64,000 nucleotides of DNA, taken from a virus. The notes below the pieces were generated by a model. It saw nothing but the letters and a program-made list of their open reading frames with translations, searched no databases and was not told the origin of the DNA. The DNA lies in the IMG/VR virus record IMGVR_UViG_3300035171_000016, positions 1-64,000 of that record; one strand, given 5' to 3'. Shown here piece by piece: positions 1-64,000 of this stretch (its first letter is position 1; each line of letters begins with the position of its first letter). Position numbers and translations under genes: made by a program.

Positions 1-86
1 AATGCGATGTTTTATGTTCTAATTGCCATTCCGAATATCATCATCCGCAATGCAAAGCTGAATATATAGAAGATTATTCTATTTAA
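1..86 (+). CDS. C-terminal fragment of an HNH endonuclease (cut by window edge)
   Basis: Frame open from the left edge to TAA at 84-86, giving 27 residues that begin CDVLCSNCHSEYHHPQC. CSNCH plus a following His is the usual C-terminal half of an HNH/zinc nuclease. The start lies outside the window. It is on the plus strand, opposite to its neighbours, and stops 1 nt before a minus-strand tRNA-Met, a common place for homing endonucleases. HNH identity rests on this short motif only. Confidence 0.6.
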   Translation, partial: CDVLCSNCHSEYHHPQCKAEYIEDYSI

Positions 87-87
87 A

Positions 88-165
88 TGGTGGGCCGTGC
101 GGGAATTGAACCCGCGGACAATTTCTTATGAGGAAAACGCTATAACCAACGACAGCTTCCGGCCC
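88..165 (-). tRNA. tRNA-Met(CAT)
   Basis: Acceptor GGGCCG pairs with CGGCCC, CCA is encoded (88-90), T-arm GCGGG/CCCGC with loop TTCAATT, anticodon loop CTCATAA. CAT could also be initiator or lysidine-modified Ile2; I cannot tell which. It lies alone, ~48 kb from the main tRNA array. Confidence 0.92.
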
Positions 166-172
166 ATTGTTA

Positions 173-406
173 TTAATACTTAACAAATTTCTCAATATTG
201 GCGCGAGCCAAGTTATCCAAACGCTCGCCATTATTCCGCTTCAATCCACCGGCCACAAATCCGGCCACCTTTGCGGCGTTCGCCTTTCCGCCAACTACGG
301 ACGCAAGGAAGGTAAAGCGGCCATTAGTAAATTCCCACTTTTTAGAATTAAGTTTATATCCATAAACAATTCCGTGAGTATTATAGGTTTGTTCAAATTT
401 TGCCAT
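173..406 (-). CDS. hypothetical protein, 77 aa
   Basis: ATG start with A/T-rich leader and no Shine-Dalgarno. Ala/Gly-rich middle (VGGKANAAKVAGFVAGG) between polar ends; no domain recognised. The GC-richer codons here also open a frame on the plus strand, which I treat as a shadow. It ends 7 nt from the tRNA-Met. Confidence 0.6.
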   Translation of the reverse strand: MAKFEQTYNTHGIVYGYKLNSKKWEFTNGRFTFLASVVGGKANAAKVAGFVAGGLKRNNGERLDNLARANIEKFVKY

Positions 407-469
407 AATGTTTAATTTTTATTTGTTATTTTGTCAACAGAGATATATTAACGATTTGTTTTATAAAAA

Positions 470-778
470 TCAAGAAATATTTACAGTACTTTCGGCTTTA
501 TTTCCATAATTATAATCATGTCCGATATAAGTCTTTTTAGGAGAAACAAATTCGTAATTATTATACTCCATGCCACTTTCGCCAGTAACATGAGTAATAC
601 CAAGAAAAACTAAAAGACCCCGCTGTTTTTCTGAAATATTAAGATTTTCCGTTGTGATAGTTACTTTGGGCGAAGCATAGCCAGTGTCCAAACCAAACTG
701 TTTAAAAAAACGATTTGAACTACTAATTTTTCCAATTTCAAACAGAATATCAATTGCGCCCTCAATGTTAATTTTCAT
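470..778 (-). CDS. hypothetical protein, 102 aa
   Basis: Starts MKINIEGAIDILFEIGK; soluble, mixed alpha/beta composition, no recognised motif. Second gene of a short leftward run behind 793-999. Coding is supported by the long open frame in AT-rich sequence and tight packing (14 nt to the upstream gene). Confidence 0.65.
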   Translation of the reverse strand: MKINIEGAIDILFEIGKISSSNRFFKQFGLDTGYASPKVTITTENLNISEKQRGLLVFLGITHVTGESGMEYNNYEFVSPKKTYIGHDYNYGNKAESTVNIS

Positions 779-792
779 ATATTTATTATTTA

Positions 793-999
793 TTACGCTT
801 CCGCGTGAAGTTGCTTTACTCGTTGAAATTCACCCTCTGAAACCTCAACTCGTAACGAGCCAATATGAATATAACATTTCAACCCCTCATCATCATAAGC
901 TTTATAATACCGTTGAAAAGCTGAAATATGAGACGAAACAGCTTCAATTGTTTCGTCTTTGGTTTTTGTAAACAGCGGATTGATTTTAATAGTTTTCAT
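793..999 (-). CDS. hypothetical protein, 68 aa
   Basis: ATG at 999 follows a promoter (1032-1061) and an A-rich leader. Soluble and charged, with an amphipathic HISAFQRYYKAYDDEG segment; no family recognised. Confidence 0.65.
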   Translation of the reverse strand: MKTIKINPLFTKTKDETIEAVSSHISAFQRYYKAYDDEGLKCYIHIGSLRVEVSEGEFQRVKQLHAEA

Positions 1000-1031
1000 A
1001 ATATTAGTTTTGTTTTTTATTTATTACGTCT

Positions 1032-1061
1032 TTAATATAACGGTTAAATATGAAATGTCAA
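1032..1061 (-). promoter_or_regulatory. Sigma70-like promoter, leftward
   Basis: TTGACA (1056-1061), 18-nt spacer, TATTAA; drives the gene starting at 999. Confidence 0.65.
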
Positions 1062-1068
1062 GTAATTA

Positions 1069-1296
1069 TTAATTATTCCCGTTAAAATCATGCTCTACAA
1101 TAATAACAATACTAGACAAAGTAACTATAATAGTAAAACCGATAGCCAAAATCGGACATAAAAGCCAGAAAGCTTGTGACCAAATATTAGGGCTGTGAGC
1201 GTAACTATTGCTCGCAAATAAAAATACAGTACATAAATACAAGATAATTAAATCAATAATAGCAATAATAGGTTTAGCAATAAAGTTTTTGTTCAT
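1069..1296 (-). CDS. small membrane protein, 75 aa
   Basis: Two hydrophobic segments (about residues 8-29 and 43-67) separated by a polar loop containing SNSYAHSPN, with a charged C-terminus. No family recognised. It follows 1299-1514 by 2 nt, so the pair is probably co-transcribed. Confidence 0.65.
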   Translation of the reverse strand: MNKNFIAKPIIAIIDLIILYLCTVFLFASNSYAHSPNIWSQAFWLLCPILAIGFTIIVTLSSIVIIVEHDFNGNN

Positions 1297-1298
1297 AA

Positions 1299-1514
1299 TT
1301 AATTTTTCTTATTAGTTAGCTTAATAAACTTAAAAAACTCAATACGTTTAACTTCTTTCCAAGATTTAGAGTTTTTAAAATAATCTAATTTAAAAGCAGA
1401 CTTTTCTATTGGTGGACAATGTTTCCAAAAACCACCGCTAGGAGAAAACATAATCCCCATGTGATTAAAATCGTCAGGGCGGTTTTCGATAAAATAGGTA
1501 TATTTACTTTTCAT
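1299..1514 (-). CDS. hypothetical protein, 71 aa
   Basis: Starts MKSKYTYFIENRPDDFNHMG and is rich in Lys, Phe and aromatics; no domain recognised. Sits 5 nt downstream of 1520-1705 in a leftward operon reaching back to ~2177. Confidence 0.6.
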   Translation of the reverse strand: MKSKYTYFIENRPDDFNHMGIMFSPSGGFWKHCPPIEKSAFKLDYFKNSKSWKEVKRIEFFKFIKLTNKKN

Positions 1515-1519
1515 ATTTT

Positions 1520-1705
1520 TTAATTATCTGCTTTGGCCTCTTGCCACCCAGTTTCTTCGCCGTCTAAATATCTAGAACGAGCATAGATTTCTACGGCCTT
1601 TAATTGGCACGGAGTTAAATTATTTAATACTTTAATTATTTCTTGTAGTTTTTCTTCTCCAAATTCCTGTGAAATACTATAATGAAAATTAAAAGTAGTA
1701 AACAT
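1520..1705 (-). CDS. hypothetical protein, 61 aa
   Basis: Short acidic protein, probably helical (SQEFGEEKLQEIIKVLNNL), ending GWQEAKADN. Such tails occur in many small phage proteins. No function assigned. Confidence 0.55.
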   Translation of the reverse strand: MFTTFNFHYSISQEFGEEKLQEIIKVLNNLTPCQLKAVEIYARSRYLDGEETGWQEAKADN

Positions 1706-1715
1706 AAATATTTAT

Positions 1716-1931
1716 TTAATTAAGATATTCTTTCTTAACTGTAAATCCGCCAGTAATACGGTCTACGATATGATAGGTAACATAATTTCTAGTAAAAGTT
1801 GTAATTACATGGCCGGAATAAGGATGATATTCTTTCCATTGCTCCGAGCCTTGGTTAACCGCAATTTTCTTATAACGGTTAAAGAATCGGTCCCATAGAT
1901 TGAGTTTTTCGGATGGATATGAGTTGGCCAT
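1716..1931 (-). CDS. hypothetical protein, 71 aa
   Basis: Basic N-terminus, then a predicted beta-rich half (HVITTFTRNYVTYHIVD). No family recognised. In the leftward operon downstream of 1938-2177, 6 nt gap. Confidence 0.55.
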   Translation of the reverse strand: MANSYPSEKLNLWDRFFNRYKKIAVNQGSEQWKEYHPYSGHVITTFTRNYVTYHIVDRITGGFTVKKEYLN

Positions 1932-1937
1932 AGTTTT

Positions 1938-2177
1938 TTAATATTTAGATTTGATATACCAGCCATGCTCATTAAATCCACTCATACAAATTGGAATAAT
2001 TACCGCTATCGGAAAAATAAAAGTAAGAAAAGAAATTTTGGACGCAAAACCATAATCTTGTCGTTTACTTTTTTTTGCTATACTTGGATAGCTTTCTTGA
2101 AAATGAGCAAAAACCGTTCCAAAAGTATAGACCGCCGAAATAGTGGCAACAATAAAATAAATAATCAAATAATTCAT
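1938..2177 (-). CDS. membrane protein, 79 aa
   Basis: Two hydrophobic helices (about 2-24 and 48-66) flanking a basic loop with KKSKRQD. First gene behind the promoter at 2184-2211. No family recognised. Confidence 0.6.
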   Translation of the reverse strand: MNYLIIYFIVATISAVYTFGTVFAHFQESYPSIAKKSKRQDYGFASKISFLTFIFPIAVIIPICMSGFNEHGWYIKSKY

Positions 2178-2183
2178 AAACTT

Positions 2184-2211
2184 ATGATAATATATTTCTT
2201 TTATTTGTCAA
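2184..2211 (-). promoter_or_regulatory. Sigma70-like promoter, leftward
   Basis: TTGACA, 16-nt spacer, TATCAT; very short leader to the ATG at 2177. The -35 abuts the stop of the upstream gene. Confidence 0.6.
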
Positions 2212-2571
2212 TTAAAAAGCATCAGGAAATAGACTTTTAGCCTGTTTAAAAGTAATTTTATTCCATCCGATAGACTTGTAAAAAGCAACTCCGCTTATCC
2301 AAGTCTTACTAATATCATCAAAATAACAACCATAATCATTAAGGCTATCCTTACTAAAACGGTAAATATATTTGCAACCAAACGTATCGTGAGTAAAGTA
2401 ATTATATTTATTTTGGCCGGTATTTTTCTTTTGAGTAATAGGTTTTTCTAATTTATTATTAATTTCTTGTAAAAGATTATAAATCTTGTCCTGATTGCGG
2501 AAAAGTCGCGCCTGATTGTTTTGGATTTTATCCAAACCTGTAACTTGTTCTAATTTAGGATATTCTGTCAT
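2212..2571 (-). CDS. hypothetical protein, 119 aa; C-terminal family with 5491-5826
   Basis: N-terminal half is helical (DKIQNNQARLFRNQDKIYNLLQ). The C-terminal half ends with ITFKQAKSLFPDAF, which resembles ITKTEAKSFYPEAFD in 5491-5826 and ITKKTAKSMYPKHIN in 3379-3585. The shared tail suggests one small phage domain used three times. Function unknown. Confidence 0.65.
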   Translation of the reverse strand: MTEYPKLEQVTGLDKIQNNQARLFRNQDKIYNLLQEINNKLEKPITQKKNTGQNKYNYFTHDTFGCKYIYRFSKDSLNDYGCYFDDISKTWISGVAFYKSIGWNKITFKQAKSLFPDAF

Positions 2572-2586
2572 ATTATAAAATTTTAA

Positions 2587-2901
2587 TTAAATATTGACCG
2601 CAAGTTGAGGATAATTAGCTTTAAAATATTCCAAATTATCTTGGACCCAATCTATACAGTCAATCCAATTAGACATTCCTTTTTGAATCTCATAAGGAAC
2701 GGGCGCACCTTTTAAACTAATTGGTTCAAAAGTATATCCGGCTGGCGGCTCGTTAGTTTCGTTTAGCATAGTTTCCAATTCCTTACCATAAACGCCACGG
2801 CCAAGTTTATCCTCATATCTAAAGCCATTAAACCGGAAAAACCCAACAAGCCAGCAAAGTTTGCTTCCGTATTTACCGCATTCAGGATATTGTTTAGCCA
2901 T
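2587..2901 (-). CDS. hypothetical protein, 104 aa
   Basis: Soluble protein with CGKYGSKLCW near the N-terminus and a Trp-rich C-terminus (SNWIDCIDWVQDNL). Only two nearby Cys, so a metal site is unproven. First gene after 2932-3348. Confidence 0.6.
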   Translation of the reverse strand: MAKQYPECGKYGSKLCWLVGFFRFNGFRYEDKLGRGVYGKELETMLNETNEPPAGYTFEPISLKGAPVPYEIQKGMSNWIDCIDWVQDNLEYFKANYPQLAVNI

Positions 2902-2931
2902 GAATAGAAAATAACAAATATTTATTAATTG

Positions 2932-3348
2932 TCAACTAAAACCTAAAGCCTCTTTTTCGGCTTTTGTTAATTTACTTAAAGCGGCCTGACGAATTTTCTT
3001 TCTTTGCGCCGTTCTTTTTTCCATTTCAATTCGTTCCGCGTCCGCTTTTTGGTGTTCTTCCCACCAATCGGCCAAATCTCTAGAATCTTTATTGCGAGCA
3101 TCATAAATGATGGCGTCCTGTTCTTTCTTAGACATTCCAGAACAAATAGAACAAAGCATTACTACTAATTCGTTTAATCTAGCTTTATTACCATAGATTT
3201 CCTTGGCGGCATTGATAATCCAACTTGATACTCCGCGCTCAAAACATTTAAAATCTTTATGGCTATTAATAAAGCATATCAATTGAGCTACCCGCCGACT
3301 CTCAATTTCGTGCCTATCAGGTTCAAGATAATCGCTGTTACATGGCAT
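2932..3348 (-). CDS. hypothetical protein, 138 aa, helical
   Basis: Mostly helical; residues ~95-138 form a long charged helix rich in Lys, Arg and Glu (QKADAERIEMEKRTAQRKK). Several Cys in the middle (VVMLCSICSG). No domain recognised. Promoter at 3355-3382. Confidence 0.65.
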   Translation of the reverse strand: MPCNSDYLEPDRHEIESRRVAQLICFINSHKDFKCFERGVSSWIINAAKEIYGNKARLNELVVMLCSICSGMSKKEQDAIIYDARNKDSRDLADWWEEHQKADAERIEMEKRTAQRKKIRQAALSKLTKAEKEALGFS

Positions 3349-3354
3349 ATAGGT

Positions 3355-3382
3355 AATATAATGGTTAATTATTAATTGTCAA
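3355..3382 (-). promoter_or_regulatory. Sigma70-like promoter, leftward
   Basis: TTGACA, 16-nt spacer, TATATT; drives 2932-3348. Its -35 overlaps the end of 3379-3585. Confidence 0.65.
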
Positions 3383-3585
3383 TTAATATGTTTTGGATAC
3401 ATTGATTTTGCGGTTTTTTTAGTAATTCTTTCTAAATCAGATAAATTATTTATTGCGGGTTGCCATTGATTGTAATGGTTATTAATAAGCTGCATTTTCA
3501 CGCCATTATTATTTAATGTTTGTCTATAAATAGTTTTAGGATTATTAAAACTTCTTATGTATATAAAATATTTAACTTTATTCAT
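3379..3585 (-). CDS. hypothetical protein, 68 aa
   Basis: Basic small protein. The C-terminal ITKKTAKSMYPKHIN matches the tails of 2212-2571 and 5491-5826. It follows 3588-3839 by 2 nt. Confidence 0.6.
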   Translation of the reverse strand: MNKVKYFIYIRSFNNPKTIYRQTLNNNGVKMQLINNHYNQWQPAINNLSDLERITKKTAKSMYPKHIN

Positions 3586-3587
3586 AT

Positions 3588-3839
3588 TTATCCTTTTGCT
3601 ACCAGCATTCTATTTTTAGATAAAACTGGCGGCTTGATATTTTTCTTAATTAATTTAAGTCTTGACACGGGCATTTCAACGGTAACGCCAAGCGGAACAT
3701 ATAAATCACTATGAGATAAAATATGGTCAGGACAAAGAAAAATGTTGCCAGTCTTTGACATATATTGCGCTGTACGCTTACATTGTCCATTATCACCTAG
3801 CAGAATACCAAACTCGCATCTTGGAGTATTAATCGGCAT
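3588..3839 (-). CDS. hypothetical zinc-binding-like protein, 83 aa
   Basis: Starts MPINTPRCEFGILL and contains C8, C18, C36 plus H39 (CKRT, LCPDHI), a spacing compatible with a small zinc site. The C-terminus is basic. Function unknown; zinc binding is inference. Confidence 0.6.
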   Translation of the reverse strand: MPINTPRCEFGILLGDNGQCKRTAQYMSKTGNIFLCPDHILSHSDLYVPLGVTVEMPVSRLKLIKKNIKPPVLSKNRMLVAKG

Positions 3840-3851
3840 AAAATAATTAAA

Positions 3852-4061
3852 TTAAATAATCTTTTGTAAATACTTGACCGGCATTCCTATTCCTCTTTTA
3901 GAGTTAAAGGATTTATCATCATTTTCGTCGCAAATATCTACTCTGTCCACCGATAAACCATTATCAGGATAAACTGCGGACACCTTATAACGATATGGAA
4001 AAATCGGTTCATCAGGAAAAACTAATTGCACAATATCACCACGTTGAAAAGATTCGTTCAT
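3852..4061 (-). CDS. hypothetical protein, 69 aa
   Basis: ATG at 4061 is preferred over a TTG nine bases upstream, because the ATG sits just after the stop of a small gene at 4063. GDIVQLVFPDEPIFPYRYKV looks like a small SH3-type beta barrel. No family assigned. Confidence 0.6.
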   Translation of the reverse strand: MNESFQRGDIVQLVFPDEPIFPYRYKVSAVYPDNGLSVDRVDICDENDDKSFNSKRGIGMPVKYLQKII

Positions 4062-4062
4062 T

Positions 4063-4128
4063 TTAATCAACTACGCATTTAGGATTGGCGCATTTTTTAT
4101 CACCTGAAATGAAATATTTAGTTCTCAT
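4063..4128 (-). CDS. 21-aa peptide
   Basis: MRTKYFISGDKKCANPKCVVD, stop at 4063-4065. ATG follows a good promoter (4135-4162) with a short leader, and the next gene starts 1 nt later. Its CxxxxC pair could be half a zinc knuckle. Confidence 0.45.
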   Translation of the reverse strand: MRTKYFISGDKKCANPKCVVD

Positions 4129-4134
4129 ATCTTT

Positions 4135-4162
4135 ATATTAATGAAATAATAATAATTGTCAA
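4135..4162 (-). promoter_or_regulatory. Sigma70-like promoter, leftward
   Basis: TTGACA, 16-nt spacer, TAATAT; drives the peptide at 4063-4128 and then 3852-4061. Confidence 0.7.
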
Positions 4163-4680
4163 GAATTATTCGATAAAATATTAGGAAATAAATTATTTAG
4201 TTTTTCCTCGGCTTCTTTAATTTTAATTTTTTCTTGAGACTTACGTTTTTGCTTGTTAATTTGTAGAAAAGCAGCGTAAATTAAAAAGGATTGGTTTGAA
4301 GTAAACAAATTAGGATAATCGCATCCATGAACTTTACAATCAATATAAGTACCACCACCAACTCTACTACTATAACTAGTTTCAATAGAAATAGTATATT
4401 TTGGCCGGTTAGGATGAGAAAAACGACAATAAACCAAACCCTTTTTACTCGAATCAGTAACTTGTGCCCAATAATATTCAAAGTTTTTAATATCGGCCAT
4501 GATGTTTTCAAAAATCAAATCACCTTTAGTTTTAGGTTTAGGCTGTGGCGGCACAGGCGGCTTTTGTTGTGGAACTGGAGTGTTAAAGTATTTAATACAA
4601 TACTCCATAAACCATATAAGAGAAAAGCCGCTAACAATCGCCACCAGCATAATAACTATAAATTGAAAAAATGTATTCAT
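4159..4680 (-). CDS. membrane-anchored hypothetical protein, 173 aa
   Basis: One N-terminal membrane segment (about residues 5-25), a Pro-rich linker (35-50, repeated PPVPP/PKPK), then a soluble domain with CRFSHPNRPKY and VHGCDY. Looks like a single-pass protein with an exposed domain. No family recognised. Confidence 0.7.
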   Translation of the reverse strand: MNTFFQFIVIMLVAIVSGFSLIWFMEYCIKYFNTPVPQQKPPVPPQPKPKTKGDLIFENIMADIKNFEYYWAQVTDSSKKGLVYCRFSHPNRPKYTISIETSYSSRVGGGTYIDCKVHGCDYPNLFTSNQSFLIYAAFLQINKQKRKSQEKIKIKEAEEKLNNLFPNILSNNS

Positions 4681-4695
4681 GGTTAAGTATAATAA

Positions 4696-5049
4696 TTATT
4701 TTTTAATTAGTTTGGGATTTTCAAAAATGTTACCAATTATTTTAACACCAGTAGCAAACACATCCCAATTTAAATTCCATCCATAATATTCAAATATAAC
4801 TTCTTGTGAATAATCAACAAAAACATCGTTTGATTTAATTTTTCCTTTAATAATATCTCCCTCAAAAATTTTCTTATTATTTATATCAATAAGTCCAGTG
4901 AATTGTTGGAAAATATAATATTCTTCGCCGTTCTTAAAATTGAATATTCCGTTTTTAAAATCAGTATCACCAAATAGTTCGCCATTTTTAAAACAAAAAG
5001 ATTTACGCTCTTTATCCCAAACCCGAAATTCAATTTCTCTTGTTTTCAT
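4696..5049 (-). CDS. YopX family protein
   Basis: N-terminal REIEFRVWDKE, central FTGLIDINNKKIFEGDII and C-terminal KIIGNIFENPKL are the three signature blocks of the YopX family, small phage proteins of unknown biochemical role. One of four copies in the window (also 12976, 22449, 25964). Length 117 aa is normal for the family. Confidence 0.85.
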   Translation of the reverse strand: MKTREIEFRVWDKERKSFCFKNGELFGDTDFKNGIFNFKNGEEYYIFQQFTGLIDINNKKIFEGDIIKGKIKSNDVFVDYSQEVIFEYYGWNLNWDVFATGVKIIGNIFENPKLIKK

Positions 5050-5056
5050 TGAATAA

Positions 5057-5084
5057 ATAGTAACGATTAATTATTAATTGTCAA
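5057..5084 (-). promoter_or_regulatory. Sigma70-like promoter, leftward
   Basis: TTGACA, 16-nt spacer, TACTAT; drives the YopX gene starting at 5049. Confidence 0.6.
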
Positions 5085-5102
5085 GTAATTATTTAATACT
5101 AA

Positions 5103-5291
5103 TTAAATCTCTCGCCAATGAGTCGGCGCGTAATAAACATACATAGACATATCATCATGCCACCAATGATTCTTTTCAAAACGAAGATTAGCAATATTCC
5201 GTTCGCCTTTACTGTCTGAAATTTTAGTTTCGACAATACGGTTAGTATTAGGTTTAAGCAGATACAAAGGAATCCATTGGTTGTTATTCAT
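5103..5291 (-). CDS. hypothetical protein, 62 aa
   Basis: MNNNQWIPLYLLKPNTNRIV...THWREI: Trp at both ends as in DUF551-like short phage proteins, but the match is weak. Follows the 41-aa basic gene at 5316. Confidence 0.55.
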   Translation of the reverse strand: MNNNQWIPLYLLKPNTNRIVETKISDSKGERNIANLRFEKNHWWHDDMSMYVYYAPTHWREI

Positions 5292-5315
5292 ATTAATTTT
5301 TAGTTTTAAATTGTA

Positions 5316-5441
5316 TTAAATTCCGTCAGAAACCTTAAATTTCTTGCGAGAATAGACCTTTTTTGAGCCTTTAATCTTGGTAACTGGGGACATCGCGCCC
5401 CAATGCCGTCGAACCTTAATTTTTTTAGATTTATTCTTCAT
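5316..5441 (-). CDS. 41-aa basic protein
   Basis: MKNKSKKIKVRRHWGAMSPVT start, stop at 5316-5318. Very rich in Lys/Arg (about a third of residues), so nucleic-acid contact is plausible but unproven. ATG lies just downstream of a promoter (5449-5477). GC is locally higher than in the flanks. Confidence 0.6.
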   Translation of the reverse strand: MKNKSKKIKVRRHWGAMSPVTKIKGSKKVYSRKKFKVSDGI

Positions 5442-5448
5442 ATATCTA

Positions 5449-5477
5449 AGAATAATGAATTACTTAGTATTTGTCAA
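5449..5477 (-). promoter_or_regulatory. Sigma70-like promoter, leftward
   Basis: TTGACA, 17-nt spacer, TATTCT; drives the gene starting at 5441. Confidence 0.65.
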
Positions 5478-5490
5478 TTAATATTTAATA

Positions 5491-5826
5491 TTAATCAAAA
5501 GCTTCTGGATAAAAACTTTTGGCCTCGGTTTTAGTTATATCTTTTTCATAAGACCCTCGCAAACAAGATGCCGCAACCCATTCATTCGTATTAACAAAAC
5601 ATTCACATTTATCATTCTTCCAGCGATAAATAGTTGTTTTACCTGCGCTTACAATTTTAGTATATTGGTATTTATTATTATCGGATATTACTTTGTCAGC
5701 CCTCTTAACCGCGTCAACCAAACGCAAACTAACTCCGTTCGCATGGCCGCAATCTTCAAGATTTACAGTTGATTTAATAGCGTCTCTCAATTCTTTAAGA
5801 GTCTCAAATAATTTTGTAGTATTCAT
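5491..5826 (-). CDS. hypothetical protein, 111 aa; paralogue of 2212-2571 C-terminus
   Basis: N-terminal helix (KLFETLKELRDAIKS), C-terminal beta segment (YTKIVSAGKTTIYRW) and tail ITKTEAKSFYPEAFD, the same tail as in 2212-2571 and 3379-3585. Own promoter at 5848-5876. Confidence 0.65.
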   Translation of the reverse strand: MNTTKLFETLKELRDAIKSTVNLEDCGHANGVSLRLVDAVKRADKVISDNNKYQYTKIVSAGKTTIYRWKNDKCECFVNTNEWVAASCLRGSYEKDITKTEAKSFYPEAFD

Positions 5827-5847
5827 GTATTTAAATTCAATACCTGA

Positions 5848-5876
5848 ATATTAATGAATTAAAAACCAAATGTCAA
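5848..5876 (-). promoter_or_regulatory. Sigma70-like promoter, leftward
   Basis: TTGACA, 17-nt spacer, TAATAT, consensus-grade; drives the gene starting at 5826. Confidence 0.75.
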
Positions 5877-5887
5877 CAAATTTTTTA

Positions 5888-5944
5888 CTATCCTAAAGTC
5901 CCAACCACAACCAACAGAAGAATTACTAATATAACAAATATCAT
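5888..5944 (-). CDS. 18-aa hydrophobic peptide
   Basis: ATG at 5944, MIFVILVILLLVVVGTLG, stop TAG. Almost entirely Ile/Leu/Val, a single membrane helix. Fills an otherwise empty 115-nt gap; similar tiny membrane peptides occur at 28013, 45314 and 62146. Could be chance. Confidence 0.35.
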   Translation of the reverse strand: MIFVILVILLLVVVGTLG

Positions 5945-5995
5945 TCCACTATGATACTACTAAACTCGTCCAGAAACAAGACAAAATAAATACAA

Positions 5996-6220
5996 CTAAT
6001 AGCCGTAAGGATATTCTTTATTAGTTTTAAATCTAATATCAGGAATTTTTCTAAGGACAACAGAAGATAAACTATGTTTTACTTTTCCATAAGACTTTCC
6101 AAGAGAATCATGGACAGGATAAAAAATACCACCATCTAAAAATAAATTTCCTTTTACAAGGATATAATTATCATCTGTTATTTGCTCATATCCATCGGGA
6201 ATTTCTATTTCTTTATTCAT
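5996..6220 (-). CDS. PYPFGY-tail family protein, 74 aa
   Basis: Begins with an IPDGYEQITDDNYILVKGN block and ends RFKTNKEYPYGY. The same design (IPxGY...D.Y.I..GD.F ... RFKT.KPYPFGY) recurs in at least eight neighbours here and at 11828 and 39111. Last gene of a tandem run that starts at 8158. Function unknown. Confidence 0.75.
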   Translation of the reverse strand: MNKEIEIPDGYEQITDDNYILVKGNLFLDGGIFYPVHDSLGKSYGKVKHSLSSVVLRKIPDIRFKTNKEYPYGY

Positions 6221-6225
6221 ATTAA

Positions 6226-6444
6226 TTAATATCCAAAAGGATATTCTTTATCAGTTTTAAATCTTTTAGTAATATGTATTCCTACTTTAACATTATGAGC
6301 ATCACAAATAGAAGAAATTTTACATCCTATAAAGCCTCCCAGTTCATTCCAAATTTTTGAACCAACGCCGCGATAAAAATATTTGCCTAAATCATAATTA
6401 ATAATATGATTTCCGTCCGTTATTTCTGTAATTTCAATATCCAA
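6226..6444 (-). CDS. PYPFGY-tail family protein, 72 aa
   Basis: No ATG fits. A TTG at 6444 gives a 72-residue product, the same length as its tandem neighbours, and overlaps the upstream gene by 11 nt. A longer frame upstream would run antisense-free through the neighbour and is rejected. Ends RFKTDKEYPFGY. Confidence 0.65.
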   Translation of the reverse strand: MDIEITEITDGNHIINYDLGKYFYRGVGSKIWNELGGFIGCKISSICDAHNVKVGIHITKRFKTDKEYPFGY

Positions 6445-6652
6445 AGGGGTATGGTTTTTCTGTTTTAAATTTTGGCGCGATTTTTCTAACAACTACATTA
6501 GAAACATATCTATGCACCCATGCAACTGTATTTCCTAAAGAGTTAGTTTCAAATGAAACAAATCCATCTTTCCAAGCATTATAATACATATCGCCAGCTT
6601 TAATAAGAGTGTTCTCATTTTTTATCTGACTATAACCATTAGGAATATTCAT
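6434..6652 (-). CDS. PYPFGY-tail family protein, 72 aa
   Basis: Starts MNIPNGYSQIKNENTLIKAGD and ends KFKTEKPYPFGY. It keeps the Gly-Asp turn (AGDMYYN) shared by the family and is 2 nt from the next paralogue, as expected of tandem duplication. Confidence 0.75.
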   Translation of the reverse strand: MNIPNGYSQIKNENTLIKAGDMYYNAWKDGFVSFETNSLGNTVAWVHRYVSNVVVRKIAPKFKTEKPYPFGY

Positions 6653-6654
6653 AT

Positions 6655-6873
6655 CTAATAACCATACGGATAAGGATTAGGCGATTTAAATCTTGGTTTA
6701 CTTTTTTTAATTACAAAACCAGTCACATTTCTTCTAGCATAACTAAAGGTCGCGCCTATCAAATCATTAACTGGCAAAAAACCACCATACCAACCTAAAA
6801 ACATATCTCCATCTTTGATGATATATTTATCATCTTTAACTAATTCATATCCATCTGGAATTTCTATAGCCAT
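6655..6873 (-). CDS. PYPFGY-tail family protein, 72 aa
   Basis: IPDGYELVKDDKYIIKDGDMF at the N-terminus and RFKSPNPYPYGY at the C-terminus. Central FLPVNDLIGATFSYAR aligns with the VHDSLGKSYGKV block of 5996-6220. Confidence 0.75.
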   Translation of the reverse strand: MAIEIPDGYELVKDDKYIIKDGDMFLGWYGGFLPVNDLIGATFSYARRNVTGFVIKKSKPRFKSPNPYPYGY

Positions 6874-6878
6874 AATTT

Positions 6879-7157
6879 CTAGTAACCGAATGGATAGGGT
6901 TTTTTGGATTTAAATCGCGGCTTATCATTATAAATAGCTACAATATACTTGCCTTCGTGGATTTGATTTCCAAAAGCCTCTTTGGTATTCCAGCCAGCAT
7001 AACCAGATACCTTTTCCCAAGTTTTATCTTTTTCTAATTTGAAATAGTCGCCAAATTTTAAAGTATATGTTTTAAACTTTTCGTCACTAATAATAGTGTA
7101 ATCTTTAGGCAGTACTTTAGTCGTATTTGGCAAATTTGTTTTTTCTTGCTCGTTCAT
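6879..7157 (-). CDS. PYPFGY-tail family protein, 92 aa
   Basis: Has a ~20-residue polar extension before the usual DYTIISDEKFKTYTLKFGD core, then ends RFKSKKPYPFGY. Longest copy of the tandem run. Confidence 0.72.
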   Translation of the reverse strand: MNEQEKTNLPNTTKVLPKDYTIISDEKFKTYTLKFGDYFKLEKDKTWEKVSGYAGWNTKEAFGNQIHEGKYIVAIYNDKPRFKSKKPYPFGY

Positions 7158-7163
7158 AATTAA

Positions 7164-7367
7164 TTAAATTGTTTCTAAATCAATATTCCAGTTATTTTTT
7201 GAAAAGCGATTTAAAGGAAAGAATGCCTTACCATCATTATTTAGGTGCAGGGAATAGAATGGTTTATTTTTATCTGGCGGGTATAGTTTAATTCTAGAGC
7301 CTTGGCCGGATTTAGTGGTAAATCCTAACTTTTTAAGGTTTTTGATTATCTTATGTATATTTTGCAT
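7164..7367 (-). CDS. HicA-like small protein, 67 aa
   Basis: KIIKNLKKLGFTTKSGQGSRIK followed by a beta segment resembles the HicA/YcfA double-stranded-RNA-binding fold (LxxLGF...GSH), with Arg where the catalytic His usually lies. No HicB-like partner is next door, so toxin function is not supported. Inserted in the PYPFGY run. Confidence 0.5.
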   Translation of the reverse strand: MQNIHKIIKNLKKLGFTTKSGQGSRIKLYPPDKNKPFYSLHLNNDGKAFFPLNRFSKNNWNIDLETI

Positions 7368-7369
7368 AA

Positions 7370-7657
7370 TTATTCCCCAAGATATTCTCCGTCAAGATTA
7401 TAATAATCATTTTTAATCGCTACCGGATTAACTAATTTAGAGGCAAAATTAGGATTTAATGATAGTTTGAGAAATACCAAATCTCGCGCCTTCCTGTTTT
7501 TTGTAAAATTAATTAATTCAAAATGCTCCTTATATTTTACATCTAAAGTAAAATCCCCATTCCAGCGAAATTTCCGAATTGCTATAACCGAGTCATTTAA
7601 AATAAATTCCTCGAAATTAGTCATTCCGTCTTTCTTTTTAGTTAAAACAAAATTCAT
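7370..7657 (-). CDS. hypothetical protein, 95 aa
   Basis: ATG at 7657 chosen (MNFVLTKKKDG); an upstream TTG would overlap the neighbouring paralogue. Beta-rich with KEHFELINFTKNRKARDL; no domain recognised. Confidence 0.6.
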   Translation of the reverse strand: MNFVLTKKKDGMTNFEEFILNDSVIAIRKFRWNGDFTLDVKYKEHFELINFTKNRKARDLVFLKLSLNPNFASKLVNPVAIKNDYYNLDGEYLGE

Positions 7658-7667
7658 GTAATTAGTA

Positions 7668-7943
7668 TTAATATCCAAATGGATAAGGTTTTTTAGTGAC
7701 AAATCTAATTGGCGGTCTCTTAGTACAGATTAAAATAGGTTTAAATTCAGGATATAGCTGTTTTATCTCTCTAATACTGCGGCCAGCTAACTTAGCAAAA
7801 TCTCTATAAACTCTCCCCCAAGTACGAGAAATATCCTCTCCCCAGTTTCCTAGATTATATCTATCCTCTCTATCAACAATATAAGCATTATCGGTTACTA
7901 AATAATGACCAGCGGGCAGTTTTACTTTAATTTCGTCTGGCAT
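7668..7943 (-). CDS. PYPFGY-tail family protein, 91 aa
   Basis: LPAGHYLVTDNAYIVDREDRY at the N-terminus and RFVTKKPYPFGY at the end, with an inserted helical segment in the middle. Second gene of the run behind the promoter at 8170-8198. Confidence 0.72.
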   Translation of the reverse strand: MPDEIKVKLPAGHYLVTDNAYIVDREDRYNLGNWGEDISRTWGRVYRDFAKLAGRSIREIKQLYPEFKPILICTKRPPIRFVTKKPYPFGY

Positions 7944-7945
7944 AA

Positions 7946-8158
7946 TTAATATCCATGAGGAAAAGGTTTATCGTTTTCAAATTTAGGTTTATCTTTTTTA
8001 ATAAAAAATCTTATAGTTGGATAGCTTTTTCTATAATAACTTAGTTTTAATCCAGTTCCACAACCATTAATTTTATGATATGTATTACTTTCGTATAAAT
8101 AATAATAACCATCATAAATCATGCCGTTTGCATTAGTTATTTCTTCATAATAGTCCAT
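7946..8158 (-). CDS. PYPFGY-tail family protein, 70 aa
   Basis: First gene of the tandem run. Diverged N-terminus, but ends KFENDKPFPHGY, a relaxed version of the tail. Directly downstream of promoter 8170-8198. Confidence 0.68.
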   Translation of the reverse strand: MDYYEEITNANGMIYDGYYYLYESNTYHKINGCGTGLKLSYYRKSYPTIRFFIKKDKPKFENDKPFPHGY

Positions 8159-8169
8159 ACAGATACATG

Positions 8170-8198
8170 AATATAATAAATAAAAGCCATAATGTCAA
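8170..8198 (-). promoter_or_regulatory. Sigma70-like promoter, leftward
   Basis: TTGACA, 17-nt spacer, TATATT; drives the PYPFGY run (8158 to 5996). Its -35 touches the U-run of the terminator next to it. Confidence 0.72.
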
Positions 8199-8231
8199 TA
8201 AAAAAAAGGAGCGAACGGTTAAATTCGCTCC
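8199..8231 (-). terminator. Rho-independent terminator
   Basis: Perfect 8-bp hairpin GGAGCGAA/TTCGCTCC followed on the minus strand by a run of nine T. Ends transcription of 8252-8596. Confidence 0.85.
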
Positions 8232-8251
8232 TTGCCGCTATTACACGCTAG

Positions 8252-8596
8252 TTAGGCCGGAATTTCTGGAGAATTGACGGTTTGCTCGCCAATAACATTT
8301 TCGGTAGTCGCTACGGCCTCGGTAACTTGTACGTTGACAGTCGGCGCGTGCTTCTTTTCCTTATTCTTAATTACAACCTCATTAATAGAAGTTACCGGAG
8401 TAATACCGTGCTGATAATCTTTAACAGAGCGGTGGAGGGTGATTTCAAGACACTTGGTTCCCGCCTTTACGCGGCCCTTGCCAAACACCTTATAAGCTCC
8501 GTTGGCGTCAGGAATGCTAATACGGATAGTCTTGGTTGCGGTTGGAACTAGCGGGCGGCCACGGCCACGCTTTACTGGATTTTGGTTTTCGTTCAT
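8252..8596 (-). CDS. AT-hook DNA-binding-like protein, 114 aa
   Basis: Residues 9-16 (KRGRGRPL) form an AT-hook, a minor-groove binding motif suited to this AT-rich genome. The rest is a beta-rich region and a disordered Thr/Val/Glu-rich tail. Codons are GC-richer than the flanks. It is a single-gene unit with its own promoter (8639-8667) and strong terminator, which suggests high, independent expression. Nucleoid or regulatory role is inference. Confidence 0.7.
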   Translation of the reverse strand: MNENQNPVKRGRGRPLVPTATKTIRISIPDANGAYKVFGKGRVKAGTKCLEITLHRSVKDYQHGITPVTSINEVVIKNKEKKHAPTVNVQVTEAVATTENVIGEQTVNSPEIPA

Positions 8597-8638
8597 AATG
8601 TTATTTTTTTGTTTTTTTTATTTTATTGTCGTATTTAG

Positions 8639-8667
8639 ATAATAATACTAAAAAAACGATTTGTCAA
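8639..8667 (-). promoter_or_regulatory. Sigma70-like promoter, leftward
   Basis: TTGACA, 17-nt spacer, TATTAT; drives the AT-hook gene. Confidence 0.75.
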
Positions 8668-8691
8668 ATAAATTTTTAATAAATTTGTAAA

Positions 8692-9240
8692 TCAGAAATC
8701 AGGGTCCATATCCCAATTTTTCCAATCAATTGCTGATATATAGTCTGAATAATCTTTTGGTTTTTTTATTTGTTTATTTATTACTTTTTCTTCTTTTTTC
8801 TTTATCCATGGCTTAATAACGATATTATTTTCAGTATTTTTTGGCTCAAAACCAGCTAAATCCTTAAATTCAGGAATTTTTAATTTTAAATCAGGATTAA
8901 ATCCGGCTAAAACACCTTCGACACTATAAATAAAGGTTTTAAGTAATTTTACGGACAAATCATCGTTCATTCTTAAATCGTGCCTAAATCCTAAATAAAT
9001 AGAAGATTTTCCTTTATCGGTAATATCTAATTTAACGCTAATATTATTCTTAGTTAAAAATTTAATAAAAGGAGCGAATATTTTAGGATTAATATTCTTT
9101 TTATGTTCTATCAAGATGGCCGGATTATCTTCTTGCTTTAGTCCATAAAAACGATAATTCCTTTTAGTTTTAAAACCTTCAAAATGACAGGCTTCAAAAA
9201 TTTCTGGAATATTAAAATCTTTATTATTAATTGTAATCAT
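8692..9240 (-). CDS. hypothetical protein, 182 aa; paralogue of 25509-25925
   Basis: Residues ~30-45 (YRFYGLKQEDNPAILI) and IYLGFRHDLRMND match YRVYGLKQENNPPMLI and FTIGLRKDLREHE of 25509-25925, so the two are paralogues. The C-terminal ~60 residues are Lys-rich and unique. Function unknown. Confidence 0.7.
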   Translation of the reverse strand: MITINNKDFNIPEIFEACHFEGFKTKRNYRFYGLKQEDNPAILIEHKKNINPKIFAPFIKFLTKNNISVKLDITDKGKSSIYLGFRHDLRMNDDLSVKLLKTFIYSVEGVLAGFNPDLKLKIPEFKDLAGFEPKNTENNIVIKPWIKKKEEKVINKQIKKPKDYSDYISAIDWKNWDMDPDF

Positions 9241-9423
9241 TTATTTAAAATTTACAAAATTGTAATTAGTATATTCACCATAGTTTCCTCTTTCCTTCAC
9301 TTCTTTTAATTTGTTTATATTTCTATCATTAACCGGCAAACCGTTTGCGGCCAATGTTGCTTTCATACAGCTTTCGCACATGAGTTTGTTCCAACAAAGG
9401 CCGCATTGAATCGTATTAATCAT
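9241..9423 (-). CDS. Cys-rich small protein, 60 aa
   Basis: CGLCWNKLMCESC at residues 7-19 gives four Cys in two CxxC pairs, a probable zinc site. The stop overlaps the ATG of 8692-9240 (TAAATG) and its own start overlaps the end of 9416-9979, so it is translationally coupled. Confidence 0.65.
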   Translation of the reverse strand: MINTIQCGLCWNKLMCESCMKATLAANGLPVNDRNINKLKEVKERGNYGEYTNYNFVNFK

Positions 9424-9979
9424 TTAAAAGGATATGTTTTGCCAATAGATATTTATCTACGGCCAATTTAGCCTTGCCAGCCTCGCCAGCATTAACATCT
9501 TTTCGAGTACTAATGTTATGAGTAATATCGGCAAGTTTAACTATTTTCGCAAACCTATTGTGTTTTACGCTTAAAATATAATCTAAATAGGAATCATGTT
9601 CAATATGAGTTAAAGCATTTAAAGAAGCTCTAGCTATATTAAGGAACATTATATCGTCATTATATTTTTTTAATTTATCAATAATATAATTAACCGGAAA
9701 ATCTTTATTATCCTCTGCCGCATCATGTAACAAAGAAATAACTTCTAGCATTTCCGTAAATTGTTTATAGTCAAGACCAAAAGCCAACGCTTCCTGTCTA
9801 GCATAATAAATTAAATTAAATAGTTTTTCTCCAATTTCTTTTTCATTGCTTTGAAGCCACTCATTAACTATTTCACTAACAGCAACAGGATGGGAAATAT
9901 AAGGCGTGATTTTATCGCGCCTAAATTGGCCTTCATGCGCCTTTGTCGCAATTTCTAATGCTTTTTCAACTAAATTCAT
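9416..9979 (-). CDS. HD-domain protein, probable (p)ppGpp hydrolase (SpoT/MESH1-like)
   Basis: 187 aa, the size of single-domain small alarmone hydrolases. KAHEGQFRRD with ISHP (H30), LLHDAAED (H85-D86) and KLADITHN are the HD metal and substrate motifs of the RelA/SpoT hydrolase domain; no synthetase domain follows. It would degrade host alarmone in the cytoplasm and keep growth-phase metabolism on during infection (inference). Promoter at 9986-10013. Confidence 0.8.
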   Translation of the reverse strand: MNLVEKALEIATKAHEGQFRRDKITPYISHPVAVSEIVNEWLQSNEKEIGEKLFNLIYYARQEALAFGLDYKQFTEMLEVISLLHDAAEDNKDFPVNYIIDKLKKYNDDIMFLNIARASLNALTHIEHDSYLDYILSVKHNRFAKIVKLADITHNISTRKDVNAGEAGKAKLAVDKYLLAKHILLND

Positions 9980-9985
9980 ACCTTT

Positions 9986-10013
9986 ATATTAATAAAAAAA
10001 TCCACAAAGTCAA
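9986..10013 (-). promoter_or_regulatory. Sigma70-like promoter, leftward
   Basis: TTGACT, 16-nt spacer, TAATAT; drives the HD-domain gene. Confidence 0.65.
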
Positions 10014-10018
10014 GAAAT

Positions 10019-10432
10019 TTATGATTTCAAAATAAACTTAAATGGTTTAACAGGCCTTTCTTGCCTATCCCAATCAAGCATAAATTGAGTTACCTCTGGC
10101 GGCGTGAGATATTTCTTGTCGGCCATAATAACCCCATAATTAACAAAAATATAACTAGTAGGAAACATTTTCTTTAGTTTCCTAGTAATTGGACACGGAT
10201 TATAACTACCAACTCTTTTTTCTAAACAGAAATTAATATCTTCCTGCGTGACTTCAACTAAAACAGTTTTACCGTCTGTTTTTTTTAATTTTATTTCTTC
10301 TTTTTTCTCTGTACTTTTTTCTTCTAGCGGTAAGTCTTTTTTTTTAGTTAGTTTCTCGCGCAAATCTTTAAGCTGCCATTCTGAATCAGATAGCTTTTCT
10401 AGTAAAGTAACGTCTTTTAGGTTTAATGCCAT
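10019..10432 (-). CDS. hypothetical protein, 137 aa
   Basis: N-terminal ~55 residues are highly charged and probably coiled coil (SEWQLKDLREKLTKKKDLP). The C-terminal half is globular with YNPCPITRKLKKMFP. No family recognised. 19 nt after 10452-11243. Confidence 0.65.
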   Translation of the reverse strand: MALNLKDVTLLEKLSDSEWQLKDLREKLTKKKDLPLEEKSTEKKEEIKLKKTDGKTVLVEVTQEDINFCLEKRVGSYNPCPITRKLKKMFPTSYIFVNYGVIMADKKYLTPPEVTQFMLDWDRQERPVKPFKFILKS

Positions 10433-10451
10433 ACTAATAAATTATTTATAA

Positions 10452-11243
10452 TTAAAATGCCATTGGTTGCAGTTTTTGGATTGGCGTAATTTTAATTGAG
10501 CCTTCCTTTTTCTTTCCATCGTCGTATAAATCGGTTGCGGTAAATTTAAATCCGCAAATACCATATTCATGCGGACAATTATGCCCCATTTTTTGCTCTG
10601 GAATAAAACCATTAACCATTTGTAAAAGTTTAGGTTTAATTGCGGGCCAAAACATTCTATCTTCATCGGAATATAGAATTTTATTATCTAGATATTCCAT
10701 AATATCATTATTGCCGTCATAATGAATGCCGACACGAATAAGCCAAGTAAGCAAGCTAATACGATAAGGCTGCGTCCAGAACAAAGGAATTACGGCCAAA
10801 TAACGGTTTGCAACATCCAAATTATAAAATACGGTTTTTTGTTTAATTTTAAACTTTTTCTCGAAATGATTAATTAGATTTTGAATATTAAATAGATTAT
10901 CTTTTAAAAGCTTGGTATGTTCATCCTGTTTACCATATTTTCCACCACCAGAATAAGGCAAAATTCCAAAAACTAAATGAGCAACTTTATTCTTTTCATC
11001 AAATAAGCCTTCAATATATTCACTTTCCAAACCATAAACACTCCAATTTTTATGAGAATGTTGAGAATCTACCTGTTCATGTAAAAAATCCTTGCAAGCA
11101 GTCAGGGGATATTTAGTTGTAATTTTATCTCCGTCTCTGATAGCAAAAGCATAGCCCGCTCCCCAATTGCGGCCTTCTCTTAAAATCTTACGATTTTGTT
11201 TATCAATTAAAATAGGTTTAAATTCTACTGTTTTTTTAGTCAT
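10452..11243 (-). CDS. hypothetical protein, 263 aa
   Basis: Large soluble protein with YPLTACKDFLHEQV, an acidic middle and GHNCPHEYGICGF near the C-terminus (two Cys and His). No family recognised. Promoter 11258-11286 immediately upstream. Size and composition suggest an enzyme or structural partner, but nothing in it decides. Confidence 0.7.
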   Translation of the reverse strand: MTKKTVEFKPILIDKQNRKILREGRNWGAGYAFAIRDGDKITTKYPLTACKDFLHEQVDSQHSHKNWSVYGLESEYIEGLFDEKNKVAHLVFGILPYSGGGKYGKQDEHTKLLKDNLFNIQNLINHFEKKFKIKQKTVFYNLDVANRYLAVIPLFWTQPYRISLLTWLIRVGIHYDGNNDIMEYLDNKILYSDEDRMFWPAIKPKLLQMVNGFIPEQKMGHNCPHEYGICGFKFTATDLYDDGKKKEGSIKITPIQKLQPMAF

Positions 11244-11257
11244 AAATTTATAAAAAG

Positions 11258-11286
11258 ATAATAATGATTAAATATCAAGTTGTCAA
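11258..11286 (-). promoter_or_regulatory. Sigma70-like promoter, leftward
   Basis: TTGACA, 17-nt spacer, TATTAT; -35 overlaps the stop of 11283-11495. Confidence 0.72.
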
Positions 11287-11495
11287 CCTTTTACTACCAT
11301 CGAATTATTAATTTTAGATTGTTTTTTAGTGGGAAAATAATTTTCTTGAGTCTCTTGCTCGGTATTAGCCGTAATTAAAAACTGAATCCAGTGTCTATGA
11401 AGCATAATTGAAAGATGCACGCGGCCATCCAAGAGGGCCTGTAGCATAGCTACTAGCTCGGCATTTCTCTTTTTATAATCAATAGATTCATTCAT
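11283..11495 (-). CDS. hypothetical protein, 70 aa
   Basis: Helical N-terminus (KKRNAELVAMLQALLDGRVHL), polar C-terminus. Follows promoter 11507-11535. No family recognised. Confidence 0.6.
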   Translation of the reverse strand: MNESIDYKKRNAELVAMLQALLDGRVHLSIMLHRHWIQFLITANTEQETQENYFPTKKQSKINNSMVVKG

Positions 11496-11506
11496 ATTAT
11501 TTTGTA

Positions 11507-11535
11507 TATCTAGCCAATATTAAAAACACCGTCAA
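11507..11535 (-). promoter_or_regulatory. Sigma70-like promoter, leftward
   Basis: TTGACG, 17-nt spacer, TAGATA; weaker match. Confidence 0.5.
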
Positions 11536-11574
11536 GAATATTATAATTAACATTAATAAATATTATGGTTTAAA

Positions 11575-11790
11575 TTATTTGTGTTTAATTCCGAAAATTG
11601 AATCATACCATATCATTAAAAGAGCCAACAAATAAAACAAGGTAGCAATAAGCCCGGCGTGACAATTACTTTCTGGCTGGCCGGTTTCCATTATTTTAGT
11701 CTGACAGCAAAGCAAAAGACAAATTTGCAAGCCAAAATAATAAATAATTGAGGCCAAAACGGAAAAAATAATTTTAGTTTTACATTTCAT
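11575..11790 (-). CDS. membrane protein, 71 aa
   Basis: Two hydrophobic helices (about 7-28 and 42-62) with a CCQTK and NCHAG loop between them. No family recognised. Own promoter 11798-11825. Confidence 0.62.
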   Translation of the reverse strand: MKCKTKIIFSVLASIIYYFGLQICLLLCCQTKIMETGQPESNCHAGLIATLFYLLALLMIWYDSIFGIKHK

Positions 11791-11797
11791 ACAAGAA

Positions 11798-11825
11798 ATA
11801 ATAACCTATTAAATAAAAAAGTCAA
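11798..11825 (-). promoter_or_regulatory. Sigma70-like promoter, leftward
   Basis: TTGACT, 16-nt spacer, TATTAT; drives 11575-11790. Confidence 0.65.
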
Positions 11826-11827
11826 GA

Positions 11828-12043
11828 TTAATAACCAAAAGGGTATGGTTTTGCTGTTTTAAATTTAGGTTTAGTGATTTTTTTAAATAATCTAATTCCT
11901 TTATATCTCATTCTCATATCTTTATGAGTTACCGTTTCCCAATTAATTAATAAATCATGGTTTTCCATTTTGCCTAAAAGGTAATAAGTATCTAAACCAA
12001 TTAATTCATTAGGACTATCAACTTCTTTAAAGTAGAAATTCAT
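11828..12043 (-). CDS. PYPFGY-tail family protein, 71 aa
   Basis: Outlying copy of the 6-8 kb family: ends KFKTAKPYPFGY, preceded by IRLFKKITK. Its ATG overlaps the stop of the deaminase-like gene (ATGA). Confidence 0.7.
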   Translation of the reverse strand: MNFYFKEVDSPNELIGLDTYYLLGKMENHDLLINWETVTHKDMRMRYKGIRLFKKITKPKFKTAKPYPFGY

Positions 12044-12429
12044 TTAAATAGGAATTCTTGGATATTACCGTGCGAATCTGAATAATAGATTTTATTGAAA
12101 TTTAATGTCTTAATTAGGTTGGCGCAATGCTGGCACGGGGCAGACAAATTAACATTATAATTGTTATCAATTCTTACCACAATCAAATCATGGCCGGAAT
12201 AATCTTCTAGCCGTCCGCGAATTACTGCTAACATTTCTGCATGAGTAGCATTATCATGCTTAAAGGATGGATAAAATTTAATTGTTTTAGGATGAGTCTT
12301 TCGAGTATTAAAACCAACCGAAACCAATTCCTGTTTCTTAAAAATACCAGCGACGTGAAAAGCGCGCAAACTTTGTTTAAGCGGCTTCATGGCACGGGCC
12401 ATTTCGATAAGTTTATGATACCGTTTCAT
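12040..12429 (-). CDS. Cytidine/deoxycytidylate deaminase-like protein
   Basis: 129 aa with HAE (63-65) and PCQHC (98-102), the zinc-binding and catalytic motifs of the CDA fold. The product would deaminate a cytosine nucleoside or nucleotide; which one cannot be read from the sequence. Shorter than T4-type dCMP deaminases. First of a two-gene unit with 11828-12043. Confidence 0.8.
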   Translation of the reverse strand: MKRYHKLIEMARAMKPLKQSLRAFHVAGIFKKQELVSVGFNTRKTHPKTIKFYPSFKHDNATHAEMLAVIRGRLEDYSGHDLIVVRIDNNYNVNLSAPCQHCANLIKTLNFNKIYYSDSHGNIQEFLFK

Positions 12430-12466
12430 TTCATATAAAATAATGAATAAATACTAAATGTCAAGA

Positions 12467-12979
12467 TTAAATTTTATCAGTTATTAGAATTCCTAAATTA
12501 TGGTCAACTTCATGTTGAACAGTAAACGAGCCATTATATCTATTAATTACTTCGCCTTTTCTTTTTCTGCTTTCGTCAAAATATTCTATATGAACTGACT
12601 CGTATCTTTTAATTTTAATTGGCTTTTCTAACCTAATAGAACCACAATTAGTATCTGTTTCTATTAATTCTCCAAGATATTGCTTTATTTTGGGATTAAT
12701 CATTATCTGGCAATAAGCGTTCTTAGTTCCACGATTTTTAACTATTCCGATTATATTAAATGGAACTCCTACATTGGCCCCGCTCATTCCGTGAGGCAAT
12801 TTATATCCGTCCATCTTATTTAAAGCAGCGAATCTTATTAAATTACAACTGGCCGCAACAACAGCCCTATAAATAGGATTAGAATTAAATAATCTTATAT
12901 TAACATCAAACAATACAGATTTAAGAAAAACAGTATCTTCTTTGTTATCTACATGAGTAAGATAATCAGAAATATTCAT
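12467..12979 (-). CDS. def: Peptide deformylase-like protein
   Basis: HEVDH (156-160) is the metal-binding and catalytic motif III. SGANVGVP (66-73) and NCGS (111-114) stand in for motifs I (GxGLAAxQ) and II (EGCLS), both diverged, so activity needs proof. The family removes the formyl group from new protein N-termini; phage copies are known to act on rapidly made virion or host proteins. Its ATG overlaps the stop of the YopX gene 12976-13362. Confidence 0.8.
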   Translation of the reverse strand: MNISDYLTHVDNKEDTVFLKSVLFDVNIRLFNSNPIYRAVVAASCNLIRFAALNKMDGYKLPHGMSGANVGVPFNIIGIVKNRGTKNAYCQIMINPKIKQYLGELIETDTNCGSIRLEKPIKIKRYESVHIEYFDESRKRKGEVINRYNGSFTVQHEVDHNLGILITDKI

Positions 12980-13362
12980 TTTAACAATTCCTTATTCTCA
13001 AAAATATTTCCAATTATTTTAATATCTGTATATTTTTCAAAATTGTCACCATCACCATACCATCCGCGAGGGTCTAAATTTGTTGACGACAAAACAATAA
13101 CCGGAATAATATGTTTTTCAAAATCTTTTGGCTCTTTAAATGCTTCGTTATAAATAGCTTCTACAATATCACCTTCGTAAATTTCTTTTCCATTTTTATC
13201 TTTAAGGCCAATGAATTGCTGAACTATACTTTTAGAAGTTGTCCCAAAAATATCTCCATGAGACAACCAGTTTAAAGCATCTGTAAGTGTAAAATATCTA
13301 AATCCAAAACGCTTTCCGATGTTATACGCATCCCAAACTCTAAATTTAATTTCTCGGTTCAT
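12976..13362 (-). CDS. YopX family protein
   Basis: NREIKFRVWDAYN, FIGLKDKNGKEIYEGDIV and IKIIGNIFENKELL are the YopX blocks; 128 aa. Translationally coupled to def downstream and to the amidotransferase-like gene upstream (1-nt overlap with its ATG). Confidence 0.88.
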   Translation of the reverse strand: MNREIKFRVWDAYNIGKRFGFRYFTLTDALNWLSHGDIFGTTSKSIVQQFIGLKDKNGKEIYEGDIVEAIYNEAFKEPKDFEKHIIPVIVLSSTNLDPRGWYGDGDNFEKYTDIKIIGNIFENKELLK

Positions 13363-14012
13363 TAAATTAGAGAATTTGACATAAACTTATTTAAAATATC
13401 TTGCGACCATTTTATAGTTTCGTTAAATCTATCATCACCATATAAAGATTCATTATGATTTTGAAAAGCTAGAAAATTAATCTTTTTGTACCAAACTACT
13501 TCTGGTTCTTTTTCGCATTTTACGTTTTGGTTATAACCGTTGTAATGATAAGGAGATAGATTAGCCCACGCTAAAAGTTCATAATCTTCACTCTCTTTTA
13601 AATTAGACACGTCTTGCATATTGTGGTGCGTGGAATTCATTTCAAGAATTTTTCCGTCAAATGTAGTAACTTCGTGAATACCGGGATGTCTAACATCCTG
13701 ATAAACTGCACCTCCAGCCAATGCCGCTCCCCATTGCGAAGATTTGCAAATACCAATTATTTTTTTTCCTAATTTAATTGCTGTTTGAAAATCCGCATAT
13801 TCTAAAGCATCTGTCTTTTCGTCGCAATATAATCTACCGCTATCAGGTTGGTTATAATAATGCGCTCCTACATCACTTCCCCCCAAACCAAGACACAAAT
13901 CAGCTTCTTTAATATTTTTGGTAAATCCTGTACCCTGTAACCAGTTAGCATAGCCACAATCGTTTCCGCCGCCAATTACATAGATTAGTCTATTGTTTTT
14001 ATTTTTACGCAT
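13362..14012 (-). CDS. Class I glutamine amidotransferase-like protein
   Basis: 216 aa. GICKSSQ (with the nucleophile Cys), GGAVYQD, MNSTHHN and a late FQNHNE resemble GATase1/gamma-glutamyl hydrolase proteins (GICRGxQ, NSxHHQ, QFHPE). It begins with a GGGNDCGYANWLQG segment not typical of the family. It could hydrolyse a gamma-glutamyl bond, which would fit the amidoligase cluster 2 kb away; this link is inference. Confidence 0.68.
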   Translation of the reverse strand: MRKNKNNRLIYVIGGGNDCGYANWLQGTGFTKNIKEADLCLGLGGSDVGAHYYNQPDSGRLYCDEKTDALEYADFQTAIKLGKKIIGICKSSQWGAALAGGAVYQDVRHPGIHEVTTFDGKILEMNSTHHNMQDVSNLKESEDYELLAWANLSPYHYNGYNQNVKCEKEPEVVWYKKINFLAFQNHNESLYGDDRFNETIKWSQDILNKFMSNSLI

Positions 14013-14018
14013 ATTTAT

Positions 14019-14046
14019 AATATAATGATTAGTTTGATTTTGTCAA
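14019..14046 (-). promoter_or_regulatory. Sigma70-like promoter, leftward
   Basis: TTGACA, 16-nt spacer, TATATT; drives the operon 14012-12467. Confidence 0.68.
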
Positions 14047-14346
14047 TGTTTTTGTTTGAAATGATTTTAAACGGTTTTCTTTTTGGATTTCTTCAAGTTT
14101 TCTGAAATTTACAGGCCCTAAACCTACTTCTCTTCCGGTAAATCCACAAAAACAGGTAGAGCCTACAAACGCAAGACCAAACATTCCAACGGGCCAATCT
14201 GGATATGTAATAATTTTAGATACAACATAAACCTTATCCTTTACAACATCTGCGCCAGAATCAATAAAATTACCTATTTTGCCAGTAATGCTATCTGTGC
14301 CTTGCGGCGTTCTAATACAAACTACTTTATCAGATACTTTAAACAT
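14029..14346 (-). CDS. hypothetical protein, 105 aa
   Basis: VSDKVVCIRTPQG and DKVYVVSKIITYPDWP look like small beta-barrel strands; residues 60-75 contain STCFCGFTG. C-terminus is basic. No family recognised. Confidence 0.62.
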   Translation of the reverse strand: MFKVSDKVVCIRTPQGTDSITGKIGNFIDSGADVVKDKVYVVSKIITYPDWPVGMFGLAFVGSTCFCGFTGREVGLGPVNFRKLEEIQKENRLKSFQTKTLTKSN

Positions 14347-14376
14347 ATAAAAAATATAATGATTAATTTTAAAAAA

Positions 14377-14592
14377 TCAAGACTTTAATCTTCCAAAATC
14401 GCTTGGCTCAACCTCTAGCCATCTATCATAAGCTCTTTCCGCTCTTTCTCTAAAAGCTTTTTCCGCTGGCCTGCTTTTGATATACTTGTTAAATGCAATA
14501 CGTTCAATCATTTTGGCGGCATCTTTGCGCGGTATTCCAAAATTAAAAAACATTGTCCCTAATTCAACCGCCATTTGAAAATCATATTGCAT
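14377..14592 (-). CDS. hypothetical protein, 71 aa
   Basis: Helical, Arg/Ala-rich (KSRPAEKAFRERAERAYDR). Lies between 14029-14346 and the GTG-started gene at 14596. Confidence 0.58.
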   Translation of the reverse strand: MQYDFQMAVELGTMFFNFGIPRKDAAKMIERIAFNKYIKSRPAEKAFRERAERAYDRWLEVEPSDFGRLKS

Positions 14593-14595
14593 AAA

Positions 14596-14751
14596 TTAAA
14601 TAAACTTAAATAATACTCTCCATTTTTCACCATTAGCCGAAAACGCCACAACCTTATTACCATTCCAAATTATATAAAAATCTTTAAATCCTAGAAAACC
14701 ATTAGTAAGGTGTTCTAGTTTTAAGGATGAATTAAGATAATTAGTAATCAC
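14596..14751 (-). CDS. hypothetical protein, 51 aa (GTG start)
   Basis: GTG at 14751 overlaps the TGA of the upstream gene (GTGA), a coupling signature. Product VITNYLNSSLKLEHLTNGFL then a beta half with FYIIWNGNKVVAF. No other gene occupies this stretch. Confidence 0.5.
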   Translation of the reverse strand: MITNYLNSSLKLEHLTNGFLGFKDFYIIWNGNKVVAFSANGEKWRVLFKFI

Positions 14752-14936
14752 AGATTAATTACTAGTCCGTTCTTTGTGCCGGTAACACGTTCAACCTTAT
14801 AATGCTGGCCGTAAAGCCTCTCAACGGTGTTAAGGTTGCTTTCCTTGTAAACGCTAGACGGCAAATAAACTTCTTTGCGGTTGCGGTTTTTCGCGTCCTG
14901 AATAATACGAGTCAAATCTTCGTTGTTTAAATACAT
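14748..14936 (-). CDS. hypothetical protein, 62 aa
   Basis: NNEDLTRIIQDAKNRNRKEVYL then a basic region (GQHYKVERVTGTKNG). GC-richer than flanks. First gene behind promoter 14986-15013. Confidence 0.58.
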   Translation of the reverse strand: MYLNNEDLTRIIQDAKNRNRKEVYLPSSVYKESNLNTVERLYGQHYKVERVTGTKNGLVINL

Positions 14937-14985
14937 ATTAGTTTAATTTTTATAGTTTTAGTGTATAATATTAATGTGTATAGTT

Positions 14986-15013
14986 ATGTTAATGAATTTT
15001 CCGTCTATGTCAA
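14986..15013 (-). promoter_or_regulatory. Sigma70-like promoter, leftward
   Basis: TTGACA, 16-nt spacer, TAACAT; leader of ~50 nt to 14936. Confidence 0.5.
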
Positions 15014-15078
15014 GTTTAAATACTTGTTTTTGGCTCTTTGCCAGCTATACACAACATGGACGGATTTTGCTTTGATAT

Positions 15079-15951
15079 ATGAATAATAATGAAATAAAAG
15101 TTGAGAGTCAAGAGAAAACTAATATTTTTGAACTAAATGGTTTATTGGTTAAACACTGTAATAAATGTAACGAAACCAAAGAAATCAAATATTTTGGTAA
15201 ACATACTGGAAAAATAGATAATCTAGAAGATAATTGTAAAGTATGTAGAAACGAATATATAAGAAATTATTTTAAAAATAACAAAGAACAAAGAAAACTA
15301 ACTAATAAAAAAGCCAAAGAAAAGCTAAAGAAAAATCCAGACTATATAAAACAAAAACGAGAAAAGGCTAATATATATAACGCAACGCCAAAAGGAATAG
15401 AAAGCCAAAAAAGACGATTAGAAAGAATTAGATTAAAACTAAAAAACAATGAATCATTTAGGTTAAAAGAAAGGGAACGTAAAAGAAAATATAGAAACGA
15501 CCCAATTAATAAAGAAAAAAGAAAAATTAATTCATCTGAAAGATATAAAAAGGATTTAAATTATAAATTCTTAATTGTTTTAAGAAATCGAATGACTCAT
15601 ATTATAGCTAATAGGAAAGCAGCTTCTACTATAAAATTGACTGGCTGTGATATGAATTTTTTATTAAACTATCTAGAAAAACAATTTAAAGATGGAATGA
15701 CTTGGCAAAATTATGGTGGAAAAATAGGATGTTGGTCAATAGAGCATAAGGCTTGCTGCGCTCTTTTTGATTTATCCTTGCTTAACCACCAAAAAGCCTG
15801 TTTTCATTATTCTAATTTAGAACCAATGTGGCATTTAGAGAATATAACTAAACAAGATAAAATAGGAAACGACAAAAGAGCTAGAGACTTAACAGCAGAA
15901 GAAAAGAAAGCCGAACTTATTAGGCTCGGCTTTGATTATTTATTTGATTAA
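15079..15951 (+). CDS. HNH homing-type endonuclease, plus strand
   Basis: 290 aa. Two N-terminal CxxC pairs (CNKC ~28, CKVC ~54) form a zinc finger. Residues ~60-170 are a long Lys/Arg-rich helical DNA-binding arm. The C-terminal nuclease core reads WSIEHKACCALFDLS then HYSNLEPMW, N and K, the pattern of phage HNH proteins (usually WxIDHIxPC...NLQPLW). The general base His is present (EHK). It lies antisense to everything around it, between two minus-strand units, and ends 4 nt from the stop of the amidoligase gene: a likely mobile insertion. Confidence 0.82.
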   Translation: MNNNEIKVESQEKTNIFELNGLLVKHCNKCNETKEIKYFGKHTGKIDNLEDNCKVCRNEYIRNYFKNNKEQRKLTNKKAKEKLKKNPDYIKQKREKANIYNATPKGIESQKRRLERIRLKLKNNESFRLKERERKRKYRNDPINKEKRKINSSERYKKDLNYKFLIVLRNRMTHIIANRKAASTIKLTGCDMNFLLNYLEKQFKDGMTWQNYGGKIGCWSIEHKACCALFDLSLLNHQKACFHYSNLEPMWHLENITKQDKIGNDKRARDLTAEEKKAELIRLGFDYLFD

Positions 15952-15955
15952 TTAT

Positions 15956-16879
15956 TCAAACTTTAATATTCCAATTTTTATAAAACGTATCAGTAGAGTA
16001 CTTCTTTTTAGACTCCTTTTTGACACGGCTAAATAGCTCTTTAGGTAGATTAGCCTGTTTTAATAGCTTTTCTGCTAATGCCTTATCGCAATTATTAATC
16101 GCATTTTGAACCTCTTTAGTATCAATCAAGTCCAAAACCTTTTGATAGGTATTATTAAAAATATGAGATAGAGAATATTCGACTAAATCATAAGTTAGTT
16201 CTACCAAACTAGGGGAATTTAGCATATAGTTACTCATAAAGCGGCTTTCGCAACCCCACGGAGTAATTCTAAAACTGCCAGACGTTCCATATTTCTTGCG
16301 GCGGATAACAGACGTTTCATCATTATCCCACAAAATAGAACTTAAACCTAAATAAATTTCAACCATTTTAAGAGCGTTTTCCTTATTTTCCAAAGATGCC
16401 TTTAGAATGTCCGCGCCAAGATGGATATGAGAAGAGCCGCTACGCATTGTGTCGGTAAACTCGCCAAGCTCGTTAATTTTCTTTTCCCAAAATGAGAATT
16501 CGGGATTGCAACCTACTTGAAGCGGGTCAATACCGTGAGCCGCCTCTAGCTCGTTTTCCTTAAAGAAGTGTGCCGACTTAACAACAATTCGATGATTCTT
16601 GCCTAAATAGTTTTGAGTTTTTTGGAAAGCCGTCTTAAATCTATTTACGAAATCCTTTTTATTATCAGCCGGAGCAAAACTAGCCTCTAACAAAGAATTA
16701 TCAGCATAAATCTTAATTTGCTGGCCTTTGTCTAGGATAATAGGATTATGCTTGTCTCGTTTCAAAACAGGAATGCTTGATTGAATTTCTCCGTTAGGCT
16801 TGGCGATATAAATTTCAGGGTCTCCGCCAATGGTAAACATAGGCTTAACCGACATTTTCTTTACGAGTGTTTTGTTCAT
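15956..16879 (-). CDS. COOH-NH2 ligase (phage amidoligase) 1
   Basis: 307 aa with the ordered motifs of the glutamine-synthetase-like amidoligases: GGDPEIYI (18-25), LLEASFAP, GSSHIHLG (148-155) and CESR (210-213), which supply metal and ATP ligands. The family joins a carboxylate to an amine using ATP. Two more copies (23975, 26447), an ATP-grasp ligase and class II amidotransferases lie in the next 11 kb, so it probably belongs to a multi-enzyme peptide or isopeptide pathway. Substrate unknown. Promoter 16918-16946. Confidence 0.82.
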   Translation of the reverse strand: MNKTLVKKMSVKPMFTIGGDPEIYIAKPNGEIQSSIPVLKRDKHNPIILDKGQQIKIYADNSLLEASFAPADNKKDFVNRFKTAFQKTQNYLGKNHRIVVKSAHFFKENELEAAHGIDPLQVGCNPEFSFWEKKINELGEFTDTMRSGSSHIHLGADILKASLENKENALKMVEIYLGLSSILWDNDETSVIRRKKYGTSGSFRITPWGCESRFMSNYMLNSPSLVELTYDLVEYSLSHIFNNTYQKVLDLIDTKEVQNAINNCDKALAEKLLKQANLPKELFSRVKKESKKKYSTDTFYKNWNIKV

Positions 16880-16917
16880 ATTGTTTTGTATATTCTTTAG
16901 TTTTTTATTACGGATTT

Positions 16918-16946
16918 ATATTAATGAATAGTTTTTGGTTTGTCAA
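16918..16946 (-). promoter_or_regulatory. Sigma70-like promoter, leftward
   Basis: TTGACA, 17-nt spacer, TAATAT, consensus-grade; drives amidoligase 1. Confidence 0.75.
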
Positions 16947-17019
16947 TAGTTTTTCCAAATTTTTCCAGCGGCCAATTGATTTTCTTTTGCAAGCATTTCT
17001 AATCTATTATTATATAAAT

Positions 17020-17373
17020 CTAATTGTTTTTATTCCATTCTTTTACCTTTTTCTCGGTAAGAGTTTTGGCTAATTTAATACATTCTGCGGACGTATCTAA
17101 ATGAGGAAAATCAAATTGTAATAAATCAATATTATCTGATAAATAAGCCTTATCAAGTCTCTGCCATTTAGTAAACCATCCTTTAAATTTATAATAAATA
17201 CAATAATATTCACGATGATATTTCTCTACTTTTACTTTAAAGGTATCATTATAACCAAACAATTTCTTGACCGACAAAACAATATGCGGCCAATTATGCT
17301 CAATAATTTCCTTCGTTTCTTTCAGGTTTTGAAAGAATAGCGAGTCTTTTTGTTTGTTTTTGTTTTTCTTCAT
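17020..17373 (-). CDS. hypothetical protein, 117 aa; possible C-terminal frameshift
   Basis: Basic N-terminus (KKNKNKQKDS) then KVEKYHREYYCIYYKFKGWF. Stops at TAG in NKNN*. One extra A in the A5 run near 17031-17035 would continue into a natural helical tail (QLDLYNNRLEMLAKENQLAA...) ending at 16943. So the gene may be 1-nt frameshifted. No domain recognised. Confidence 0.62.
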   Translation of the reverse strand: MKKNKNKQKDSLFFQNLKETKEIIEHNWPHIVLSVKKLFGYNDTFKVKVEKYHREYYCIYYKFKGWFTKWQRLDKAYLSDNIDLLQFDFPHLDTSAECIKLAKTLTEKKVKEWNKNN

Positions 17374-17374
17374 A

Positions 17375-18016
17375 TTAAAATTTAAATGGCTCGGTTAATA
17401 CTTTTTCGTAAATAGATAGTTTTTTAGGCTTGAAGTTTTTGCCAACTAAATTTTCATTAATAAAGCCAATACTTCTATGTTCAAAATAATCTACTACCCC
17501 CTCTGCATCCTCATAATTAAGTACATTAATATTTCCTTTAAGAAAATGCTCAATAGCCGGTTTAATAGAACTAGCCAAACCGTAAGCATCAAAACACCTA
17601 CTAAAATCCTTACCATTATAATAATTAGAGGCTCTTAAAAATAACGTCAGAAATCCGCGCCGAATAGAGTTTTCTTGCCAAAACTTAGAAATATTACTAA
17701 TTGCAATAAGGTTTTTGTGATTAGTTTTAGAAAAAACAAGTTTATCTTTTAAAGCTAATTTCTTTTCAATTATACTAAAAAATTCATTAATTAGTTCAAT
17801 ATCAATATTAGTCTTTTGCCATCCAAAAATATCTAAACCGTGTCTAAAACTACTATATTCAAATTCTTCTCTACAAGTATCTGAATCGCTAATAAAATAT
17901 TCGTTGTCAAATACGCCACCATTTTTTAAATTAAAAGAAACATATGTACCACCATCACTAGAATAACCTAAATTTCCATATTCATCGTGAATAGTTATTT
18001 CCTTTTTATTAATCAT
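17375..18016 (-). CDS. hypothetical protein, 213 aa, in amidoligase cluster
   Basis: DGGTYVSFNLKNGGVFDNEY and SFRHGLDIFGWQ at the N-terminus; helical C-terminal two-thirds. No family recognised. 1 nt from 17020-17373 and 7 nt after the cyclotransferase-like gene, so one operon with 18024-19133. Might be a substrate or partner of the ligases (inference). Confidence 0.65.
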   Translation of the reverse strand: MINKKEITIHDEYGNLGYSSDGGTYVSFNLKNGGVFDNEYFISDSDTCREEFEYSSFRHGLDIFGWQKTNIDIELINEFFSIIEKKLALKDKLVFSKTNHKNLIAISNISKFWQENSIRRGFLTLFLRASNYYNGKDFSRCFDAYGLASSIKPAIEHFLKGNINVLNYEDAEGVVDYFEHRSIGFINENLVGKNFKPKKLSIYEKVLTEPFKF

Positions 18017-18023
18017 AAATGAA

Positions 18024-18383
18024 TCAATTCCAATCGCCAGATTCTACCTTTTCTCGGCCTTTAAGTTTTTCCTTGTCCATCATATAAAAGGTAGCTTCGA
18101 TATTGTCAACATTAATTTTTACAGGAGTATATCCCGCACCAAGCTCCATTCCGTTTATCATTTCGGCAGCATGATTATCAACCTTATGAAGCTCAAATTT
18201 AACTTTACCATTACCTTTACAAATGGCCGGATAATAGGTAAGAGAATACATTTCGTAGCCAGATAATTCAATATCTTTAATGTATTTTTGACTACCCTTG
18301 CCAAAACGGTCAAAGTTATACCCTCGTTTAGAGTTCTTTCGGAGCGAGCCGAAAAACAACATATATTGAAAGTTTTTATTCAT
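18024..18383 (-). CDS. Gamma-glutamylcyclotransferase-like (AIG2/GGCT fold) protein
   Basis: 119 aa. FFGSLRKNSKRGYNF near residue 10 is the YGxLRxGxxN substrate loop; SGYEMYSLTYYPAI and MINGMELGAGYTP follow the GGCT order with a candidate catalytic Glu. The fold releases pyroglutamate from gamma-glutamyl amines. GGCT-fold proteins typically accompany amidoligase/ATP-grasp systems, where they would trim gamma-glutamyl products; that fits this cluster. Confidence 0.75.
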   Translation of the reverse strand: MNKNFQYMLFFGSLRKNSKRGYNFDRFGKGSQKYIKDIELSGYEMYSLTYYPAICKGNGKVKFELHKVDNHAAEMINGMELGAGYTPVKINVDNIEATFYMMDKEKLKGREKVESGDWN

Positions 18384-18389
18384 TTTAAA

Positions 18390-19133
18390 TTAAGCAAAAA
18401 TATTATCGTTTTTAATTAGTTTATCAACGGGTTTCTTAGGTTTAATCTCTAATGGTGCGACTGGCTTAACAGGATTTATCGGATTAGCAGGCTTAATAAC
18501 CTGTTCTACTTTTGGAGCGGCTACTTTATGCTCGGTAGGAGAAAAATATCCATGTACTTTGTCACTGGACATTTCTTTTAGTCTTTTTTGAAGTGCCTCC
18601 AATTTAATTGGATTAAAGTTTTCACTTCTGCAAGTGCCGCCATAAGGGCCAAAGTGCATTAGTCCGTGACATGACAAAGTATAGTTACCATTCTTTGATA
18701 AGGTAATCTTATCATCGCTAATATCTTTGTGAATTTCTTGAAACTTGTAAAATTGAGTATCAAAATTTTCTGCACGGTTTTTAAATAAACCATTAATAAT
18801 TTCATATCCTTCGTCAACTAAACGAAAGGCAGATAGATATACCAAAACATTATTCTTATTCCAATTATCAGTTTTTAGAATGTATTCAATGTTTTCAATC
18901 TTTTTGCCGTTTTCGATTTTCTTAAAACTCCAATCGCGGCCAGTAAAAGTTTTAGTAATAAAATCTAGATAAAAATCAATTTCTTCGTTGGTTAGCCTTT
19001 TATCAATATTAGCAAGATAACGAATTGAAGTAATACCATTATCAGCCGACGATAAAGAAGAAAAGCAGATGCTATTCTTTTTGTTTTCTTTTCCGTCTAT
19101 GGTTTCCCACCAAGTAACATCGTAATTAGCCAT
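18390..19133 (-). CDS. hypothetical protein, 247 aa, in amidoligase cluster
   Basis: N-terminal globular domain with TWWETIDGKENKKNS and SGITSIRYL-type strands, a CHGLMHFGPYGGTCRS loop near residue 155, and a Pro/Lys-rich flexible C-terminus (NPINPVKPVAPLEIKPKKP). No family recognised. 6 nt upstream of the cyclotransferase-like gene. Confidence 0.65.
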   Translation of the reverse strand: MANYDVTWWETIDGKENKKNSICFSSLSSADNGITSIRYLANIDKRLTNEEIDFYLDFITKTFTGRDWSFKKIENGKKIENIEYILKTDNWNKNNVLVYLSAFRLVDEGYEIINGLFKNRAENFDTQFYKFQEIHKDISDDKITLSKNGNYTLSCHGLMHFGPYGGTCRSENFNPIKLEALQKRLKEMSSDKVHGYFSPTEHKVAAPKVEQVIKPANPINPVKPVAPLEIKPKKPVDKLIKNDNIFA

Positions 19134-19166
19134 AATATATAAAGTTTAATTATACTTGGTTAAATA

Positions 19167-19466
19167 TTAATCAATATTAACACCAGTTTCAGAAGCCTTT
19201 TTAGCAAGTCGGCCAATAGCTACGGAAACGGCCACGCGACGATTGAAATTCTCTTTACTATGGCAAACCGCCTCTGCCGAAAAATCTTGTCCGGCCTTGG
19301 TAGTTAGAGAAAGAATCGTTTTACCTGATGTCGCCAAAATTCGGTTTTGCCAGCCATTTTTACGAATTTCGCAAATAGGAAATAATTCCTTATGTCCGCT
19401 AACAGCGCGAAAATGAGAAACGCGGATTTTGTTGCCAGCCTGCCGAATTGATTTAATAGTTGTCAT
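19167..19466 (-). CDS. hypothetical protein, 99 aa
   Basis: SIRQAGNKIRVSHFRAVSGHKE... then Ala-rich helix; basic and GC-richer than neighbours. No family recognised. Promoter 19489-19516. Confidence 0.6.
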   Translation of the reverse strand: MTTIKSIRQAGNKIRVSHFRAVSGHKELFPICEIRKNGWQNRILATSGKTILSLTTKAGQDFSAEAVCHSKENFNRRVAVSVAIGRLAKKASETGVNID

Positions 19467-19488
19467 ATATAGTTTTATTAACGTGTTT

Positions 19489-19516
19489 ATATTAATGGTT
19501 ATGGTTTAAATGTCAA
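19489..19516 (-). promoter_or_regulatory. Sigma70-like promoter, leftward
   Basis: TTGACA, 16-nt spacer, TAATAT; drives 19167-19466. Confidence 0.72.
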
Positions 19517-19539
19517 GAATTTATAATGGATTTTTTAAT

Positions 19540-20004
19540 TTAAATAGTTTTTTCAGTTTTGGTTTCTTCCGATACTTGAATTTTTTCAGTTTTTACTTCA
19601 AAATCAGAATAATTTACGCCATCTAGCTTACTAGGCATATCGCCAAACGTATAAACCTGCGAGCTAAAATGTTGATTATTAGATATAAACCTTTCTTCTG
19701 GAATTGAATCAAATTCCTGTTTAGCTTTAACTGCGGCCAGCTTTTTTACCATCTTTGTTCTTTTATATCTATCTGTAAATGAACCGTCTGGATTGCTATA
19801 TTTCCAGTTAAATTGCATATTTTTGGCGCGAGCATAAACATAATCTTCCTCGGTTGTTAGAAAATAATAAAAATTAGGAGATATTTCCTGTAAATCCGAA
19901 TTGAATTTGTTATTAAAGTTATATAGAGAAAAATTAATTGGCTCAATTTCCTCTAACCTTCCACCTAGATATACTGAATTACCGATTGTATGTTTAATTA
20001 TCAT
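19540..20004 (-). CDS. hypothetical protein, 154 aa
   Basis: Starts MIIKHTIGNSVYLGGRLEE and has an aromatic-rich middle (NFYYFLTTEEDYVYARAK) and an acidic Glu/Thr tail. No family recognised. Between amidoligase-cluster genes, own promoter. Confidence 0.62.
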   Translation of the reverse strand: MIIKHTIGNSVYLGGRLEEIEPINFSLYNFNNKFNSDLQEISPNFYYFLTTEEDYVYARAKNMQFNWKYSNPDGSFTDRYKRTKMVKKLAAVKAKQEFDSIPEERFISNNQHFSSQVYTFGDMPSKLDGVNYSDFEVKTEKIQVSEETKTEKTI

Positions 20005-20010
20005 GGTGTT

Positions 20011-20039
20011 ATATTAATGGACAGAATCGGTAATGTCAA
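20011..20039 (-). promoter_or_regulatory. Sigma70-like promoter, leftward
   Basis: TTGACA, 17-nt spacer, TAATAT; drives 19540-20004. Confidence 0.75.
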
Positions 20040-20043
20040 ATGT

Positions 20044-20820
20044 TTATTTTTGGACAAACTGTTCTTTTTTAGCCACTAATTTAGGTAATTTAGGAAACTT
20101 TTTATTAATTAGGCTTTTAATTCCGGTTTGATAGAATTTTCTTACCTGTGGGGTTTCAATAGTAACAGAACTATTTCCTTCTAGAAAATAATAGTTACGA
20201 TTTTTAACCAAAATATCAAATCCGCATAGATGAAGATTTAAAGCTTTTGCGGCTTTTAAAGCCATTCTATGCAATCTAATTGGCGTCTTGCGAATCCTTG
20301 CATAACGATAATTACTGCGGCAAATATCGGAATCTGATTTTTTAGCTTTTTCGCGGGAGCAGGTCAAAGTTTTATTTCCACAAACAAAAACTCTTACCTC
20401 TTTATCTGTTTTAATAAATTCCGTTGCATAAAATCCGTTAGGAATTTGAAACGGCCCCTTTTTTAATTGGAAGTCTTTTCCGGCAGCATGAGAAGTCGGG
20501 CGATAAACAACTAATTTATTCTTTGGAACTTTGTCTAAATAGATTTTAGGAGTTTTTACTACTTTGCTTAAAACTTGGATTGCCTCGTTTTTTCTTACGT
20601 TTAATTTAATGCTTTCCAAAGGATTTAAAACATTTTTAAAATCTTTACTATCACAAAAGATTAAATCTTTGGCGGCAACATCGTAACCATAACCCCACCG
20701 AACGATAACATGATTATCATAATTTTCTTTAAAATCAGAAAAGTAAGTTTGGGTCTTAAATCCTAATTTTGAGGCCGATTTTAATTCCGAGTCAATTGTA
20801 AGTAAAATAACATTTTCCAT
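20044..20820 (-). CDS. ATP-grasp ligase
   Basis: 258 aa. KLVVYRPTSHAAGKDF (lysine and Gly-rich loop), YATEFIKTDKEVRVFVCG, then GFDILVKNRNYYFLEGNSS with the D...E.N metal ligands of the ATP-grasp fold. Enzymes of this fold make acyl-phosphate intermediates and join carboxylates to amines. The missing long N-terminal domain is as in phage ATP-grasp proteins. 45 nt behind a class II amidotransferase gene. Confidence 0.8.
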   Translation of the reverse strand: MENVILLTIDSELKSASKLGFKTQTYFSDFKENYDNHVIVRWGYGYDVAAKDLIFCDSKDFKNVLNPLESIKLNVRKNEAIQVLSKVVKTPKIYLDKVPKNKLVVYRPTSHAAGKDFQLKKGPFQIPNGFYATEFIKTDKEVRVFVCGNKTLTCSREKAKKSDSDICRSNYRYARIRKTPIRLHRMALKAAKALNLHLCGFDILVKNRNYYFLEGNSSVTIETPQVRKFYQTGIKSLINKKFPKLPKLVAKKEQFVQK

Positions 20821-20865
20821 AATTAATAATAATTTAAATAAACCGGCTATCTAACTTGTTAAATA

Positions 20866-21645
20866 TCAGTCGTAATCGTAAGGAAATTCCTTAGTTACTA
20901 CTCCAATGCTAGCGGCTTGACCACCTTGATAATGTACCCCGCGCCAATCTTCGTAAGCAATAACCTTTTCCTCTTTTTTATAACCGTTCCATTCAAAAGG
21001 CTTAACCTTGTGAGTAAGATATTTACCATCTTTATCAAATTTAAAATATCCGTGAGTAAGCTCAATATTCTTGTACTTATCATCATTTAATTCAGAGGAA
21101 AGAATAAAGCTTTTATCCTCTCTCATATGAGCGGCTAATTGGCCGGAAATTTTCGATACTTCTAGCGTACCGTCTAGATTTAGATTGCAAAATACGCCGC
21201 CCCAATTAACGCGTTCTGTAAAATCTTTAGAGCCTACGCGACTAATAATCTCTGTAGCAGCAGCAGAATCCGTGTCCGAAACATATCCCGGAATAGTTGA
21301 AAGATACATTCTCAATAAACCTGAATAATTTAATGTACCATTATGAATCAAAGCAATTTTCCCGTTCATTGATACAAAAGGATGGGCATTTTCCTTGCTG
21401 ATAATACCACAACTCGCTCTACGGATATGAATAAGTGTCCATCCGGGATGGGGCAAATGAGAAAGAAATTCTCTGCCTTTCTTAACCACTTTTTCTAGAG
21501 ATTGAGCGTATTTGTTCACTACAAACTTGCCATCCTTTAGATAGACTTCGCCAACACCATCCTTGTTTTCACCATATTGGTTAGCAAGAATTTCTAAAGC
21601 CTCTTTTTTGGTTACACCAGAATTAATCATCAATACTCGGCACAT
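20866..21645 (-). CDS. Class II (Ntn) glutamine amidotransferase 1
   Basis: 259 aa beginning MCR, so Cys2 becomes the N-terminal nucleophile. GWTLIHIRRASCG, NAHPF, ALIHNGTLNY and SDTDSA are the glutaminase motifs of the GlmS/PurF-type Ntn domain; no synthetase domain follows. It could feed ammonia to a ligase or act as an amidase. Followed by the ATP-grasp gene. Confidence 0.85.
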   Translation of the reverse strand: MCRVLMINSGVTKKEALEILANQYGENKDGVGEVYLKDGKFVVNKYAQSLEKVVKKGREFLSHLPHPGWTLIHIRRASCGIISKENAHPFVSMNGKIALIHNGTLNYSGLLRMYLSTIPGYVSDTDSAAATEIISRVGSKDFTERVNWGGVFCNLNLDGTLEVSKISGQLAAHMREDKSFILSSELNDDKYKNIELTHGYFKFDKDGKYLTHKVKPFEWNGYKKEEKVIAYEDWRGVHYQGGQAASIGVVTKEFPYDYD

Positions 21646-21678
21646 AATTATTTTTTTATTTATTGTTTAACTGGACTA

Positions 21679-21707
21679 AATATAATGAACTCAAATTATA
21701 ATGTCAA
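21679..21707 (-). promoter_or_regulatory. Sigma70-like promoter, leftward
   Basis: TTGACA, 17-nt spacer, TATATT; drives amidotransferase 1 and ATP-grasp. Confidence 0.72.
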
Positions 21708-21723
21708 ACTAATTTCGCTTTTT

Positions 21724-21760
21724 TATTAAAAAACCGTCCAAAACTTAATCTGGACGGTTT
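21724..21760 (-). terminator. Rho-independent terminator
   Basis: Perfect hairpin AACCGTCCA/TGGACGGTT with a T-rich tail on the minus strand. Ends transcription of 21784-22359. Confidence 0.85.
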
Positions 21761-21783
21761 TGTTTGATTATTTTATAATTGAA

Positions 21784-22359
21784 TTACTTCTTACCTTTGA
21801 GCAAATCCAGAACCGGGGTATTAATCCCAGCCGGAATAGACTTTAGATAGGCAACCTGTTCCTTCTTAACCTTAGCGGGCTGGCCTTGGACATACTTAAC
21901 AGCATTCTCAACCGTGAAAGGCACATTAATTCTGTCTTTAAATGCTCTGCCAAGTAAATTGACGATAACGCCATCATATCCGGCCTTTTTGGCCCATTGA
22001 GCAATATTGCGGCTAACATTAGCAAACTTGTTGGCACGTTCGCTGGCTACCTTTTGCTTCAAATCCAAAACACCAATCTGCTTTTCGCCAATATTTTCAA
22101 TCTTCATAAAATTGGCAATTGCCTTGTTCAAGTCGGTTTCCTTGGCGGTAGCGAAATAAACAGCGTTATTAACGCCGTTTTCCTCGGAAACGGCCAAAAC
22201 AAGCTTTTCAGTCTTGCTTACCCGACACATTTCGATTGGGACTTGCGGCCCATTCTTGTTAGTCCACTTGGTTTTAACCAGAGCGGCAGTTTTCTTTGTG
22301 TTGGTTACAAGGCCACCAAACGAAAGGATGGCGATTTTATTTGTGTTCTTTTTGTTCAT
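21784..22359 (-). CDS. Possible GGCT-like protein (YGSLIWDP-type), 191 aa
   Basis: IAILSFGGLVTNTK at residue 8, KTKWTNKNGPQVPIEMCRVS and KLVLAVSEENGV follow the order seen in proteins with IAxxGYGSLIWDP...W..DGPxLPxEFARxS, a branch of the gamma-glutamylcyclotransferase fold. The match is by motif order only. Codons are GC-richer than neighbours and it has its own promoter and strong terminator, so it is probably highly expressed. Confidence 0.6.
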   Translation of the reverse strand: MNKKNTNKIAILSFGGLVTNTKKTAALVKTKWTNKNGPQVPIEMCRVSKTEKLVLAVSEENGVNNAVYFATAKETDLNKAIANFMKIENIGEKQIGVLDLKQKVASERANKFANVSRNIAQWAKKAGYDGVIVNLLGRAFKDRINVPFTVENAVKYVQGQPAKVKKEQVAYLKSIPAGINTPVLDLLKGKK

Positions 22360-22412
22360 ATTTATTTTTTGTTTTTTTGTTTTTAGTTTTATTGTTTAAT
22401 TACGATGGATTT

Positions 22413-22441
22413 ATATTAATGGTTAAAAATTGATTTGTCAA
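22413..22441 (-). promoter_or_regulatory. Sigma70-like promoter, leftward
   Basis: TTGACA, 17-nt spacer, TAATAT; drives 21784-22359. Confidence 0.75.
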
Positions 22442-22448
22442 ATGTTTT

Positions 22449-22889
22449 TTAAGAATTTTTTAGTAATTCTGGATTCTCGAAAATATTGCCAATTACTAAA
22501 CATGATTCATAGCTTAATGGATGCCCTAATCCTTGTTCGCAATTATATCCGATTTCCGTAGCATAAAATCCAATACAATTTGTATATGCGTCTCTACCAA
22601 AATCTACTTCACCGAATTTAACCTCTAGTTTCCAGCATTTTTTAATTGTTCTTTCGTCTTTGACTTGTAAAATGTCCCCCTCATAAATTTCCTTACCGTT
22701 TTTATCTTTTAAACCAGTATATTGCTGAATAACCCAATTATCTTTTTTAGGGTAGTGTTTTTCGTTGCCAAAAGGCCAGTCATTCACACCATTTTGAGTT
22801 AATCCGCCGTCCATATCAACAGCAAAAAAATCATTATACCATTGATTATCCTGTTTACTCCAAAGGCGAAATTTAATTTCTCTATTCAT
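22449..22889 (-). CDS. YopX family protein
   Basis: NREIKFRLWSKQDNQW, YTGLKDKNGKEIYEGDIL and VIGNIFENPELL; 146 aa, with an insert before the C-terminal block (GYNCEQGLGHPLSYESC). Function of the family is unknown. Confidence 0.88.
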   Translation of the reverse strand: MNREIKFRLWSKQDNQWYNDFFAVDMDGGLTQNGVNDWPFGNEKHYPKKDNWVIQQYTGLKDKNGKEIYEGDILQVKDERTIKKCWKLEVKFGEVDFGRDAYTNCIGFYATEIGYNCEQGLGHPLSYESCLVIGNIFENPELLKNS

Positions 22890-22911
22890 TTATTAAATAA
22901 TTTTAAATTAA

Positions 22912-23904
22912 TCAAAAAAAGTCTCCGCGATTATATTGGCTAGAACCACTAAAAAATTCTTTTTCTTCCTCGGCTTGTGTTTTGTTTTTTAATACCGGCG
23001 GAATAATCGGCGGTATTAATTTATAATTAACAGTATTATGAGCTAAACTATTCGGCGGCAAAGGCTTAGGATATTTTAAGCTATATTTACTATAATCAAG
23101 CTTCAATCCGTCCGCATTAGATTCTGATTTCCACCATCTTAGGTATTTATACCTCTCTGTTTTAGCAGAAAATGAATAGGGCTGCCGAAGGATTGGATAT
23201 TCAACTTCCGGCGATGTTTTTTCTTCATCTTTTTTTTTACTAGACTGGTGATGCTGGCCGTGTCCAACATCATAGTTTTCAAGATTGTTATAGTTTTTAC
23301 CATCATACCAACCATAAGTCTTGCTCCATTTCCAGATTAAATTAGAATAAAGAATACCATCCTCTTCTGAAAAATCACCATAATATCTAAAGGCTTGTTC
23401 ATCGGTAACGCTATTATGGCCGATAACTACAAACTTGCCAGTAGCAGAGTGTAAAAAGTTATTATTCTTATGTTGGGATAGAATCATCGCAATGGCGCGA
23501 GTATCAGACATATCTTGCGGCTTTCCATCCTTGTCTTTAGGAATACTAAGGCCAGAAGCGGCAAGGCATTTTCTCCAATCTACTTCTGTACCGTTATGAA
23601 TTAATACTCTTTCTGTTTCACCATATAGTTTAAGCGGAGACTCCTTAGAAATTTCAAAAGGATGCGTCAAAAGCGGGTCAGTTTTAAGTCCAGTAGATGT
23701 TTTTCTAAAATGAATAACAAAAGGCAATTCGGTTGCCAAAGATAGATTATAAATTTCCTCTACGCTAGAAATACCTTTGATATATTCGACTTTACGCTTG
23801 TCATTCATCCAAGTAATAGATGCTCCGTCGTCATTTTCAAAAAACGCTCGACGAATGGCCTCTAGGGTCATTTTTTGGTCAACACAGATAGCAATTAGAC
23901 ACAT
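22912..23904 (-). CDS. Class II (Ntn) glutamine amidotransferase 2
   Basis: 330 aa starting MCL (Cys2 nucleophile). FVIHFRKTSTG, HPFEI, VLIHNGTEVDW and MSDTRAIA are the Ntn-glutaminase motifs. The C-terminal ~120 residues (with HHQSSKKKDEEK and a Pro/Tyr-rich tail) are unique. Same cluster as amidotransferase 1, but diverged, so probably a different substrate. Confidence 0.83.
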   Translation of the reverse strand: MCLIAICVDQKMTLEAIRRAFFENDDGASITWMNDKRKVEYIKGISSVEEIYNLSLATELPFVIHFRKTSTGLKTDPLLTHPFEISKESPLKLYGETERVLIHNGTEVDWRKCLAASGLSIPKDKDGKPQDMSDTRAIAMILSQHKNNNFLHSATGKFVVIGHNSVTDEQAFRYYGDFSEEDGILYSNLIWKWSKTYGWYDGKNYNNLENYDVGHGQHHQSSKKKDEEKTSPEVEYPILRQPYSFSAKTERYKYLRWWKSESNADGLKLDYSKYSLKYPKPLPPNSLAHNTVNYKLIPPIIPPVLKNKTQAEEEKEFFSGSSQYNRGDFF

Positions 23905-23928
23905 AATTTTATTTTTTAAGCTGGTTTT

Positions 23929-23956
23929 ATATTAATGGATATATTTTAAATAGCAA
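23929..23956 (-). promoter_or_regulatory. Sigma70-like promoter, leftward
   Basis: TTGCTA, 16-nt spacer, TAATAT; drives amidotransferase 2. Confidence 0.6.
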
Positions 23957-23974
23957 GGATATTTTGAGATTTTA

Positions 23975-24928
23975 TTAAAAATCTACGTCTACATTTTTTA
24001 CAATAGGTTTAGGGTCATTATCGTAAATTACTGCATAATCTTTAAGATTATTAGCGGCAATCTTTTTATTAGGAAAGGCTACTGGTTTAATAACAGCACC
24101 TTTATAGAAAGGTTTAATTAAATCTTCTTTTGCCGCCTCTTTGTCAATAGCGTCTAAACTATAATCTCTACTTTTCACAATTCCTTTAAACATGAAAAGA
24201 TTGAATTTCGATTTTTTATTAATTACAATTTCTTTCTTTTCGCATTCTTCGTCTGTATCTAGCTCCAATCCTTTAGAGAAATTAAAAGGTTTAGGTGGAT
24301 TTGCATCTAAATAAGAATTAATACAATCAATATGAGCCATGAACGCGGATATAGCCGTGTCCATAGATACGAAAGTCGGCATTAGGCGCGATTCAATGGT
24401 GCGGTAAAGAGAATAGGCGTAATGCAACTGGCTATAACGGCCCGGGTCATTAGGAATTTTCTTTTTAAGAAAAATCTGGTCATAAGGCTTAAATTCATCG
24501 CGGCAAAACTTATTTTTGTTTTCCAGACGTTCCCAGAAATAGTTATTATTAATTGGATATTTCTCGCCCCAATTCTTCATAAACTCTACGAAGTATTTTC
24601 TGAAATTAGGAGACATTAGAGCAACATATTCAGAAATAGAATTGAAAGAGAAATGCCAATGGGTCCCGCACATTTCTTGCGTTTCTAGACCGTTATTAGT
24701 CTTAAAATCATAAGGCACGTTTTGGTATTTTTTATAGTTAAATTCAATCCATTTAACAACGTCCTCGACTTCTGCCATTGGCTTAGTAATAACCGCTTCG
24801 CCGCAACAGACAGAGGATTTAAAACCATTCATTTTAATGCCTAAATCTTCGTGCAAATCTTCGCGGCCATAATTCCAGCCGCCTTCAATTTCGCCGCCAA
24901 TAAGGTGAATGTATTTTGATTGTTTCAT
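23975..24928 (-). CDS. COOH-NH2 ligase (phage amidoligase) 2
   Basis: 317 aa. IGGEIEGG (10-17) matches the first Glu-bearing strand of the amidoligase fold, CGTHWHFS (87-94) the HxH motif, and TIESRLMP (177-184) the ESR motif. It binds ATP/Mg and should form an amide bond. Most diverged of the three copies, with a Lys-rich C-terminal domain from ~230 on. Promoter 24941-24968. Confidence 0.78.
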   Translation of the reverse strand: MKQSKYIHLIGGEIEGGWNYGREDLHEDLGIKMNGFKSSVCCGEAVITKPMAEVEDVVKWIEFNYKKYQNVPYDFKTNNGLETQEMCGTHWHFSFNSISEYVALMSPNFRKYFVEFMKNWGEKYPINNNYFWERLENKNKFCRDEFKPYDQIFLKKKIPNDPGRYSQLHYAYSLYRTIESRLMPTFVSMDTAISAFMAHIDCINSYLDANPPKPFNFSKGLELDTDEECEKKEIVINKKSKFNLFMFKGIVKSRDYSLDAIDKEAAKEDLIKPFYKGAVIKPVAFPNKKIAANNLKDYAVIYDNDPKPIVKNVDVDF

Positions 24929-24940
24929 AAATAGGACACT

Positions 24941-24968
24941 ATACTAATACAAAGGTTTTAATTGTCAA
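24941..24968 (-). promoter_or_regulatory. Sigma70-like promoter, leftward
   Basis: TTGACA, 16-nt spacer, TAGTAT; drives amidoligase 2. Confidence 0.65.
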
Positions 24969-24980
24969 TAACTAAACCGT

Positions 24981-25460
24981 TTAAACTTCCTCATTTTCTA
25001 CAATGGTAGCGGAAAATTCCATCGCAATAGAAATATCACGCATATAGGTTGCCCAAATAATTTTAATTTGATTCTTAAAATTCATGGCCAATTCTTCAAT
25101 CTTATCATCCGATACAGGAAAAGTACCGAAATTAAACACAACGCCATCCTTCAAATCTCTGGCTAGCAAAAGAGATAGGTTCAAATATCCATTGATATGA
25201 AACATATCCTTTTCGGTTCTAAATTGTCCGGGAACTCCGGGTAATTCGTAACCATTACCGCCACGCGGTAGGTAGCAATCAACGCCGCCTAGTTTAAAAG
25301 TCTTATCGTTGCCAGAATCGCGGAGAAACTTAAAGTTGCGGCTGCTTTTAAGTTTAATCTGGAAACCATTTTCTGCGCTCGAAAGGATTTCCATGCTACC
25401 AAGGCTAATGCGTGAGCCATTCTTTTTAACAGTAGTAATTTCTTGTGCTTTTTCGTCCAT
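24981..25460 (-). CDS. hypothetical protein, 159 aa
   Basis: Beta-rich N-terminal half (RISLGSMEILSSAENGFQIK), YLPRGGNGYELPG loop, helical end. GC-richer than neighbours. No family recognised; its place among ligase genes makes it a possible substrate protein, without direct support. Confidence 0.6.
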   Translation of the reverse strand: MDEKAQEITTVKKNGSRISLGSMEILSSAENGFQIKLKSSRNFKFLRDSGNDKTFKLGGVDCYLPRGGNGYELPGVPGQFRTEKDMFHINGYLNLSLLLARDLKDGVVFNFGTFPVSDDKIEELAMNFKNQIKIIWATYMRDISIAMEFSATIVENEEV

Positions 25461-25505
25461 AGGTTTTATTTTTTATGTTTTAGTTGTTTAAATTATTTAT
25501 TCGAT

Positions 25506-25534
25506 ATATTAAAGGCCGATATGAGAAAAGTCAA
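25506..25534 (-). promoter_or_regulatory. Sigma70-like promoter, leftward
   Basis: TTGACT, 17-nt spacer, TAATAT; drives 24981-25460 and lies inside the 3' end of 25509-25925. Confidence 0.68.
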
Positions 25535-25925
25535 CAATTTTTTCAAGAAAGTTTTTATTAATTCGTTTAAAGCCTAAATCGCTGGCATTAAAAATTGCAA
25601 CCTTGTTTTCTAGATAACCAACAAGGCAATTAATGGCTGCGGCAGCAAGAAATTCATGTTCGCGCAAATCTTTTCTAAGTCCAATAGTAAAACTATCAAA
25701 CTTCAATTCTTCAAATTCTACCGGAATACCGTAACGCTTTAAAAGATTTCTAATTTCTTTAGTAGTTTTAAACTCTGGCATCTTTTGATAACTAATAAGC
25801 ATTGGCGGATTGTTTTCCTGCTTTAGTCCATAGACTCGGTAATAAGTAGGACAACGAAACCTATCAAGCTTGGACAGCTTTTCAATTTTTGTTAAATGCG
25901 CGTCAACCGAAAAATAAATACTCAT
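25509..25925 (-). CDS. hypothetical protein, 138 aa; paralogue of 8692-9240
   Basis: YRVYGLKQENNPPMLI and FTIGLRKDLREHE are shared with 8692-9240, which has a longer C-terminus. Both sit beside genes with their own promoters. Function unknown. Confidence 0.7.
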   Translation of the reverse strand: MSIYFSVDAHLTKIEKLSKLDRFRCPTYYRVYGLKQENNPPMLISYQKMPEFKTTKEIRNLLKRYGIPVEFEELKFDSFTIGLRKDLREHEFLAAAAINCLVGYLENKVAIFNASDLGFKRINKNFLEKIVDFSHIGL

Positions 25926-25931
25926 ATATGT

Positions 25932-25959
25932 AGATTAATGGATTTTTTTATATTGTCAA
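25932..25959 (-). promoter_or_regulatory. Sigma70-like promoter, leftward
   Basis: TTGACA, 16-nt spacer, TAATCT; drives 25509-25925. Confidence 0.68.
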
Positions 25960-25963
25960 GAAA

Positions 25964-26410
25964 TTATCGTTTAGGATTTTCAAAAATATTACCAATTACT
26001 TTAATTCCTTCTAATTTAAAAGTGGTAATATAATTATGTTTAAATTCAAATTCATCAATAGCAATTACATCATATTTATGGCGTTTATCAATCAATCTAA
26101 CACCAAACAAAGGACAATAAGCTACTTCAAATTTATCAGCATTCGTATGCGAAATAACAATATCGCCCTCATAAATTTCTCTACCATTTTTGTCTAATAG
26201 ACCAGTAAATTGTAATCTTTTTAAACCTGTTTGATATTGCCAAAAACGCGAGCAAATAGTACCGCTTTTAAAATGCTTGTTCAAAGGTTGGCAGCTTTGA
26301 TTATCCGCACTAATAGTAAAACTTTCCCATTGATATTGCCCCATACGTTCGTACCCAATAATTTCCTTAGTATGTTCTCGGATAACTCTAAATTTAATTT
26401 CTCTATTCAT
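25964..26410 (-). CDS. YopX family protein
   Basis: NREIKFRVIREHTKE, FTGLLDKNGREIYEGDIV and IKVIGNIFENPKR; 148 aa, fourth and longest YopX copy here. Confidence 0.87.
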   Translation of the reverse strand: MNREIKFRVIREHTKEIIGYERMGQYQWESFTISADNQSCQPLNKHFKSGTICSRFWQYQTGLKRLQFTGLLDKNGREIYEGDIVISHTNADKFEVAYCPLFGVRLIDKRHKYDVIAIDEFEFKHNYITTFKLEGIKVIGNIFENPKR

Positions 26411-26418
26411 TTGTTAAG

Positions 26419-26446
26419 ATATTAATAGTTAATTCTCAAATGTCAA
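26419..26446 (-). promoter_or_regulatory. Sigma70-like promoter, leftward
   Basis: TTGACA, 16-nt spacer, TAATAT; drives the YopX gene starting at 26410. Confidence 0.72.
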
Positions 26447-27337
26447 TTAAAAAATATCCTTTAAATCCTTAGCCCAGATAGCGTCAAAAGGAATCTTTTT
26501 AGGTTCAATGCGGACGGCGTTATCAGCCAAGCCCCAAGTTTCCTTCATATCTAAAACGCGGCCTTTACCATCCGTAGGAAACCAAGTTAATTTATTTTTA
26601 ATCAAAAACTTAAAAATATCAATATATTCCTTGTATTGAGGATATAGTTCCATTTGAGTAATTTCTGACCAAATATTATCAAAATGATTATAAATCTTAT
26701 CAATTTTGACGCCTAAAAAGTCTTTATCATCAAATCTATCTACCGGAGAAAATGATTTATTATTTAATACTTCATAAGCTACAGTTTTAGCCAAACAAAG
26801 ATGCGCGGCGGCAATTTGCGGACTAACGAGCCAAGATGAAAAACAGCGAGACTCCATGCCCCACTTTTGCGGACGCCAATCGTTTAGCCAACCATAATTA
26901 TGATTTTCATTATTGCGTCTTTTAAACGCTTCTGTTTTGTTTTCTACGGCCAAAGATAGCGAGCCAGCATAATTAGCAATAATTCGATTAATAATCTCTG
27001 GGGCAATAACATCCTTTTTAACTCCAAAATGAATATGTCCGCCAATAGATTTGTTAATTTTAAATGAACCGGCCTGCCAATCATAAGTAAAACACTTAGG
27101 ATGTTTACTAACGTGTCTCTTAAATGCGCTCCGAATAAAGTTAATTATTTCTAGCGGGTCCTCACTTGGACAAGTTCTAACTTCTGAAATATGTTCTACG
27201 GCTTCAATACCGTCATATCCAGTTTCGCCTTTAATGTCACCAATCAAAGGAGCAACTTTGCCGTTATGAATCATTAAATATTCCCCGTCCTGTCCTAATG
27301 AAAATCTAATAGGATTCTCTTTAATGTTTTTATTCAT
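26447..27337 (-). CDS. COOH-NH2 ligase (phage amidoligase) 3
   Basis: 296 aa. RFSLGQDGEYLM (11-22) corresponds to the GxDPE strand, SEVRTCPSED to the second acidic strand, GGHIHFG (99-105) to the HxH motif and MESRCFSS (161-168) to ESR. Closest in layout to amidoligase 1. With two other copies nearby it suggests stepwise ligations on related substrates. Overlaps no neighbour; 17 nt behind an AbrB-like gene. Confidence 0.82.
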   Translation of the reverse strand: MNKNIKENPIRFSLGQDGEYLMIHNGKVAPLIGDIKGETGYDGIEAVEHISEVRTCPSEDPLEIINFIRSAFKRHVSKHPKCFTYDWQAGSFKINKSIGGHIHFGVKKDVIAPEIINRIIANYAGSLSLAVENKTEAFKRRNNENHNYGWLNDWRPQKWGMESRCFSSWLVSPQIAAAHLCLAKTVAYEVLNNKSFSPVDRFDDKDFLGVKIDKIYNHFDNIWSEITQMELYPQYKEYIDIFKFLIKNKLTWFPTDGKGRVLDMKETWGLADNAVRIEPKKIPFDAIWAKDLKDIF

Positions 27338-27354
27338 TTTATCTAGAAATAAAG

Positions 27355-27579
27355 TTATTCTTGGGGTATGAAGTATTGTTTTTCAAAATAGACAGAAGGA
27401 ATAACACAATCTGGAATTTTTTTACTAATTTGAAGTATTCCGTTAGTTATAGTTAAATAGGCATCCTCGTTTTCCTTTCCTTCGTACAACTCTTTAGCTA
27501 ATGCGGCTGGCAGAGTAATAGATGCACCTTTTTTACCAAACTTAATTTTACTTTTAATGAATTTAATATTGTTTGCCAT
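27355..27579 (-). CDS. AbrB/SpoVT-like DNA-binding protein, 74 aa
   Basis: SKIKFGKKGASITLPAALAKEL followed by EDAYLTITNGILQIS matches the swapped-hairpin AbrB fold of MazE and SpoVT proteins. Would bind DNA as a dimer. Lies upstream of amidoligase 3 in the same unit, so it may regulate it (inference). Confidence 0.62.
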   Translation of the reverse strand: MANNIKFIKSKIKFGKKGASITLPAALAKELYEGKENEDAYLTITNGILQISKKIPDCVIPSVYFEKQYFIPQE

Positions 27580-27601
27580 ATATAGTTTTAAATTGGTGGA
27601 T

Positions 27602-27629
27602 AGATTAATAGATTAAAATGAAAAGTCAA
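27602..27629 (-). promoter_or_regulatory. Sigma70-like promoter, leftward
   Basis: TTGACT, 16-nt spacer, TAATCT; drives the AbrB-like gene. Confidence 0.62.
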
Positions 27630-27856
27630 TAGTTTTTTAAATCTATTCCGTAAGTTTTAAGATATTGTTTATCTGGAACTATAATTAAATCTAAATAATC
27701 ATAATCATCATTAAATCCAGAAACTCGTTTATAGTTTATTCTGATATTGCCGCCAGTAGAAAGCGGAATGCCTTTTTTATGTGGCAACCTAATTTGTGGA
27801 CATATTACCGAGTTTGGTAAATTTAAAAGTTTTCTGGCTAAATCGTGAGTATTCAT
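27626..27856 (-). CDS. hypothetical protein, 76 aa
   Basis: THDLARKLLNLPNSVIC N-terminal helix followed by beta strands and YDYLDLIIVPDKQYLK. No family recognised. 7 nt behind 27864-28013. Confidence 0.6.
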   Translation of the reverse strand: MNTHDLARKLLNLPNSVICPQIRLPHKKGIPLSTGGNIRINYKRVSGFNDDYDYLDLIIVPDKQYLKTYGIDLKNY

Positions 27857-27863
27857 AATTAAT

Positions 27864-28013
27864 TTAATCAGCCGAGCTATCTAAATCATCCAAACATTCG
27901 GTTTGGTCAATATAAATAGTTAAAATTTTCCAAGCGCAAAAAGCAACAATGAACCATAAAATAACAGGAATCATCATTAGGCAAGCTAGGCCGGTTTTAA
28001 AAATAGTTTTCAT
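27864..28013 (-). CDS. single-pass membrane protein, 49 aa
   Basis: One long hydrophobic stretch (about residues 8-32, LACLMMIPVILWFIVAFCAW), then an acidic tail LDDLDSSAD. ATG overlaps the TAA of the 18-aa peptide upstream (TAATG). Confidence 0.58.
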   Translation of the reverse strand: MKTIFKTGLACLMMIPVILWFIVAFCAWKILTIYIDQTECLDDLDSSAD

Positions 28014-28069
28014 TAGGCCCGGAAAAGCATTCCAACGAATAAGGCGACTCCAATAAATACGAGAATCAT
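28013..28069 (-). CDS. 18-aa membrane peptide
   Basis: MILVFIGVALFVGMLFRA, stop TAA overlapping the next ATG. Hydrophobic with one terminal Arg. The coupling to the next gene supports translation. Confidence 0.42.
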   Translation of the reverse strand: MILVFIGVALFVGMLFRA

Positions 28070-28117
28070 AGGTTTTTTATATTATTTTTTTTGTTTTTGT
28101 TTACTGTCAACAAATGA

Positions 28118-28146
28118 ATAATAATGATTAAAACCTAAACTGTCAA
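28118..28146 (-). promoter_or_regulatory. Sigma70-like promoter, leftward
   Basis: TTGACA, 17-nt spacer, TATTAT; drives the small membrane genes at 28069 and 28013. A second TTGACA lies at 28105-28110. Confidence 0.65.
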
Positions 28147-28586
28147 GATATTTTCTCTAAAAATTGCCAGCCATACCAGAGGCAAAAGAAATGAAGGCCG
28201 TTATCGGTAACTGTATAGACAATTGTAGTAAATCCGCCGCGAAGAATATGATAATTATCTCTTTTATTATCTCCGTCAATTGCATATTGAGAAATAGGAA
28301 TATTCTTTCTTCCATTCTCGAAAAAATCTCTTAAACTTCTACCATCAATCAGGTCTAACCATTTATCGCCCAAACTAAAACGGTCTATACAAAAATGAGG
28401 AATAAAAACAATTAATATCCAAATCCAATTAAAAGAAGTAAATAAACAAATACAAAAAGTATATAGAAAAACGTGTTGTAAACTCTTCCAATGCGAAGCA
28501 GATTTATTTACCGCCATCCATTTAGGTTGAAGAAAAAAATCACCCAATAGATGCCCAAGGATTAAATTAGCTAATAAATTGGTCAT
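28143..28586 (-). CDS. DUF3307-like membrane protein, 147 aa
   Basis: LILGHLLGDFFLQPKWMA at the N-terminus, a His in LQHVFLYTF and DRFSLGDKW are the signature positions of DUF3307, multi-pass proteins of unknown role found in phages and prophages. Three to four membrane helices. Start overlaps the stop of 28583-28927 (ATGA). Confidence 0.75.
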   Translation of the reverse strand: MTNLLANLILGHLLGDFFLQPKWMAVNKSASHWKSLQHVFLYTFCICLFTSFNWIWILIVFIPHFCIDRFSLGDKWLDLIDGRSLRDFFENGRKNIPISQYAIDGDNKRDNYHILRGGFTTIVYTVTDNGLHFFCLWYGWQFLEKIS

Positions 28587-28927
28587 AAACTTTTAGCACA
28601 GAGTTTTGCAAGTTTCCAGCCGGTAGAATTAGGCTCAAACCTAGCTAAAACTATATGGTTCTCGTTTAAAAAATGAGGGTCTAATTCTGATTTCTTATTC
28701 CAGATTTTTTTAAGTAAAATTAATTTCTCACCATTAAAGGTAGTGCATCCATAATACTTAACTAATAAAATACTTCTACCATTAATTTTAACTTCTCTTA
28801 ATACTTTAAAGGCTTTTGGATTAGGATTAGGCGCAGTTGGCTTTTCTAAATAAACATACTCCGTCCTACCACCTAAACAGGTAGTTTTCTTTGGCTCGCT
28901 GAGTCCAACAGATAATGAAATTCCCAT
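28583..28927 (-). CDS. hypothetical protein, 114 aa
   Basis: GGRTEYVYLEKPTAPNPNPK then beta strands (SILLVKYYGCTTFNGEKL). No family recognised. Confidence 0.6.
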   Translation of the reverse strand: MGISLSVGLSEPKKTTCLGGRTEYVYLEKPTAPNPNPKAFKVLREVKINGRSILLVKYYGCTTFNGEKLILLKKIWNKKSELDPHFLNENHIVLARFEPNSTGWKLAKLCAKSL

Positions 28928-28933
28928 AAAAGA

Positions 28934-28962
28934 ATGCTAATGTTTGAATATTAAAATGTCAA
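28934..28962 (-). promoter_or_regulatory. Sigma70-like promoter, leftward
   Basis: TTGACA, 17-nt spacer, TAGCAT; drives 28583-28927. Confidence 0.62.
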
Positions 28963-28964
28963 TA

Positions 28965-29150
28965 TTATTTTGAAGAAAATAAGAAGTTTTCCGAAATAAA
29001 ACCTTCTCTAAGAAGATATTTATAAATAGAAATACCGCAAGCATCATTCTCGCAGTACACTTTTGCCCCAACCGGCCTATCTTGGCTAAATTTACAAATT
29101 TCTACTTTTACTCCTGAAATATTAATTAATTTTTTAACTGGATAATTCAT
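28965..29150 (-). CDS. hypothetical protein, 61 aa
   Basis: INISGVKVEICKFSQDRPVGAK..., with YCENDACG: two Cys, no clear metal site. Downstream of the tRNA-Leu-like RNA gene. Confidence 0.52.
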   Translation of the reverse strand: MNYPVKKLINISGVKVEICKFSQDRPVGAKVYCENDACGISIYKYLLREGFISENFLFSSK

Positions 29151-29160
29151 AAATCTATTA

Positions 29161-29318
29161 CTGTATTATAGGAGTCGAACCTATAAGAGTATATGAGATA
29201 ACAGCCCCAGTACTCACCACGTTCTCTCGCATAAACGGCTCGCCGTTATCGCGGCTTTTACTCATTAAGTGATTATGCGGTTACTATGCAGCGCGGTTGC
29301 CAATTTCGCCAAATACAG
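29161..29318 (-). tRNA. tRNA-Leu-like RNA with ~70-nt insertion
   Basis: Acceptor CTGTATT pairs perfectly with AATACAG; TGGCGAAATTGG is a Leu-type D-arm; ATAGG/CCTAT with loop TTCGACT is a T-arm. Between them are ~110 nt instead of ~45, including a helix CGCATAA/TTATGCG enclosing hairpin GCCG/CGGC. CCA is not encoded, unlike the other tRNAs. Candidate intron-bearing tRNA, or a tRNA-like RNA; the anticodon is unclear. Confidence 0.6.
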
Positions 29319-29330
29319 CAAATTTTAAAA

Positions 29331-29540
29331 TTACCATCTAATTACTTTAATATTGTTCGCAACCGTATTAAACCATTCTCCGCAATCGGCGTTTTCAACA
29401 TCGCGCTCCAAGTATTTAATCCATTGGCCGAATTTGCCATTGGCCGTAGCGATAACCGTGCCGCGCCCGACTTCTACAAAACCGGAATTTTCTCCGCGCT
29501 TTTGTATTTTTACCTTGTCGTTAATTTTAAATTCAGTCAT
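29331..29540 (-). CDS. hypothetical protein, 69 aa (KOW/SH3-like)
   Basis: FKINDKVKIQKRGENSGFVEVGR then ATANGKFGQWIKYLE, a small beta-barrel pattern. GC-richer than flanks. Stop is 13 nt before the tRNA-Leu-like gene, so the two may share a transcript. Confidence 0.6.
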   Translation of the reverse strand: MTEFKINDKVKIQKRGENSGFVEVGRGTVIATANGKFGQWIKYLERDVENADCGEWFNTVANNIKVIRW

Positions 29541-29546
29541 ATTAAT

Positions 29547-29574
29547 ATAATAACTGTTAATATTTATTTGTCAA
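29547..29574 (-). promoter_or_regulatory. Sigma70-like promoter, leftward
   Basis: TTGACA, 16-nt spacer, TATTAT; drives 29331-29540 and perhaps the RNA gene after it. Confidence 0.68.
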
Positions 29575-29582
29575 TTAAATTA

Positions 29583-31046
29583 TCAGCCTAAAAGATTATT
29601 TCTTACTTCTTTTAGTGTCCAATCTTTTACAAGCTTGCCGTTAAGGAATACGGTTTGAAGCTCGCCCTGTGCCTCTTTAATCCAACTTACGTTATCATTT
29701 AGAACTAAGTTTCCACTTTCTTCCTTAACTACTTGTAATAGACCACAAGCAGATTTTTTTAAACCATTATCGGTAACTGGATTTTTAGAAATACTAATAT
29801 CTTTTTCGTTAATGGTAACGTGAGTAGCTTTTACGGCGGAGCCTAAAGTATCTCTCGTATTATATTGATAGGTAAAACTTCCAATACCAAAAACTACCTG
29901 TGAAGCAAAACCTTTATTCATTAATCTAGAACAAATTTCGTCTGCTCTTTTTAATGTAATACTATCTCCGTAAATAGCTCCAACGTGGCTATCAAGCAAT
30001 CTAAATCCTTTTTCGGTTACGGCTCCACCAAAGGCGTCCCATAGTAACTCTACTACACCTTTGCGTTCTGCTTCTGTTTTTCCATCTGGATTTCCACAAA
30101 TAACTAAAACGGGGTCGCCACTATCAGGGCGAATAACTAGTTTTCCGTTTCGAGCCATAACCTTTTCTTTTAAATTAGGAAGATATTCGGTTAATACTTT
30201 CCATAAATCCCAAGTATCAGAAACTACCGAGACAATGCCATTAGGATAAACTTTTGTAATTAATCTTTCAAAAGTATCTTGTTCGTTATCTTTTTCTCCA
30301 GAACACATTACGCTATGCTCTGTAGCGGGAACACTACCACCAATTAGTTCTTTATCGCTATTGGCATTATAATACTTTTCTAATCCAATGATAGCCGGAA
30401 TAGTATCTGTTCCGGTAAAGGAAAGTAAGTGTCCCATTCCAGAAGTTACCGCGCTTTCAAAGGAACTCATACCACGAAAACTAAAATCATGGCCTTGCCA
30501 TTGTACAAATTCTTTTGGCATTCCTGTTTTTTCGGCATATCCATCTAAAAGTTTACGATATTCGTATGCAATAGTAGCAGAATTACAAGGCAACCACAAA
30601 ATAGACGACATTAAAGTTTCAAGAAAATTAGGTAGCCAATAAAAATCTTCTAAAGTATTTAAGATAGTAAGACAAGGAACTCTCATAGGAACTTTAGAAC
30701 CTTCGGCTAAAGCTTTGATTTTAATAGGTAGATAGCCTAAATCATGTAGTTTTTCAATATGGTCATAAGTCGGTAGGTGACTTCCTAAAGAATTAGAAAT
30801 AATGCGCTTATATTCGTCCATTACCTCGTTTTTAGGACGTTTAAAGAAATTATCATTAAAACATTCAATAAGATACGCTTTAATGAAATATTGTAAACCA
30901 AACATTACCATGTAGTTTACGCCTTCAAGACGTGAACCGCGAGCCGTCCAGTTGATATAAACAAATTCGGTTTTGTCTGGATATTGAAACGGGTGCCCAA
31001 CTTTATAAAAATCGGCAAATAAGAATGGATTAATGTTTAATTTCAT
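29583..31046 (-). CDS. nadV: Nicotinamide phosphoribosyltransferase (NadV/NAMPT)
   Basis: 487 aa, normal for the family. ADFYKVGHPFQYP at the N-terminus, FRGMSSFESA, the GGSVPATEHSV block and VIRPDSGDPV are NAMPT signatures. It makes NMN from nicotinamide and PRPP in the cytoplasm, the committed step of NAD salvage. A PRPP synthetase gene (31558) just upstream supplies the co-substrate. No NMN adenylyltransferase is in the window. Restoring NAD after host NAD-depleting defences is a known role for phage copies of this pathway. Confidence 0.95.
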   Translation of the reverse strand: MKLNINPFLFADFYKVGHPFQYPDKTEFVYINWTARGSRLEGVNYMVMFGLQYFIKAYLIECFNDNFFKRPKNEVMDEYKRIISNSLGSHLPTYDHIEKLHDLGYLPIKIKALAEGSKVPMRVPCLTILNTLEDFYWLPNFLETLMSSILWLPCNSATIAYEYRKLLDGYAEKTGMPKEFVQWQGHDFSFRGMSSFESAVTSGMGHLLSFTGTDTIPAIIGLEKYYNANSDKELIGGSVPATEHSVMCSGEKDNEQDTFERLITKVYPNGIVSVVSDTWDLWKVLTEYLPNLKEKVMARNGKLVIRPDSGDPVLVICGNPDGKTEAERKGVVELLWDAFGGAVTEKGFRLLDSHVGAIYGDSITLKRADEICSRLMNKGFASQVVFGIGSFTYQYNTRDTLGSAVKATHVTINEKDISISKNPVTDNGLKKSACGLLQVVKEESGNLVLNDNVSWIKEAQGELQTVFLNGKLVKDWTLKEVRNNLLG

Positions 31047-31062
31047 AATTTAATGTAGTTAT

Positions 31063-31090
31063 ATGTTAATGGTTAAATTTTAAAAGTCAA
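31063..31090 (-). promoter_or_regulatory. Sigma70-like promoter, leftward
   Basis: TTGACT, 16-nt spacer, TAACAT; drives nadV. Confidence 0.58.
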
Positions 31091-31558
31091 GTTTTTTTCT
31101 ATAATTATATCTGTCATAAGGTCTAAATCATCAAAAATATATTTAGAATACTTATTATTGCGTAATCTGGTTTGAATTATAACGTAGTTTTTTCGTTTAT
31201 ATTCTGGATGGATGCAAATATAGACATTCCTACTAAAAGGCAAGTGTTTAGCGGATTCAAGAATAGCACCTAATTCCAGTAGAGTAATAGGGGCTAGTGT
31301 TTCATGGCTAAAATAAAATAAAATATTTTTACAAACACTTAAATAGTGATGCTCCCAAGTTATCTGAATTTCTTCCTGACGCCTATCTAATGCGTTAAAA
31401 TTTTCACGGCGAGGATTTATTACAGAATAAAAAGGCAATAATTTTTTAGCAACTTTTTCCTGCCAATTCCACGCCCCAGTAATAGAACCAGCTAAAAAAA
31501 TGGAGTTATTAGGAAATTTATTAGCGTAATTAGGGGCTTCTAAATATAAATTATTCAT
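31073..31558 (-). CDS. Nucleoside 2-deoxyribosyltransferase-like protein
   Basis: 161 aa. SIFLAGSITGAWNWQ is the N-terminal nucleotide-binding loop, INPRR the following segment, and ITLLELGA carries the Glu expected as nucleophile. Family members move or hydrolyse N-glycosidic bonds of nucleosides or NAD-like molecules. Between nadV and prs in one operon (start overlaps the prs stop), so a role in nucleotide or NAD-derivative turnover fits. Confidence 0.75.
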   Translation of the reverse strand: MNNLYLEAPNYANKFPNNSIFLAGSITGAWNWQEKVAKKLLPFYSVINPRRENFNALDRRQEEIQITWEHHYLSVCKNILFYFSHETLAPITLLELGAILESAKHLPFSRNVYICIHPEYKRKNYVIIQTRLRNNKYSKYIFDDLDLMTDIIIEKNLTFKI

Positions 31559-32355
31559 TAAAGTCCTAAGTCAACAAGTTTAACAATCTTACTGTCATAA
31601 TTTTTAGCATAACTATTACTGACAATAATTTGATTAAATTTAGTTTCTAACTGGCTAAATCCTCTAGAAAAAATGCCGTGACTAACAATTAAAGTTAAAT
31701 CTTTAGGTTTAATTTGATTAGCAATAAGAATGAATGTTCCGCCGCCATCACATAAATCATCTACGATAACACAATTTTGACCTTCACATTTTTCTGGATT
31801 TTTAACCGTAAGAGTTAATGCACCGTTAGACAAGTCGCGGCTTTTCTCGCAATATACAACATCCTTAATATCAAGAAACTTTTTATACAAATCAAGCCTA
31901 GCTAACGCTCCTTTATCTGGACAAATTAATACTACCTCTTTTTTATCATAAGCCTGTAATAACTTACTGTTATTATGACTGCGAGAATTTTCGATTAAAT
32001 CTGTTGAAACCTTGCTATGAATATCAAACAAGTTCACAGAAATAAAATGACAGGAATTAATTAATTTAGAAATAACTTTTAAATCAAAACTGTCACCGGG
32101 CTGCATAATCCTATCAAATCTAGCACTCATCAAATAAGGAATAACAAGCTCTTTTTTAACTGCGCCGATTTCATCTAATGCGCTAGAAACCTCTAATAAC
32201 TGTAAAATTTCTAAACTATTACGAAGCGGAGCAACAACCCTAACCAAATCATTAGGTTTAATTTCGTCTGTATTAACGATAACGTGCGGCTGATTATCTG
32301 GATAAAGAATAAGTTTTACGTTTTGCTGGCGGTCTAAATTTATTGTTTTAAGCAT
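31558..32355 (-). CDS. prs: Ribose-phosphate pyrophosphokinase (PRPP synthetase)
   Basis: 265 aa. PYLMSARFDRIMQPGDSF corresponds to the PYARQDR flexible loop, ICPDKGALAR to the (S)PDxGG region, and CVIVDDLCDGGGTF is the PRPP-binding loop. Shorter than bacterial Prs (~315), as in phage forms. It provides PRPP to NadV encoded next to it. Confidence 0.9.
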   Translation of the reverse strand: MLKTINLDRQQNVKLILYPDNQPHVIVNTDEIKPNDLVRVVAPLRNSLEILQLLEVSSALDEIGAVKKELVIPYLMSARFDRIMQPGDSFDLKVISKLINSCHFISVNLFDIHSKVSTDLIENSRSHNNSKLLQAYDKKEVVLICPDKGALARLDLYKKFLDIKDVVYCEKSRDLSNGALTLTVKNPEKCEGQNCVIVDDLCDGGGTFILIANQIKPKDLTLIVSHGIFSRGFSQLETKFNQIIVSNSYAKNYDSKIVKLVDLGL

Positions 32356-32361
32356 AAATTA

Positions 32362-32389
32362 AATATAATGGCTAAATTTTAAAAGTCAA
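32362..32389 (-). promoter_or_regulatory. Sigma70-like promoter, leftward
   Basis: TTGACT, 16-nt spacer, TATATT; drives prs and the deoxyribosyltransferase-like gene. Confidence 0.63.
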
Positions 32390-32397
32390 TCATTAAG

Positions 32398-32820
32398 TTA
32401 CATTTTATGTCTGGTGACAAATAACTGACCAACAACAAACTTGTTTGGTCGGCAATCTTTCCAAAAATTTTCTTTTAATTCGTGTCCATAGACTAAATTT
32501 AAATAGAAACAAACAGCCGCGCTCCTACTAACGCCAGCAGCACAATGAACAATAAAATTCTTTTCTTTATTTAAATTAATAAAATCTAATAGTTTCAAAG
32601 TACTTTCTACGGAAATAGGGAAAAATTCTTTTCCATTAGGTAAAACATATTTAGAAGTAACATCAGAGAAAACTAATGTTAAAACTCTATTATCTTTTCT
32701 ATCTATTTGTAAAGGATATAAGTCTCTATCTTCCTCATTAATAGAGATTAAAACTGTATTAATAGGCAATTCTTTAATATTTTCCGCAGCAAAACAGTTA
32801 ATGTTTGTGGCTTTTAGCAT
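32398..32820 (-). CDS. Dual-specificity/tyrosine phosphatase-like protein
   Basis: 140 aa. VHCAAGVSRSA (91-101) is the HCxxGxxR[ST] P-loop with Cys93 as nucleophile; FSDVTSKY may hold the general acid Asp. Small DSP domain without targeting extension. Overlaps the macro-domain gene by 7 nt, so the two are co-expressed. Confidence 0.85.
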   Translation of the reverse strand: MLKATNINCFAAENIKELPINTVLISINEEDRDLYPLQIDRKDNRVLTLVFSDVTSKYVLPNGKEFFPISVESTLKLLDFINLNKEKNFIVHCAAGVSRSAAVCFYLNLVYGHELKENFWKDCRPNKFVVGQLFVTRHKM

Positions 32821-33305
32821 TTACTTTTATCTGGTAATTTACAAATTATAGCATTAGGAAAATAATATTCAATCATTTTACTAACAATATTCCAGTCGGC
32901 CCCGCCTCTATCGCAACCAAAATTATAAGGAAAATAAATATTTTGTCTTTCTGGCGTCCATGCGTATTCAAACTTTAAAATAGTTTCAAAAGCTAATTTT
33001 AAAGCACCGTAATCTGTGTATCTTTGACCATCATAACCATAATTCAATTGTCCAAAAATGTTACATATAACAAGACTTTTACCTAATCTAACTGGTAAAA
33101 TATCTCCAAGCAATCTAATTGAAGCGTTTTCGCGCCCTTCATTTTCTTCTATTTTACTAATATATTTATTATATTCATTATAAACTACCGGCCATTTTTC
33201 TCTAATAGACTTAGCCAAACCACTATTCATTTTACCCTGACAATTTACTTGCTGACAGATAATACCGGACTCTACTGTTAAAATATCTTTTTCAATTATT
33301 TTCAT
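32814..33305 (-). CDS. Macro-domain ADP-ribose-processing protein
   Basis: 163 aa. GIICQQVNCQGKMNSGLAKSI near residue 14, FGQLNYGYDGQRYTDY and PYNFGCDRGGADW are the ADP-ribose-binding loops of Appr-1''-P-processing macro domains. It could remove ADP-ribose from targets or dephosphorylate ADP-ribose 1''-phosphate. Next to NAD salvage genes, which suggests a role against NAD- or ADP-ribose-based host defence (inference). Confidence 0.87.
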   Translation of the reverse strand: MKIIEKDILTVESGIICQQVNCQGKMNSGLAKSIREKWPVVYNEYNKYISKIEENEGRENASIRLLGDILPVRLGKSLVICNIFGQLNYGYDGQRYTDYGALKLAFETILKFEYAWTPERQNIYFPYNFGCDRGGADWNIVSKMIEYYFPNAIICKLPDKSKC

Positions 33306-33538
33306 ACAGAATCATAATCTACAATTGATTGATTTTCCTCATTAACGATACGATTATGTTTAGTTAATTTATTTAATTTAATTAATTCTTTAAGAATAAT
33401 GTTTTTAGCCTTAACTATATTATAAGCAAAAACATAGGTATGAGTGCCTTTTCCTACTTTACTTTTTTGTAATGGCCCGCAATTAGCCATTTCACAGGCT
33501 AGACCGGCAGCAATTTTTTCTAAATCAGTATTTTTCAC
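33302..33538 (-). CDS. hypothetical protein, 78 aa
   Basis: Helical N-terminus (LEKIAAGLACEMANCG) and THTYVFAYNIVKAKNIIL. Stop overlaps the macro-domain ATG (ATGA). No family recognised. Confidence 0.6.
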   Translation of the reverse strand: MKNTDLEKIAAGLACEMANCGPLQKSKVGKGTHTYVFAYNIVKAKNIILKELIKLNKLTKHNRIVNEENQSIVDYDSV

Positions 33539-33544
33539 GCTTAA

Positions 33545-33572
33545 ATTGTATCGGATTAATTTAGTATGTCAA
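33545..33572 (-). promoter_or_regulatory. Sigma70-like promoter, leftward
   Basis: TTGACA, 16-nt spacer, TACAAT; drives the 33538-32398 unit. Confidence 0.62.
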
Positions 33573-33579
33573 GAAATAT

Positions 33580-33798
33580 TTACCATTCCCACCAGCTTCT
33601 ATAAAATAATTCAATTTTACAATTAGGACAAAAACAAGATTCTATTTCTAGACTATCCGTGTTTTCAAAAATGAATTTACATTTTTCGCATTGGATTTTA
33701 CAGTTGCCGTTTGGTAAATCGCCAGCAAAGAATCCTACGGGAGCATTTATATCGTCAGATACTTTCATATTTCTAACCAAAAATTCCATTTCCGCCAT
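33580..33798 (-). CDS. zinc-ribbon protein, 72 aa
   Basis: ATG at 33798 (MAEMEFLVRN) preferred; a longer frame would lie wholly inside the next gene. CEKC and CPNC, 18-20 residues apart, form a zinc ribbon. Ends FYRSWWEW. Overlaps the end of 33773-34336 by 26 nt. Confidence 0.65.
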   Translation of the reverse strand: MAEMEFLVRNMKVSDDINAPVGFFAGDLPNGNCKIQCEKCKFIFENTDSLEIESCFCPNCKIELFYRSWWEW

Positions 33799-34336
33799 TA
33801 TATAACATATCCACAAGCTTAACCTTACCCTTTTTAAACTTAGAAGTAAGAAGTTTGGCATCTGCTTTTCCTACAATATCTCTATCTTCTACATAGAAAA
33901 AGATAGGAGTTTTAGGAATTATTTTTAAATTTTTTCCGTTTTGATATGCTCCAAGCTGGCCTTTGGTAAATGCGGTAAAAATTTTGTTTCCGGCGGGCTT
34001 ATTATAATTAACAGTACAATTATATTGAGGCTCTCCAATGTTTTGTTTTATATCTTTTTTATGTTTTTTTTGTTCTTTAAGCCAAAAAGTAAGAGTTTCG
34101 CTTTTATCACCATGCGAACTATAAAAAGTAATGACTTCTTTAAATTTGTTTTCTTGTAGAATTGTTCTGGCTTCTTTTTGAAATTTATTGGCAGTTGTGG
34201 CAACAATATATCTATATTCAAGTTTATCAAGTTTATTACGAAAACCTTCTATCTGTGTCTTAGCTGGGGCGTAAGTTCCGCCATAAGGCAAGCCGTCAAT
34301 AACTGCAACATTATCGCCTATGTAATGAGTAATCAT
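33773..34336 (-). CDS. hypothetical protein, 187 aa
   Basis: YIGDNVAVIDGLPYGGTYAPAK at the N-terminus, then a TTANKFQKEARTILQENKFK segment and a basic C-terminus ending YNGGNGIFG. No family recognised with confidence; the N-terminus recalls small phage proteins with a GGTY loop. Confidence 0.63.
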   Translation of the reverse strand: MITHYIGDNVAVIDGLPYGGTYAPAKTQIEGFRNKLDKLEYRYIVATTANKFQKEARTILQENKFKEVITFYSSHGDKSETLTFWLKEQKKHKKDIKQNIGEPQYNCTVNYNKPAGNKIFTAFTKGQLGAYQNGKNLKIIPKTPIFFYVEDRDIVGKADAKLLTSKFKKGKVKLVDMLYNGGNGIFG

Positions 34337-34364
34337 AGATTATTTAATTATTTATTGATTATTA

Positions 34365-34775
34365 TTAAAATTCGTCGCCGCTTTCTTCGTCTGGATTTAA
34401 AGCTTCGTTAATATCAACTAAATGCGTATCGGCCCCGATTTTTTTAGTAATCACTAATGGAGACGAGCCGCTTTCTTGTAAATAGACGCCTTTAACCTTT
34501 TGAACGGTTTGCTCCGCGCATTTAAGGCAGGCGAATTCATTCTCATATAAACCTAGAAATTTCAAAGCTTCAACACGTTCGCCTGATATTCTAGTTTGAC
34601 AAAAACAGCAATAATAATCACGGCCATCGCTGGTTACGGGTTCTTCGCCAACAATTTCAGCCTCAATTACTTCGTTTTTCTTTGGCAGAAAATCGCTGGC
34701 ATTATAGTTGTAAATCGGTTTAGGGGAAGGCTTAAATACTTCTTCACCAGTTTCTTTACATTTTAAAATTTGCAT
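34365..34775 (-). CDS. zinc-binding hypothetical protein, 136 aa
   Basis: YYCCFCQTRISGERVEALKFL with a second pair CLKC about 25 residues later, a treble-clef-like four-Cys site. Acidic C-terminus (NPDEESGDEF). Promoter 34786-34813. Confidence 0.66.
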   Translation of the reverse strand: MQILKCKETGEEVFKPSPKPIYNYNASDFLPKKNEVIEAEIVGEEPVTSDGRDYYCCFCQTRISGERVEALKFLGLYENEFACLKCAEQTVQKVKGVYLQESGSSPLVITKKIGADTHLVDINEALNPDEESGDEF

Positions 34776-34785
34776 AGATAAATTT

Positions 34786-34813
34786 AATATAAGGTATAAA
34801 AGTTAAAAGTCAA
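34786..34813 (-). promoter_or_regulatory. Sigma70-like promoter, leftward
   Basis: TTGACT, 16-nt spacer, TATATT; drives 34365-34775. Confidence 0.63.
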
Positions 34814-34828
34814 TAGTTTTTTAAAATT

Positions 34829-35578
34829 TTATAAATCTGAATAATTTTTAATTTCTACTTTACCGTTAAAGATTAGTATATATTGAGACATATTAGTATC
34901 AAGGCAATAATTACCTTGTTTTTCTTGTATTTTATAATCTTGTCTAAAAGTATGGCCCACAATCTGCTTTAAGCCATCAATAGGACTAAATTCTTCATCC
35001 CAGTCAAGCCAACACCAGCCGCCGAATTTCTGGCTACCGCCGCGAGCATAACCTGCGCGATAAGTCCAATAGCTTCCGCCAGACTCTAGGCTTAATTTAG
35101 TTAAAAATATTTCTCTTTCAAGATAATTAATTAAATATTTTTTATTTGTAATATCTGTTTTTGGTAAAATATGATTAGGATGAATGCCTGCGTGCGTCAA
35201 TAGAATATTATCATCTATTAAAACATAATGTAAAAACTTATCTCTAATTAAAGGTAATTTTTTCTCCAAATGAAAAGTAATTAATTTATCTTTCCAGTTA
35301 GTATAGCCAGAACAAATAGCCGGTTTATTATTATATAGATATTGCCAATCATGGTTCCCGCCAATTGTATAAAAGTTATCGTTAAAGATATATTTCTTTA
35401 GTATTTGGCAAGTTTTTTCTACATCCGAGCCGGTATTATAAAAATAAGAATCAAACCAATCCCCTAAACAAACCGCAACATCATAGTTTTCCTTTGTTAA
35501 AATATTATTTAGTTTAACATGGTCTTGATGCGGGTCCGAAAAGACAAGGATTTTTTTATTTTGGCTATTAAGCTGCAT
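34829..35578 (-). CDS. Calcineurin-like metallophosphatase 1
   Basis: 249 aa with the full motif set: SDPHQDH (DxH), CLGDWFDS (GDxxD), GGNHDW (GNHD), LLTHAG (H) and IVGHTF (GHT). Closest in length to small PPP/Ser-Thr or Ap4A-type phosphatases. Substrate cannot be read from the sequence. A second, different metallophosphatase is at 42639. Confidence 0.88.
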   Translation of the reverse strand: MQLNSQNKKILVFSDPHQDHVKLNNILTKENYDVAVCLGDWFDSYFYNTGSDVEKTCQILKKYIFNDNFYTIGGNHDWQYLYNNKPAICSGYTNWKDKLITFHLEKKLPLIRDKFLHYVLIDDNILLTHAGIHPNHILPKTDITNKKYLINYLEREIFLTKLSLESGGSYWTYRAGYARGGSQKFGGWCWLDWDEEFSPIDGLKQIVGHTFRQDYKIQEKQGNYCLDTNMSQYILIFNGKVEIKNYSDL

Positions 35579-35676
35579 TTAATTAAATTTCTCCGTTCCA
35601 AAGTTATAGACCATATAAAAAAACAACGATATTGAGGATAATATAGTCTATCTTTTAAAATAACTCTGACTTTCAT
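35509..35676 (-). CDS. truncated paralogue of 53694-53927 (doubtful)
   Basis: MKVRVILKDRLYYPQYRCFF resembles the N-terminus of 53694-53927 (MKLRIIKDGNYYVPQFRDFF), then the frame runs into the metallophosphatase gene. Likely a remnant or very short product. Confidence 0.35.
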   Translation of the reverse strand: MKVRVILKDRLYYPQYRCFFIWSITLERRNLIKCSLIAKIKKSLSFRTRIKTMLN

Positions 35677-35678
35677 AT

Positions 35679-36353
35679 TTAATATTTAAATTTATGGTTA
35701 ACTATACGAGTTCTAACTGGATTTGTCAACTCATATTTTCCATATTCATTTCTTTCTAAAATCCAATATTCGCAATTTTTAGGATTGCTAATAGTTTCAA
35801 ATTGCTCAACCGTCCAATGCAGCCAACGCATTAGAAAAATTCTATTTAAATATCCATGTCCATAAATTAAACAATTGGTAGGAAAATTATCATTTTTAAA
35901 ATCTCTGTGCATTGTATGGCAATAATCGCTTACCCGGTCATAGCAATCGCCGCCACTCTCGCCGCCATTAAATCGGTAATAAAATGAACTATAAGAATCT
36001 CTTTCTTTTTGTATTTCCCAAATAGATTCTGTTTTTCTAAACGAATTAGACCATTCCTGCTCTCTTAGGCGCGGTTCTTCCTTTAAAAACGATGGTTTAT
36101 TAAAAGCTGGATTATTTCTAAATATATTTAAAGAAACATCCATTGTTTCGCGGGAACGGAAAAACGGAGAATAATAGCATCCATAAGTATCGTTTTTAAT
36201 TATATTTGAAAGTTCATAGCCTAATATTTTAGCCTGTTCTATTCCTTTTCCGGTCAGTCTTAAAGCATAATCTGGAATAGTAGAGTAAATATCTTTATTT
36301 ACTTGCCCCTCTGATTCTCCGTGTCTAATTAATATAATACGTTTAGGCTTCAT
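35679..36353 (-). CDS. Histidine phosphatase (phosphoglycerate-mutase-like)
   Basis: 224 aa. LIRHGESEGQ (8-17) is the RHG catalytic motif, SPFFRSRETM holds the second Arg, and CLIYGHGYLNR the second catalytic His. Family members dephosphorylate sugars, nucleotides or proteins. Start overlaps the stop of 36353-36511 (TAATG). Confidence 0.87.
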   Translation of the reverse strand: MKPKRIILIRHGESEGQVNKDIYSTIPDYALRLTGKGIEQAKILGYELSNIIKNDTYGCYYSPFFRSRETMDVSLNIFRNNPAFNKPSFLKEEPRLREQEWSNSFRKTESIWEIQKERDSYSSFYYRFNGGESGGDCYDRVSDYCHTMHRDFKNDNFPTNCLIYGHGYLNRIFLMRWLHWTVEQFETISNPKNCEYWILERNEYGKYELTNPVRTRIVNHKFKY

Positions 36354-36511
36354 TATTTAGCCATATCATCTATTATTGGAGTTACAATAAAACCAAATAT
36401 ACCAAGCATCAAAAGCGTAGAGCCGGTATAATTAATATTTAAATCTAGTAATACCGTGCCGGAAAGAATGAATACTATTGAAGTAAATAGTATTTTAAAA
36501 AATGTTTTCAT
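36353..36511 (-). CDS. membrane protein, 52 aa
   Basis: ATG 36511, MKTFFKILFTSIVFILSG..., two hydrophobic helices (about 3-22 and 31-47). Coupled to the histidine phosphatase gene and 2 nt from 36514-36774. Confidence 0.6.
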   Translation of the reverse strand: MKTFFKILFTSIVFILSGTVLLDLNINYTGSTLLMLGIFGFIVTPIIDDMAK

Positions 36512-36513
36512 AA

Positions 36514-36774
36514 TTATTTTTTTGATTTATAGTAATAAGCTAAACTAATCCAAACAATATTTGCTGCCGCCAGCAAAACGCCGCCATAAAAAGAATACAT
36601 TTGATTTAAACTAGGATAATAGTATATATTCCAAACTCCCCAGCTTGTAAAAAATATAGAAACTGGAAGATATAACCCCATTACCTTTTTATCTCTAATT
36701 AATTTAAAAACATTAAACCAAACTAAAATGCCGCCAGAACATTCAAATAAACCGTTAACTAAATCATTGTTCAT
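36514..36774 (-). CDS. three-helix phage membrane protein (SemiSWEET-like)
   Basis: 86 aa. LFECSGGILVWFNVFKLIRDK, FFTSWGVWNIYYYP and SFYGGVLLAAANIVW are the conserved blocks of a phage membrane family of unknown role; topology resembles half of a SWEET transporter. Three membrane helices. Confidence 0.68.
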   Translation of the reverse strand: MNNDLVNGLFECSGGILVWFNVFKLIRDKKVMGLYLPVSIFFTSWGVWNIYYYPSLNQMYSFYGGVLLAAANIVWISLAYYYKSKK

Positions 36775-36973
36775 ATTTTAAATTTTGTAACCATTGCCAA
36801 AAACTACCGTTATTTCTTTTTGTTTTGGCGTCTAATCTAAGTTTTTTTCTTTGTTCTGGCGTATATGACTCAAAACGCCTACTTGAAGCCTCTACACTCG
36901 CAAAAACAGCGGCTCGGTCAAATTTCGGCAAATTCTTTAGATTGCTCTTTGTTGTTTTGTTTTTCTTTTTCAT
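36764..36973 (-). CDS. basic hypothetical protein, 69 aa
   Basis: KKKNKTTKSNLKNLPKFDR start, RRFESYTPEQRKKLRLD middle; strongly basic and probably nucleic-acid binding. Overlaps 36774 gene by 11 nt and 36918-37073 by 56 nt. Confidence 0.6.
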   Translation of the reverse strand: MKKKNKTTKSNLKNLPKFDRAAVFASVEASSRRFESYTPEQRKKLRLDAKTKRNNGSFWQWLQNLKYEQ

Positions 36974-37073
36974 ATTCTTCTAGTTCCCAAATAGCAAACT
37001 CAGTATGTTCTGGCGATTTAAATAGATTTTTAATTGCCAGTTTCTTTTCGTCTAATGATAGTTGTGCGAACAT
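36918..37073 (-). CDS. hypothetical protein, 51 aa
   Basis: MFAQLSLDEKKLAIKNLFKS start, acidic/basic helical tail. Directly downstream of a TTGACT / TAGCCT pair (37080-37107). The 56-nt overlap with 36764-36973 is unusual and lowers confidence. Confidence 0.5.
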   Translation of the reverse strand: MFAQLSLDEKKLAIKNLFKSPEHTEFAIWELEEYEKEKQNNKEQSKEFAEI

Positions 37074-37103
37074 AAGAAAAGGCTAATGGATATTTTTAAA
37101 AAG

Positions 37104-37322
37104 TCAATATAATTCTAAAGACATTGAGCCGCAACTTGGACATTTAGCCGGATTTATATTTTGATTTGAATGGTTTCTTATTCCGCCACCAAAATTTCTA
37201 ATTACATCAAAAGCTCGCTCGCATCTTTTACATACTACCGTAAACTGCGCCCCTGTTTCCATAATAGAGCGATTATTTAACATTCTATTTGCGCTACAAT
37301 CTGAAAAATTAATTCTAGCCAT
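37104..37322 (-). CDS. zinc-ribbon protein, 72 aa
   Basis: ATG at 37322 (MARINFSDCS) chosen, 1 nt after the upstream stop. CKRC and CPSC, ~32 residues apart, form a zinc ribbon (VVCKRCERAFDVIRNFGGG). Confidence 0.68.
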   Translation of the reverse strand: MARINFSDCSANRMLNNRSIMETGAQFTVVCKRCERAFDVIRNFGGGIRNHSNQNINPAKCPSCGSMSLELY

Positions 37323-37323
37323 A

Positions 37324-37512
37324 TTAATATAAACTTTCAATTACTCTTTCATACACAAAATCAGGAAAATCATTATTTAGCTTTTCTAATTCTATTTCGG
37401 TCATTGGTCGGCCATCGTAATCAGCACTTTCAATATAAGCATCGCAAAAATCAGGATAATCCCATTTGTGAATGCCAGTAACAGTAACATTTGATATTTT
37501 TGATAAATCCAT
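37324..37512 (-). CDS. hypothetical protein, 62 aa
   Basis: VTVTGIHKWDYPDFCDAYIESADYDG looks like a small beta/alpha fold; acidic. Resembles short DUF-type phage proteins with DYPDFCDAYIxSA, function unknown. Confidence 0.63.
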   Translation of the reverse strand: MDLSKISNVTVTGIHKWDYPDFCDAYIESADYDGRPMTEIELEKLNNDFPDFVYERVIESLY

Positions 37513-37518
37513 AAAATA

Positions 37519-37770
37519 TTATTTTAAATCTTTATGTCTATTTTTACTAATTAGACTTTCTATATCATGTAATACCTCATTGAAAATAATATCAAATACC
37601 ATAGATTCGTTACCCCATTTCTTTCTATATTCTTGATATTCAGGACTAAAAGCATCTTTGAACCTTTTCGGAACAGGAACTAAATCAGAACCGTCTTGGT
37701 GATGAAACCACATCCCATCAAGTCTTTTCCAAATTGCTATCAGTTTTTCGTCTCTTTCACTAGATTTCAT
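37519..37770 (-). CDS. hypothetical protein, 83 aa
   Basis: SSERDEKLIAIWKRLDGMWFHHQD..., helical with aromatic patches. First gene after promoter 37778-37806. Confidence 0.6.
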   Translation of the reverse strand: MKSSERDEKLIAIWKRLDGMWFHHQDGSDLVPVPKRFKDAFSPEYQEYRKKWGNESMVFDIIFNEVLHDIESLISKNRHKDLK

Positions 37771-37777
37771 AAAAATG

Positions 37778-37806
37778 ACTATAACTTATTTATTTGGCTT
37801 TGTCAA
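37778..37806 (-). promoter_or_regulatory. Sigma70-like promoter, leftward
   Basis: TTGACA, 17-nt spacer, TATAGT; drives the unit from 37770. Confidence 0.68.
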
Positions 37807-37829
37807 AGTTATTCGTGTAAATTTTATTA

Positions 37830-37943
37830 ATGAAGATTACATTTAATACATATACAAAATCTAATTCAATTGAAAGAATGAAAGAATTAGCTTTGATTAA
37901 GTATTTGGCTTGGGGCTCTTTGATTTATTATAGTTTATTTTGA
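37830..37943 (+). CDS. 37-aa plus-strand protein (doubtful)
   Basis: MKITFNTYTKSNSIERMKEL then a hydrophobic end WGSLIYYSLF; stops 1 nt before the stop of minus-strand 37944-38129. Fills the only gap here. No plus-strand promoter seen. Confidence 0.4.
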   Translation: MKITFNTYTKSNSIERMKELALIKYLAWGSLIYYSLF

Positions 37944-38129
37944 CTAGATACAAAAGGGTAATATAATAGGCCAAAATAAAACCATTAATATAATTAATAA
38001 AATATTTAAAACCGCCTCGACTAAAATATCCCACCTAAACGGAACCCCTATCCAAAAAAGAACCGTGGCAGATATTAGACCGCCGATTGAGCAGTAAACT
38101 AAAAGAAGGTTGTATATTAATGAAATCAT
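37944..38129 (-). CDS. membrane protein, 61 aa
   Basis: Two hydrophobic helices (about 2-26 and 37-60), IGVPFRWD loop. Start overlaps the stop of the RuvB-like gene (TAATG). Confidence 0.6.
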   Translation of the reverse strand: MISLIYNLLLVYCSIGGLISATVLFWIGVPFRWDILVEAVLNILLIILMVLFWPIILPFCI

Positions 38130-39070
38130 TATTCTTTAATTAGTTCCATATATTTATGGCCGTCAACAGTTAATCTACGTCCTAAAGCCGGTTTTACTTC
38201 AATTAGCCCCATTTTCATAGGATATAATTCGGTATATTTTCTTGTTGCATCTGGCGTTGCATTGAGCATACTAGCTACTCTAGTAAGGCTGGAATTAGGA
38301 TATTTTTTAAGAATTTTAAGTAGTTTAATTTCATTACCACTCAAACCTAGCTCAAAAAGCCCCATTTCTCTATAAAATCCTATCCATTCTTTACTAGAAA
38401 ATGTATTTGTATTACTTCTAGATAGAAATGCCAGAAGGTCATTAGATAGTATTTGGGCTTGTCTAGGATTACTTCTAACTACTTTAACAACTCTATCCAA
38501 TAATCCATCCTCTATGTCATATTTGGACAAATTATTTCTAATTATTTGTTTTAAATTATCAGTAGTATAATCGTCCATATCAATAACGCGAAGCCTGTCT
38601 AATAGCGCATGATGAACGGTTTGTGCCTCGGTAGTACAAAACGCAACAGAAAAGTCTTTAAAATTAAAAATATAATCTTGGCCAGCGTGAGTATATTTAG
38701 TAATGTTATCTTTTTTAGGTTCTAAAATAGTTAGAAACGCAATTGCTATATCTATATTTAAATTTTCAATTTCATCTATAAATAGTAAAACCTTTGAACC
38801 TACTACATATTGATTTACAACTCCAAAAAAATCATCAAGACTTTTTAATTCTGCGGCGTTAGTTTCTACCAATGTTCTATTCATTCCGCCCGCAACCAAC
38901 CTAACTAAACTGGTTTTTCCTGTACCTTTAGAGCCAGTAAGTAAAATATTTGGCATTATTCCAGAAGAATGAAAGTTATTAATATAAAAACTTAATCTTC
39001 TTTTTGTATTATCCAAGCCAACTAAATCACCGAAATATTGATTATCTTCTCTGTTATTGTTTTCTATCAT
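38129..39070 (-). CDS. RuvB-like Holliday-junction AAA+ helicase
   Basis: 313 aa. LLTGSKGTGKTS (Walker A, 46-54), VLLFIDEIENL (Walker B), FCTTEAQ (sensor 1) and ALLDRLRVIDMDDYT, then a winged-helix-like end GLIEVKPALGRRLTVDGHKYM as in RuvB. It would drive branch migration or act as a clamp-loader-like ATPase. No RuvA or resolvase gene is visible nearby. Promoter 39081-39109. Confidence 0.82.
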   Translation of the reverse strand: MIENNNREDNQYFGDLVGLDNTKRRLSFYINNFHSSGIMPNILLTGSKGTGKTSLVRLVAGGMNRTLVETNAAELKSLDDFFGVVNQYVVGSKVLLFIDEIENLNIDIAIAFLTILEPKKDNITKYTHAGQDYIFNFKDFSVAFCTTEAQTVHHALLDRLRVIDMDDYTTDNLKQIIRNNLSKYDIEDGLLDRVVKVVRSNPRQAQILSNDLLAFLSRSNTNTFSSKEWIGFYREMGLFELGLSGNEIKLLKILKKYPNSSLTRVASMLNATPDATRKYTELYPMKMGLIEVKPALGRRLTVDGHKYMELIKE

Positions 39071-39080
39071 ATTTGCTTAT

Positions 39081-39109
39081 AGTTTAGACTAGTATTGTAA
39101 TTTTGTCAA
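39081..39109 (-). promoter_or_regulatory. Sigma70-like promoter, leftward
   Basis: TTGACA, 17-nt spacer, TAAACT; drives the RuvB-like gene. Confidence 0.62.
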
Positions 39110-39110
39110 G

Positions 39111-39371
39111 TTAATAGCCGTAAGGATATTCTTTATCTGTATTGAATCTTTTGGAATTTTTAGAAGCAATAATAATTCTAGCGTCTTGATAAAAACCAAA
39201 TCTTTTATTAATTTCTTTTATAGATTGGCCTATTGCTAGATTATAATATTCCCCGACATTAGAAAAACTAGCGTCGGGCCAGCTTGTAAAAAAATATAAA
39301 TCCTCTTTTCTAATTATATAGTCAGCATCAGTTAACCCTGTTTTAAAAATATAACCTTTAGGAACATTCAT
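39111..39371 (-). CDS. PYPFGY-tail family protein, 86 aa
   Basis: VPKGYIFKTGLTDADYIIRKEDLY matches the family N-terminus and RFNTDKEYPYGY the tail; a distant copy of the 6-8 kb array, next to a broken copy. Confidence 0.72.
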   Translation of the reverse strand: MNVPKGYIFKTGLTDADYIIRKEDLYFFTSWPDASFSNVGEYYNLAIGQSIKEINKRFGFYQDARIIIASKNSKRFNTDKEYPYGY

Positions 39372-39376
39372 TTAGT

Positions 39377-39566
39377 TTAATAGCCATAAGGGTATGGTTT
39401 ATCGGTTGCGAATCTTTTTTCTATTTCTTTTTCTTCTTTAATTATAAATGCATTTTTTTTTGTAGTCCCAAACAACATTAACAGGAATTTTATATAAATC
39501 ACTGTTTATATAATTAGCATAATTATAAATAGGCATATTAATTATAAAATCATCAAAACCTTTCAT
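39377..39566 (-). pseudogene. PYPFGY-tail family gene broken by 1-nt insertion
   Basis: ATG 39566 gives MKGFDDFIINMPIYNYANYI then stops early. Removing one A from the A9 run at 39453-39461 restores a frame ending RFATDKPYPYGY. Length 190 nt is 1 more than a multiple of three. Either true decay, transcriptional slippage or a homopolymer error. Confidence 0.68.
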
Positions 39567-39567
39567 A

Positions 39568-39747
39568 TTATTTTAATAAAAAACCACAACTACAAACAAA
39601 ATCGCCGCCAGAATTAGAATATTTAATAAACAAAAGACCGTTTTTACAATTAGGACATTTAATAGAAGTATTTCTATTTTCTCTATTTACCATAAAAGGA
39701 TTTTCTTTAACAAAATTAGCCTGAACCGGAATATTATTATTCTTCAT
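39568..39747 (-). CDS. zinc-ribbon protein, 59 aa
   Basis: MKNNNIPVQANFVKENPF, then CPNC and CSCG (Cys pairs ~20 apart): KCPNCKNGLLFIKYS ... FVCSCGFLLK. Starts inside the last codons of 39737-39967 and ends 1 nt before the broken paralogue. Confidence 0.65.
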   Translation of the reverse strand: MKNNNIPVQANFVKENPFMVNRENRNTSIKCPNCKNGLLFIKYSNSGGDFVCSCGFLLK

Positions 39748-39967
39748 TTTTCTTTTTGGCTTTATGGCTATAAAAAATACTAATTGTTAAATAATCATCG
39801 GTATACTCGCCCTCGCCAGAAGAACTTTGGCTTTGTAGAATATTTTCGATTTTTACATTATTTTTATAAAGAAAATCATTAATAGCATCTTCCATATAAA
39901 AGACTTGATTACCTATTTTTTCGTAATTTATAACGCCATTTTTAGATTTAAAAATTTTACAGAACAT
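39737..39967 (-). CDS. hypothetical protein, 76 aa
   Basis: FKSKNGVINYEKIGNQVFYM and an acidic segment QSSSGEGEYTDD, Lys-rich end. Promoter 39974-40002. Confidence 0.58.
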   Translation of the reverse strand: MFCKIFKSKNGVINYEKIGNQVFYMEDAINDFLYKNNVKIENILQSQSSSGEGEYTDDYLTISIFYSHKAKKKNEE

Positions 39968-39973
39968 TAGGTT

Positions 39974-40002
39974 AGTTTATTATTGTTTTGTTTTTAAGTC
40001 AA
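39974..40002 (-). promoter_or_regulatory. Sigma70-like promoter, leftward
   Basis: TTGACT, 17-nt spacer, TAAACT; drives 39737-39967. Confidence 0.55.
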
Positions 40003-40003
40003 G

Positions 40004-40390
40004 TTAAATTTCAGTATTTGTATCAGATTCTTTATTTTTATTTCCATTTAGGATTTTTTTTGATAAAGAAGTAACAAATAGGTTTTTTTGTTGAGCCTGC
40101 CAATTTTTAACTTTATTATCAAATTCCGCACACTTTTTAACTTCCCATTTGATTTTCTTATCTAAATTTACTATTTCAGCATGAGTTCTTTCAGCTCTTT
40201 CCTGTAATTCATCTGTAAAATTAGTTTCAAGAGTTTTTAAAATATACTCTAATTCGGCATTTTTTCTTTTAATTAAAGACGTTAGGAATGCGCTAGTTGA
40301 CGACAAAAGAGAATATTCATTACTAATATCTTTTTCAGAAATTTTCTTGATTCTCTTTTTGTTCATGTCAGTATTTACACTTTCAAACAT
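40004..40390 (-). CDS. coiled-coil protein, 128 aa
   Basis: Residues ~40-105 are a long charged coiled coil (LIKRKNAELEYILKTLETNF...). Ends with Asn/Lys-rich disordered tail. No family recognised. Confidence 0.65.
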   Translation of the reverse strand: MFESVNTDMNKKRIKKISEKDISNEYSLLSSTSAFLTSLIKRKNAELEYILKTLETNFTDELQERAERTHAEIVNLDKKIKWEVKKCAEFDNKVKNWQAQQKNLFVTSLSKKILNGNKNKESDTNTEI

Positions 40391-40404
40391 ATAATAGTAA
40401 GATA

Positions 40405-40665
40405 TTATTTATTATTGATATAGTTTATATAATTATTGCAAATTTTATTAAGATTTTTTAATTCTTGGTTTTTTCGATATTGTTTTGTTTTTTCTATCCA
40501 TAATCTATAATTAGATTGCCTGAAAATGTAGCAGGTAGTTCGACAAAGTAGTTTAGTTACTAACGCCGAAATATAGAAATAATGATTAGTAATATTAAAT
40601 CTTTTAATTCTATTATGAATATTTGGGTCTCTAATTTCGATTCTTAATGAGTATTTTTTAATCAT
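40405..40665 (-). CDS. basic hypothetical protein, 86 aa
   Basis: Lys/Arg/Tyr-rich (TTCYIFRQSNYRLWIEKTKQ), N-terminal beta strand. No family recognised. Promoter 40677-40705. Confidence 0.58.
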   Translation of the reverse strand: MIKKYSLRIEIRDPNIHNRIKRFNITNHYFYISALVTKLLCRTTCYIFRQSNYRLWIEKTKQYRKNQELKNLNKICNNYINYINNK

Positions 40666-40676
40666 GTTTATAGTTT

Positions 40677-40705
40677 ATAATAGCATATTTATTGTTTTTT
40701 GTCAA
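40677..40705 (-). promoter_or_regulatory. Sigma70-like promoter, leftward
   Basis: TTGACA, 17-nt spacer, TATTAT; drives 40405-40665. Confidence 0.72.
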
Positions 40706-40714
40706 TTAATACTT

Positions 40715-41425
40715 CTAATGCTTAACTTTTTCTAATGTCTCGACAATATACCTCACAATTCCAGAGCGCATAATATCTTCACTTGAAAGTTTAATATGAA
40801 TAATTCCCTGTTTGCGGCTATCCTCGTTATCAAATATATCAATTATTTGTTTAAATCCAGAATTACCATTAACATCAGATTGCATTGTGTCGCCAACAAG
40901 AATCATTTTAGAAAACTGGCCTATTCTAGTAATTAAGGTAACTAATTCTTTGTATGTAAAATTCTGGGTTTCGTCCGCAATAATAAACTTAGAATTAAAA
41001 GATGAACCACGAAGAAAGTTGACCGGCAAACATTTAATTCTATCTTCTTTAAAAAGCCTGTCTATTTCTAGTTTATTTAATAATTCATGTAGTTTATCTT
41101 CCAAAGGAATGATGAATGGCTTAAACTTATCAGACTCCGCTCCCGGAAGGAACCCTAGGCTTTTAGAGGCACTTTCAATAACGGTTCTGACATATAGAAG
41201 CTCGCTAACTCTTTTTTCCTGTAAATACTTTAGAGCAGCTAATACAGAAAGTAATGTTTTAGAGCTACCGGCGGGTCCAGAAATAAAGATTATTTTATTT
41301 TCTTTATTTAATAATTGCTTAATTATTTCTATTTGTCTTTCTGTCCATTTAAACTCTTTAATTTCAAAATTTTGACTAATCTTTTCACGTTGAACAACTC
41401 GAACGGACTTGTCTATTTTTTTCAT
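40715..41425 (-). CDS. phoH: PhoH-like ATPase
   Basis: 236 aa. FISGPAGSSKTLLS (48-61) is Walker A, IIADETQNFT (148-157) Walker B, and ILVGDTMQSD the third conserved block, with GFLPG in between. Superfamily 1-related RNA/DNA-dependent ATPase common in phages; exact role unproven. Leader has A/T-rich sequence without Shine-Dalgarno. Confidence 0.92.
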   Translation of the reverse strand: MKKIDKSVRVVQREKISQNFEIKEFKWTERQIEIIKQLLNKENKIIFISGPAGSSKTLLSVLAALKYLQEKRVSELLYVRTVIESASKSLGFLPGAESDKFKPFIIPLEDKLHELLNKLEIDRLFKEDRIKCLPVNFLRGSSFNSKFIIADETQNFTYKELVTLITRIGQFSKMILVGDTMQSDVNGNSGFKQIIDIFDNEDSRKQGIIHIKLSSEDIMRSGIVRYIVETLEKVKH

Positions 41426-41470
41426 TATTATTATATATTACACCATATTAACCATTTACCTATTATATCT

Positions 41471-41848
41471 TTATTTTTTATATTTTAACTCTACTTTATT
41501 AAAAAACTTAGTTGAGGTTTTATTATGGCGAGAAACGTATAAAAACTTGTATTTGTGGATGGCAGTAAAATATAGTTGACTTCCAATGCCCATTTTTCTA
41601 TATTCTGGTGATACAAAGACGTAAAATGTTTTACACTTATTTCCATCCTTATCTTTATTATTATTTTGAAAAACAAACGCCCAGCCAATTATTTTATTTT
41701 GAATTTTAGCTATAATAACGAAACCATGATTATTTCTAAATTTAGACCGCAAAAGACCATCTGGATAAGTTAATTCTAAAAGTTTTATTTTTTCTTTTTT
41801 AGTAACTTGACTTTTATTTTTACAAATATAGATGATGCTTGGCGGCAT
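41471..41848 (-). CDS. GNAT-family N-acetyltransferase
   Basis: 125 aa. VFVSPEYRKMGIGSQLYF is the acetyl-CoA pyrophosphate loop (R/Q-x-x-G-x-G/A), preceded by the IIAKIQNKIIGWAFVFQ strands. Substrate unknown. The C-terminus is short, lacking part of the last strand. Confidence 0.78.
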   Translation of the reverse strand: MPPSIIYICKNKSQVTKKEKIKLLELTYPDGLLRSKFRNNHGFVIIAKIQNKIIGWAFVFQNNNKDKDGNKCKTFYVFVSPEYRKMGIGSQLYFTAIHKYKFLYVSRHNKTSTKFFNKVELKYKK

Positions 41849-41869
41849 ACCTATACTTACACAACTTAA

Positions 41870-42088
41870 TTATTTATAATATAAATAATATTCGTCTTTT
41901 AATTGATTTAGTTTACTATAAATTTTTTTACATTCGGCTTGATAAGTAGCGTTTCTTTTGCCTATTTCCTCAAGTTTTTTAATATCTGTAGTCCAATCGC
42001 AAGATTCTACAAATCTTCCTGTATTCTTGGCGGCATTTTCTAGAGCCGATATTTGATTTTCGTACCATTTTTTAGATTTGATAGACAT
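41870..42088 (-). CDS. hypothetical protein, 72 aa, helical
   Basis: IKSKKWYENQISALENAAKN... two predicted helices, ending KLNQLKDEYYLYYK. No family recognised. Confidence 0.58.
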   Translation of the reverse strand: MSIKSKKWYENQISALENAAKNTGRFVESCDWTTDIKKLEEIGKRNATYQAECKKIYSKLNQLKDEYYLYYK

Positions 42089-42091
42089 AAC

Positions 42092-42409
42092 TTATCCTTG
42101 TCCGTGATTGCCAAGAGCATCTTCTAAACAGTTAGCATAAATAATATCACTGTTTTCTTTAATTTTACTATCTTCGTATTCATTTACTCGACGCCTAATA
42201 AATTCAAGTTTAATACATTCTAACGCTCCTACTAAATCATTAGCCGTCCTATATCTTGGATTATTATCAAATAGTTTCCAAACTATACAAGAAACTAAAT
42301 AATTTAAGTCTCCAACATCAAAAGTTTTAGAGTCTTTAGATAGCGTTTCGACGGCCTTATCAATTATTTCTTTATATTGTTCGCGGGCTTCGGGTTTAAT
42401 GTATGGCAT
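42092..42409 (-). CDS. hypothetical protein, 105 aa
   Basis: PEAREQYKEIIDKAVETLSK, VGDLNYLVSCIVWKLF and RYRTANDLVGALECIKLEFIRR match a common phage protein that follows dCMP- or ThyX-type genes in other phages; role unknown. Overlaps 42364-42633 by 46 nt. Confidence 0.68.
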   Translation of the reverse strand: MPYIKPEAREQYKEIIDKAVETLSKDSKTFDVGDLNYLVSCIVWKLFDNNPRYRTANDLVGALECIKLEFIRRRVNEYEDSKIKENSDIIYANCLEDALGNHGQG

Positions 42410-42633
42410 ATAATTTTTTTATTTAAATTTAGGCTTTTATTATTTTTGTATTCTTGCATTAGTTCATCCGCACGAGTTGGACAAATAGGCGGCGAATATG
42501 GATTATCTGTTGCGGGTACAGCATCTACTTCATTATAAATTTTACCGCAAAAACATTTTAATTTTCCATTTCCTTGATACATATCAAAATATGTATTTTC
42601 GACAGAATTTTCTAGGCTTTCTAGGTAATCCAT
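42364..42633 (-). CDS. hypothetical protein, 89 aa
   Basis: Has LKCFCGKIYNEVDAVPATDN and PPICPTRADELM; three Cys near each other suggest a metal site. The unusually long overlap with the next gene may mean its last residues are not used. Confidence 0.58.
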   Translation of the reverse strand: MDYLESLENSVENTYFDMYQGNGKLKCFCGKIYNEVDAVPATDNPYSPPICPTRADELMQEYKNNKSLNLNKKIICHTLNPKPANNIKK

Positions 42634-42638
42634 AGTAT

Positions 42639-43280
42639 TTATAACTTCTTATATTCTATACCTTTTTCTGTCAAAAGTAAATAGTTTCTTCCGTTTTGTT
42701 GTCCGGTATGGTGGTTTCCGTCACAAAGCTGACCTACTACATATCTTCTAGGAGAAAAATTATCTACCTTATTTAAATGTAAATGACCCTGAATAACTCC
42801 AATAGTTTGACTATCAAACGTATAGTTATGTTTAAACTGTTCTTCTGTTATTTTATCTGGAAAGCTCCATAGGTCTTTGGGTAAATTATGAAAGCAGTAA
42901 TAATTTAATCCATTAGGTAATATCAACTTAAATCCGCGAGGAAGGTTTTCTAAAAATTGTAAATGTTCTTTAGATAAATTAAAATCCGGCGGCTTGCCTA
43001 GTACTCTTTGAGTAACAAATTTATCGTTATTAGAAGAGGCAACTAAAAATGATTCGTGGTTTCCCTCTAAAACTGGAATATTATTATCTATAAAATATTG
43101 AATAGAATATTTATTAAATTCGTCGCCATCTTTAGCAAAAAGGAAAGTAAAGTCCCCAAGCGAAATCACAGGAGATTCAGGGTATAGCTCTTTTAATTTG
43201 CGAATATTAGCTAAATTGCAATGACTATCCGAAAACAAAACACATGGGAATCTATTTATATTTATTTCTTTAATAGTCAT
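42639..43280 (-). CDS. Calcineurin-like metallophosphatase 2
   Basis: 213 aa. LFSDSHCN (DxH), SLGDFTFL (GD), LEGNHES (GNHE), CFHNLP (H) and IQGHLHL (GHxH) are all present. Different arrangement from 34829-35578 and not a recent duplicate. Substrate unknown. Confidence 0.88.
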   Translation of the reverse strand: MTIKEININRFPCVLFSDSHCNLANIRKLKELYPESPVISLGDFTFLFAKDGDEFNKYSIQYFIDNNIPVLEGNHESFLVASSNNDKFVTQRVLGKPPDFNLSKEHLQFLENLPRGFKLILPNGLNYYCFHNLPKDLWSFPDKITEEQFKHNYTFDSQTIGVIQGHLHLNKVDNFSPRRYVVGQLCDGNHHTGQQNGRNYLLLTEKGIEYKKL

Positions 43281-43282
43281 TA

Positions 43283-43409
43283 TTTCTTTTTATACTTAAA
43301 TGTTCTAGAATTGTAATTTCAAATAAACTAGATATAATAAAAATATATAATATTATTTTCTCGGAAAGAGAAGTTGATAAAATTGGATTAACTAGAAAAT
43401 ATAAAAAAT
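43283..43409 (-). other. 127-nt gap with open hydrophobic frame, no start
   Basis: One minus-strand frame is open across the gap and would encode LYFLVNPILSTSLSEKIILY and more, but has no ATG/GTG/TTG in place. Nothing else is seen. Confidence 0.3.
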
Positions 43410-43607
43410 TTAAAGACTTTCTATTTCCTGAATTATAGTATCTATATTAACGGTCTTTTTACCGTTTAATTTTGTATTTAAGAAAATAATTTTTAATACT
43501 TCCTCTCTACAGGCATCCCAGCCATCAGAACATAAAAACACCTGTTCTTTATTTAAATCTTGTTCTTGATTATTATTGTATTTATTAAACCATTCTTTAA
43601 AATTCAT
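43410..43607 (-). CDS. hypothetical protein, 65 aa
   Basis: NFKEWFNKYNNNQEQDLNKEQ then CSDGWDACREEVLKIIF. The GWDA[AC] motif followed by a helix is a widespread phage signature of unknown function. Confidence 0.62.
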   Translation of the reverse strand: MNFKEWFNKYNNNQEQDLNKEQVFLCSDGWDACREEVLKIIFLNTKLNGKKTVNIDTIIQEIESL

Positions 43608-43609
43608 AA

Positions 43610-43828
43610 TTATTTCCTTTTTTCAAAAAAAACTTCAAGGCATCTAAATTGCCTAAAAATAGATATTTCGTTAGTATATCCATAAACCTTTCCAGTTTCC
43701 AAATCTATATTTAAATTATTAATATGATTACAATGGCCAATTTCAAAAAAATAAAAATTTGATTTTGAATAAAATCTACAGTCTTTACAAAGTTTTATAT
43801 CTTTAATGTATTGTTTATCAATATCCAT
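43610..43828 (-). CDS. Cys-rich hypothetical protein, 72 aa
   Basis: CKDCRFYSKSNFYFFEIGHCNHI gives CxxC plus CNH, and a late RCLEVFFEKR: a four-Cys site like other short phage proteins with KxCxxCxxF. Promoter 43834-43862. Confidence 0.66.
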   Translation of the reverse strand: MDIDKQYIKDIKLCKDCRFYSKSNFYFFEIGHCNHINNLNIDLETGKVYGYTNEISIFRQFRCLEVFFEKRK

Positions 43829-43833
43829 AAGAA

Positions 43834-43862
43834 AGTATAAGGTTTATACTATCTTTTGTCAA
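43834..43862 (-). promoter_or_regulatory. Sigma70-like promoter, leftward
   Basis: TTGACA, 17-nt spacer, TATACT; overlaps the end of the beta-helix gene. Confidence 0.65.
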
Positions 43863-44646
43863 TTTTTATTTCGTTTCCGGTGCAAGATTTATTATTAACC
43901 TTAAAGCAATCAATTTTATCAGAGAAGATTTGAAATTTATTATTAATACAGCCAGTATTCGTAAACTGATTTACTTGTGCCATAAATATACCAAATTTAT
44001 TATTGTTTAAGTTAATATTTAAAAATTTATTATTGCTACTGTTTCTTATAAAAATTGCAGTATCATTACTATATATAAAACAATTAGAAAATACATTAAA
44101 ATTAAAGTTATTATCAAGAGATATGCCCGCAGCCAAATTCCCTTTTAAAGATATATTATAAAAGAAACTATTAGTAGTTTCGTAAAATGCCGCGCCATCG
44201 TATTCGTTATTTTCTGACGTTAAATTATTTATCTGTAGATTATCAACTCCTAAAGTAGTTACTATGCCGCCAGACTTACAGTTTTTAATATTAATATTGG
44301 ATAATCTTACGTTTTTACAGTTTTGAATAAAGATGCCGTCATTATTAATGATTCCTCGGTTAGTTTTTTTGTACAGTTCTTTAGATTGGTTTAATCTATT
44401 TCCGTCAATAGTAATATTATTTATTAAAATGTTAGTTATCGGTTCTCCATATTCGTTACCAATTATAATTAGGGGACAATCTGATTTACCGTTTAATATT
44501 AAATTTAAGTTGGTTAGTTTAATATTGCTATTAGTTATTAATATCGGAGAGTTTAAATATATTACTTCTTGAAAATTAAATATAGGATATAAACATAAAA
44601 AAACAATAGAAAGAAAAATTATTTCTATTGTAATATTCTTTAGCAC
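43849..44646 (-). CDS. secreted/anchored parallel beta-helix protein, 265 aa
   Basis: N-terminal hydrophobic segment (about 6-25) is a signal peptide or anchor. From ~40 on, ~22-residue repeats rich in Asn/Ile (NLQINNLTSENNEYDG, NISLKGNLAAGISL, NCFIYSNDTAIFIR) are PbH1 right-handed beta-helix coils as in NosD and tail-spike proteins. It could be an exported or virion surface protein; enzyme activity not shown. Confidence 0.75.
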   Translation of the reverse strand: MLKNITIEIIFLSIVFLCLYPIFNFQEVIYLNSPILITNSNIKLTNLNLILNGKSDCPLIIIGNEYGEPITNILINNITIDGNRLNQSKELYKKTNRGIINNDGIFIQNCKNVRLSNINIKNCKSGGIVTTLGVDNLQINNLTSENNEYDGAAFYETTNSFFYNISLKGNLAAGISLDNNFNFNVFSNCFIYSNDTAIFIRNSSNNKFLNINLNNNKFGIFMAQVNQFTNTGCINNKFQIFSDKIDCFKVNNKSCTGNEIKIDKR

Positions 44647-44674
44647 ATGATATTTACACTATTAATCTTAAATA

Positions 44675-44884
44675 TTATGAAGCGCAGCCGGTAGTTGCAT
44701 TTTTCTCTACCCTTTCTATACCATAAAGCTTAATATTTTTAATTGCAGCATTATAACCGTTGGCAAAAGCAAATAATAAAGTTGGTTCGTAGTTGGTAGA
44801 TTTTGTAGAATCTAGGGTTGCTTTCCATTCTTCTTTATACATATCTACTTTTTGTTTTGTATTATTAGGATTTAATTTTTTCAT
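44675..44884 (-). CDS. hypothetical protein, 69 aa
   Basis: KEEWKATLDSTKSTNYEPTL then FANGYNAAIKNIKLYG, a variant of the GYNAAI motif in small phage proteins. Start overlaps the stop of 44881-45117. Confidence 0.58.
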   Translation of the reverse strand: MKKLNPNNTKQKVDMYKEEWKATLDSTKSTNYEPTLLFAFANGYNAAIKNIKLYGIERVEKNATTGCAS

Positions 44885-45117
44885 AATTTATCAGGGTCAT
44901 AACCTTCTGTAATCATGTCATATTTTGGAACTTTAACATTCTTATCTGGTTTGCAACGGTCTGGATATAATACTATTTTAGGATTATTCTCTATAATCTC
45001 GGCTATCAAATTAACAATTTCCTCGGGGCCAAATACCGATTTCCAATCACAAGTTTCGGAAATTTCAGAAACTTTATCCATATAAAGCTGAAATAATTTT
45101 TCTTTATTAATTTTCAT
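44881..45117 (-). CDS. hypothetical protein, 78 aa
   Basis: LFQLYMDKVSEISETCDWKS N-terminal helix, then PEEIVNLIAEIIENNPKIVL. No family recognised. Confidence 0.58.
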   Translation of the reverse strand: MKINKEKLFQLYMDKVSEISETCDWKSVFGPEEIVNLIAEIIENNPKIVLYPDRCKPDKNVKVPKYDMITEGYDPDKL

Positions 45118-45120
45118 ATT

Positions 45121-45309
45121 TTAGGCATCCCATCCATTATCTGAATAATAACTACGTTTTGGTCTTGTATTTTCTTCTATTTTAGATACTTTTTTTATTA
45201 AAATTTCTTCTAATTTTTTAATTCTATTATATAAGCTTTCTATAACTTGTATAGGAATAACAACTATTTCGGACGATTTTATTAATGGCGGCTCATCATT
45301 AATAATCAT
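45121..45309 (-). CDS. hypothetical protein, 62 aa
   Basis: Central coiled coil (VIESLYNRIKKLEEILIKK) and C-terminal YYSDNGWDA, the same GWDA tail as in 43410-43607. Confidence 0.58.
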   Translation of the reverse strand: MIINDEPPLIKSSEIVVIPIQVIESLYNRIKKLEEILIKKVSKIEENTRPKRSYYSDNGWDA

Positions 45310-45313
45310 AAAA

Positions 45314-45397
45314 TTATATTTTAGGATATATATTATTCTTAACTATTAGAATCATAAAACCGGCAATAGCTACAATTAGAATTATATTATGACTCAT
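45314..45397 (-). CDS. 27-aa membrane peptide
   Basis: MSHNIILIVAIAGFMILIVK then NNIYPKI; one hydrophobic helix. ATG overlaps the TAA of 45397-45672 (TAATG) and it ends just before the next gene. Confidence 0.45.
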   Translation of the reverse strand: MSHNIILIVAIAGFMILIVKNNIYPKI

Positions 45398-45672
45398 TAT
45401 TTTATTGCTTCTAAAATTTTACCTAACATTTCAAGTCTCCATTTTTTATCACCCGGATGCTCATTTTGCGCCCATTCATGGTCATAGTCTTTTTTTATTT
45501 CTTTTAAAAGGCTACGATATTCTTCTTTTTCTTTTTTTATTTGGTTAAAATCTTTTTTTAATTCGGTGCATACACCTTCTATAATTTGAATTACCTGTTC
45601 CGAGTTAAGAATTGATAATTTTGCAATTTCATGGTAAAGAACGGCGTCTAAGTTATTTATTGTAGTTTTCAT
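45397..45672 (-). CDS. coiled-coil protein, 91 aa
   Basis: LKKDFNQIKKEKEEYRSLLKE coiled coil, then WAQNEHPGDKKWRLEMLGKI. No family recognised. Confidence 0.6.
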   Translation of the reverse strand: MKTTINNLDAVLYHEIAKLSILNSEQVIQIIEGVCTELKKDFNQIKKEKEEYRSLLKEIKKDYDHEWAQNEHPGDKKWRLEMLGKILEAIK

Positions 45673-45680
45673 ATTTAAAA

Positions 45681-45812
45681 TTAATGTTTTCTATCTTCAT
45701 CTAGCCAGCCTAACCAACCGGCAATAATAAAAATTAATAATCCAATCAAAAATAACGCCCCAACATATTTAACAGTAAAAGTAGCTATTAGTGCGGCATA
45801 ATCAGTATTCAT
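45681..45812 (-). CDS. membrane protein, 43 aa
   Basis: MNTDYAALIATFTVKYVGAL..., long hydrophobic helix (about 17-38) ending WLDEDRKH. Overlaps 45802-46002 by 11 nt. Confidence 0.55.
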   Translation of the reverse strand: MNTDYAALIATFTVKYVGALFLIGLLIFIIAGWLGWLDEDRKH

Positions 45813-46002
45813 ATTTTTTTAAGATATTATAAAGTTTTCTTAATTCTTCTATTCTTTCTTTATAAGAACAATTGCAAAATTCGGTATTATGATAAGAACA
45901 TAAATCCGTATGAAATGCGTAATTTTCAATAAAAGAGCGAGACTTTTCTAAAAACTCTTTTATTTCTAATAAATCTTTAAATTTACAATTGCTATCTGCC
46001 AT
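45802..46002 (-). CDS. Cys/His-rich small protein, 66 aa
   Basis: HTDLCSYHNTEFCNCSYKERI gives C, H, C, C within 15 residues, a possible zinc site between two helices. Confidence 0.57.
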   Translation of the reverse strand: MADSNCKFKDLLEIKEFLEKSRSFIENYAFHTDLCSYHNTEFCNCSYKERIEELRKLYNILKKYEY

Positions 46003-46010
46003 AATAAATA

Positions 46011-46247
46011 TTATCTAGGAATAACTTTTCTTTTTAATCTATTAGCGTCTCTCCTAGATGCCCCCTCTTGCTTTTCAACTTCGCATAAAGAGGCCTTTTC
46101 TAGAAAATCAAGAGCGGTTATATAAACTTTATTAAAAAAATTTTCAGAAGAGAATCCGGGTTCAATATTGGTAAACTTAATACCATATATCTTAGACCAT
46201 GAATAGGCCGTTTTCTTAATTTTATCGTTGTCTACAAACTTTTCCAT
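46011..46247 (-). CDS. hypothetical protein, 78 aa
   Basis: Starts MEKFVDNDKIKKTAYSW; helical ALDFLEKASLCEVEKQEGAS and basic C-terminus RRDANRLKRK. Promoter 46255-46283. Confidence 0.55.
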   Translation of the reverse strand: MEKFVDNDKIKKTAYSWSKIYGIKFTNIEPGFSSENFFNKVYITALDFLEKASLCEVEKQEGASRRDANRLKRKVIPR

Positions 46248-46254
46248 AGAAAAG

Positions 46255-46283
46255 AGTATAGTATAGAACTACTAGGAAGTCAA
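46255..46283 (-). promoter_or_regulatory. Sigma70-like promoter, leftward
   Basis: TTGACT, 17-nt spacer, TATACT; drives the unit from 46247. Confidence 0.63.
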
Positions 46284-46292
46284 ATAAAATAA

Positions 46293-46541
46293 TTACTTCT
46301 TATTTTGACCCATTTGATGGCCAAAATAGAAAGATATTACGCTAACAGTTAAATTTGCTAATACATCCGGTATTACCTTCGTCATAAATGCTAATATACA
46401 AATAGTTAAAACAAGAAAAATTGCAATAAGACCTCTAACAGAGAGACTTCCAATTTTAGAACCATCATTTTGAGATACTTGAGCTACATCTGTAGTGTCG
46501 GCAACTTTAGGCGTACTAGTAGTTTGTGTTTCGTCTGGCAT
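46293..46541 (-). CDS. holin-like membrane protein, 82 aa
   Basis: Polar, Thr/Asp-rich N-terminus, then two helices (about 36-55 and 60-77): SVRGLIAIFLVLTICILAFM and LTVSVISFYFGHQMG, with a QNKK end. Size, topology and the FYFG end resemble small phage holins. Next to a possible spanin pair, but no endolysin is in the window, so the call is tentative. Confidence 0.5.
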   Translation of the reverse strand: MPDETQTTSTPKVADTTDVAQVSQNDGSKIGSLSVRGLIAIFLVLTICILAFMTKVIPDVLANLTVSVISFYFGHQMGQNKK

Positions 46542-46568
46542 AAATATCCTATATATTAAATATTACAC

Positions 46569-46724
46569 CTAATTATTATCTTTTTTATCTTTGTTTTTAT
46601 CTTCTTTATTAATTACTTTATCGTTAATATCAGGTATATATTGAATATTTGCCATTTTTAACCAATTTTGGTGAACTAGACTATAAAAATATTTATCATT
46701 ATCTTCTGGACAATTTTGAATCAT
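46569..46724 (-). CDS. hypothetical protein, 51 aa
   Basis: MIQNCPEDNDKYFYSLVHQN, then a Lys/Asp-rich tail (INKEDKNKDKKDNN). Fills a 240-nt gap next to divergent plus-strand genes. Confidence 0.5.
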   Translation of the reverse strand: MIQNCPEDNDKYFYSLVHQNWLKMANIQYIPDINDKVINKEDKNKDKKDNN

Positions 46725-46784
46725 ATAGGAATATTACATTAAATAAAGTGTAAATAAACAAAAATAATAGATTATTATACATTT

Positions 46785-47081
46785 ATGCCAAGAATTTTAT
46801 TAAATATAACCGTGAATAATACGCCACAACAAATTACTGGCGCACCCACATTCTTTAGAACGGCTTCGTTTTTTGGTATTAGTGGCTTTAATTCCAATGG
46901 AACACCTAAAAATAATATTCAAACCGTTTATGTAGGTACTGTTTCTGGTGAATGCCCTATGGTAGCGGCGGCTGGCAGTAGTTTTGTTTACAATACCCAA
47001 ACAGATAGAGAAAGAGAAAATTTAGGTAATTGGTTTTATCAAGGAACTACTGGAGACGGATTATATATTGTTTATAATTAA
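46785..47081 (+). CDS. hypothetical plus-strand protein, 98 aa
   Basis: MPRILLNITVNNTPQQITG, then Gly/Ser/Thr/Asn-rich beta sequence (FFGISGFNSNGTPK, CPMVAAAGSSFVYN). Composition resembles small virion-surface or fibre-head domains. A TATAC-type -10 lies just before the ATG. 1 nt before the lipoprotein gene. Confidence 0.62.
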   Translation: MPRILLNITVNNTPQQITGAPTFFRTASFFGISGFNSNGTPKNNIQTVYVGTVSGECPMVAAAGSSFVYNTQTDRERENLGNWFYQGTTGDGLYIVYN

Positions 47082-47082
47082 A

Positions 47083-47274
47083 ATGAGATTTAATTTAGCA
47101 GTACTAATAATTCCTGCTATTTTAATGCTTTCTGGTTGTGTTATAGTTTCAAAAAATAGAGTATTTCCTAAAGTTGACTGGTATTGGTCAAAAGACGCAA
47201 TAAACCAAAGACAAGATATAATTGCCGAAAAACAATACGAAAAATCCTATGAAACAAATAAAATAAGTAAATAA
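47083..47274 (+). CDS. lipoprotein, 63 aa (o-spanin-like)
   Basis: ATG 47083 gives MRFNLAVLIIPAILMLSGCV: signal peptide with lipobox LSGC, then a short charged mature part. Its size and place opposite a membrane/coiled-coil gene (47275-47529, converging with zero gap) suggest an outer-membrane spanin partner. Inference from layout. Confidence 0.65.
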   Translation: MRFNLAVLIIPAILMLSGCVIVSKNRVFPKVDWYWSKDAINQRQDIIAEKQYEKSYETNKISK

Positions 47275-47529
47275 TTACTTATCTTTTTTATGTTTTAACT
47301 GGTCTTGAAGAACAGCCATTTGAACTTTTAGATTATTTATTTCGCTATTGGCTTTTTGGATTTCTTGTTCTTTCTCGTTTATATGAGACCAAATTAGAGT
47401 TTGGGTATCTTTTTGCTTGTGGTTTTCATTATATAAATCAGTTAGTCCGCCAATTAAAGCTAATATAGAGCCCCAAGAGATAGCGTGGGACTTATATTTT
47501 CTATATAATCTTTTGGTTTGTTTTACCAT
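47275..47529 (-). CDS. membrane-anchored coiled-coil protein, 84 aa (i-spanin-like)
   Basis: Basic N-terminus, one weak membrane segment (about 15-30, AISWGSILALIGGLTDLY), then a long coiled coil (NEKEQEIQKANSEINNLKVQ). Topology fits an inner-membrane spanin, but it is encoded on the opposite strand from the lipoprotein, which is atypical. Confidence 0.6.
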   Translation of the reverse strand: MVKQTKRLYRKYKSHAISWGSILALIGGLTDLYNENHKQKDTQTLIWSHINEKEQEIQKANSEINNLKVQMAVLQDQLKHKKDK

Positions 47530-47567
47530 CTATAGGAATTACACCTATAAATGGCAAAATTTGATTA

Positions 47568-48200
47568 CTATTGAGCTAAGAACCAGAACCAATCTGGATG
47601 ACCTAAATGCTTAATAGTTAACGCTACAGGCATGGGAAGAGGCTCCTTATGGTTAAATAAAGGCTTTAAGCCTAACTCTTCCAAAGGTTTATTTCCACGC
47701 TTACTATTAATTTCGGCATCTACGAACATAAGATTTTCAAAAGTATCTTTTCCGCCGTGACTTTTGGCCTGCTTATGTTCAAGATTTCCTCTTTTAAAAG
47801 GAATTTTCTTGCCAGAATAGCCACATCTTCCGTCCTGCTTCTCGTAAAAGTACATTTTAGTTGGCCTAAACCTTTTTTTAGGTATTTTGCCATAATTTGT
47901 AACGATTACTGAAGGGCAACGAATTGTTAGTTTTGAAGTTCTAACTACATTATCTATTCCGACTCTTGGCTCAACCATTAACCATTCTTCAAAATCTAAA
48001 GCTTGGTAATAATCTAATTCGTTTAAATTTAATGAGCCGTCCTCATTTTTCTTATAAACGACATCAATAGCCTTTGCGGTAATAGTATAGTCGTTAGACT
48101 GGCTATTAAGCGCGACTAAAGCCTTCTTTGGTGAAAGAGTGCCGATACACTGGTAGCCTTTATTCAAGACTAATACTGATGATTTATTTAAATAGTCCAT
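47568..48200 (-). CDS. HNH endonuclease
   Basis: 210 aa. RCGYSGKKIPFKRGNLEHKQ, then GKDTFENLMFVDAEINSKRGN: an HNH core with LEHxxxxxxGGxxTFxNL and a final N/H...K. N-terminal half (VLNKGYQCIGTLSPKKALVAL) is the segment seen in phage and bacterial HNH proteins that start with xLNxxYxPL. Stop is 38 nt from 47275-47529. It may be a free-standing homing nuclease. Confidence 0.8.
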   Translation of the reverse strand: MDYLNKSSVLVLNKGYQCIGTLSPKKALVALNSQSNDYTITAKAIDVVYKKNEDGSLNLNELDYYQALDFEEWLMVEPRVGIDNVVRTSKLTIRCPSVIVTNYGKIPKKRFRPTKMYFYEKQDGRCGYSGKKIPFKRGNLEHKQAKSHGGKDTFENLMFVDAEINSKRGNKPLEELGLKPLFNHKEPLPMPVALTIKHLGHPDWFWFLAQ

Positions 48201-48391
48201 GTTATACTAGTTTCTATTTTATTTTTATTTAATTTGTCCCATTGTTTTAATGCGTAATATATTCTTTTAGTCGCGCTTCCAATTCTTTCTTTAGAAATAT
48301 CTCCGTGTGCATGAATTGTGCTTCTTAGTGCCCCGACAATAGCTTTTTCTAAACTTCCGCGTTTGTTTGTATTAAAATTAAAATTGTTCAT
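48188..48391 (-). CDS. hypothetical protein, 67 aa
   Basis: KRGSLEKAIVGALRSTIHAHGD... a basic helical protein, overlapping the HNH start by 13 nt. Promoter 48402-48430 lies between it and the RNase P RNA. Confidence 0.58.
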   Translation of the reverse strand: MNNFNFNTNKRGSLEKAIVGALRSTIHAHGDISKERIGSATKRIYYALKQWDKLNKNKIETSITWTI

Positions 48392-48401
48392 TTATTAATA
48401 A

Positions 48402-48430
48402 AAAATAATAGATAAATATTAAAATGTCAA
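48402..48430 (-). promoter_or_regulatory. Sigma70-like promoter, leftward
   Basis: TTGACA, 17-nt spacer, TATTTT; starts just after the 3' end of the RNase P RNA. Confidence 0.5.
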
Positions 48431-48440
48431 GAAATTAATT

Positions 48441-48691
48441 GAAACGCAGCCATAATCGCCGTTCTGTTTTATCTCTACATTTATCTCACTTTTCAGTGGC
48501 TAATCTTTATGATTAGCTGCTCCAACCTTTCCTTTACATCGGCCAGCACTAGCCTTTGGAACTTTAGGATTACTGCTAATTTGTGGTATTAATGAACGGG
48601 TGCAAAAGCAAGTACCGTTCTCCCAACATCTGCTATGCAGAGGCGAATTTCCTCAAATCATTTCTGACTTGCGTAGAGTCGCTTACGTTTC
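48441..48691 (-). ncRNA. rnpB: RNase P RNA (divergent, compact)
   Basis: 251-nt gene whose fold matches bacterial RNase P RNA. P1: GAAACG (48686-48691) with CGTTTC (48441-48446). P2: CTCTA with TAGAG. P3: AAGTCA GAAA TGATTT. Then the universal GAGGAAA, and P4: AAT-T-CGCC pairing with GGCG-ATT after ACAGAAC (48453-48467), keeping the bulged U although paired bases differ from E. coli. CR-like GTAAA...GGAGCAG, P18 CACT-GAAA-AGTG and AGATAAATG follow in the right order. The P15-P17 area is one short hairpin without a clear GGU loop. RNA cleaves 5' leaders from pre-tRNA; here it sits at the head of ~34 tRNA genes. P1 starts inside the last codons of 48683-49126. Confidence 0.87.
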
Positions 48692-49126
48692 AAAATTTAT
48701 TTTTTCTATAGTAGCGTCTGGATAAATAATTATAATTTTTTTCTTCATTTTCACAGCATACCTTTTGGTAGACCATGTTCCTGACCTAAGTTGTTCAATT
48801 TTTTCTTTAGGACAAACAATTAATAATTCAGATTCGTTAACAATATCTTTATTTCTATCTAAATACGGTTTTGACGGCAAAATTGTTTTAGCTTTACAAA
48901 AGGCTCGTTTAACCTCATTAATTGGTGGATGAATAATAATTTTTCCTAAAAATTTATTCTTATTTTGAATAAAATAAAAAACAGATAAATTATGAGCATC
49001 ATAATCAGCCCCTAAACAATCTCCATGATGAAATTCTCTACAGTCTAACGTAAACAAAAAAATAAAAAATATATTCTTTTGTTCCTGAGTCATTCCTGCC
49101 TGTGTTCCAGTAAATCCTATAACCAT
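48683..49126 (-). CDS. SLOG/YspA-like nucleotide-binding protein, 147 aa
   Basis: ATG 49126 (MVIGFTGTQAGMT) chosen over a TTG that would overlap the upstream gene. FTGTQ, FHHGDCLGADYDAH and SGTWSTKRYA are the Rossmann/SLOG motifs of YpsA/YspA-type proteins that bind nucleotide-derived ligands. Its stop lies inside the P1 helix of the RNase P RNA. Confidence 0.77.
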   Translation of the reverse strand: MVIGFTGTQAGMTQEQKNIFFIFLFTLDCREFHHGDCLGADYDAHNLSVFYFIQNKNKFLGKIIIHPPINEVKRAFCKAKTILPSKPYLDRNKDIVNESELLIVCPKEKIEQLRSGTWSTKRYAVKMKKKIIIIYPDATIEKINFET

Positions 49127-49131
49127 ATAAT

Positions 49132-49296
49132 TTATAATTTCCAATTATCTTGATTATCCTCAAGTCTAGAATTAAACCATCCATAAAAACCAGAAGGAAA
49201 AGAGGCAAATATAATAGACATAAAAATACAAAATAATACTCTAATAGGCCACAATGCTACCCATCCAACCCACCAAGTTATAGTTTTTTTAGTCAT
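49132..49296 (-). CDS. membrane protein, 54 aa
   Basis: MTKKTITWWVGWVALWPIRV..., one long hydrophobic stretch (about 7-38) and a polar end. 5 nt before the SLOG gene. Promoter 49303-49331. Confidence 0.58.
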   Translation of the reverse strand: MTKKTITWWVGWVALWPIRVLFCIFMSIIFASFPSGFYGWFNSRLEDNQDNWKL

Positions 49297-49302
49297 ATAA
49301 AT

Positions 49303-49331
49303 ATGATAATATTGTTATTTTAAAAAGTCAA
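49303..49331 (-). promoter_or_regulatory. Sigma70-like promoter, leftward
   Basis: TTGACT, 17-nt spacer, TATCAT; drives 49132, the SLOG gene and probably the RNase P RNA. Confidence 0.65.
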
Positions 49332-49341
49332 GATATATAAA

Positions 49342-49375
49342 AACAAAAAATCCATCAGAAACTAATCTGATGGAT
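49342..49375 (-). terminator. Rho-independent terminator
   Basis: Perfect hairpin AAATCCATCAGA / TCTGATGGATTT with T-run on the minus strand; the stop codon of 49362-49556 lies inside it. Separates the tRNA region from the rnpB unit. Confidence 0.83.
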
Positions 49376-49556
49376 TTGATTTATTAAAAAAATTTATGAC
49401 AATTGTTTTATTACATTTGCCGCAAGATATTGTATCTGGAATAAATCCGGTAGTAGCCCATTTTTGAAAATGGCCGCATTTACATTTTAATTTAAATTGA
49501 GGAACTTGGCCGTATACACCGACCTTGCGACTTCTAATTCTTATTGCGTTTTTCAT
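49362..49556 (-). CDS. zinc-ribbon protein, 64 aa
   Basis: KLKCKCGHFQKWATTG and SCGKCNKTIV give CxC and CxxC pairs 22 residues apart. Basic N-terminus (IRIRSRKVG). Last gene before the terminator, just downstream of two tRNA-Thr genes. Confidence 0.67.
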   Translation of the reverse strand: MKNAIRIRSRKVGVYGQVPQFKLKCKCGHFQKWATTGFIPDTISCGKCNKTIVINFFNKSNPSD

Positions 49557-49560
49557 AAAA

Positions 49561-49635
49561 TGGAGGGAATGGCTGGACTTTAACCAGATTATCTTCTTTA
49601 CGAAAGAAGTGCATCAACATAAATGCTTCAAACCC
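49561..49635 (-). tRNA. tRNA-Thr(CGT)
   Basis: Anticodon stem CTTCT/AGAAG, loop TTCGTAA. D-stem GCAT/ATGC. T-arm CTGG/CCAG. CCA encoded. Acceptor GGGTTTG/CATTCCC has two U-U mismatches. Confidence 0.82.
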
Positions 49636-49639
49636 GTAA

Positions 49640-49714
49640 TGGAGGGAAAGCCGGAACTTGCATCCGGTTGACAATATTACCAATATTGCGTTTTACTATA
49701 TAAACCACAATCCC
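49640..49714 (-). tRNA. tRNA-Thr(GGT)
   Basis: Anticodon stem CAATA/TATTG, loop TTGGTAA. T-stem CCGGA/TCCGG. CCA encoded. Acceptor GGGATTG/CTTTCCC again has two U-U mismatches, like its neighbour. Confidence 0.82.
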
Positions 49715-49721
49715 ATTTAAG

Positions 49722-49946
49722 CTATCCAGACATCAATCTATAATTACATCCGTATTTTTCTTTAAAAACTTCGTTTTCTTTTTTACCATGAACTTTTGGC
49801 CAGCCTTGTTCTTCCCATATAATACAATACTCGCAAATACCATGAATAATAATCAAATCACGCCCGCATTCTGGACACTGATTTTTTAGATAATATTTGC
49901 GTCCAAAAGTAAAATCTTTCATATATTTAATTATGTTAGGTAACAT
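49722..49946 (-). CDS. zinc-ribbon protein, 74 aa
   Basis: NQCPECGRDLIIIHGICEYC: CxxC ... CxxC 15 residues apart, then CNYRLMSG end. Encoded between tRNA genes with gaps of 7 and 0 nt, so surely on the same transcript. Confidence 0.66.
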   Translation of the reverse strand: MLPNIIKYMKDFTFGRKYYLKNQCPECGRDLIIIHGICEYCIIWEEQGWPKVHGKKENEVFKEKYGCNYRLMSG

Positions 49947-50025
49947 GGCGAAGTTGGCGAGAGTCGAACTCGCATAATTTCCAATTATGCACTTACTGTT
50001 TAGGAAACAGAGCCATTACAACTTC
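49946..50025 (-). tRNA. tRNA, probably Arg(CCT), lacking a D-arm
   Basis: Acceptor GAAGTTG/CAACTTC perfect, G73, CCA encoded, T-arm GCGAG/CTCGC. Hairpin CTGT-TTCCTAA-ACAG would be the anticodon arm (CCT), leaving only 7 nt where the D-arm belongs and a long variable hairpin. Alternative reading Ser(GGA) leaves no variable loop. Confidence 0.65.
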
Positions 50026-50054
50026 AAAATTAATAATAATTAAAATAACTTCCT

Positions 50055-50336
50055 TTACCATAAATGAGAAAAATCAATCTCTCTGGTTCCAACTTGAATG
50101 CCTATGCTCCCATTTAGAGTCGAAAGATGCGTGGCCGTTAGAAAAGAAAAGAAAAGAAAAGAAAAGAAAAGAAAAGAAAAGAAAAGAAATGAACTATGAT
50201 TAGGACATTCAAAATAGAATAGGTCATTCCCACTTCTTTCTCCAGTTAAGGGGTCGAACTTGATTTCCACAGAATACTCTTTTATAATAAGAGGGCTTCT
50301 GCATTTCTCACAAAAAACATCAGATTTAGTTTTCAT
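50055..50336 (-). CDS. zinc-ribbon gene with in-frame pentanucleotide repeat, 93 aa
   Basis: FCEKCRSPLIIKEYS and ECPNH give a ribbon. Then nine copies of a 5-bp unit (50141-50185) encode a LFFSF repeat, and the last 30 residues follow. In another frame the end reads NGHASFDSKWEHRH..., more protein-like, so repeat number probably sets the C-terminus. Confidence 0.6.
   Translation of the reverse strand: MKTKSDVFCEKCRSPLIIKEYSVEIKFDPLTGERSGNDLFYFECPNHSSFLFFSFLFFSFLFFSFLTATHLSTLNGSIGIQVGTREIDFSHLW
50141..50185. repeat. (GAAAA)9 microsatellite
   Basis: Nine perfect GAAAA units on the plus strand plus a partial tenth, inside the coding part of 50055-50336. Unit length is not a multiple of three. 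Confidence 0.97.
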
Positions 50337-50352
50337 ATTTTGTTTTATAAAA

Positions 50353-50444
50353 TGGCGGATACAGAAGGGGATGCTCCCTCACTGGCTGTTAAACCAGAAC
50401 ACTTTAGCAAAGTGCCGCGCCAAGCTGATATGCGCCTTGTATCC
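50353..50444 (-). tRNA. tRNA-Ser(GCT)
   Basis: Acceptor GGATACA/TGTATCC, G73, CCA encoded, anticodon stem GCACT/AGTGT with loop TTGCTAA, long variable arm CTGG/CCAG, T-stem GAGGG/CCTTC. Confidence 0.92.
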
Positions 50445-50448
50445 AAAA

Positions 50449-50533
50449 TGGTAGCCACGGGGAGATTCGGACTCCCAAACCCATCCGGTTTAAGCGGATA
50501 TGCTGTTCCAGTTCGCAATGAGGGCACGCGGCC
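50449..50533 (-). tRNA. tRNA-Leu(TAA)
   Basis: Anticodon stem ATCCG/CGGAT, loop CTTAAAC; T-arm GGGAG/CTCCC; A73; CCA encoded. The D region is ~27 nt and the variable loop only 6 nt (GGGTTT), unusual for Leu. Confidence 0.85.
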
Positions 50534-50539
50534 ATTAAA

Positions 50540-50761
50540 TTAACAAAATAAATACCTATAATATACTACCATCAAAACAAAATACAGAACTAATCCGGTA
50601 ACATATAATATTAGTTTAATTAAATCTTTAGAACTTATATTTTGTTCATAAAAATTATTTTCTTTTTCTGGTGGATATTTTGACCAATAATCTCCATCTG
50701 TTTTATACCATCCATCAAGAATGGCGCGATTACGATGTTTTTCTATCCAAGGTTCTTTCAT
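50540..50761 (-). CDS. membrane protein, 73 aa
   Basis: Polar N-terminus (KEPWIEKHRNRAILDGWYKTDG) and a C-terminal membrane helix (about 49-71, LILYVTGLVLYFVLMVVYYR). Between tRNA genes; promoter 50768-50796. Confidence 0.6.
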   Translation of the reverse strand: MKEPWIEKHRNRAILDGWYKTDGDYWSKYPPEKENNFYEQNISSKDLIKLILYVTGLVLYFVLMVVYYRYLFC

Positions 50762-50767
50762 ATAAAA

Positions 50768-50796
50768 AGTATAATACTTTTATGCTTTAAAGTCAA
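50768..50796 (-). promoter_or_regulatory. Sigma70-like promoter, leftward
   Basis: TTGACT, 17-nt spacer, TATACT; drives 50540-50761 and the tRNAs beyond it. Confidence 0.62.
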
Positions 50797-50803
50797 TACA
50801 AAT

Positions 50804-50878
50804 TGGTGCGCCTAGATGGTAACAATCCATCTTCTTTCGGGTAAGGGCCGATTGCTTCATCATTAAAGCTTTAAGCGC
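50804..50878 (-). tRNA. tRNA-Lys(CTT)
   Basis: Acceptor GCGCTTA/TAGGCGC, A73, CCA encoded, D-stem GCTT/AAGC, T-arm GATGG/CCATC. Anticodon loop CCCTTAC has C33 instead of the usual U33, which is odd. Confidence 0.78.
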
Positions 50879-50882
50879 AAAA

Positions 50883-50961
50883 TGGTAGGCGATGCAAGGT
50901 GGGAACTTGCGGCATTTTCTTTGTAATAGAAATAGTCTTAACCCGTCTGACGTAATCGCCC
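50883..50961 (-). tRNA. tRNA-Val(TAC)
   Basis: Acceptor GGGCGAT/ATCGCCT, anticodon stem TTTCT/AGAAA with loop ATTACAA, T-arm GCAAG/CTTGC, A73, CCA encoded. Confidence 0.92.
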
Positions 50962-50968
50962 ATAAAAT

Positions 50969-51046
50969 TGGTACTTCTACTATGTTACCAGCATAGATAA
51001 TTAGATTCAGAGTCTAATATAATTAAGGTATTTATATTATAGAAGT
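50969..51046 (-). tRNA. tRNA-Gln(CTG)
   Basis: Acceptor ACTTCTA/TAGAAGT perfect, anticodon stem TTAGA/TCTAA, loop CTCTGAA, T-arm CTATG/CATAG, CCA encoded. Confidence 0.92.
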
Positions 51047-51052
51047 ATGAAA

Positions 51053-51130
51053 TGGAGGACACGGGGAATTGGCTGCTCCCATAATGCTCATTACAAATAA
51101 GCTACTTTAAGCCATTTAAGCTACGAGTCC
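51053..51130 (-). tRNA. tRNA-Thr(TGT)
   Basis: Acceptor GGACTCG/CGTGTCC (one U-U), anticodon stem GCTTA/TGAGC, loop TTTGTAA, CCA encoded. T-stem GGGAG/TTCCC with an atypical loop CAGCCAA. Confidence 0.82.
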
Positions 51131-51131
51131 A

Positions 51132-51296
51132 TTAAAAATTATATTCTCTTTCGCTAATTAAAATTCCGTCTCTATAAACTTTGAACCAATCATAGGGCTG
51201 GCTTAATACAAAATTTTCACATTCAATAAAAGTATCTCTATACTCTTCTATTAAATCTAATCCTCGAATTTTGAGTTTAATTAAATATCGTTTCAT
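51132..51296 (-). CDS. hypothetical protein, 54 aa
   Basis: MKRYLIKLKIRGLDLIEEYR..., beta/alpha, ends SEREYNF 1 nt before tRNA-Thr. ATG overlaps the TGA of 51293-51469 (ATGA). Confidence 0.6.
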   Translation of the reverse strand: MKRYLIKLKIRGLDLIEEYRDTFIECENFVLSQPYDWFKVYRDGILISEREYNF

Positions 51297-51469
51297 AAAC
51301 ATCCACTATAATATTCTTCCCACATACCCTTCCAATATTTATCATTTTCTTCTTGGCATACTGGACATAAGATTGCAAAATTACTTTTATCTTCAACGTA
51401 ATTAGTATTTTGGCGACGTTTTATCGCACCTAACTTATTACAACAATCGCATCTAAGTTTTCTTTTCAT
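51293..51469 (-). CDS. zinc-ribbon protein, 58 aa
   Basis: MKRKLRCDCCNKLGAIKRRQ and LCPVCQEENDKYW: CxCC and CxxC pairs ~26 apart. Resembles short phage zinc proteins near endonucleases (CPVCQEEND). Overlaps neighbours at both ends. Confidence 0.65.
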   Translation of the reverse strand: MKRKLRCDCCNKLGAIKRRQNTNYVEDKSNFAILCPVCQEENDKYWKGMWEEYYSGCL

Positions 51470-51656
51470 TTAAATTAAATTTTGAATTAGGATTAGTATA
51501 ACACCATTCACATTGGACTTGAATTTGTATTTGTTCTCCATATTCATTATGAGTAGTTAAGTGTCCTACATACCATCCAACATTATCACAGTGAGGACAG
51601 TCTTGCCCCTCCTTATTACAATGCGAGCCATTTACAAATGTTGTTGGCTCAAACAT
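51453..51656 (-). CDS. Cys-rich protein, 67 aa
   Basis: CNKEGQDCPHCDNVGWYVGH and QCEWCYTNP: CxxC ... CxxC, DnaJ-like zinc-knuckle spacing (CPHCxxxGW). 4 nt from tRNA-Met. Confidence 0.65.
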   Translation of the reverse strand: MFEPTTFVNGSHCNKEGQDCPHCDNVGWYVGHLTTHNEYGEQIQIQVQCEWCYTNPNSKFNLNEKKT

Positions 51657-51660
51657 AAAT

Positions 51661-51737
51661 TGGTCGCTAATCTTGGAATTAAACCAAGTAACTTGTCTTT
51701 ATGAGAGACAAAGCTCAATCAGTTGCGTTTATTAGCG
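51661..51737 (-). tRNA. tRNA-Met(CAT)
   Basis: Acceptor CGCTAAT/ATTAGCG, anticodon stem TGTCT/AGACA, loop CTCATAA, T-arm CTTGG/CCAAG, A73, CCA encoded. The acceptor 5' strand is repeated just upstream (see 51724-51747). Confidence 0.9.
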
Positions 51738-51747
51738 TTTATTAGCG
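51724..51747. repeat. 10-bp tandem repeat at tRNA-Met 5' end
   Basis: GCGTTTATTA twice then GCG on the plus strand; the unit is the 5' acceptor strand of tRNA-Met plus 3 nt. The extra copy runs into the 3' end of 51742-51984. Confidence 0.85.
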
Positions 51748-51984
51748 TTTTTTAACTTCGTTTACTTTTACTTTGTAAATTTTAAATTTATTATTAGGTA
51801 ATTTAATCTTAAATGTAAATCCCTTTCCGTATGGTAGATATTTCCCATTAAAATTAATTTCTTTTATTACCCTATATTTTCTATTATAAGAACGATTTAG
51901 CTCTGCTTGTAATCCACAAAGAACTTTATCTCCGAGGGTCAAAGATATTAAATCTGGAATATATTCATTATCAAATTTATTCAT
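51742..51984 (-). CDS. hypothetical protein, 80 aa
   Basis: LTLGDKVLCGLQAELNRSYN and KGFTFKIKLPNNKFKIYKV; beta-rich and basic. Stop lies in the repeat in front of tRNA-Met. Confidence 0.58.
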   Translation of the reverse strand: MNKFDNEYIPDLISLTLGDKVLCGLQAELNRSYNRKYRVIKEINFNGKYLPYGKGFTFKIKLPNNKFKIYKVKVNEVKKR

Positions 51985-52007
51985 AATATAATTCGGTTAT
52001 AAAATAG

Positions 52008-52124
52008 TTAATGATGGCAACAGCTTCCCACCATAGTAAACATAGAGAAAATAGCAATCCATGATAAGTTAATAGATATATCTTTTAAAATCTTTTTGAT
52101 TTCGTTAAATTGTTTATCGTTCAT
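52008..52124 (-). CDS. 38-aa membrane peptide
   Basis: MNDKQFNEIKKILKDISINL, then a hydrophobic end with GSCCHH. Follows a consensus promoter (52131-52159) by 7 nt. Confidence 0.5.
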   Translation of the reverse strand: MNDKQFNEIKKILKDISINLSWIAIFSMFTMVGSCCHH

Positions 52125-52130
52125 GTATTG

Positions 52131-52159
52131 ATATTAATATAAAAAATATAAGAAGTCAA
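52131..52159 (-). promoter_or_regulatory. Sigma70-like promoter, leftward
   Basis: TTGACT, 17-nt spacer, TAATAT; drives 52008, 51742 and tRNAs beyond. Confidence 0.68.
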
Positions 52160-52167
52160 TATTAAAA

Positions 52168-52243
52168 TGGCCCGGTTTATCCGAGTCGAACGGATTTCTC
52201 CTCCTCTTCAGGGAAGATACATGACCCCACATTAGCAAACCGG
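52168..52243 (-). tRNA. tRNA-Phe(GAA)
   Basis: Acceptor CCGGTTT/AAACCGG perfect, anticodon stem CTTCC/GGAGG, loop CTGAAGA, T-arm ATCCG/CGGAT, CCA encoded. G73 instead of the usual A73. Confidence 0.88.
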
Positions 52244-52247
52244 AAAC

Positions 52248-52323
52248 TGGCGCGGGTTTCGCTTGAATTGAAATGTATCAACTCAACCAAGTTCCTTTTG
52301 TCTAACTTGGAATAGGAGCCCGC
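52248..52323 (-). ncRNA. CCA-ended three-way-junction RNA, tRNA-sized but not a tRNA
   Basis: 76 nt in line with flanking tRNAs (4- and 5-nt spacers). Terminal stem GCGGG/CCCGC and a 3' GCCA. Inside are only two hairpins: CCAAGTT/AACTTGG (7 bp, 10-nt loop) and TTGAGTTGA/TCAATTCAA (9 bp, 6-nt loop). No anticodon arm or T-loop. Confidence 0.6.
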
Positions 52324-52328
52324 ATAAA

Positions 52329-52405
52329 TGGTACAGTCGGTAGGAGTTGCACCCACATAATTCTCCTTAGAACGGAGTTCCCTAATCTATTCGAGGCACG
52401 GCTGC
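52329..52405 (-). tRNA. tRNA-Arg(TCT)
   Basis: Acceptor GCAGCCG/CGACTGT (one mismatch), anticodon stem CTCC/GGAG, loop GTTCTAA, T-arm GTGGG/CCTAC, A73, CCA encoded. Confidence 0.88.
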
Positions 52406-52412
52406 ATTAAAA

Positions 52413-52490
52413 TGGACGACCTATCTAGTCGGGAGCTAGAAAATAGACTTTCAAAGAGTCCTGTGTTTAACCCACTTACACTATAGGTCG
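52413..52490 (-). tRNA. tRNA-Gln(TTG)
   Basis: Acceptor CGACCTA/TAGGTCG perfect, D-stem GTGT/ACAC, anticodon stem GGACT/AGTCT, loop CTTTGAA, T-stem TCTAG/CTAGA, CCA encoded. Its 5' end overlaps the stop of the HNH gene by 15 nt. Confidence 0.92.
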
Positions 52491-52889
52491 AGCTTTGTGT
52501 GGACAGGTTCCGCCGTTAATTTGCCTACCACAATTACAATTAAAGCATAAAATTCGATAACCGGATGGAAAATTATTTCTAATGATATTAATTAATATAT
52601 TTCTAGAGCCGTTAAATTTTTTTCTTTCTTTGTTTCCGTTATTATTAATATGGTCAACCGTAAGAAATTGATAAGTATCTTCCCCGCAGCATTCACATTT
52701 ATTGCCATAGTGTTCTATTACAGTTTTTCTTATTTTGTTGCAATATCTTTTTGAATTTTCTTTGTAATTGGGGTCTGATTTTGAGCGACATTTCCAGCAT
52801 ACAGAGCGAAATAATGGCTCTCCATTTTCCTTATAATTTGCTATTTCCGCATCTTTTTCTTTACATATTTTACATTTTGGTCTATTCAT
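52476..52889 (-). CDS. HNH endonuclease overlapping tRNA-Gln
   Basis: 137 aa. CKICKEKDAEI and CWKCRS form an N-terminal zinc finger. HYGNKCECCGEDTYQFLTVDHI is the HNH start with DH; later SGYRILCFNCNCGRQ is the usual end. Final codons (ARPIV*) are made by the first 15 nt of tRNA-Gln, so nuclease and tRNA share sequence. This is typical of homing genes parked at tRNA loci. Confidence 0.85.
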   Translation of the reverse strand: MNRPKCKICKEKDAEIANYKENGEPLFRSVCWKCRSKSDPNYKENSKRYCNKIRKTVIEHYGNKCECCGEDTYQFLTVDHINNNGNKERKKFNGSRNILINIIRNNFPSGYRILCFNCNCGRQINGGTCPHKARPIV

Positions 52890-52956
52890 AATGGTATTTA
52901 CACTAAATCCATACCACTTTATAAAATATTAAAAAATGATTGTATATATCTATTAT

Positions 52957-53286
52957 TTACACCTTTAATAATGGAAATTTCTTAAAAATATCAGGCCAAT
53001 CTACCCTAGGGCAAAAGACTAATGCAATTTCTTGATTATCTAGGCCGGATTCGGTAACAATAATATACTCACTGCCATTATCATTCTCGAAATTCTTTAA
53101 ATATTCAAATTCATCATCTGATACCTCTACCACAACCTTCCTAAATGAATTATTAATCCATTCTTGATAAGATGCTCTGGCCGCGAACTTTAAATGCGCC
53201 ATAAGCACCCCATGAGCCGCCCCAAGGACTTTATGGCTTGGTATTGACTGTTTAATACAGATATACATTTTTGAGTAACTATTCAT
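52957..53286 (-). CDS. Peptidyl-tRNA hydrolase 2 (Pth2)-like protein
   Basis: ATG 53286 (MNSYSKMYICIKQS) chosen; the longer frame would run into tRNA-Glu. MYICIKQSIPSHKVLGAAHG corresponds to the Pth2 start (R/KxDLxxxxGKxxAQxxHA) with the His kept. EYIIVTESGLDNQEIALVF aligns with the TxxxPAGxTxT half, diverged. Pth2 releases amino acids or peptides from tRNA; location inside the tRNA array fits tRNA recycling. Confidence 0.72.
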   Translation of the reverse strand: MNSYSKMYICIKQSIPSHKVLGAAHGVLMAHLKFAARASYQEWINNSFRKVVVEVSDDEFEYLKNFENDNGSEYIIVTESGLDNQEIALVFCPRVDWPDIFKKFPLLKV

Positions 53287-53305
53287 AATTATATTGTTTA
53301 GAAAT

Positions 53306-53384
53306 TGGTATTCGTGTGGAGACTCGCACTCCATAGATATTCTGGGTGAAAACCAGACCGCTCGACGACTTTGCGCTCACGAAC
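53306..53384 (-). tRNA. tRNA-Glu(TTC)
   Basis: Acceptor GTTCGTG/CACGAAT, anticodon stem TCTGG/CCAGA, loop TTTTCAC, T-stem TGGAG/CTCCA, A73, CCA encoded. Confidence 0.9.
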
Positions 53385-53394
53385 ATTAAATTAT

Positions 53395-53682
53395 TTATTG
53401 TAATAAATGCTTATATGAATTTGTCATATCTTTTAAAATACTATTTAATTCATAATTTGTAATACTATTAAAATCTAAATTTTGTGTTTTTATTTCATAT
53501 AACCTTCCACTTGCATATCCTAATTCGGTGGCAGAAATTATTGCCTCAAAATACGTTTTTCTTTCTGCTTTAAGGGCGGCGGATAAATCATAATTATCTT
53601 TATCTCTATCTCTATCTCTATCTTCTCCACAGCCAACGGTTAATATTAAAGTAGTTAAGGCTATTATTAAGTTTAGTTTCAT
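53395..53682 (-). CDS. lipoprotein, 95 aa
   Basis: MKLNLIIALTTLILTVGCGE: signal peptide with lipobox LTVGC (Cys18), then a DRDRDRDKD run and a helical mature part. Would be anchored in a host membrane from the outside. Role unknown (possible superinfection exclusion or lysis). Confidence 0.75.
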   Translation of the reverse strand: MKLNLIIALTTLILTVGCGEDRDRDRDKDNYDLSAALKAERKTYFEAIISATELGYASGRLYEIKTQNLDFNSITNYELNSILKDMTNSYKHLLQ

Positions 53683-53693
53683 AGTTTTTTATT

Positions 53694-53927
53694 TTATTTT
53701 TTAGAAGTTTTAATATTGTATTTTTTAACTACTTGTGTTGTTTTGTAATTTATACTACAATCTTTTATATAGTTTTCAATCCATAATTCGGCCTCTACTA
53801 AAGAAATCTTAGACGCCACGCATTTACCTATATGATTAATAGATGGTTCTGAAAAATTTTTCCATATAAAGAAATCTCTAAATTGAGGAACATAATAATT
53901 ACCATCTTTGATTATTCGTAATTTCAT
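53694..53927 (-). CDS. hypothetical protein, 77 aa
   Basis: MKLRIIKDGNYYVPQFRDFF start, then KISLVEAELWIENYIKD helix. Same design as 56438-56647 (IRVLQDENHFYPQ) and as the fragment at 35509. Start overlaps 53924-54109. Confidence 0.63.
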   Translation of the reverse strand: MKLRIIKDGNYYVPQFRDFFIWKNFSEPSINHIGKCVASKISLVEAELWIENYIKDCSINYKTTQVVKKYNIKTSKK

Positions 53928-54109
53928 AGTTTTTTAATTTCATCTATTACCGTTCCGTATATTTTATATACTTTTTTACCATTTTGAGAAATTGATTCTA
54001 ATTCTCGGTTTTCTTTAAGTAATTTTAATATCTTAAATTTCATTGCATCTTGACCGTCAGAAAAACCATCGCGCCAAGATTCTTCTATGTCTTGTTTATG
54101 AATATCCAT
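53924..54109 (-). CDS. hypothetical protein, 61 aa
   Basis: QDIEESWRDGFSDGQDAMKF: a GWxDGxxDGxDA-like motif of small phage proteins, followed by helix. Overlaps the next ATG by 4 nt. Confidence 0.6.
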   Translation of the reverse strand: MDIHKQDIEESWRDGFSDGQDAMKFKILKLLKENRELESISQNGKKVYKIYGTVIDEIKKL

Positions 54110-54111
54110 AT

Positions 54112-54321
54112 TTAAAGTTTATTGATTTTTTTTATTACCGTTTTTAGTTGTGGATAGTCAAACTTCCATTTTTCACAAAAATATTTTAAAGATTCATAAT
54201 TTTTATTTCTTAAATCATAAAAAGGAGAATTAACGCTATTACCTTTATGCTGTTCATACTGGCTATCCGCCTTCTGATATGCAGACATTAAAGCATTACA
54301 TTCTTTTTTATTTAAATTCAT
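54112..54321 (-). CDS. hypothetical protein, 69 aa
   Basis: NKKECNALMSAYQKADSQYE... helical, basic C-terminus. No family recognised. 2 nt from 53924-54109. Confidence 0.58.
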   Translation of the reverse strand: MNLNKKECNALMSAYQKADSQYEQHKGNSVNSPFYDLRNKNYESLKYFCEKWKFDYPQLKTVIKKINKL

Positions 54322-54339
54322 ATTTATTTAAATTCATAT

Positions 54340-54519
54340 TTATAATTTAATTCCATCAAAATCAACAGAATTCAATTCAAACTCTTCTGGATTAGATTTA
54401 CATTCTTTCGCCTTTTCAAAGGCTAGTTTTTCTAAATCTTCTATAGTTAATTCAACTCTGCAAGTATCGCAGCCAGTCCAGTTTTTTCGCTTCATCCATA
54501 CTGTAGTTTTAATTGTCAT
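54340..54519 (-). CDS. hypothetical protein, 59 aa
   Basis: MTIKTTVWMKRKNWTGCDTC start with two Cys, then LEKLAFEKAKECKSNPEEF. First gene behind promoter 54526-54554. Confidence 0.6.
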   Translation of the reverse strand: MTIKTTVWMKRKNWTGCDTCRVELTIEDLEKLAFEKAKECKSNPEEFELNSVDFDGIKL

Positions 54520-54525
54520 AGTTTT

Positions 54526-54554
54526 ATGATAATATAAAAAATTATAAAAGTCAA
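54526..54554 (-). promoter_or_regulatory. Sigma70-like promoter, leftward
   Basis: TTGACT, 17-nt spacer, TATCAT; drives 54340 to 53395. Confidence 0.63.
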
Positions 54555-54560
54555 TAAAAA

Positions 54561-54636
54561 TGGTAGCCTATGTTGGCTCTGCCCCAACCACCTTTCCCTT
54601 ATCAAGAGATTGCTCTGCTAAATGAGCTAATAGGCC
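54561..54636 (-). tRNA. tRNA-Ile(GAT)
   Basis: Acceptor GGCCTAT/ATAGGCT, D-stem GCTC/GAGC, anticodon loop TTGATAA, T-arm GTTGG/CCAAC, A73, CCA encoded. Confidence 0.92.
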
Positions 54637-54643
54637 ATTAAAT

Positions 54644-54717
54644 TGGTATTCCTAAACGGTTATGCTCCGTTTTCTTGGATTTGAGAAACCCACGAGATAC
54701 TATTACTCCATAGGAAC
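54644..54717 (-). tRNA. tRNA-Glu(CTC)
   Basis: Acceptor GTTCCTA/TAGGAAT, D-stem GAG/CTC, anticodon stem TGGGT/ATCCA, loop TTCTCAA, T-arm AACGG/CCGTT, CCA encoded. Confidence 0.9.
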
Positions 54718-54724
54718 ATTAAAT

Positions 54725-54803
54725 TGGTGCGTTCGGAGGCTTGGGATTCCTCGTTCAGTCGCTTAAAAGGCGATGTTTCTTAACCCATTTGAATTACGAA
54801 CGC
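54725..54803 (-). tRNA. tRNA-Lys(TTT)
   Basis: Acceptor GCGTTCG/CGAACGC perfect, anticodon stem TCGC/GCGA, loop CTTTTAA, T-stem GAGG/CCTC, A73, CCA encoded. Confidence 0.88.
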
Positions 54804-54829
54804 ATAAAATTAATTATCCGATATTTTTA

Positions 54830-54878
54830 TTCGCCTCGGGGACGCCGAAAGGCAATTACGCTTTCTCGGCAGGGCGAA
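54830..54878 (-). ncRNA. 49-nt double hairpin between tRNAs
   Basis: TTCGCC/GGCGAA closes a long hairpin GCCG-A-GAAAG / CTTTC-GGC with 8-nt loop. No tRNA features. Strongly GC-rich for this genome. Could be a processing signal or a small stable RNA. Confidence 0.5.
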
Positions 54879-54881
54879 AAT

Positions 54882-54970
54882 TGGCTGGGGCAACAGGGAT
54901 TAAACCTGTAGGTGAGATTTCTCTCGGAAGTTTAACAAACTTCTGCGTCTATCAATTCCGCCACACCCCA
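54882..54970 (-). tRNA. tRNA-Asn(GTT) on a Leu-type scaffold
   Basis: Acceptor TGGGGTG/TGCCCCA, G73, CCA encoded, anticodon stem GAAGT/ACTTC with loop TTGTTAA (GTT). The D-arm GGCGGAATTGATAGACGC and a long variable arm are Leu hallmarks, while anticodon and G73 are Asn identity elements. Confidence 0.85.
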
Positions 54971-55053
54971 ACAAATCGTTTCTCCGCCATCCTACACAGG
55001 ATACTTTATTTTTTCTAAGCAGAAGCGATATTCTGCGCGGGTACTAAATTAAA
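54971..55053 (-). ncRNA. structured spacer RNA (three-way junction)
   Basis: CCGC/GCGG encloses hairpins GCAGAA/TTCTGC and ATCCT/AGGAT. No tRNA features, no CCA. Lies between tRNA-Asn and another structured element. Confidence 0.42.
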
Positions 55054-55054
55054 T

Positions 55055-55143
55055 TGTTGTAAGTGTTCAATACAGTTCAGACCGGAGCAGCGGGAATAAG
55101 ATGCCGCCGCATTCTCTTCACCCTATGACCTAAGTTACAACAA
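55055..55143 (-). ncRNA. 89-nt RNA with 9-bp terminal helix
   Basis: TTGTTGTAA pairs with TTACAACAA. Inside, GCGGC/GCTGC and ATGC/GCAT hairpins. The acceptor-like helix recalls a tRNA, but there is no T-arm and no CCA. 2 nt from tRNA-Gly. Confidence 0.5.
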
Positions 55144-55145
55144 AA

Positions 55146-55220
55146 TGGAGCACTTGGAGAATTTTGAAATCTCGACGTTCACGTTGGAAGCGTGACACTC
55201 TGCCTCTGAGTTACAAGTGC
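55146..55220 (-). tRNA. tRNA-Gly(TCC)
   Basis: Acceptor GCACTTG/CAAGTGC, D-stem ACTC/GAGT, anticodon stem TCACG/CGTGA, loop CTTCCAA, U73, CCA encoded. Confidence 0.93.
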
Positions 55221-55227
55221 ATTAAAT

Positions 55228-55318
55228 TGGGTGCAGAAAGTGGAGTTAAACCACACATAGCGAAAGTTAATTCGCCTGCCTTATGAGGGCAGTTAGCGTC
55301 TCGCGGCTTGTTTCTGCA
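55228..55318 (-). tRNA. tRNA with CAT anticodon and long variable arm
   Basis: Acceptor TGCAGAA/TTCTGCA, anticodon stem CTGCC/GGCAG, loop CTCATAA, long variable arm GCGAA/TTCGC, T-stem GTGG/CCAC, C73, CCA encoded. Met and Ile2 tRNAs are class I, so a class II CAT tRNA is anomalous; amino acid uncertain. Confidence 0.82.
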
Positions 55319-55330
55319 ATTCTAATGAAA

Positions 55331-55415
55331 TGGTCGGGATTGGGGCGTTCGCATCCCCACGGATTTCTCACCAGTTCCCAAAACTGGCCCGGAACTACTT
55401 ACGGTCTAAATCCCG
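55331..55415 (-). tRNA. tRNA-Pro(TGG)
   Basis: Acceptor CGGGATT/AATCCCG, anticodon stem CCAGT/ACTGG, loop TTTGGGA, T-stem GGGG/CCCC, A73, CCA encoded; variable region ~11 nt, longer than usual. Confidence 0.88.
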
Positions 55416-55423
55416 ATAAAATA

Positions 55424-55648
55424 TTACTTTAAAACTTTTTCAAAATGCGGCCATTCATAATCTCCTTCTGGCCAAGGAGTTCTTTCTATTCCTAGATTTT
55501 CATTTAATTTTATCTTTCCGATAAAACAATTAACGTGTTTTGCGGCCTTTCTAGCTTTTGCGATACTATCAAAAATACCAACAAACTCCCATTCTAATTC
55601 TTTATTGATAATATCAGGAACATATCCTACTAAATATAATTGTTTCAT
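55424..55648 (-). CDS. hypothetical protein, 74 aa
   Basis: KQLYLVGYVPDIINKELEWEF, then IAKARKAAKHVNCFIGKI and WPEGDYEWPHFEKVLK. Resembles short DUF7336-type phage proteins; role unknown. 8 nt from tRNA-Pro. Confidence 0.62.
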   Translation of the reverse strand: MKQLYLVGYVPDIINKELEWEFVGIFDSIAKARKAAKHVNCFIGKIKLNENLGIERTPWPEGDYEWPHFEKVLK

Positions 55649-55654
55649 AGTTTT

Positions 55655-55683
55655 ATGATAATACTAAAATTTTGCTTTGTCAA
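55655..55683 (-). promoter_or_regulatory. Sigma70-like promoter, leftward
   Basis: TTGACA, 17-nt spacer, TATCAT; drives 55424-55648 and the tRNA block 55415-54561. Confidence 0.68.
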
Positions 55684-55690
55684 CTAAAAT

Positions 55691-55768
55691 TGGAAGCCAG
55701 CCGCAGTAACGCTCTGCGTAAACAAGAATTTTGCAGATTCCGGGGTTAATCTTACTCCCTCGCTGGCT
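55691..55768 (-). tRNA. tRNA-Cys(GCA)
   Basis: Acceptor AGCCAGC/GCTGGCT, D-stem GGG/CCC, anticodon stem GGAAT/ATTCT, loop CTGCAAA, T-arm CGCAG/CTGCG, U73, CCA encoded. Confidence 0.93.
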
Positions 55769-55777
55769 ATTTAAAGC

Positions 55778-55899
55778 TTAAATCGTAGAACCAACAAATA
55801 AAGCCAAACCAATTGGAATCCATAATAGATGTCCAACACTGAATGCGGCCAAGACAAAACAAACAATTGCACCGATTTTAAGTAGTATTTTATAATCCA
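55778..55899 (-). pseudogene. small membrane-protein gene with probable 1-nt deletion
   Basis: ATG 55899 gives MDYKILLKIGAIV, and the adjacent frame gives CFVLAAFSVGHLLWIPIGLA and on, a perfect membrane helix. One missing base near 55863 separates them. An in-frame alternative would be a 24-aa peptide from TTG at 55852. Confidence 0.45.
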
Positions 55900-55943
55900 T
55901 ACCTTATTATATACTTTTATCTCAAAAATTACTATTAAGTTTT

Positions 55944-56246
55944 CTACTTACTGTTTTTAAAAAATGCTTTTATAAAACCAAAAATAAAAATAGCCATGAA
56001 CAAAACTATTAACATTTTTAATGGAAAAGCTATAAATATATCAAATATAGAACAGTTACTTCCAAAACCAAAGGTATTCCATAAAAAGCTACCAATATAA
56101 TAAAACGAAACAACAATACCAGAAAATAAACACAATCCAATTATAATTTTTAATGGAGCTATTAATAATTCAGTCCCTCCACTAGATTCATTTATTAGTT
56201 TTATAGCCTTGTCTTGCTGAAACTTATTTTGTGGTACAAATATCAT
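55944..56246 (-). CDS. membrane protein, 100 aa
   Basis: Two long hydrophobic helices (about 28-52 and 70-94) with a polar N-terminus (QNKFQQDKAIKLINESSGG). No family recognised. Confidence 0.62.
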   Translation of the reverse strand: MIFVPQNKFQQDKAIKLINESSGGTELLIAPLKIIIGLCLFSGIVVSFYYIGSFLWNTFGFGSNCSIFDIFIAFPLKMLIVLFMAIFIFGFIKAFFKNSK

Positions 56247-56249
56247 ATA

Positions 56250-56441
56250 TTATTTTTTAATTTTTAAATTCATAGGAAATGCTGGAACTGAACTTGGCCA
56301 ATTATTCATTATAGAATCGCTAAAAATATTTCTCATACTAAAGCTATCCGGCAAACTTCTGTAACACGTTTGCATATTTTTCATCCATTGGTCAATTTTA
56401 CAATCAAAATAAAAATCAAAATATAATTGAGATTCTTTCAT
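56250..56441 (-). CDS. hypothetical protein, 63 aa
   Basis: KESQLYFDFYFDCKIDQWMKN... aromatic N-terminus, ends MNLKIKK. ATG overlaps the TGA of 56438-56647. Confidence 0.55.
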   Translation of the reverse strand: MKESQLYFDFYFDCKIDQWMKNMQTCYRSLPDSFSMRNIFSDSIMNNWPSSVPAFPMNLKIKK

Positions 56442-56647
56442 TTAATCTCTCCGGTATAAACAATTTTTCTTTGCTTTTTGTTCTTAGAAAATAACCTATC
56501 CGACATATAATCAAGACTATTTTGTATAGTATTAAAATAAACTTTATATCCATCTTCTGTAAAGAAAGATTGAAAATAAGAATCAATTTTACACTGTGGA
56601 TAAAAATGATTTTCGTCTTGCAATACTCTAATCTTGTATTTTTTCAT
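56438..56647 (-). CDS. hypothetical protein, 69 aa
   Basis: MKKYKIRVLQDENHFYPQCK start, related in layout to 53694-53927. Basic C-terminus. Overlaps both neighbours by 4 nt. Confidence 0.6.
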   Translation of the reverse strand: MKKYKIRVLQDENHFYPQCKIDSYFQSFFTEDGYKVYFNTIQNSLDYMSDRLFSKNKKQRKIVYTGEIK

Positions 56648-56847
56648 TTTTGGTTACTCTTACTGATTTTTTTAGCTTTAACAACTCTTACTTGATTATT
56701 TACCATTACTCTACCTACATTTTGGCCATCCATAGATACAGTATAATATCTATTGTCCGGCAAGTCAAGAGCCTTCCTTACTTTTTCATCGGCAGCTAAT
56801 GGATTTAAACAGTATTCTTTAAATAGGTCTGGCGGCATTTGTTTCAT
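56644..56847 (-). CDS. hypothetical protein, 67 aa
   Basis: MPPDLFKEYCLNPLAADEKVRKALDL, RYYTVSMDGQNVGRVMV; no family recognised. Coupled to 56438-56647. Confidence 0.57.
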   Translation of the reverse strand: MKQMPPDLFKEYCLNPLAADEKVRKALDLPDNRYYTVSMDGQNVGRVMVNNQVRVVKAKKISKSNQK

Positions 56848-56848
56848 A

Positions 56849-57103
56849 TTATCTAGTATCTTGTAATGGAATTATCTCAGTAATTTTAATAGCAACTTTA
56901 TTTTTAATTAATTTATCTGCTATTTTCTTTGTAAAATAAAATTCTACACCAGCCTTTACAAGTCGCCTTCCACTTTCACCTAATAAGCCGGTAAGAAAAA
57001 TAGCTTCGGGGTCAATGATTTTAATCCTAACTGCATCTGGAACATAAGCTAGTTCTTTTAATAACTCTGGAACCACCATGAATTGTAGTTTAATTTTTTT
57101 CAT
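56849..57103 (-). CDS. hypothetical protein, 84 aa
   Basis: KLQFMVVPELLKELAYVPDAVRIK and ARRLVKAGVEFYFTKKIADK-like helix/strand pattern; 16 nt after tRNA-Ser(TGA), so it is co-transcribed with tRNAs. Confidence 0.58.
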   Translation of the reverse strand: MKKIKLQFMVVPELLKELAYVPDAVRIKIIDPEAIFLTGLLGESGRRLVKAGVEFYFTKKIADKLIKNKVAIKITEIIPLQDTR

Positions 57104-57119
57104 AAGATTTTATTTAAAA

Positions 57120-57214
57120 TGGCGGATAGTGCATCGAATCGAACGCGCACCGGCCTTTCGGCGCGGTCAACTTTTCAAGAGTTGTGGGGCAAACCAATAT
57201 CCCACCTACTATCC
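57120..57214 (-). tRNA. tRNA-Ser(TGA)
   Basis: Acceptor GGATAGT/ACTATCC, anticodon stem CAACT/AGTTG, loop CTTGAAA, long variable arm, G73, CCA encoded. The T-stem has a bulged A. Confidence 0.9.
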
Positions 57215-57218
57215 ATAA

Positions 57219-57313
57219 AATTTATTTAGATTATAATTTCTTAGACAATAGACTAAGTATGTTTTCTTACATCAAAAGACTTTTCAAAGTATTTAGTCTT
57301 TTATAATTTCTAA
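57219..57313 (-). ncRNA. structured spacer RNA flanked by 12-bp direct repeat
   Basis: TTATAATTTCT occurs at 57231 and 57301 (plus strand). Between them, on the minus strand, AGACTAA/TTAGTCT (7 bp) can enclose ACTTT/AAAGT and ATGT/ACAT hairpins. No tRNA features, no CCA. Confidence 0.42.
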
Positions 57314-57316
57314 AAA

Positions 57317-57393
57317 TGGCGGGACTAGCCGGAATCGAACCGAGCTTTCTTACCGTGACAGGGTAAGCGATGAAACCACTCTCTTTTAATCCC
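57317..57393 (-). tRNA. tRNA-Asp(GTC)
   Basis: Acceptor GGGATTA/TAGTCCC, anticodon stem TTACC/GGTAA, loop CTGTCAC, G73, CCA encoded. Confidence 0.92.
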
Positions 57394-57403
57394 ATAAATT
57401 GAA

Positions 57404-57571
57404 TTACCAATAAACTTTATTACCAATCCGAGTCTTGTCGGTATTGGCAAAGCGTTCTATTAGGCGAGCGCATCCTATTCAATTCTATCGGCAGAATAAA
57501 CTGCTTACAATGATATTGAATTAAGTCCTATATAATATATGAGAACTATTTAATTATGGTGTTATTGGTAA
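57404..57571 (-). ncRNA. 168-nt multi-branched RNA of unknown class
   Basis: Perfect 10-bp terminal helix TTACCAATAA/TTATTGGTAA. Inside are four arms: AATTAA..GTTCT/AGGAC..TTAATT; CAATATC/GATAGAATTG carrying hairpin GCAG/CTGC; GCG/CGC; and CCAAT-CCG/CGG-ATTGG. No tRNA parts, no open reading frame. Between tRNA-Asp and tRNA-Leu(TAG). Confidence 0.6.
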
Positions 57572-57573
57572 AA

Positions 57574-57657
57574 TGGTCGCCCTGACAGGACTTCAACCTG
57601 CAAAACCACCCGTTCTAAGCGGGCAAGCTGTGGCGTTCGCTACAAGGTCACAGGGCG
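57574..57657 (-). tRNA. tRNA-Leu(TAG)
   Basis: Acceptor CGCCCTG/CAGGGCG, anticodon stem CCCG/CGGG, loop CTTAGAA, T-stem GCAGG/CCTGT, A73, CCA. Long D region (~26 nt, with GCGAAC..ACAGC) and 6-nt variable loop, like the TAA and CAA isoacceptors. Confidence 0.88.
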
Positions 57658-57661
57658 GAAA

Positions 57662-57746
57662 TGGTCGCATCGCGGAGACTTCAACTCCGAAAACTCTACG
57701 TTTTGAATGTAGTGGCTGTAGCAATTCGCGCTTATGTCACGATGCG
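57662..57746 (-). tRNA. tRNA-Leu(CAA)
   Basis: Acceptor CGCATCG/CGATGCG, anticodon stem CTAC/GTAG, loop TTCAAAA, T-arm CGGAG/CTCCG, A73, CCA. Same unusual long D region and short variable loop. Confidence 0.88.
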
Positions 57747-57750
57747 GAAA

Positions 57751-57829
57751 TGGTATCCCATAGAAGCTGGCGACTTCTGACCAATCCCTTATAAAGAGAA
57801 CGCTCTTGAGCCATGTGAGCTAATGGGAT
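57751..57829 (-). tRNA. tRNA-Ile(TAT)
   Basis: Acceptor ATCCCAT/ATGGGAT, D-stem GCTC/GAGC, anticodon loop TTTATAA, T-arm AGAAG/CTTCT, A73, CCA encoded. Confidence 0.92.
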
Positions 57830-57834
57830 ATAAA

Positions 57835-57911
57835 TGGTGCATCATAAAAGAGTTAAACTTTTATCTAACTGGTTCGTATCCAGTTGCTTTATTCAATTAA
57901 GCTAATGATGC
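57835..57911 (-). tRNA. tRNA-Arg(ACG)
   Basis: Acceptor GCATCAT/ATGATGC, D-stem GCTT/AAGC, anticodon stem ACTGG/CCAGT, loop ATACGAA, T-arm AAAAG/CTTTT, CCA. A34 would need editing to inosine (TadA) to read all CGN codons used. Confidence 0.92.
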
Positions 57912-57923
57912 GTTAAATTTAAT

Positions 57924-58085
57924 TTATAATAAACCTTTTATTTTTTCTATCAAACTACACTTACATTCTTTCTTGCTCTTTCGGCAATATCTACAAAAAA
58001 ATTCTCGTACATATTCACAGTCGGAACACCAACCGTGGCAACATTTACTGTTTCTTTGTCCTATATCTAATTTATATTTTTTCAT
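57924..58085 (-). CDS. Cys-rich protein, 53 aa
   Basis: ATG 58085 (MKKYKLDIGQRNSKCCHGWC) chosen; the longer frame enters tRNA-His. CCHGWCSDC, CRYC and CKC give seven or more Cys, probably two zinc sites. Confidence 0.65.
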   Translation of the reverse strand: MKKYKLDIGQRNSKCCHGWCSDCEYVREFFCRYCRKSKKECKCSLIEKIKGLL

Positions 58086-58089
58086 TAAA

Positions 58090-58165
58090 TGGTCAGGTGG
58101 CCGGGTGTCGAGCCCGGTTAGCAAGTTTCACACACTTGGAGATTAGCCGTTATCCTACGCACCTG
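58090..58165 (-). tRNA. tRNA-His(GTG)
   Basis: Acceptor CAGGTG/CACCTG, D-stem GGAT/ATCT, anticodon stem CAAGT/ACTTG, loop GTGTGAA, T-arm CCGGG/CCCGG, CCA. A73 and no visible extra G-1 opposite C73, unlike bacterial His tRNAs. Confidence 0.9.
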
Positions 58166-58175
58166 TTAAAATAAC

Positions 58176-58240
58176 AATCGGTATGCTTCCATTACACTAA
58201 GGTTTCGCTCCTATTTGGACTTGAACCAATACCTCCGATT
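58176..58240 (-). ncRNA. tRNA-like RNA in circularly permuted order
   Basis: Reading the RNA 5' to 3': AATCGG, TTGG-TTCAAGT-CCAA (a T-arm), TAGG-loop-CCTTA, TA, GTGT-AATGGAA-GCAT (a D-arm with GG), A, CCGATT. AATCGG and CCGATT pair as an anticodon stem. All parts are spaced as in tRNA, but the 3' half precedes the 5' half. The joined acceptor is only 3-4 bp and there is no CCA. Confidence 0.5.
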
Positions 58241-58244
58241 TAGA

Positions 58245-58333
58245 TGGTGGCGCGGTGAAAGTAACGCTCTTTTTGCTTAACTTCTCAACTATTTTAGCAA
58301 AGGTTTTACAGACCCTCGTTGAGGACACCGGCC
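58245..58333 (-). tRNA. tRNA-Tyr(GTA)
   Basis: Anticodon stem AGGGT/ACCTT, loop CTGTAAA; long variable arm; T-loop AGCGTTA; acceptor GGC-CGGTG/CACCG-C-GCC; A73; CCA. The D region is only ~10 nt (CCTC-AAC-GAGG at most), so the D-arm is reduced or missing. Confidence 0.83.
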
Positions 58334-58334
58334 A

Positions 58335-58556
58335 TTAAATTTTACTTATAAATCTTTTATTAAAATATAAATTATCTTTTTTTAATTTAATAAACTCTTC
58401 AATTTTATTTGCAAGATTAACTAGTTTATCATCTTTAAGATATTTGAAACATCCGTTTTTAATTAAGACTCCTATAATATCTTCTCCTTCTTGTGCTGAT
58501 AGGTTATCAAAAATAAGACCTATTGATATTTGTTCGTTTTTTGTTAGTTGTTTCAT
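58335..58556 (-). CDS. hypothetical protein, 73 aa, between tRNAs
   Basis: ATG 58556 (MKQLTKNEQISIGLIFDNLS); a longer frame would be made of tRNA-Ala and ncRNA sequence. Helical, Lys-rich end. 1 nt from tRNA-Tyr and 3 nt from tRNA-Ala. Confidence 0.63.
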   Translation of the reverse strand: MKQLTKNEQISIGLIFDNLSAQEGEDIIGVLIKNGCFKYLKDDKLVNLANKIEEFIKLKKDNLYFNKRFISKI

Positions 58557-58559
58557 AAA

Positions 58560-58637
58560 TGGTGGAGAATTTGGGATTCTAACCCAACTGGATTCGCATT
58601 GCAAGTGCGACGACCACAACAAGCAGTCCCATTCCCC
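58560..58637 (-). tRNA. tRNA-Ala(TGC)
   Basis: Acceptor GGGGAAT/ATTCTCC, anticodon stem TCGCA/TGCGA, loop CTTGCAA, T-arm TTGGG/CCCAA, A73, CCA encoded. Pos. 3 G opposite U70 is the family identity wobble G3-U70. Confidence 0.93.
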
Positions 58638-58647
58638 GTAAATTAAA

Positions 58648-58743
58648 AACCGCAATAGAAAGATTTTAGTTATACTCATAAATGAGTCGCGGTTAAATTT
58701 TGCTCCGAGGGCCGCGTGAATACGTCTATTCAGCCTAGGGAGC
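58648..58743 (-). ncRNA. two-domain structured RNA between tRNA-Ala and tRNA-Trp
   Basis: First domain (58702-58743): GCTCC/GGAGC closing GGC/GCC and TGAATA-GACG-TATTCA. Second (58648-58694): AACCGC/GCGGTT around ACTCAT/ATGAGT, followed by T-rich sequence. No tRNA features. Confidence 0.52.
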
Positions 58744-58750
58744 GGTAAGA

Positions 58751-58827
58751 TGGCACAACGAATGGGAGTCGAACCCATCTATTACCGTTTTGGAGGCGGC
58801 GGCTTCACTCAACTTAGCTATCGTTGT
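58751..58827 (-). tRNA. tRNA-Trp(CCA)
   Basis: Acceptor ACAACGA/TCGTTGT, anticodon stem GCCGC/ACGGT (one C-A), loop CTCCAAA, T-arm ATGGG/CCCAT, G73 as expected for Trp, CCA encoded. Confidence 0.9.
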
Positions 58828-58834
58828 ATTAAAT

Positions 58835-58908
58835 TGGAGCATCATAACGGTATTGAACCATTTTATCTAACTTGGCAAGCTAGGGCATTACATTTATGCT
58901 AATGATGC
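58835..58908 (-). tRNA. tRNA-Gly(GCC)
   Basis: Acceptor GCATCAT/ATGATGC, D-stem GCAT/ATGC, anticodon stem CTAGC/GTTAG, loop TTGCCAA, U73, CCA encoded. First tRNA after the leader RNA. Confidence 0.93.
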
Positions 58909-59066
58909 GATAACTGCTTTCGCAGCCGCCATATTATCTCCGCGATAAGCTCGGAGTCCGGGTTCTGCTTTCGCATAACACCCTATGACCGATTAGTGAT
59001 TTTTTATACCATATCACCGGATTTTACTTACCGGAGGCTCACTGTTTGAGTTCTAAGCCTTAAATT
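58909..59066 (-). ncRNA. structured leader RNA of the tRNA operon (~158 nt)
   Basis: Six hairpins in a row: GGCTTA/TGAGCC; CCGG/CCGG; TGAT/ATCA; GGG..TGC-GAAA-GCA..CCC; CTCCG/CGGAG; GATAA..CTGC-GAAA-GCAG..TTATC. Two carry GAAA (GNRA) tetraloops on the same TGC stem. Starts just after the promoter and runs straight into tRNA-Gly. No reading frame. Confidence 0.58.
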
Positions 59067-59078
59067 CTTACTTTCTAT

Positions 59079-59107
59079 ACTCTAATACCTAAAATCTGTT
59101 TTGTCAA
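59079..59107 (-). promoter_or_regulatory. Sigma70-like promoter of the tRNA operon, leftward
   Basis: TTGACA, 17-nt spacer, TAGAGT. Lies immediately after a terminator, so it opens a new transcript for the leader RNA and tRNA genes. Confidence 0.68.
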
Positions 59108-59138
59108 ATAAAAAACCACCGAATCTTTTTTCGGTGGC
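59107..59138 (-). terminator. Rho-independent terminator
   Basis: CCACCGAA/TTCGGTGG hairpin followed on the minus strand by TTTTTTATTT. Closes the 63.9-59.2 kb unit. Confidence 0.87.
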
Positions 59139-59174
59139 TTCCAAATTTTCTTTTATTTCTCTATTAAGCCACCA

Positions 59175-59282
59175 TTACACTTTTTTATCTCCCGTCCAAT
59201 TGCGTTGAATATAATGCGACGGAGAAGTACCTTTTATGAGGCATTCTCTAAACATCGCTAAACTGGTCATATCAACTGTCAT
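59175..59282 (-). CDS. 35-aa protein
   Basis: MTVDMTSLAMFRECLIKGTS, ends WTGDKKV, stop TAA 37 nt before the terminator. A TATAAAT-type -10 sits just before the ATG. Short, but the position between a promoter-like site and a strong terminator supports it. Confidence 0.5.
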   Translation of the reverse strand: MTVDMTSLAMFRECLIKGTSPSHYIQRNWTGDKKV

Positions 59283-59332
59283 ATTTATACTATAGTACCA
59301 TTTTACACAAAAGTAAAGTAAAATGTGAAATT

Positions 59333-59469
59333 TTATTTTAATTTCTTTTTAATTTCTTTATTTATAGCATCTTTTAGTGCCTCTAATATTATTCCATCTA
59401 TTTTGTCAATATATCTTTTTTCTTAGATAATCCGTCTAAATATTTTAATTGTTCAATATTTAATTTCAT
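59333..59469 (-). pseudogene. 45-aa gene interrupted by 1-nt frameshift
   Basis: ATG 59469 overlaps the upstream TGA (ATGA). MKLNIEQLKYLDGLSKK then a stop; one more A in the A6 run near 59420 gives RYIDKIDGIILEALKDAI and a Lys-rich end at 59333. Both parts read as one natural helical protein. Programmed -1 slippage, decay or sequencing error. Confidence 0.6.
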
Positions 59470-59744
59470 TCTAAATCCTTATTTGATAAGAATATATCAA
59501 TAGCATTAATCGCATTATATAAGTATTTATTGCTTTCTTCTGTAGTAAATCCACCATCGCCATCTGGATGGGCTTCATAAACTATTGTATCGTTAACTTT
59601 AGCAGTAAAATGGCCGTGCCTTAATCTTAAATAAGCTACTTTTTCATCATTTAAATATACATTATATTGTTCTGGACACATAAAACAGGTTTGTTCTAAT
59701 GTATATTTTCCTATTTGTATTAATGGATATTCAGATTCAATCAT
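59466..59744 (-). CDS. hypothetical protein, 92 aa
   Basis: ATG 59744 (MIESEYPLIQIGKYTLEQTC) chosen; the upstream extension lies in the methyltransferase gene. YNVYLNDEKVAYLRLRHGHF and AHPDGDGGFTTEE suggest a small beta-sandwich common in phages; unknown role. Confidence 0.63.
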   Translation of the reverse strand: MIESEYPLIQIGKYTLEQTCFMCPEQYNVYLNDEKVAYLRLRHGHFTAKVNDTIVYEAHPDGDGGFTTEESNKYLYNAINAIDIFLSNKDLE

Positions 59745-59748
59745 AATA

Positions 59749-60441
59749 TTATAATTTTTCAAAAATAGCCATAGAATTGCCACCATTTTCGTCTTTATTA
59801 AGCTTTCTTGTGCCTGAAACCTCTTTAATTAGCTTCCATCCGGCCCTTACCTCATTAATTAGTCCTAATTTATCTAGGGCCCCTCTAACATTAATATATT
59901 CTCCGCAATGACCCTGCCAATCGGTTCCGGTCTCTTCTACGCCAGAATCGTGAAACATCACTATTCCGCCAGATTTAACCTTCTTTTCAATGGCTTTAAA
60001 ATCGTTCATTACGCATTTTGAGCCATGACACGCATCAATTATAACTAAATCTAAGCTATCAGGAGAAATATTATCAACCCACGCTCTAGGGTCTTCTCTT
60101 AAAACTAGGACGGAATTATATTTTTCCGTGGCAAAGGATTCTAGGAATTTTTCATCATTTCCAGAATTATTTATAAGAAGTTCTTCTGGTTTAAATATTT
60201 GATTTATTTTGGCAAAATTAACATCAGCAGAGCCTATTAGGTCTAATCCGATTGTCAGCCAGCTATGTGTTTTAATGTTTTCTGAAATAATATCTCTAAT
60301 AGCTCTGTGTGTTACGGCGGTAGCTACGCCAATTTCTAAAAAGATATATTCTTCCTTATTTCTAACATGATTAGAAATAATATTTTCTAATTCCACCTCA
60401 AGTCCTTCGGTTCTAATTCCCCATGCTCTATTTTTATTCAT
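59749..60441 (-). CDS. Class I SAM-dependent methyltransferase-like protein 1
   Basis: 230 aa. YIFLEIGVATAVTHR is motif I (E.G.G-like), DLVIIDACHGSKCVMNDFKA holds the conserved IDxxH, and KVKSGGIVMFHDSG is motif IV-V of the Methyltransf_24 group. Such enzymes often act on sugars or small molecules. Start overlaps the DUF5662 gene by 8 nt. Confidence 0.75.
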   Translation of the reverse strand: MNKNRAWGIRTEGLEVELENIISNHVRNKEEYIFLEIGVATAVTHRAIRDIISENIKTHSWLTIGLDLIGSADVNFAKINQIFKPEELLINNSGNDEKFLESFATEKYNSVLVLREDPRAWVDNISPDSLDLVIIDACHGSKCVMNDFKAIEKKVKSGGIVMFHDSGVEETGTDWQGHCGEYINVRGALDKLGLINEVRAGWKLIKEVSGTRKLNKDENGGNSMAIFEKL

Positions 60442-60958
60442 ATTTTTTTAGCATTTCTTCGGTCTTTATTCTGGTATTTGGAGATAATTGTATTCTTTTT
60501 TTATTTCTATAATACCATTCGCAAACCTCAATTTTTCCGGTTTTTGCTTTTCCTGCGCCTATCCAGTCAGCAACCATTTCTTTAATATATTTATCTGGAA
60601 TATCTAAACATTTTATTTTGCCGGAATCCTCTAACAATACCCAATATTGCCAATGATGTGGGTTCCTTTTTTGGTGAAAATTCCAAGCTAAATCAAATTT
60701 TCCAGACCAATATTCTTTAGTCCAGCTTTCGGGAAATTCAGTTCCATATATACGATTATATAGTTTAATTGTATCACTTTTTAATGATATTTGGCTTCCA
60801 TAAAAATAATTAGCATAAGGAATAAATTCAGACGGAAGAAATTTTGACCAATCATGTATAATTAAATTGCAAATTGGAGCCTTAATACTTAATCCAGCTA
60901 TAAATACAAACCATTTATGTTTTATAAGATAATTAAAATATTTAATATATTTATTCAT
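60434..60958 (-). CDS. DUF5662 protein
   Basis: 174 aa. NYLIKHKWFVFIAG, LIIHDWSKF, then FHQKRNPHHWQYW and EMVADWIGAG are the conserved His/Asp blocks of DUF5662, a phage and bacterial family with an HD-like metal arrangement and unknown substrate. 3 nt from the next methyltransferase-like gene. Confidence 0.83.
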   Translation of the reverse strand: MNKYIKYFNYLIKHKWFVFIAGLSIKAPICNLIIHDWSKFLPSEFIPYANYFYGSQISLKSDTIKLYNRIYGTEFPESWTKEYWSGKFDLAWNFHQKRNPHHWQYWVLLEDSGKIKCLDIPDKYIKEMVADWIGAGKAKTGKIEVCEWYYRNKKRIQLSPNTRIKTEEMLKKYE

Positions 60959-60961
60959 TAT

Positions 60962-61522
60962 TTATTGTATTTGGTTCAAAACTATTGTACCGCCATTAAT
61001 GTTTTTATGAAAAAGAGCCATTTCATGTTGATTATCAACCCACTTAAACAAAAGATGGTTTTTATATATTTCTTTTACTTTTTGGCCTTTAGTATGAAAA
61101 TCATCACAAAGAACTACCTGTTTAGTTAAATCTATTTTTCCTAATTCATCAACCATTTCATCTAAGGAGTCTCCGCCATCCAGATAAATCAAATCATAGT
61201 CTTTATTTATAAAATTAATACCTTCTCCAAGATTAAAATTAATATCTATATGTTTATCTTGCTTATAATTGTTTAAAATAGAAATATTATCTAAAGCCGC
61301 CTTAGAAATATCACAAATATCTAAGCTTCCATAGTTTTTATTAATATATCTAAGAAAATGGAAAGAACTCCACCCGTCAGAAGCTCTTGCTGGAAGACTT
61401 AAATCTCTAATAGTTCCTATTTCTAAAATTTTTATAGGCTTTTCGTTAAAAAGCGATAAAGTATAATCAAAAACTAAGTCTCTATTTCCGGCGCAACTTC
61501 CAAAGTATTGATAATAATCCAT
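60962..61522 (-). CDS. SAM-dependent methyltransferase-like protein 2
   Basis: 186 aa. IKILEIGTIRDLSLP is motif I, LDICDIS motif II, YDLIYLDGG the motif-III/IV acidic turn and VLCDDFH the later one. Distinct from 59749-60441 in sequence. Confidence 0.68.
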   Translation of the reverse strand: MDYYQYFGSCAGNRDLVFDYTLSLFNEKPIKILEIGTIRDLSLPARASDGWSSFHFLRYINKNYGSLDICDISKAALDNISILNNYKQDKHIDINFNLGEGINFINKDYDLIYLDGGDSLDEMVDELGKIDLTKQVVLCDDFHTKGQKVKEIYKNHLLFKWVDNQHEMALFHKNINGGTIVLNQIQ

Positions 61523-61525
61523 AAA

Positions 61526-62140
61526 TTAATTTACCTGAATAGGAACAAGTTCTAAATATCCGGTGTCCGTTTTGATTTTATTAATAGTATGAGTTTTATT
61601 CCATTTTTCTATAAAAGAAGTATTATAGTTGATAATATGGCCATAACCTTCTTTTTCTAGGTCGCCGCCATGAAAATCCATTTTTTCGTATATTCTCCAG
61701 TCGTCAATAATTATAACGTCTTGATAAAAATTAGGATTTCTATAAGCTCTAATAGTGTCTAATTCTTTTTCTAAAGGAAGTCTAATATCTAAATTTTTTT
61801 CATCATCAAAGCGAGCTTTTCCTAAATCGGCCATAGGAAAATGAGAATCTAGCCAGAATAAGATAGATTTTTCTTTACAAAATCTCTTATTTGCAAAAAT
61901 AGAATTCAAATAATCGTTACTGTTTCCGGCAAAAATACTTACTCTATAATCGTAAGAAAATTCATTTTTTAAATTCTCGGCCTGCTCTAAGTCTATTTCG
62001 CAAGAACAAATATCTAGTAATTCTTTAAATTTTTGAGCCGTTTTAATTCCGGTTCCATAGCCGGAACCAGTTTCTACTAATGTTTTTATATTATATTTTG
62101 AAATATAATCCTGAATAGGAAAATAAGATAAAAGACCCAT
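61526..62140 (-). CDS. Methyltransferase-fold protein 3
   Basis: 204 aa, ATG 62140 (MGLLSYFPIQDYISK) preferred over a TTG inside the upstream peptide gene. KTLVETGSGYGTGI (motif I), CSCEIDLEQAENL (motif II), FWLDSHFPMAD and VIIIDDWRIY. Similar to proteins found with capsule or glycan genes. Substrate unknown. Confidence 0.7.
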   Translation of the reverse strand: MGLLSYFPIQDYISKYNIKTLVETGSGYGTGIKTAQKFKELLDICSCEIDLEQAENLKNEFSYDYRVSIFAGNSNDYLNSIFANKRFCKEKSILFWLDSHFPMADLGKARFDDEKNLDIRLPLEKELDTIRAYRNPNFYQDVIIIDDWRIYEKMDFHGGDLEKEGYGHIINYNTSFIEKWNKTHTINKIKTDTGYLELVPIQVN

Positions 62141-62145
62141 ATTTA

Positions 62146-62229
62146 TTATAAAGTTGAGACAATCCAAGCAAGCCCAATAATAGAACCGCCAAATAAAGCA
62201 CCAATAATTAAACCAAAATTAAAATTCAT
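62146..62229 (-). CDS. 27-aa glycine-zipper membrane peptide
   Basis: MNFNFGLIIGALFGGSIIGL then AWIVSTL: GxxxG/GG repeats as in glycine-zipper helices. Sits between promoter 62237-62265 and the next gene. Confidence 0.5.
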   Translation of the reverse strand: MNFNFGLIIGALFGGSIIGLAWIVSTL

Positions 62230-62236
62230 ATAACAT

Positions 62237-62265
62237 ATATTAAACTAATTTCATAATTTTGTCAA
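62237..62265 (-). promoter_or_regulatory. Sigma70-like promoter, leftward
   Basis: TTGACA, 17-nt spacer, TAATAT; lies across the stop of the GT9-like gene and drives the 62229-59175 unit. Confidence 0.74.
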
Positions 62266-63082
62266 GAATTAACTCATTTGGAATATCGTTTACATTATAG
62301 CTATCTAAATAAATAGCATTCTCATTTATTGGTTGAATAGAAGATATATGGTTAATTCCATTTTTTGTATAATAATTATTAGAATATAAACCAATTGTTT
62401 TGTGTTTATAAGCAGAAGAGTACCATGCCGCCCAAGTATCGGTAGTTACTAATAATTCAGAAGCTAAAATATTTTTAAGCGAATCAACATAAGATGTTTC
62501 GACTTTCCAAGTGTCGTTTAGTTTGGGTTCGTCCTTGCCGCCAATTTGTAAAACGGCAAAGCCTAATTTACTTATATCTGTAGCTAAAGATTGAGCCTTT
62601 TCGATAGTAAGTTTTTTATCATTATTTTTATTATACCATCCCGCGAATGGAGCAAAGGCTATATTCCTACGTTTAAATAAAAACGGAGATAAGTCAAACC
62701 ATTTTTCAAGATAGCAAGAATAATCATTATTTAATAATTTGGTATCCAATAATCCATTCATTAGACAGCATTCTTTTGCCTGATGATTAAACATCCACCA
62801 ATCATTACTAGTATGTTGTGGCATAGTAGGATATATAGTATATTTATCTTGGTTGGCTATAATCCAATCTATATCTTTTTTTGAAAAATCATCATATCCG
62901 TCCCAAATTTTAAATCCGTCTATATGAGGATGATTATAAAATAAAGGAATTAAGTCGGCATATTTTTTATTAACCGACATAATAAGGGTCTCGTCTGGAT
63001 GCTGTAGTTTAAATAATCTAGCGGCTACAGTATTTATACATAAATCTCCGACTTGACCCTGATTGAATTTAATGGTCTTCAT
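62240..63082 (-). CDS. Glycosyltransferase family 9-like protein
   Basis: 280 aa. FNQGQVGDLCINTVAARLFK is the N-terminal GT9 loop (xxGDxxxxTP), IAFAPFAGW and AVLQIGGKDEP the central strand, and LVTTDTWAAWYSSA the donor-binding region (TxDTGxxHLA in heptosyltransferases). Related proteins transfer sugars to glycans. With three methyltransferase-like genes it suggests a glycan- or nucleotide-sugar-modifying module (inference). ATG overlaps the AAA+ stop. Confidence 0.75.
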   Translation of the reverse strand: MKTIKFNQGQVGDLCINTVAARLFKLQHPDETLIMSVNKKYADLIPLFYNHPHIDGFKIWDGYDDFSKKDIDWIIANQDKYTIYPTMPQHTSNDWWMFNHQAKECCLMNGLLDTKLLNNDYSCYLEKWFDLSPFLFKRRNIAFAPFAGWYNKNNDKKLTIEKAQSLATDISKLGFAVLQIGGKDEPKLNDTWKVETSYVDSLKNILASELLVTTDTWAAWYSSAYKHKTIGLYSNNYYTKNGINHISSIQPINENAIYLDSYNVNDIPNELILDKIMKLV

Positions 63083-63993
63083 TATTTTGAAAAGCCTATA
63101 ACTCTTTCTTCTTTAGATTCTTCGATATGACCAATTTTGTCTTCAATATTATAAATTTCACTAACACTCATAGGTTTTTCAACATTATGTTTTTTACCTA
63201 GTTTTTCTACTAAAATCTTAGAATCTTCGATATTTAGCGGTTTAAATTCATGTTCGTAAGCAAGTCTACCATGTCTAGTAGCCGCCGAATCAATTTTATC
63301 AATTTTAGTATTAAAGGTCGCAATTACCTTACAATCTATAATATCCTGTAAAATACCATCTGATAGATTTAATAGCGTTGATACAGAGCTAGAATGATAA
63401 GAGTCGTTTTCTCTTGATACTAGAATTTTTTCGGCATCTTCTAAAATAATAACACTAGATTTTTGTCTCAAAAGAATAGGAATTAAATCGGGTGAGGACA
63501 ATGCCTCGGCAAAATGAGTAGGAATAAAAATAAATCTTTTCTTATTTCCAAAATATTTTGACAAATGTTTAATATAATAGCTTTTACCAGTACCAATAGA
63601 ACCATGTAAAAGAAATAGATTTCCTTTATCGTTCTCTAATTTAGTTTTAATAATCTTATCAGTTTCTAAAAATGCCTTTCCATAATTTAAACCTATATCC
63701 AAATTATCCCAAGGCCCCATCTTTAGGGGGAGCTGTTTAACCTTAATACCATAAGCATCTTTATATAAAAGGCCGAAATAGGTATTTTTATCGTAATTAT
63801 CAACTGTTAAATATTTTTTTAATAAATTTTCTTGTAAAATTGCTATTCTTTTACTATTGTGACAAAGAAGAGATAGAGTCGTTCCATCGTCTGTTGAATA
63901 TACTCTATATAATAGAGGCTCATCTTTAATAGATAAATCTTTATAATAATAAAGCTCACATTGATTACCAGAGCTTCTAAATAAAGTACCCAT
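63082..63993 (-). CDS. AAA+ ATPase (Bcs1/FtsH-like)
   Basis: 303 aa. LLHGSIGTGKSYY (Walker A, 129-141), VIILEDAEKIL (Walker B), LLNLSDGILQ, IATFNTKID (sensor 1) and TRHGRLAYEHEF (arginine-finger region) follow the classic AAA order, with ~120 residues of N-terminal domain. Family members remodel proteins or complexes. Only 7 bases of sequence lie upstream of its ATG. Confidence 0.85.
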   Translation of the reverse strand: MGTLFRSSGNQCELYYYKDLSIKDEPLLYRVYSTDDGTTLSLLCHNSKRIAILQENLLKKYLTVDNYDKNTYFGLLYKDAYGIKVKQLPLKMGPWDNLDIGLNYGKAFLETDKIIKTKLENDKGNLFLLHGSIGTGKSYYIKHLSKYFGNKKRFIFIPTHFAEALSSPDLIPILLRQKSSVIILEDAEKILVSRENDSYHSSSVSTLLNLSDGILQDIIDCKVIATFNTKIDKIDSAATRHGRLAYEHEFKPLNIEDSKILVEKLGKKHNVEKPMSVSEIYNIEDKIGHIEESKEERVIGFSK

Positions 63994-64000
63994 ATCATCA

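What the first reader, a model, noticed from the sequence alone, without database searches (positions are those of the whole stretch)
48441..48691. Phage-encoded RNase P RNA at the head of a tRNA array
On the minus strand the 251-nt gap folds as a compact bacterial RNase P RNA. Conserved single-stranded blocks (GAGGAAA; GGAGCAG; AGATAAATG; ACAGAA) occur in the right order. The P4 helix is AAT-U-CGCC/GGCG-AUU, keeping the bulged U while its paired bases differ from E. coli on both strands, i.e. compensatory change. P1, P2, P3 and P18 (GAAA loop) are present too; the usual CCA-binding GGU loop of P15 is not evident. Known biology: RNase P trims pre-tRNA 5' ends. Inference: the phage supplies its own ribozyme for its many closely spaced tRNAs, perhaps using host RnpA protein. 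RNase P RNA genes are, to my knowledge, uncommon in phages.
Basis: partly seen in the sequence, partly recalled or inferred. Interest (0 to 1): 0.92.

Follow-up and report, generated by a model that had tools for sequence, protein, structure and literature searches.

The report
Phage-encoded miniature RNase P RNA
A bacterial virus carries its own stripped-down copy of RNase P RNA, the RNA enzyme that trims transfer RNAs, beside its tRNA genes, and dozens of other large phages, including one already in culture, carry similar and even smaller versions that standard annotation misses.

Summary
48439-48693 (minus strand, 255 nt) is a compact RNase P RNA. A covariance model built only from 12 other phage RNAs, without the window, finds it at 58.3 bits, E=1.1e-10; the next best hit in the 147,760-b phage is 10 bits. 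Rfam alone gives only 18.3 bits. It keeps P1, P2, P3, P4 with its bulged U, P5, the P6 pseudoknot, a P15 with a GGU motif, and conserved regions I, IV and V. The specificity domain is one hairpin. A pattern scan of IMG/VR found 34 distinct loci with RNase P-like RNAs, 24 of them beside at least 3 same-strand tRNAs, on contigs up to 527 kb. Some are only 147-156 nt. The cultured Stenotrophomonas phage DLP6 has one in an unannotated gap. None of 40 records checked encodes RnpA. Most likely it is an active ribozyme that trims phage pre-tRNAs with the host RnpA protein (inferred, untested). No earlier report was found in the literature library held.

The parts
48439..48693 (-). Compact RNase P RNA, P1 to P1', 255 nt; its first 11 nt overlap the end of ORF 48683-49144
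   Evidence: Phage model R1 58.3 bits, E=1.1e-10; RF00373 18.3 bits; helices mapped
48439..48446 (-). P1 3' strand CGUUUCAA, pairs with 48693-48686
48642..48649 (-). P4 5' strand AAU.U.CGCC with bulged U, pairs with GGCG.AUU at 48460-48454
   Evidence: covariation of P4 over phages
48648..48654 (-). CR I, GAGGAAA
48673..48678 (-). P2 5' strand CUCUAC, pairs with GUAGAG at 48478-48473
48637..48640 (-). P5 5' strand CUGC, pairs with GCAG at 48576-48573
48562..48576 (-). CR V, GCAGUAAUCCUAAAG (P5 3' strand, J5/15 with the AA pair, P15 5' strand UCC)
   Evidence: R1 alignment
48521..48528 (-). GGU motif and P15 3' strand, AGGUUGGA
   Evidence: R1 alignment
48545..48548 (-). P6 pseudoknot 3' strand UGCU in loop 17, pairs with AGCA at 48634-48631
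   Evidence: 4 bp only in the window; 5-7 bp in relatives
48594..48620 (-). Single hairpin that stands in place of the specificity domain
48487..48516 (-). Two hairpins in J15/2 (CUAAUC/GAUUAG; CACU GAAA AGUG), as in DLP6 and L045
48478..48486 (-). CR IV, AGAUAAAUG
48462..48467 (-). ACAGAA block before the P4 3' strand
49564..58908 (-). tRNA array upstream of the RNA: 12 ARAGORN tRNAs plus one Rfam-only tRNA at 49564-49635; all ARAGORN tRNAs encode CCA

Best explanation
It is a phage-encoded RNase P RNA of a compact type. The catalytic domain is kept and the specificity domain is reduced to one hairpin. During infection it is transcribed with or near the phage tRNA genes. It binds the host RnpA protein through the conserved core, pairs its GGU with the encoded CCA of the phage pre-tRNAs, and cleaves their 5' leaders. 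This frees processing of some 13 phage tRNAs from a limited or declining host RNase P. Shown: homology, conserved core, covariation, GGU and CCA present, no phage RnpA gene in the records searched. Inferred: expression, catalysis, use of host RnpA and the benefit.
For: An independent phage model finds it at E=1.1e-10. Over the 12 phage RNAs of that model, 99.6% of cells in P4, P5, P7 and P15 pair, with 12 pairs changed on both sides and a covariation score of 0.567 against 0.159 in shuffles, 0 of 500 as high. The window's own P2, P4 and P5 strands pair with each other better than with nearly all other phages' 3' strands (the closest exceptions are one full P5 match and one 5-of-6 P2 match). 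All 13 ARAGORN tRNAs in the window encode CCA and the RNA has GGU. 24 of 34 such loci sit beside same-strand tRNAs; in L063, L057 and L059 the RNA abuts tRNAs within 0-5 nt. No RnpA in 39 IMG/VR records or in DLP6.
Against: No experiment. It scores far below the Rfam gathering cut-off. One P4 pair is lost, P7 is only 3 bp, and P6 only 4 bp. In J5/15 the base before the AA pair is U instead of C. The helix strands were picked by eye, except P4. The host is unknown, so binding of its RnpA cannot be checked. Promoter-like sites near the gene are at chance level.
Confidence: 0.8

Rival explanations
1. It is a decoy: an RNase P-like RNA that binds and ties up host RnpA, or competes for substrates, to weaken host tRNA maturation, without itself cleaving.
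For: The parts that bind the protein in bacterial RNase P (P2-P3-P4 and CR IV, from general knowledge) are the best kept, and no phage RnpA is encoded.
Against: Catalytic features that a decoy would not need are kept and covary: P4 with bulged U, the AA of J5/15, P15 with GGU. Placement next to phage tRNAs suggests use, not sabotage.
Confidence: 0.08
2. It is an active RNase P with a different main target: without a full specificity domain it cleaves other phage or host RNAs, such as mRNAs or non-standard tRNAs.
For: The domain that reads the T loop in bacterial RNase P (general knowledge) is lost, so substrate choice must differ. 10 of 34 loci have fewer than 3 same-strand tRNAs within 4 kb.
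Against: 24 of 34 loci do lie beside tRNA genes; GGU plus encoded CCA in this phage point to pre-tRNA.
Confidence: 0.08
3. It is a decaying relic of a captured host rnpB.
For: Low Rfam score, one lost P4 pair, divergent sequence.
Against: Helices are kept through paired changes in the window itself and in relatives; the two J15/2 hairpins recur in DLP6 and L045. A relic would not stay paired.
Confidence: 0.03
4. Chance fold or bacterial contamination in the contig.
For: AT-rich window; three other hits of the pattern scan (L003, L005, L073) look like host or prophage sequence.
Against: E=1.1e-10 with an independent model; the record has terminase, tape measure, DnaB-like helicase, UvsX and DNA polymerase and no 16S rRNA.
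Confidence: 0.01

Closest known systems
Bacterial RNase P RNA class A (RF00010)
   Same: CR I, IV and V order, P1-P5, P6 pseudoknot, P15 with GGU, P16/P17, bulged U in P4
   Different: Specificity domain (P7-P14, CR II/III) cut to one hairpin; two small hairpins in J15/2; no RF00010 match even at E=10
Archaeal RNase P RNA (RF00373)
   Same: Best Rfam match, whole model, 18.3 bits
   Different: Far below the gathering score of 84; specificity domain missing; the one phage type II RNA scored against it reaches 54 bits (L020)
Type T RNase P RNA of Thermoproteaceae (from general knowledge)
   Same: Catalytic domain kept, specificity domain lost
   Different: Archaeal; not reported by cmscan as the best clan hit; different remaining elements
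RNase P RNA of Stenotrophomonas phage DLP6, unannotated (KU682439.2, 105815-106006 +)
   Same: Same compact plan, GGU, GTGGGAG motif, two J15/2 hairpins, inside a tRNA array; R1 63.3 bits
   Different: Sequence diverged; flanked by tRNAs on both sides; no BLAST match to the window RNA
Theta ribozymes of gut phages (PMC10879173)
   Same: Phage-encoded ribozymes next to phage tRNAs with a proposed role in tRNA maturation
   Different: Self-cleaving, proposed to act on the tRNA 3' trailer, unrelated fold; that paper treats 5' processing as a job of RNase P
Diverged RNase P RNAs of CPR bacteria (PMC8172020)
   Same: Lost helices, missed by standard thresholds
   Different: Chromosomal genes of bacteria, not phage genes

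Membership tests
RNase P RNA (superfamily) | CR I, CR IV and ACAGAA...UUA blocks in order | tested here: met
RNase P RNA (superfamily) | P4 helix with bulged U, kept by compensatory change | tested here: met
   7 of 8 pairs in the window; covariation over phages
RNase P RNA (superfamily) | CR V with J5/15 adenosines next to P5 and P15 | tested here: met
   GCAGUAAUCCUAAAG aligned by R1; C before AA replaced by U
RNase P RNA (superfamily) | P2 closing the catalytic domain, crossed by P4 | tested here: met
RNase P RNA (superfamily) | Match to a covariance model made of other RNase P RNAs | tested here: met
   58.3 bits, E=1.1e-10, window not in the model
RNase P RNA (superfamily) | Cleaves pre-tRNA 5' leaders | not testable with these tools
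   needs an assay
Bacterial class A (RF00010) | Reaches the curated score of the family | tested here: not met
   no match at E<=10
Bacterial class A (RF00010) | Specificity domain with CR II/III | tested here: not met
   only a 27-nt hairpin inside a short P7
Bacterial class A (RF00010) | P6 pseudoknot and GGU in L15 | tested here: met
   P6 is short, 4 bp
Archaeal RNase P RNA (RF00373) | Reaches the curated score of the family | tested here: not met
   18.3 against 84 bits
Phage type II compact RNase P RNA (set defined here) | NUGGGAGA...ACCAC around one hairpin, compact P15-P17, R1 score above bacterial class A | tested here: met
   58.3 bits against 29-48 bits for the bacterial or host-like full-length RNAs scored; still the most distant of the set

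The most novel reading that the evidence does not exclude
Large tailed phages have evolved their own lineage of minimal, specificity-domain-free RNase P ribozymes, down to about 147 nt. Set inside tRNA operons, these excise themselves by cutting the next tRNA's 5' end, borrow host RnpA, and process phage tRNAs with a substrate preference different from that of the host enzyme.
Probability: 0.4. Interest if true: 0.92.

Novelty: new variant of a known kind. Interest (0 to 1): 0.85.

Why it matters
RNase P RNA is treated as a cellular housekeeping ribozyme. Finding it in many large phages means that viruses carry tRNA processing as well as tRNAs. The stripped forms show by natural experiment which parts of the ribozyme can be lost; several, at 147-156 nt, are among the smallest known by my own recollection. 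A cultured phage (DLP6) carries one, so function can be tested at once. Rfam cut-offs miss nearly all of the compact ones, so phage annotation has a systematic blind spot.

Tried and rejected
Rejected because R1 and the type II relatives place CR V at 48576-48562. Patterns that led nowhere: GAGGAAA...GGNGCAR...ANATGAATG and GAGGAAA...CATAG...AGATRAATG. BLAST of the window RNA against GenBank phages: none. Terminase search for close relatives: one 5-kb contig, 61% identity. The genome contigs pattern for the type II signature found 9 stretches, none of them an RNase P RNA by inspection and R1; so that exact signature was not seen in 84,980 species genomes, which does not exclude variants. BLAST hits in Agrobacterium phage Atu_ph04, Prevotella phage Lak-C1 and LR756500 were not RNase P RNAs. 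In 150 Pseudomonadota genomes R1 found one ordinary class A gene. A folding-energy comparison of the two readings failed, and the energy is meaningless because P2 and P4 cross. RNAfold z-score -2.56 is weak support by itself. Literature: 10 full-text searches found no report of a phage-encoded RNase P RNA; the library is open-access only and has no preprints.

Full report
What was checked. The window is bases 1-64000 of a 147,760-base IMG/VR virus record. The record is a tailed phage: terminase, tape measure, DnaB-like helicase, UvsX-like recombinase, DNA polymerase and ribonucleotide reductase, with no 16S rRNA. A cmscan of 47800-49300 gives one Rfam match, archaeal RNase P RNA at exactly 48441-48691 on the minus strand, whole model, 18.3 bits, E=0.009. 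This is far under the curated cut-off of 84, and class A gives none. By Rfam alone the case would be suggestive only.

Relatives. Scanning viral contigs for the 3' part of the RNase P core found 62 stretches. Of these, 38 have GAGGAAANTC 80-325 nt upstream. Leaving out three that look like host or prophage sequence (L003, L005, L073) and one duplicate leaves 34. In 24 of the 34 there are at least 3 same-strand tRNAs within 4 kb. The contigs reach 527 kb. None of 36 records has 16S rRNA, and 13 show a Terminase_6N match although only that one terminase family was tried. Three forms appear: class-A-like RNAs, most of them above the Rfam cut-off; a compact type II; and a mini type with no specificity domain, 147-156 nt from P1 to P1' in L028, L040, L046, L071 and L075. 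None of the type II and, except L063 and L053, none of the mini or short forms scanned reaches an Rfam RNase P cut-off.

The independent test. From 12 type II RNAs, without the window, I built model R1 with P4, P5, P7 and P15. On that alignment 99.6% of cells pair, 12 of 20 pairs change on both sides, and the covariation score is 0.567 against 0.159 in shuffles (0 of 500 as high); sliding the partner by one column drops pairing to 41%. R1 finds the window at 48453-48654 (-), 58.3 bits, E=1.1e-10; the next best hit in the whole record is 10.1 bits. Full-length bacterial or host-like RNase P RNAs score 29-48 bits on R1. So the window RNA belongs nearer to the phage group than those do, though it is among its most divergent members.

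Anatomy. RNA span 48693 to 48439, 255 nt. P1 UUGAAACG/CGUUUCAA; P2 CUCUAC/GUAGAG; P3 CAAGUC/GAUUUG; P4 AAU.U.CGCC/GGCG.AUU; P5 CUGC/GCAG; a short P7 around a single hairpin; P15 UCC/GGA; P16 UUCC/GGAA; P17 GGC/GCC; P6 pseudoknot AGCA/UGCU between the 5' strand after P5 and loop 17; two hairpins in J15/2. The R1 alignment puts CR V at GCAGUAAUCCUAAAG and the P15 3' strand at GGUUGGA, so a GGU motif is present. Each of P2, P4, P5, P6 and P15 is paired in all or nearly all of 19 RNAs through 9-14 distinct helices, beyond 2,000 shuffles. Except for P4, those strands were picked by eye, which favours pairing. All 13 tRNAs that ARAGORN finds in the window encode CCA, the partner of GGU in bacterial RNase P (general knowledge).

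A cultured carrier. BLAST of a mini RNA led to Stenotrophomonas phage vB_SmaS-DLP_6. In the unannotated gap between AAY80_165 and tRNA-Arg, R1 scores 63.3 bits, E=1e-11. It has P1 UUUGCAAGCC/GGCUUGCAAA, P5 CUGG/CCAG, a 7-bp P6, GGU and two J15/2 hairpins, the same plan as the window. The paper on DLP6 reports 30 tRNAs and does not mention RNase P.

Protein. No RnpA (PF00825) in 39 viral records, including this one, nor in DLP6. These records may be fragments. The simplest reading is that the RNA borrows host RnpA; this is inference.

Position. In the window the RNA is about 870 nt downstream of the last tRNA, in the direction of transcription. In other phages it is inside the array: in L063 the tRNAs are 408-482 and 674-749 with the RNA at 482-672, and in L059 and L057 the gap to a neighbouring tRNA is 2-5 nt. 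There RNase P cleavage of the downstream tRNA would also make the 3' end of the RNase P RNA. That is a prediction, not a result.

Known or new. In the open-access library I found no report of phage-encoded RNase P RNA. The huge-phage survey lists many translation proteins but does not mention RNase P, and the theta ribozyme paper treats 5' processing as a job of cellular RNase P. Preprints and subscription papers were not searchable, so priority is not settled. As a kind of molecule it is known; as a form (compact, without a specificity domain, viral) it is a new variant.

Noticed in passing
L020:2460-2944 and L058:5070-5488: GOLLD RNA lies in the same tRNA-rich region as the phage RNase P RNA (144.8 and 212.3 bits).
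   Followed up: no
L086:820-1093; L021:6-363; L024:1822-2187; L065:9797-10131: tmRNA genes, a permuted one in DLP6, sit near the phage RNase P RNA, so several phages carry RNase P RNA, tmRNA and tRNAs together.
   Followed up: no
L035:835-921: A tRNA-Sec match (RF01852, 48.5 bits) in the tRNA array of a phage contig.
   Followed up: no
window 29583-32355 (-): Nicotinamide phosphoribosyltransferase and a ribose-phosphate pyrophosphokinase-like gene, a phage NAD-salvage pair; DLP6 also has a nicotinamide phosphoribosyltransferase near its tRNA array.
   Followed up: no
window 26447-27337 (-): COOH-NH2 ligase of the phiEco32 type, Pfam PF14395, 110 bits.
   Followed up: no
genome record JAOZMR (L077-L081, L083, L085): A short repeated element ending in CTTAAGTGGTARGGCTACGG is found on many contigs of one Pontiellaceae MAG; it matched the RNase P pattern only by chance.
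   Followed up: partly
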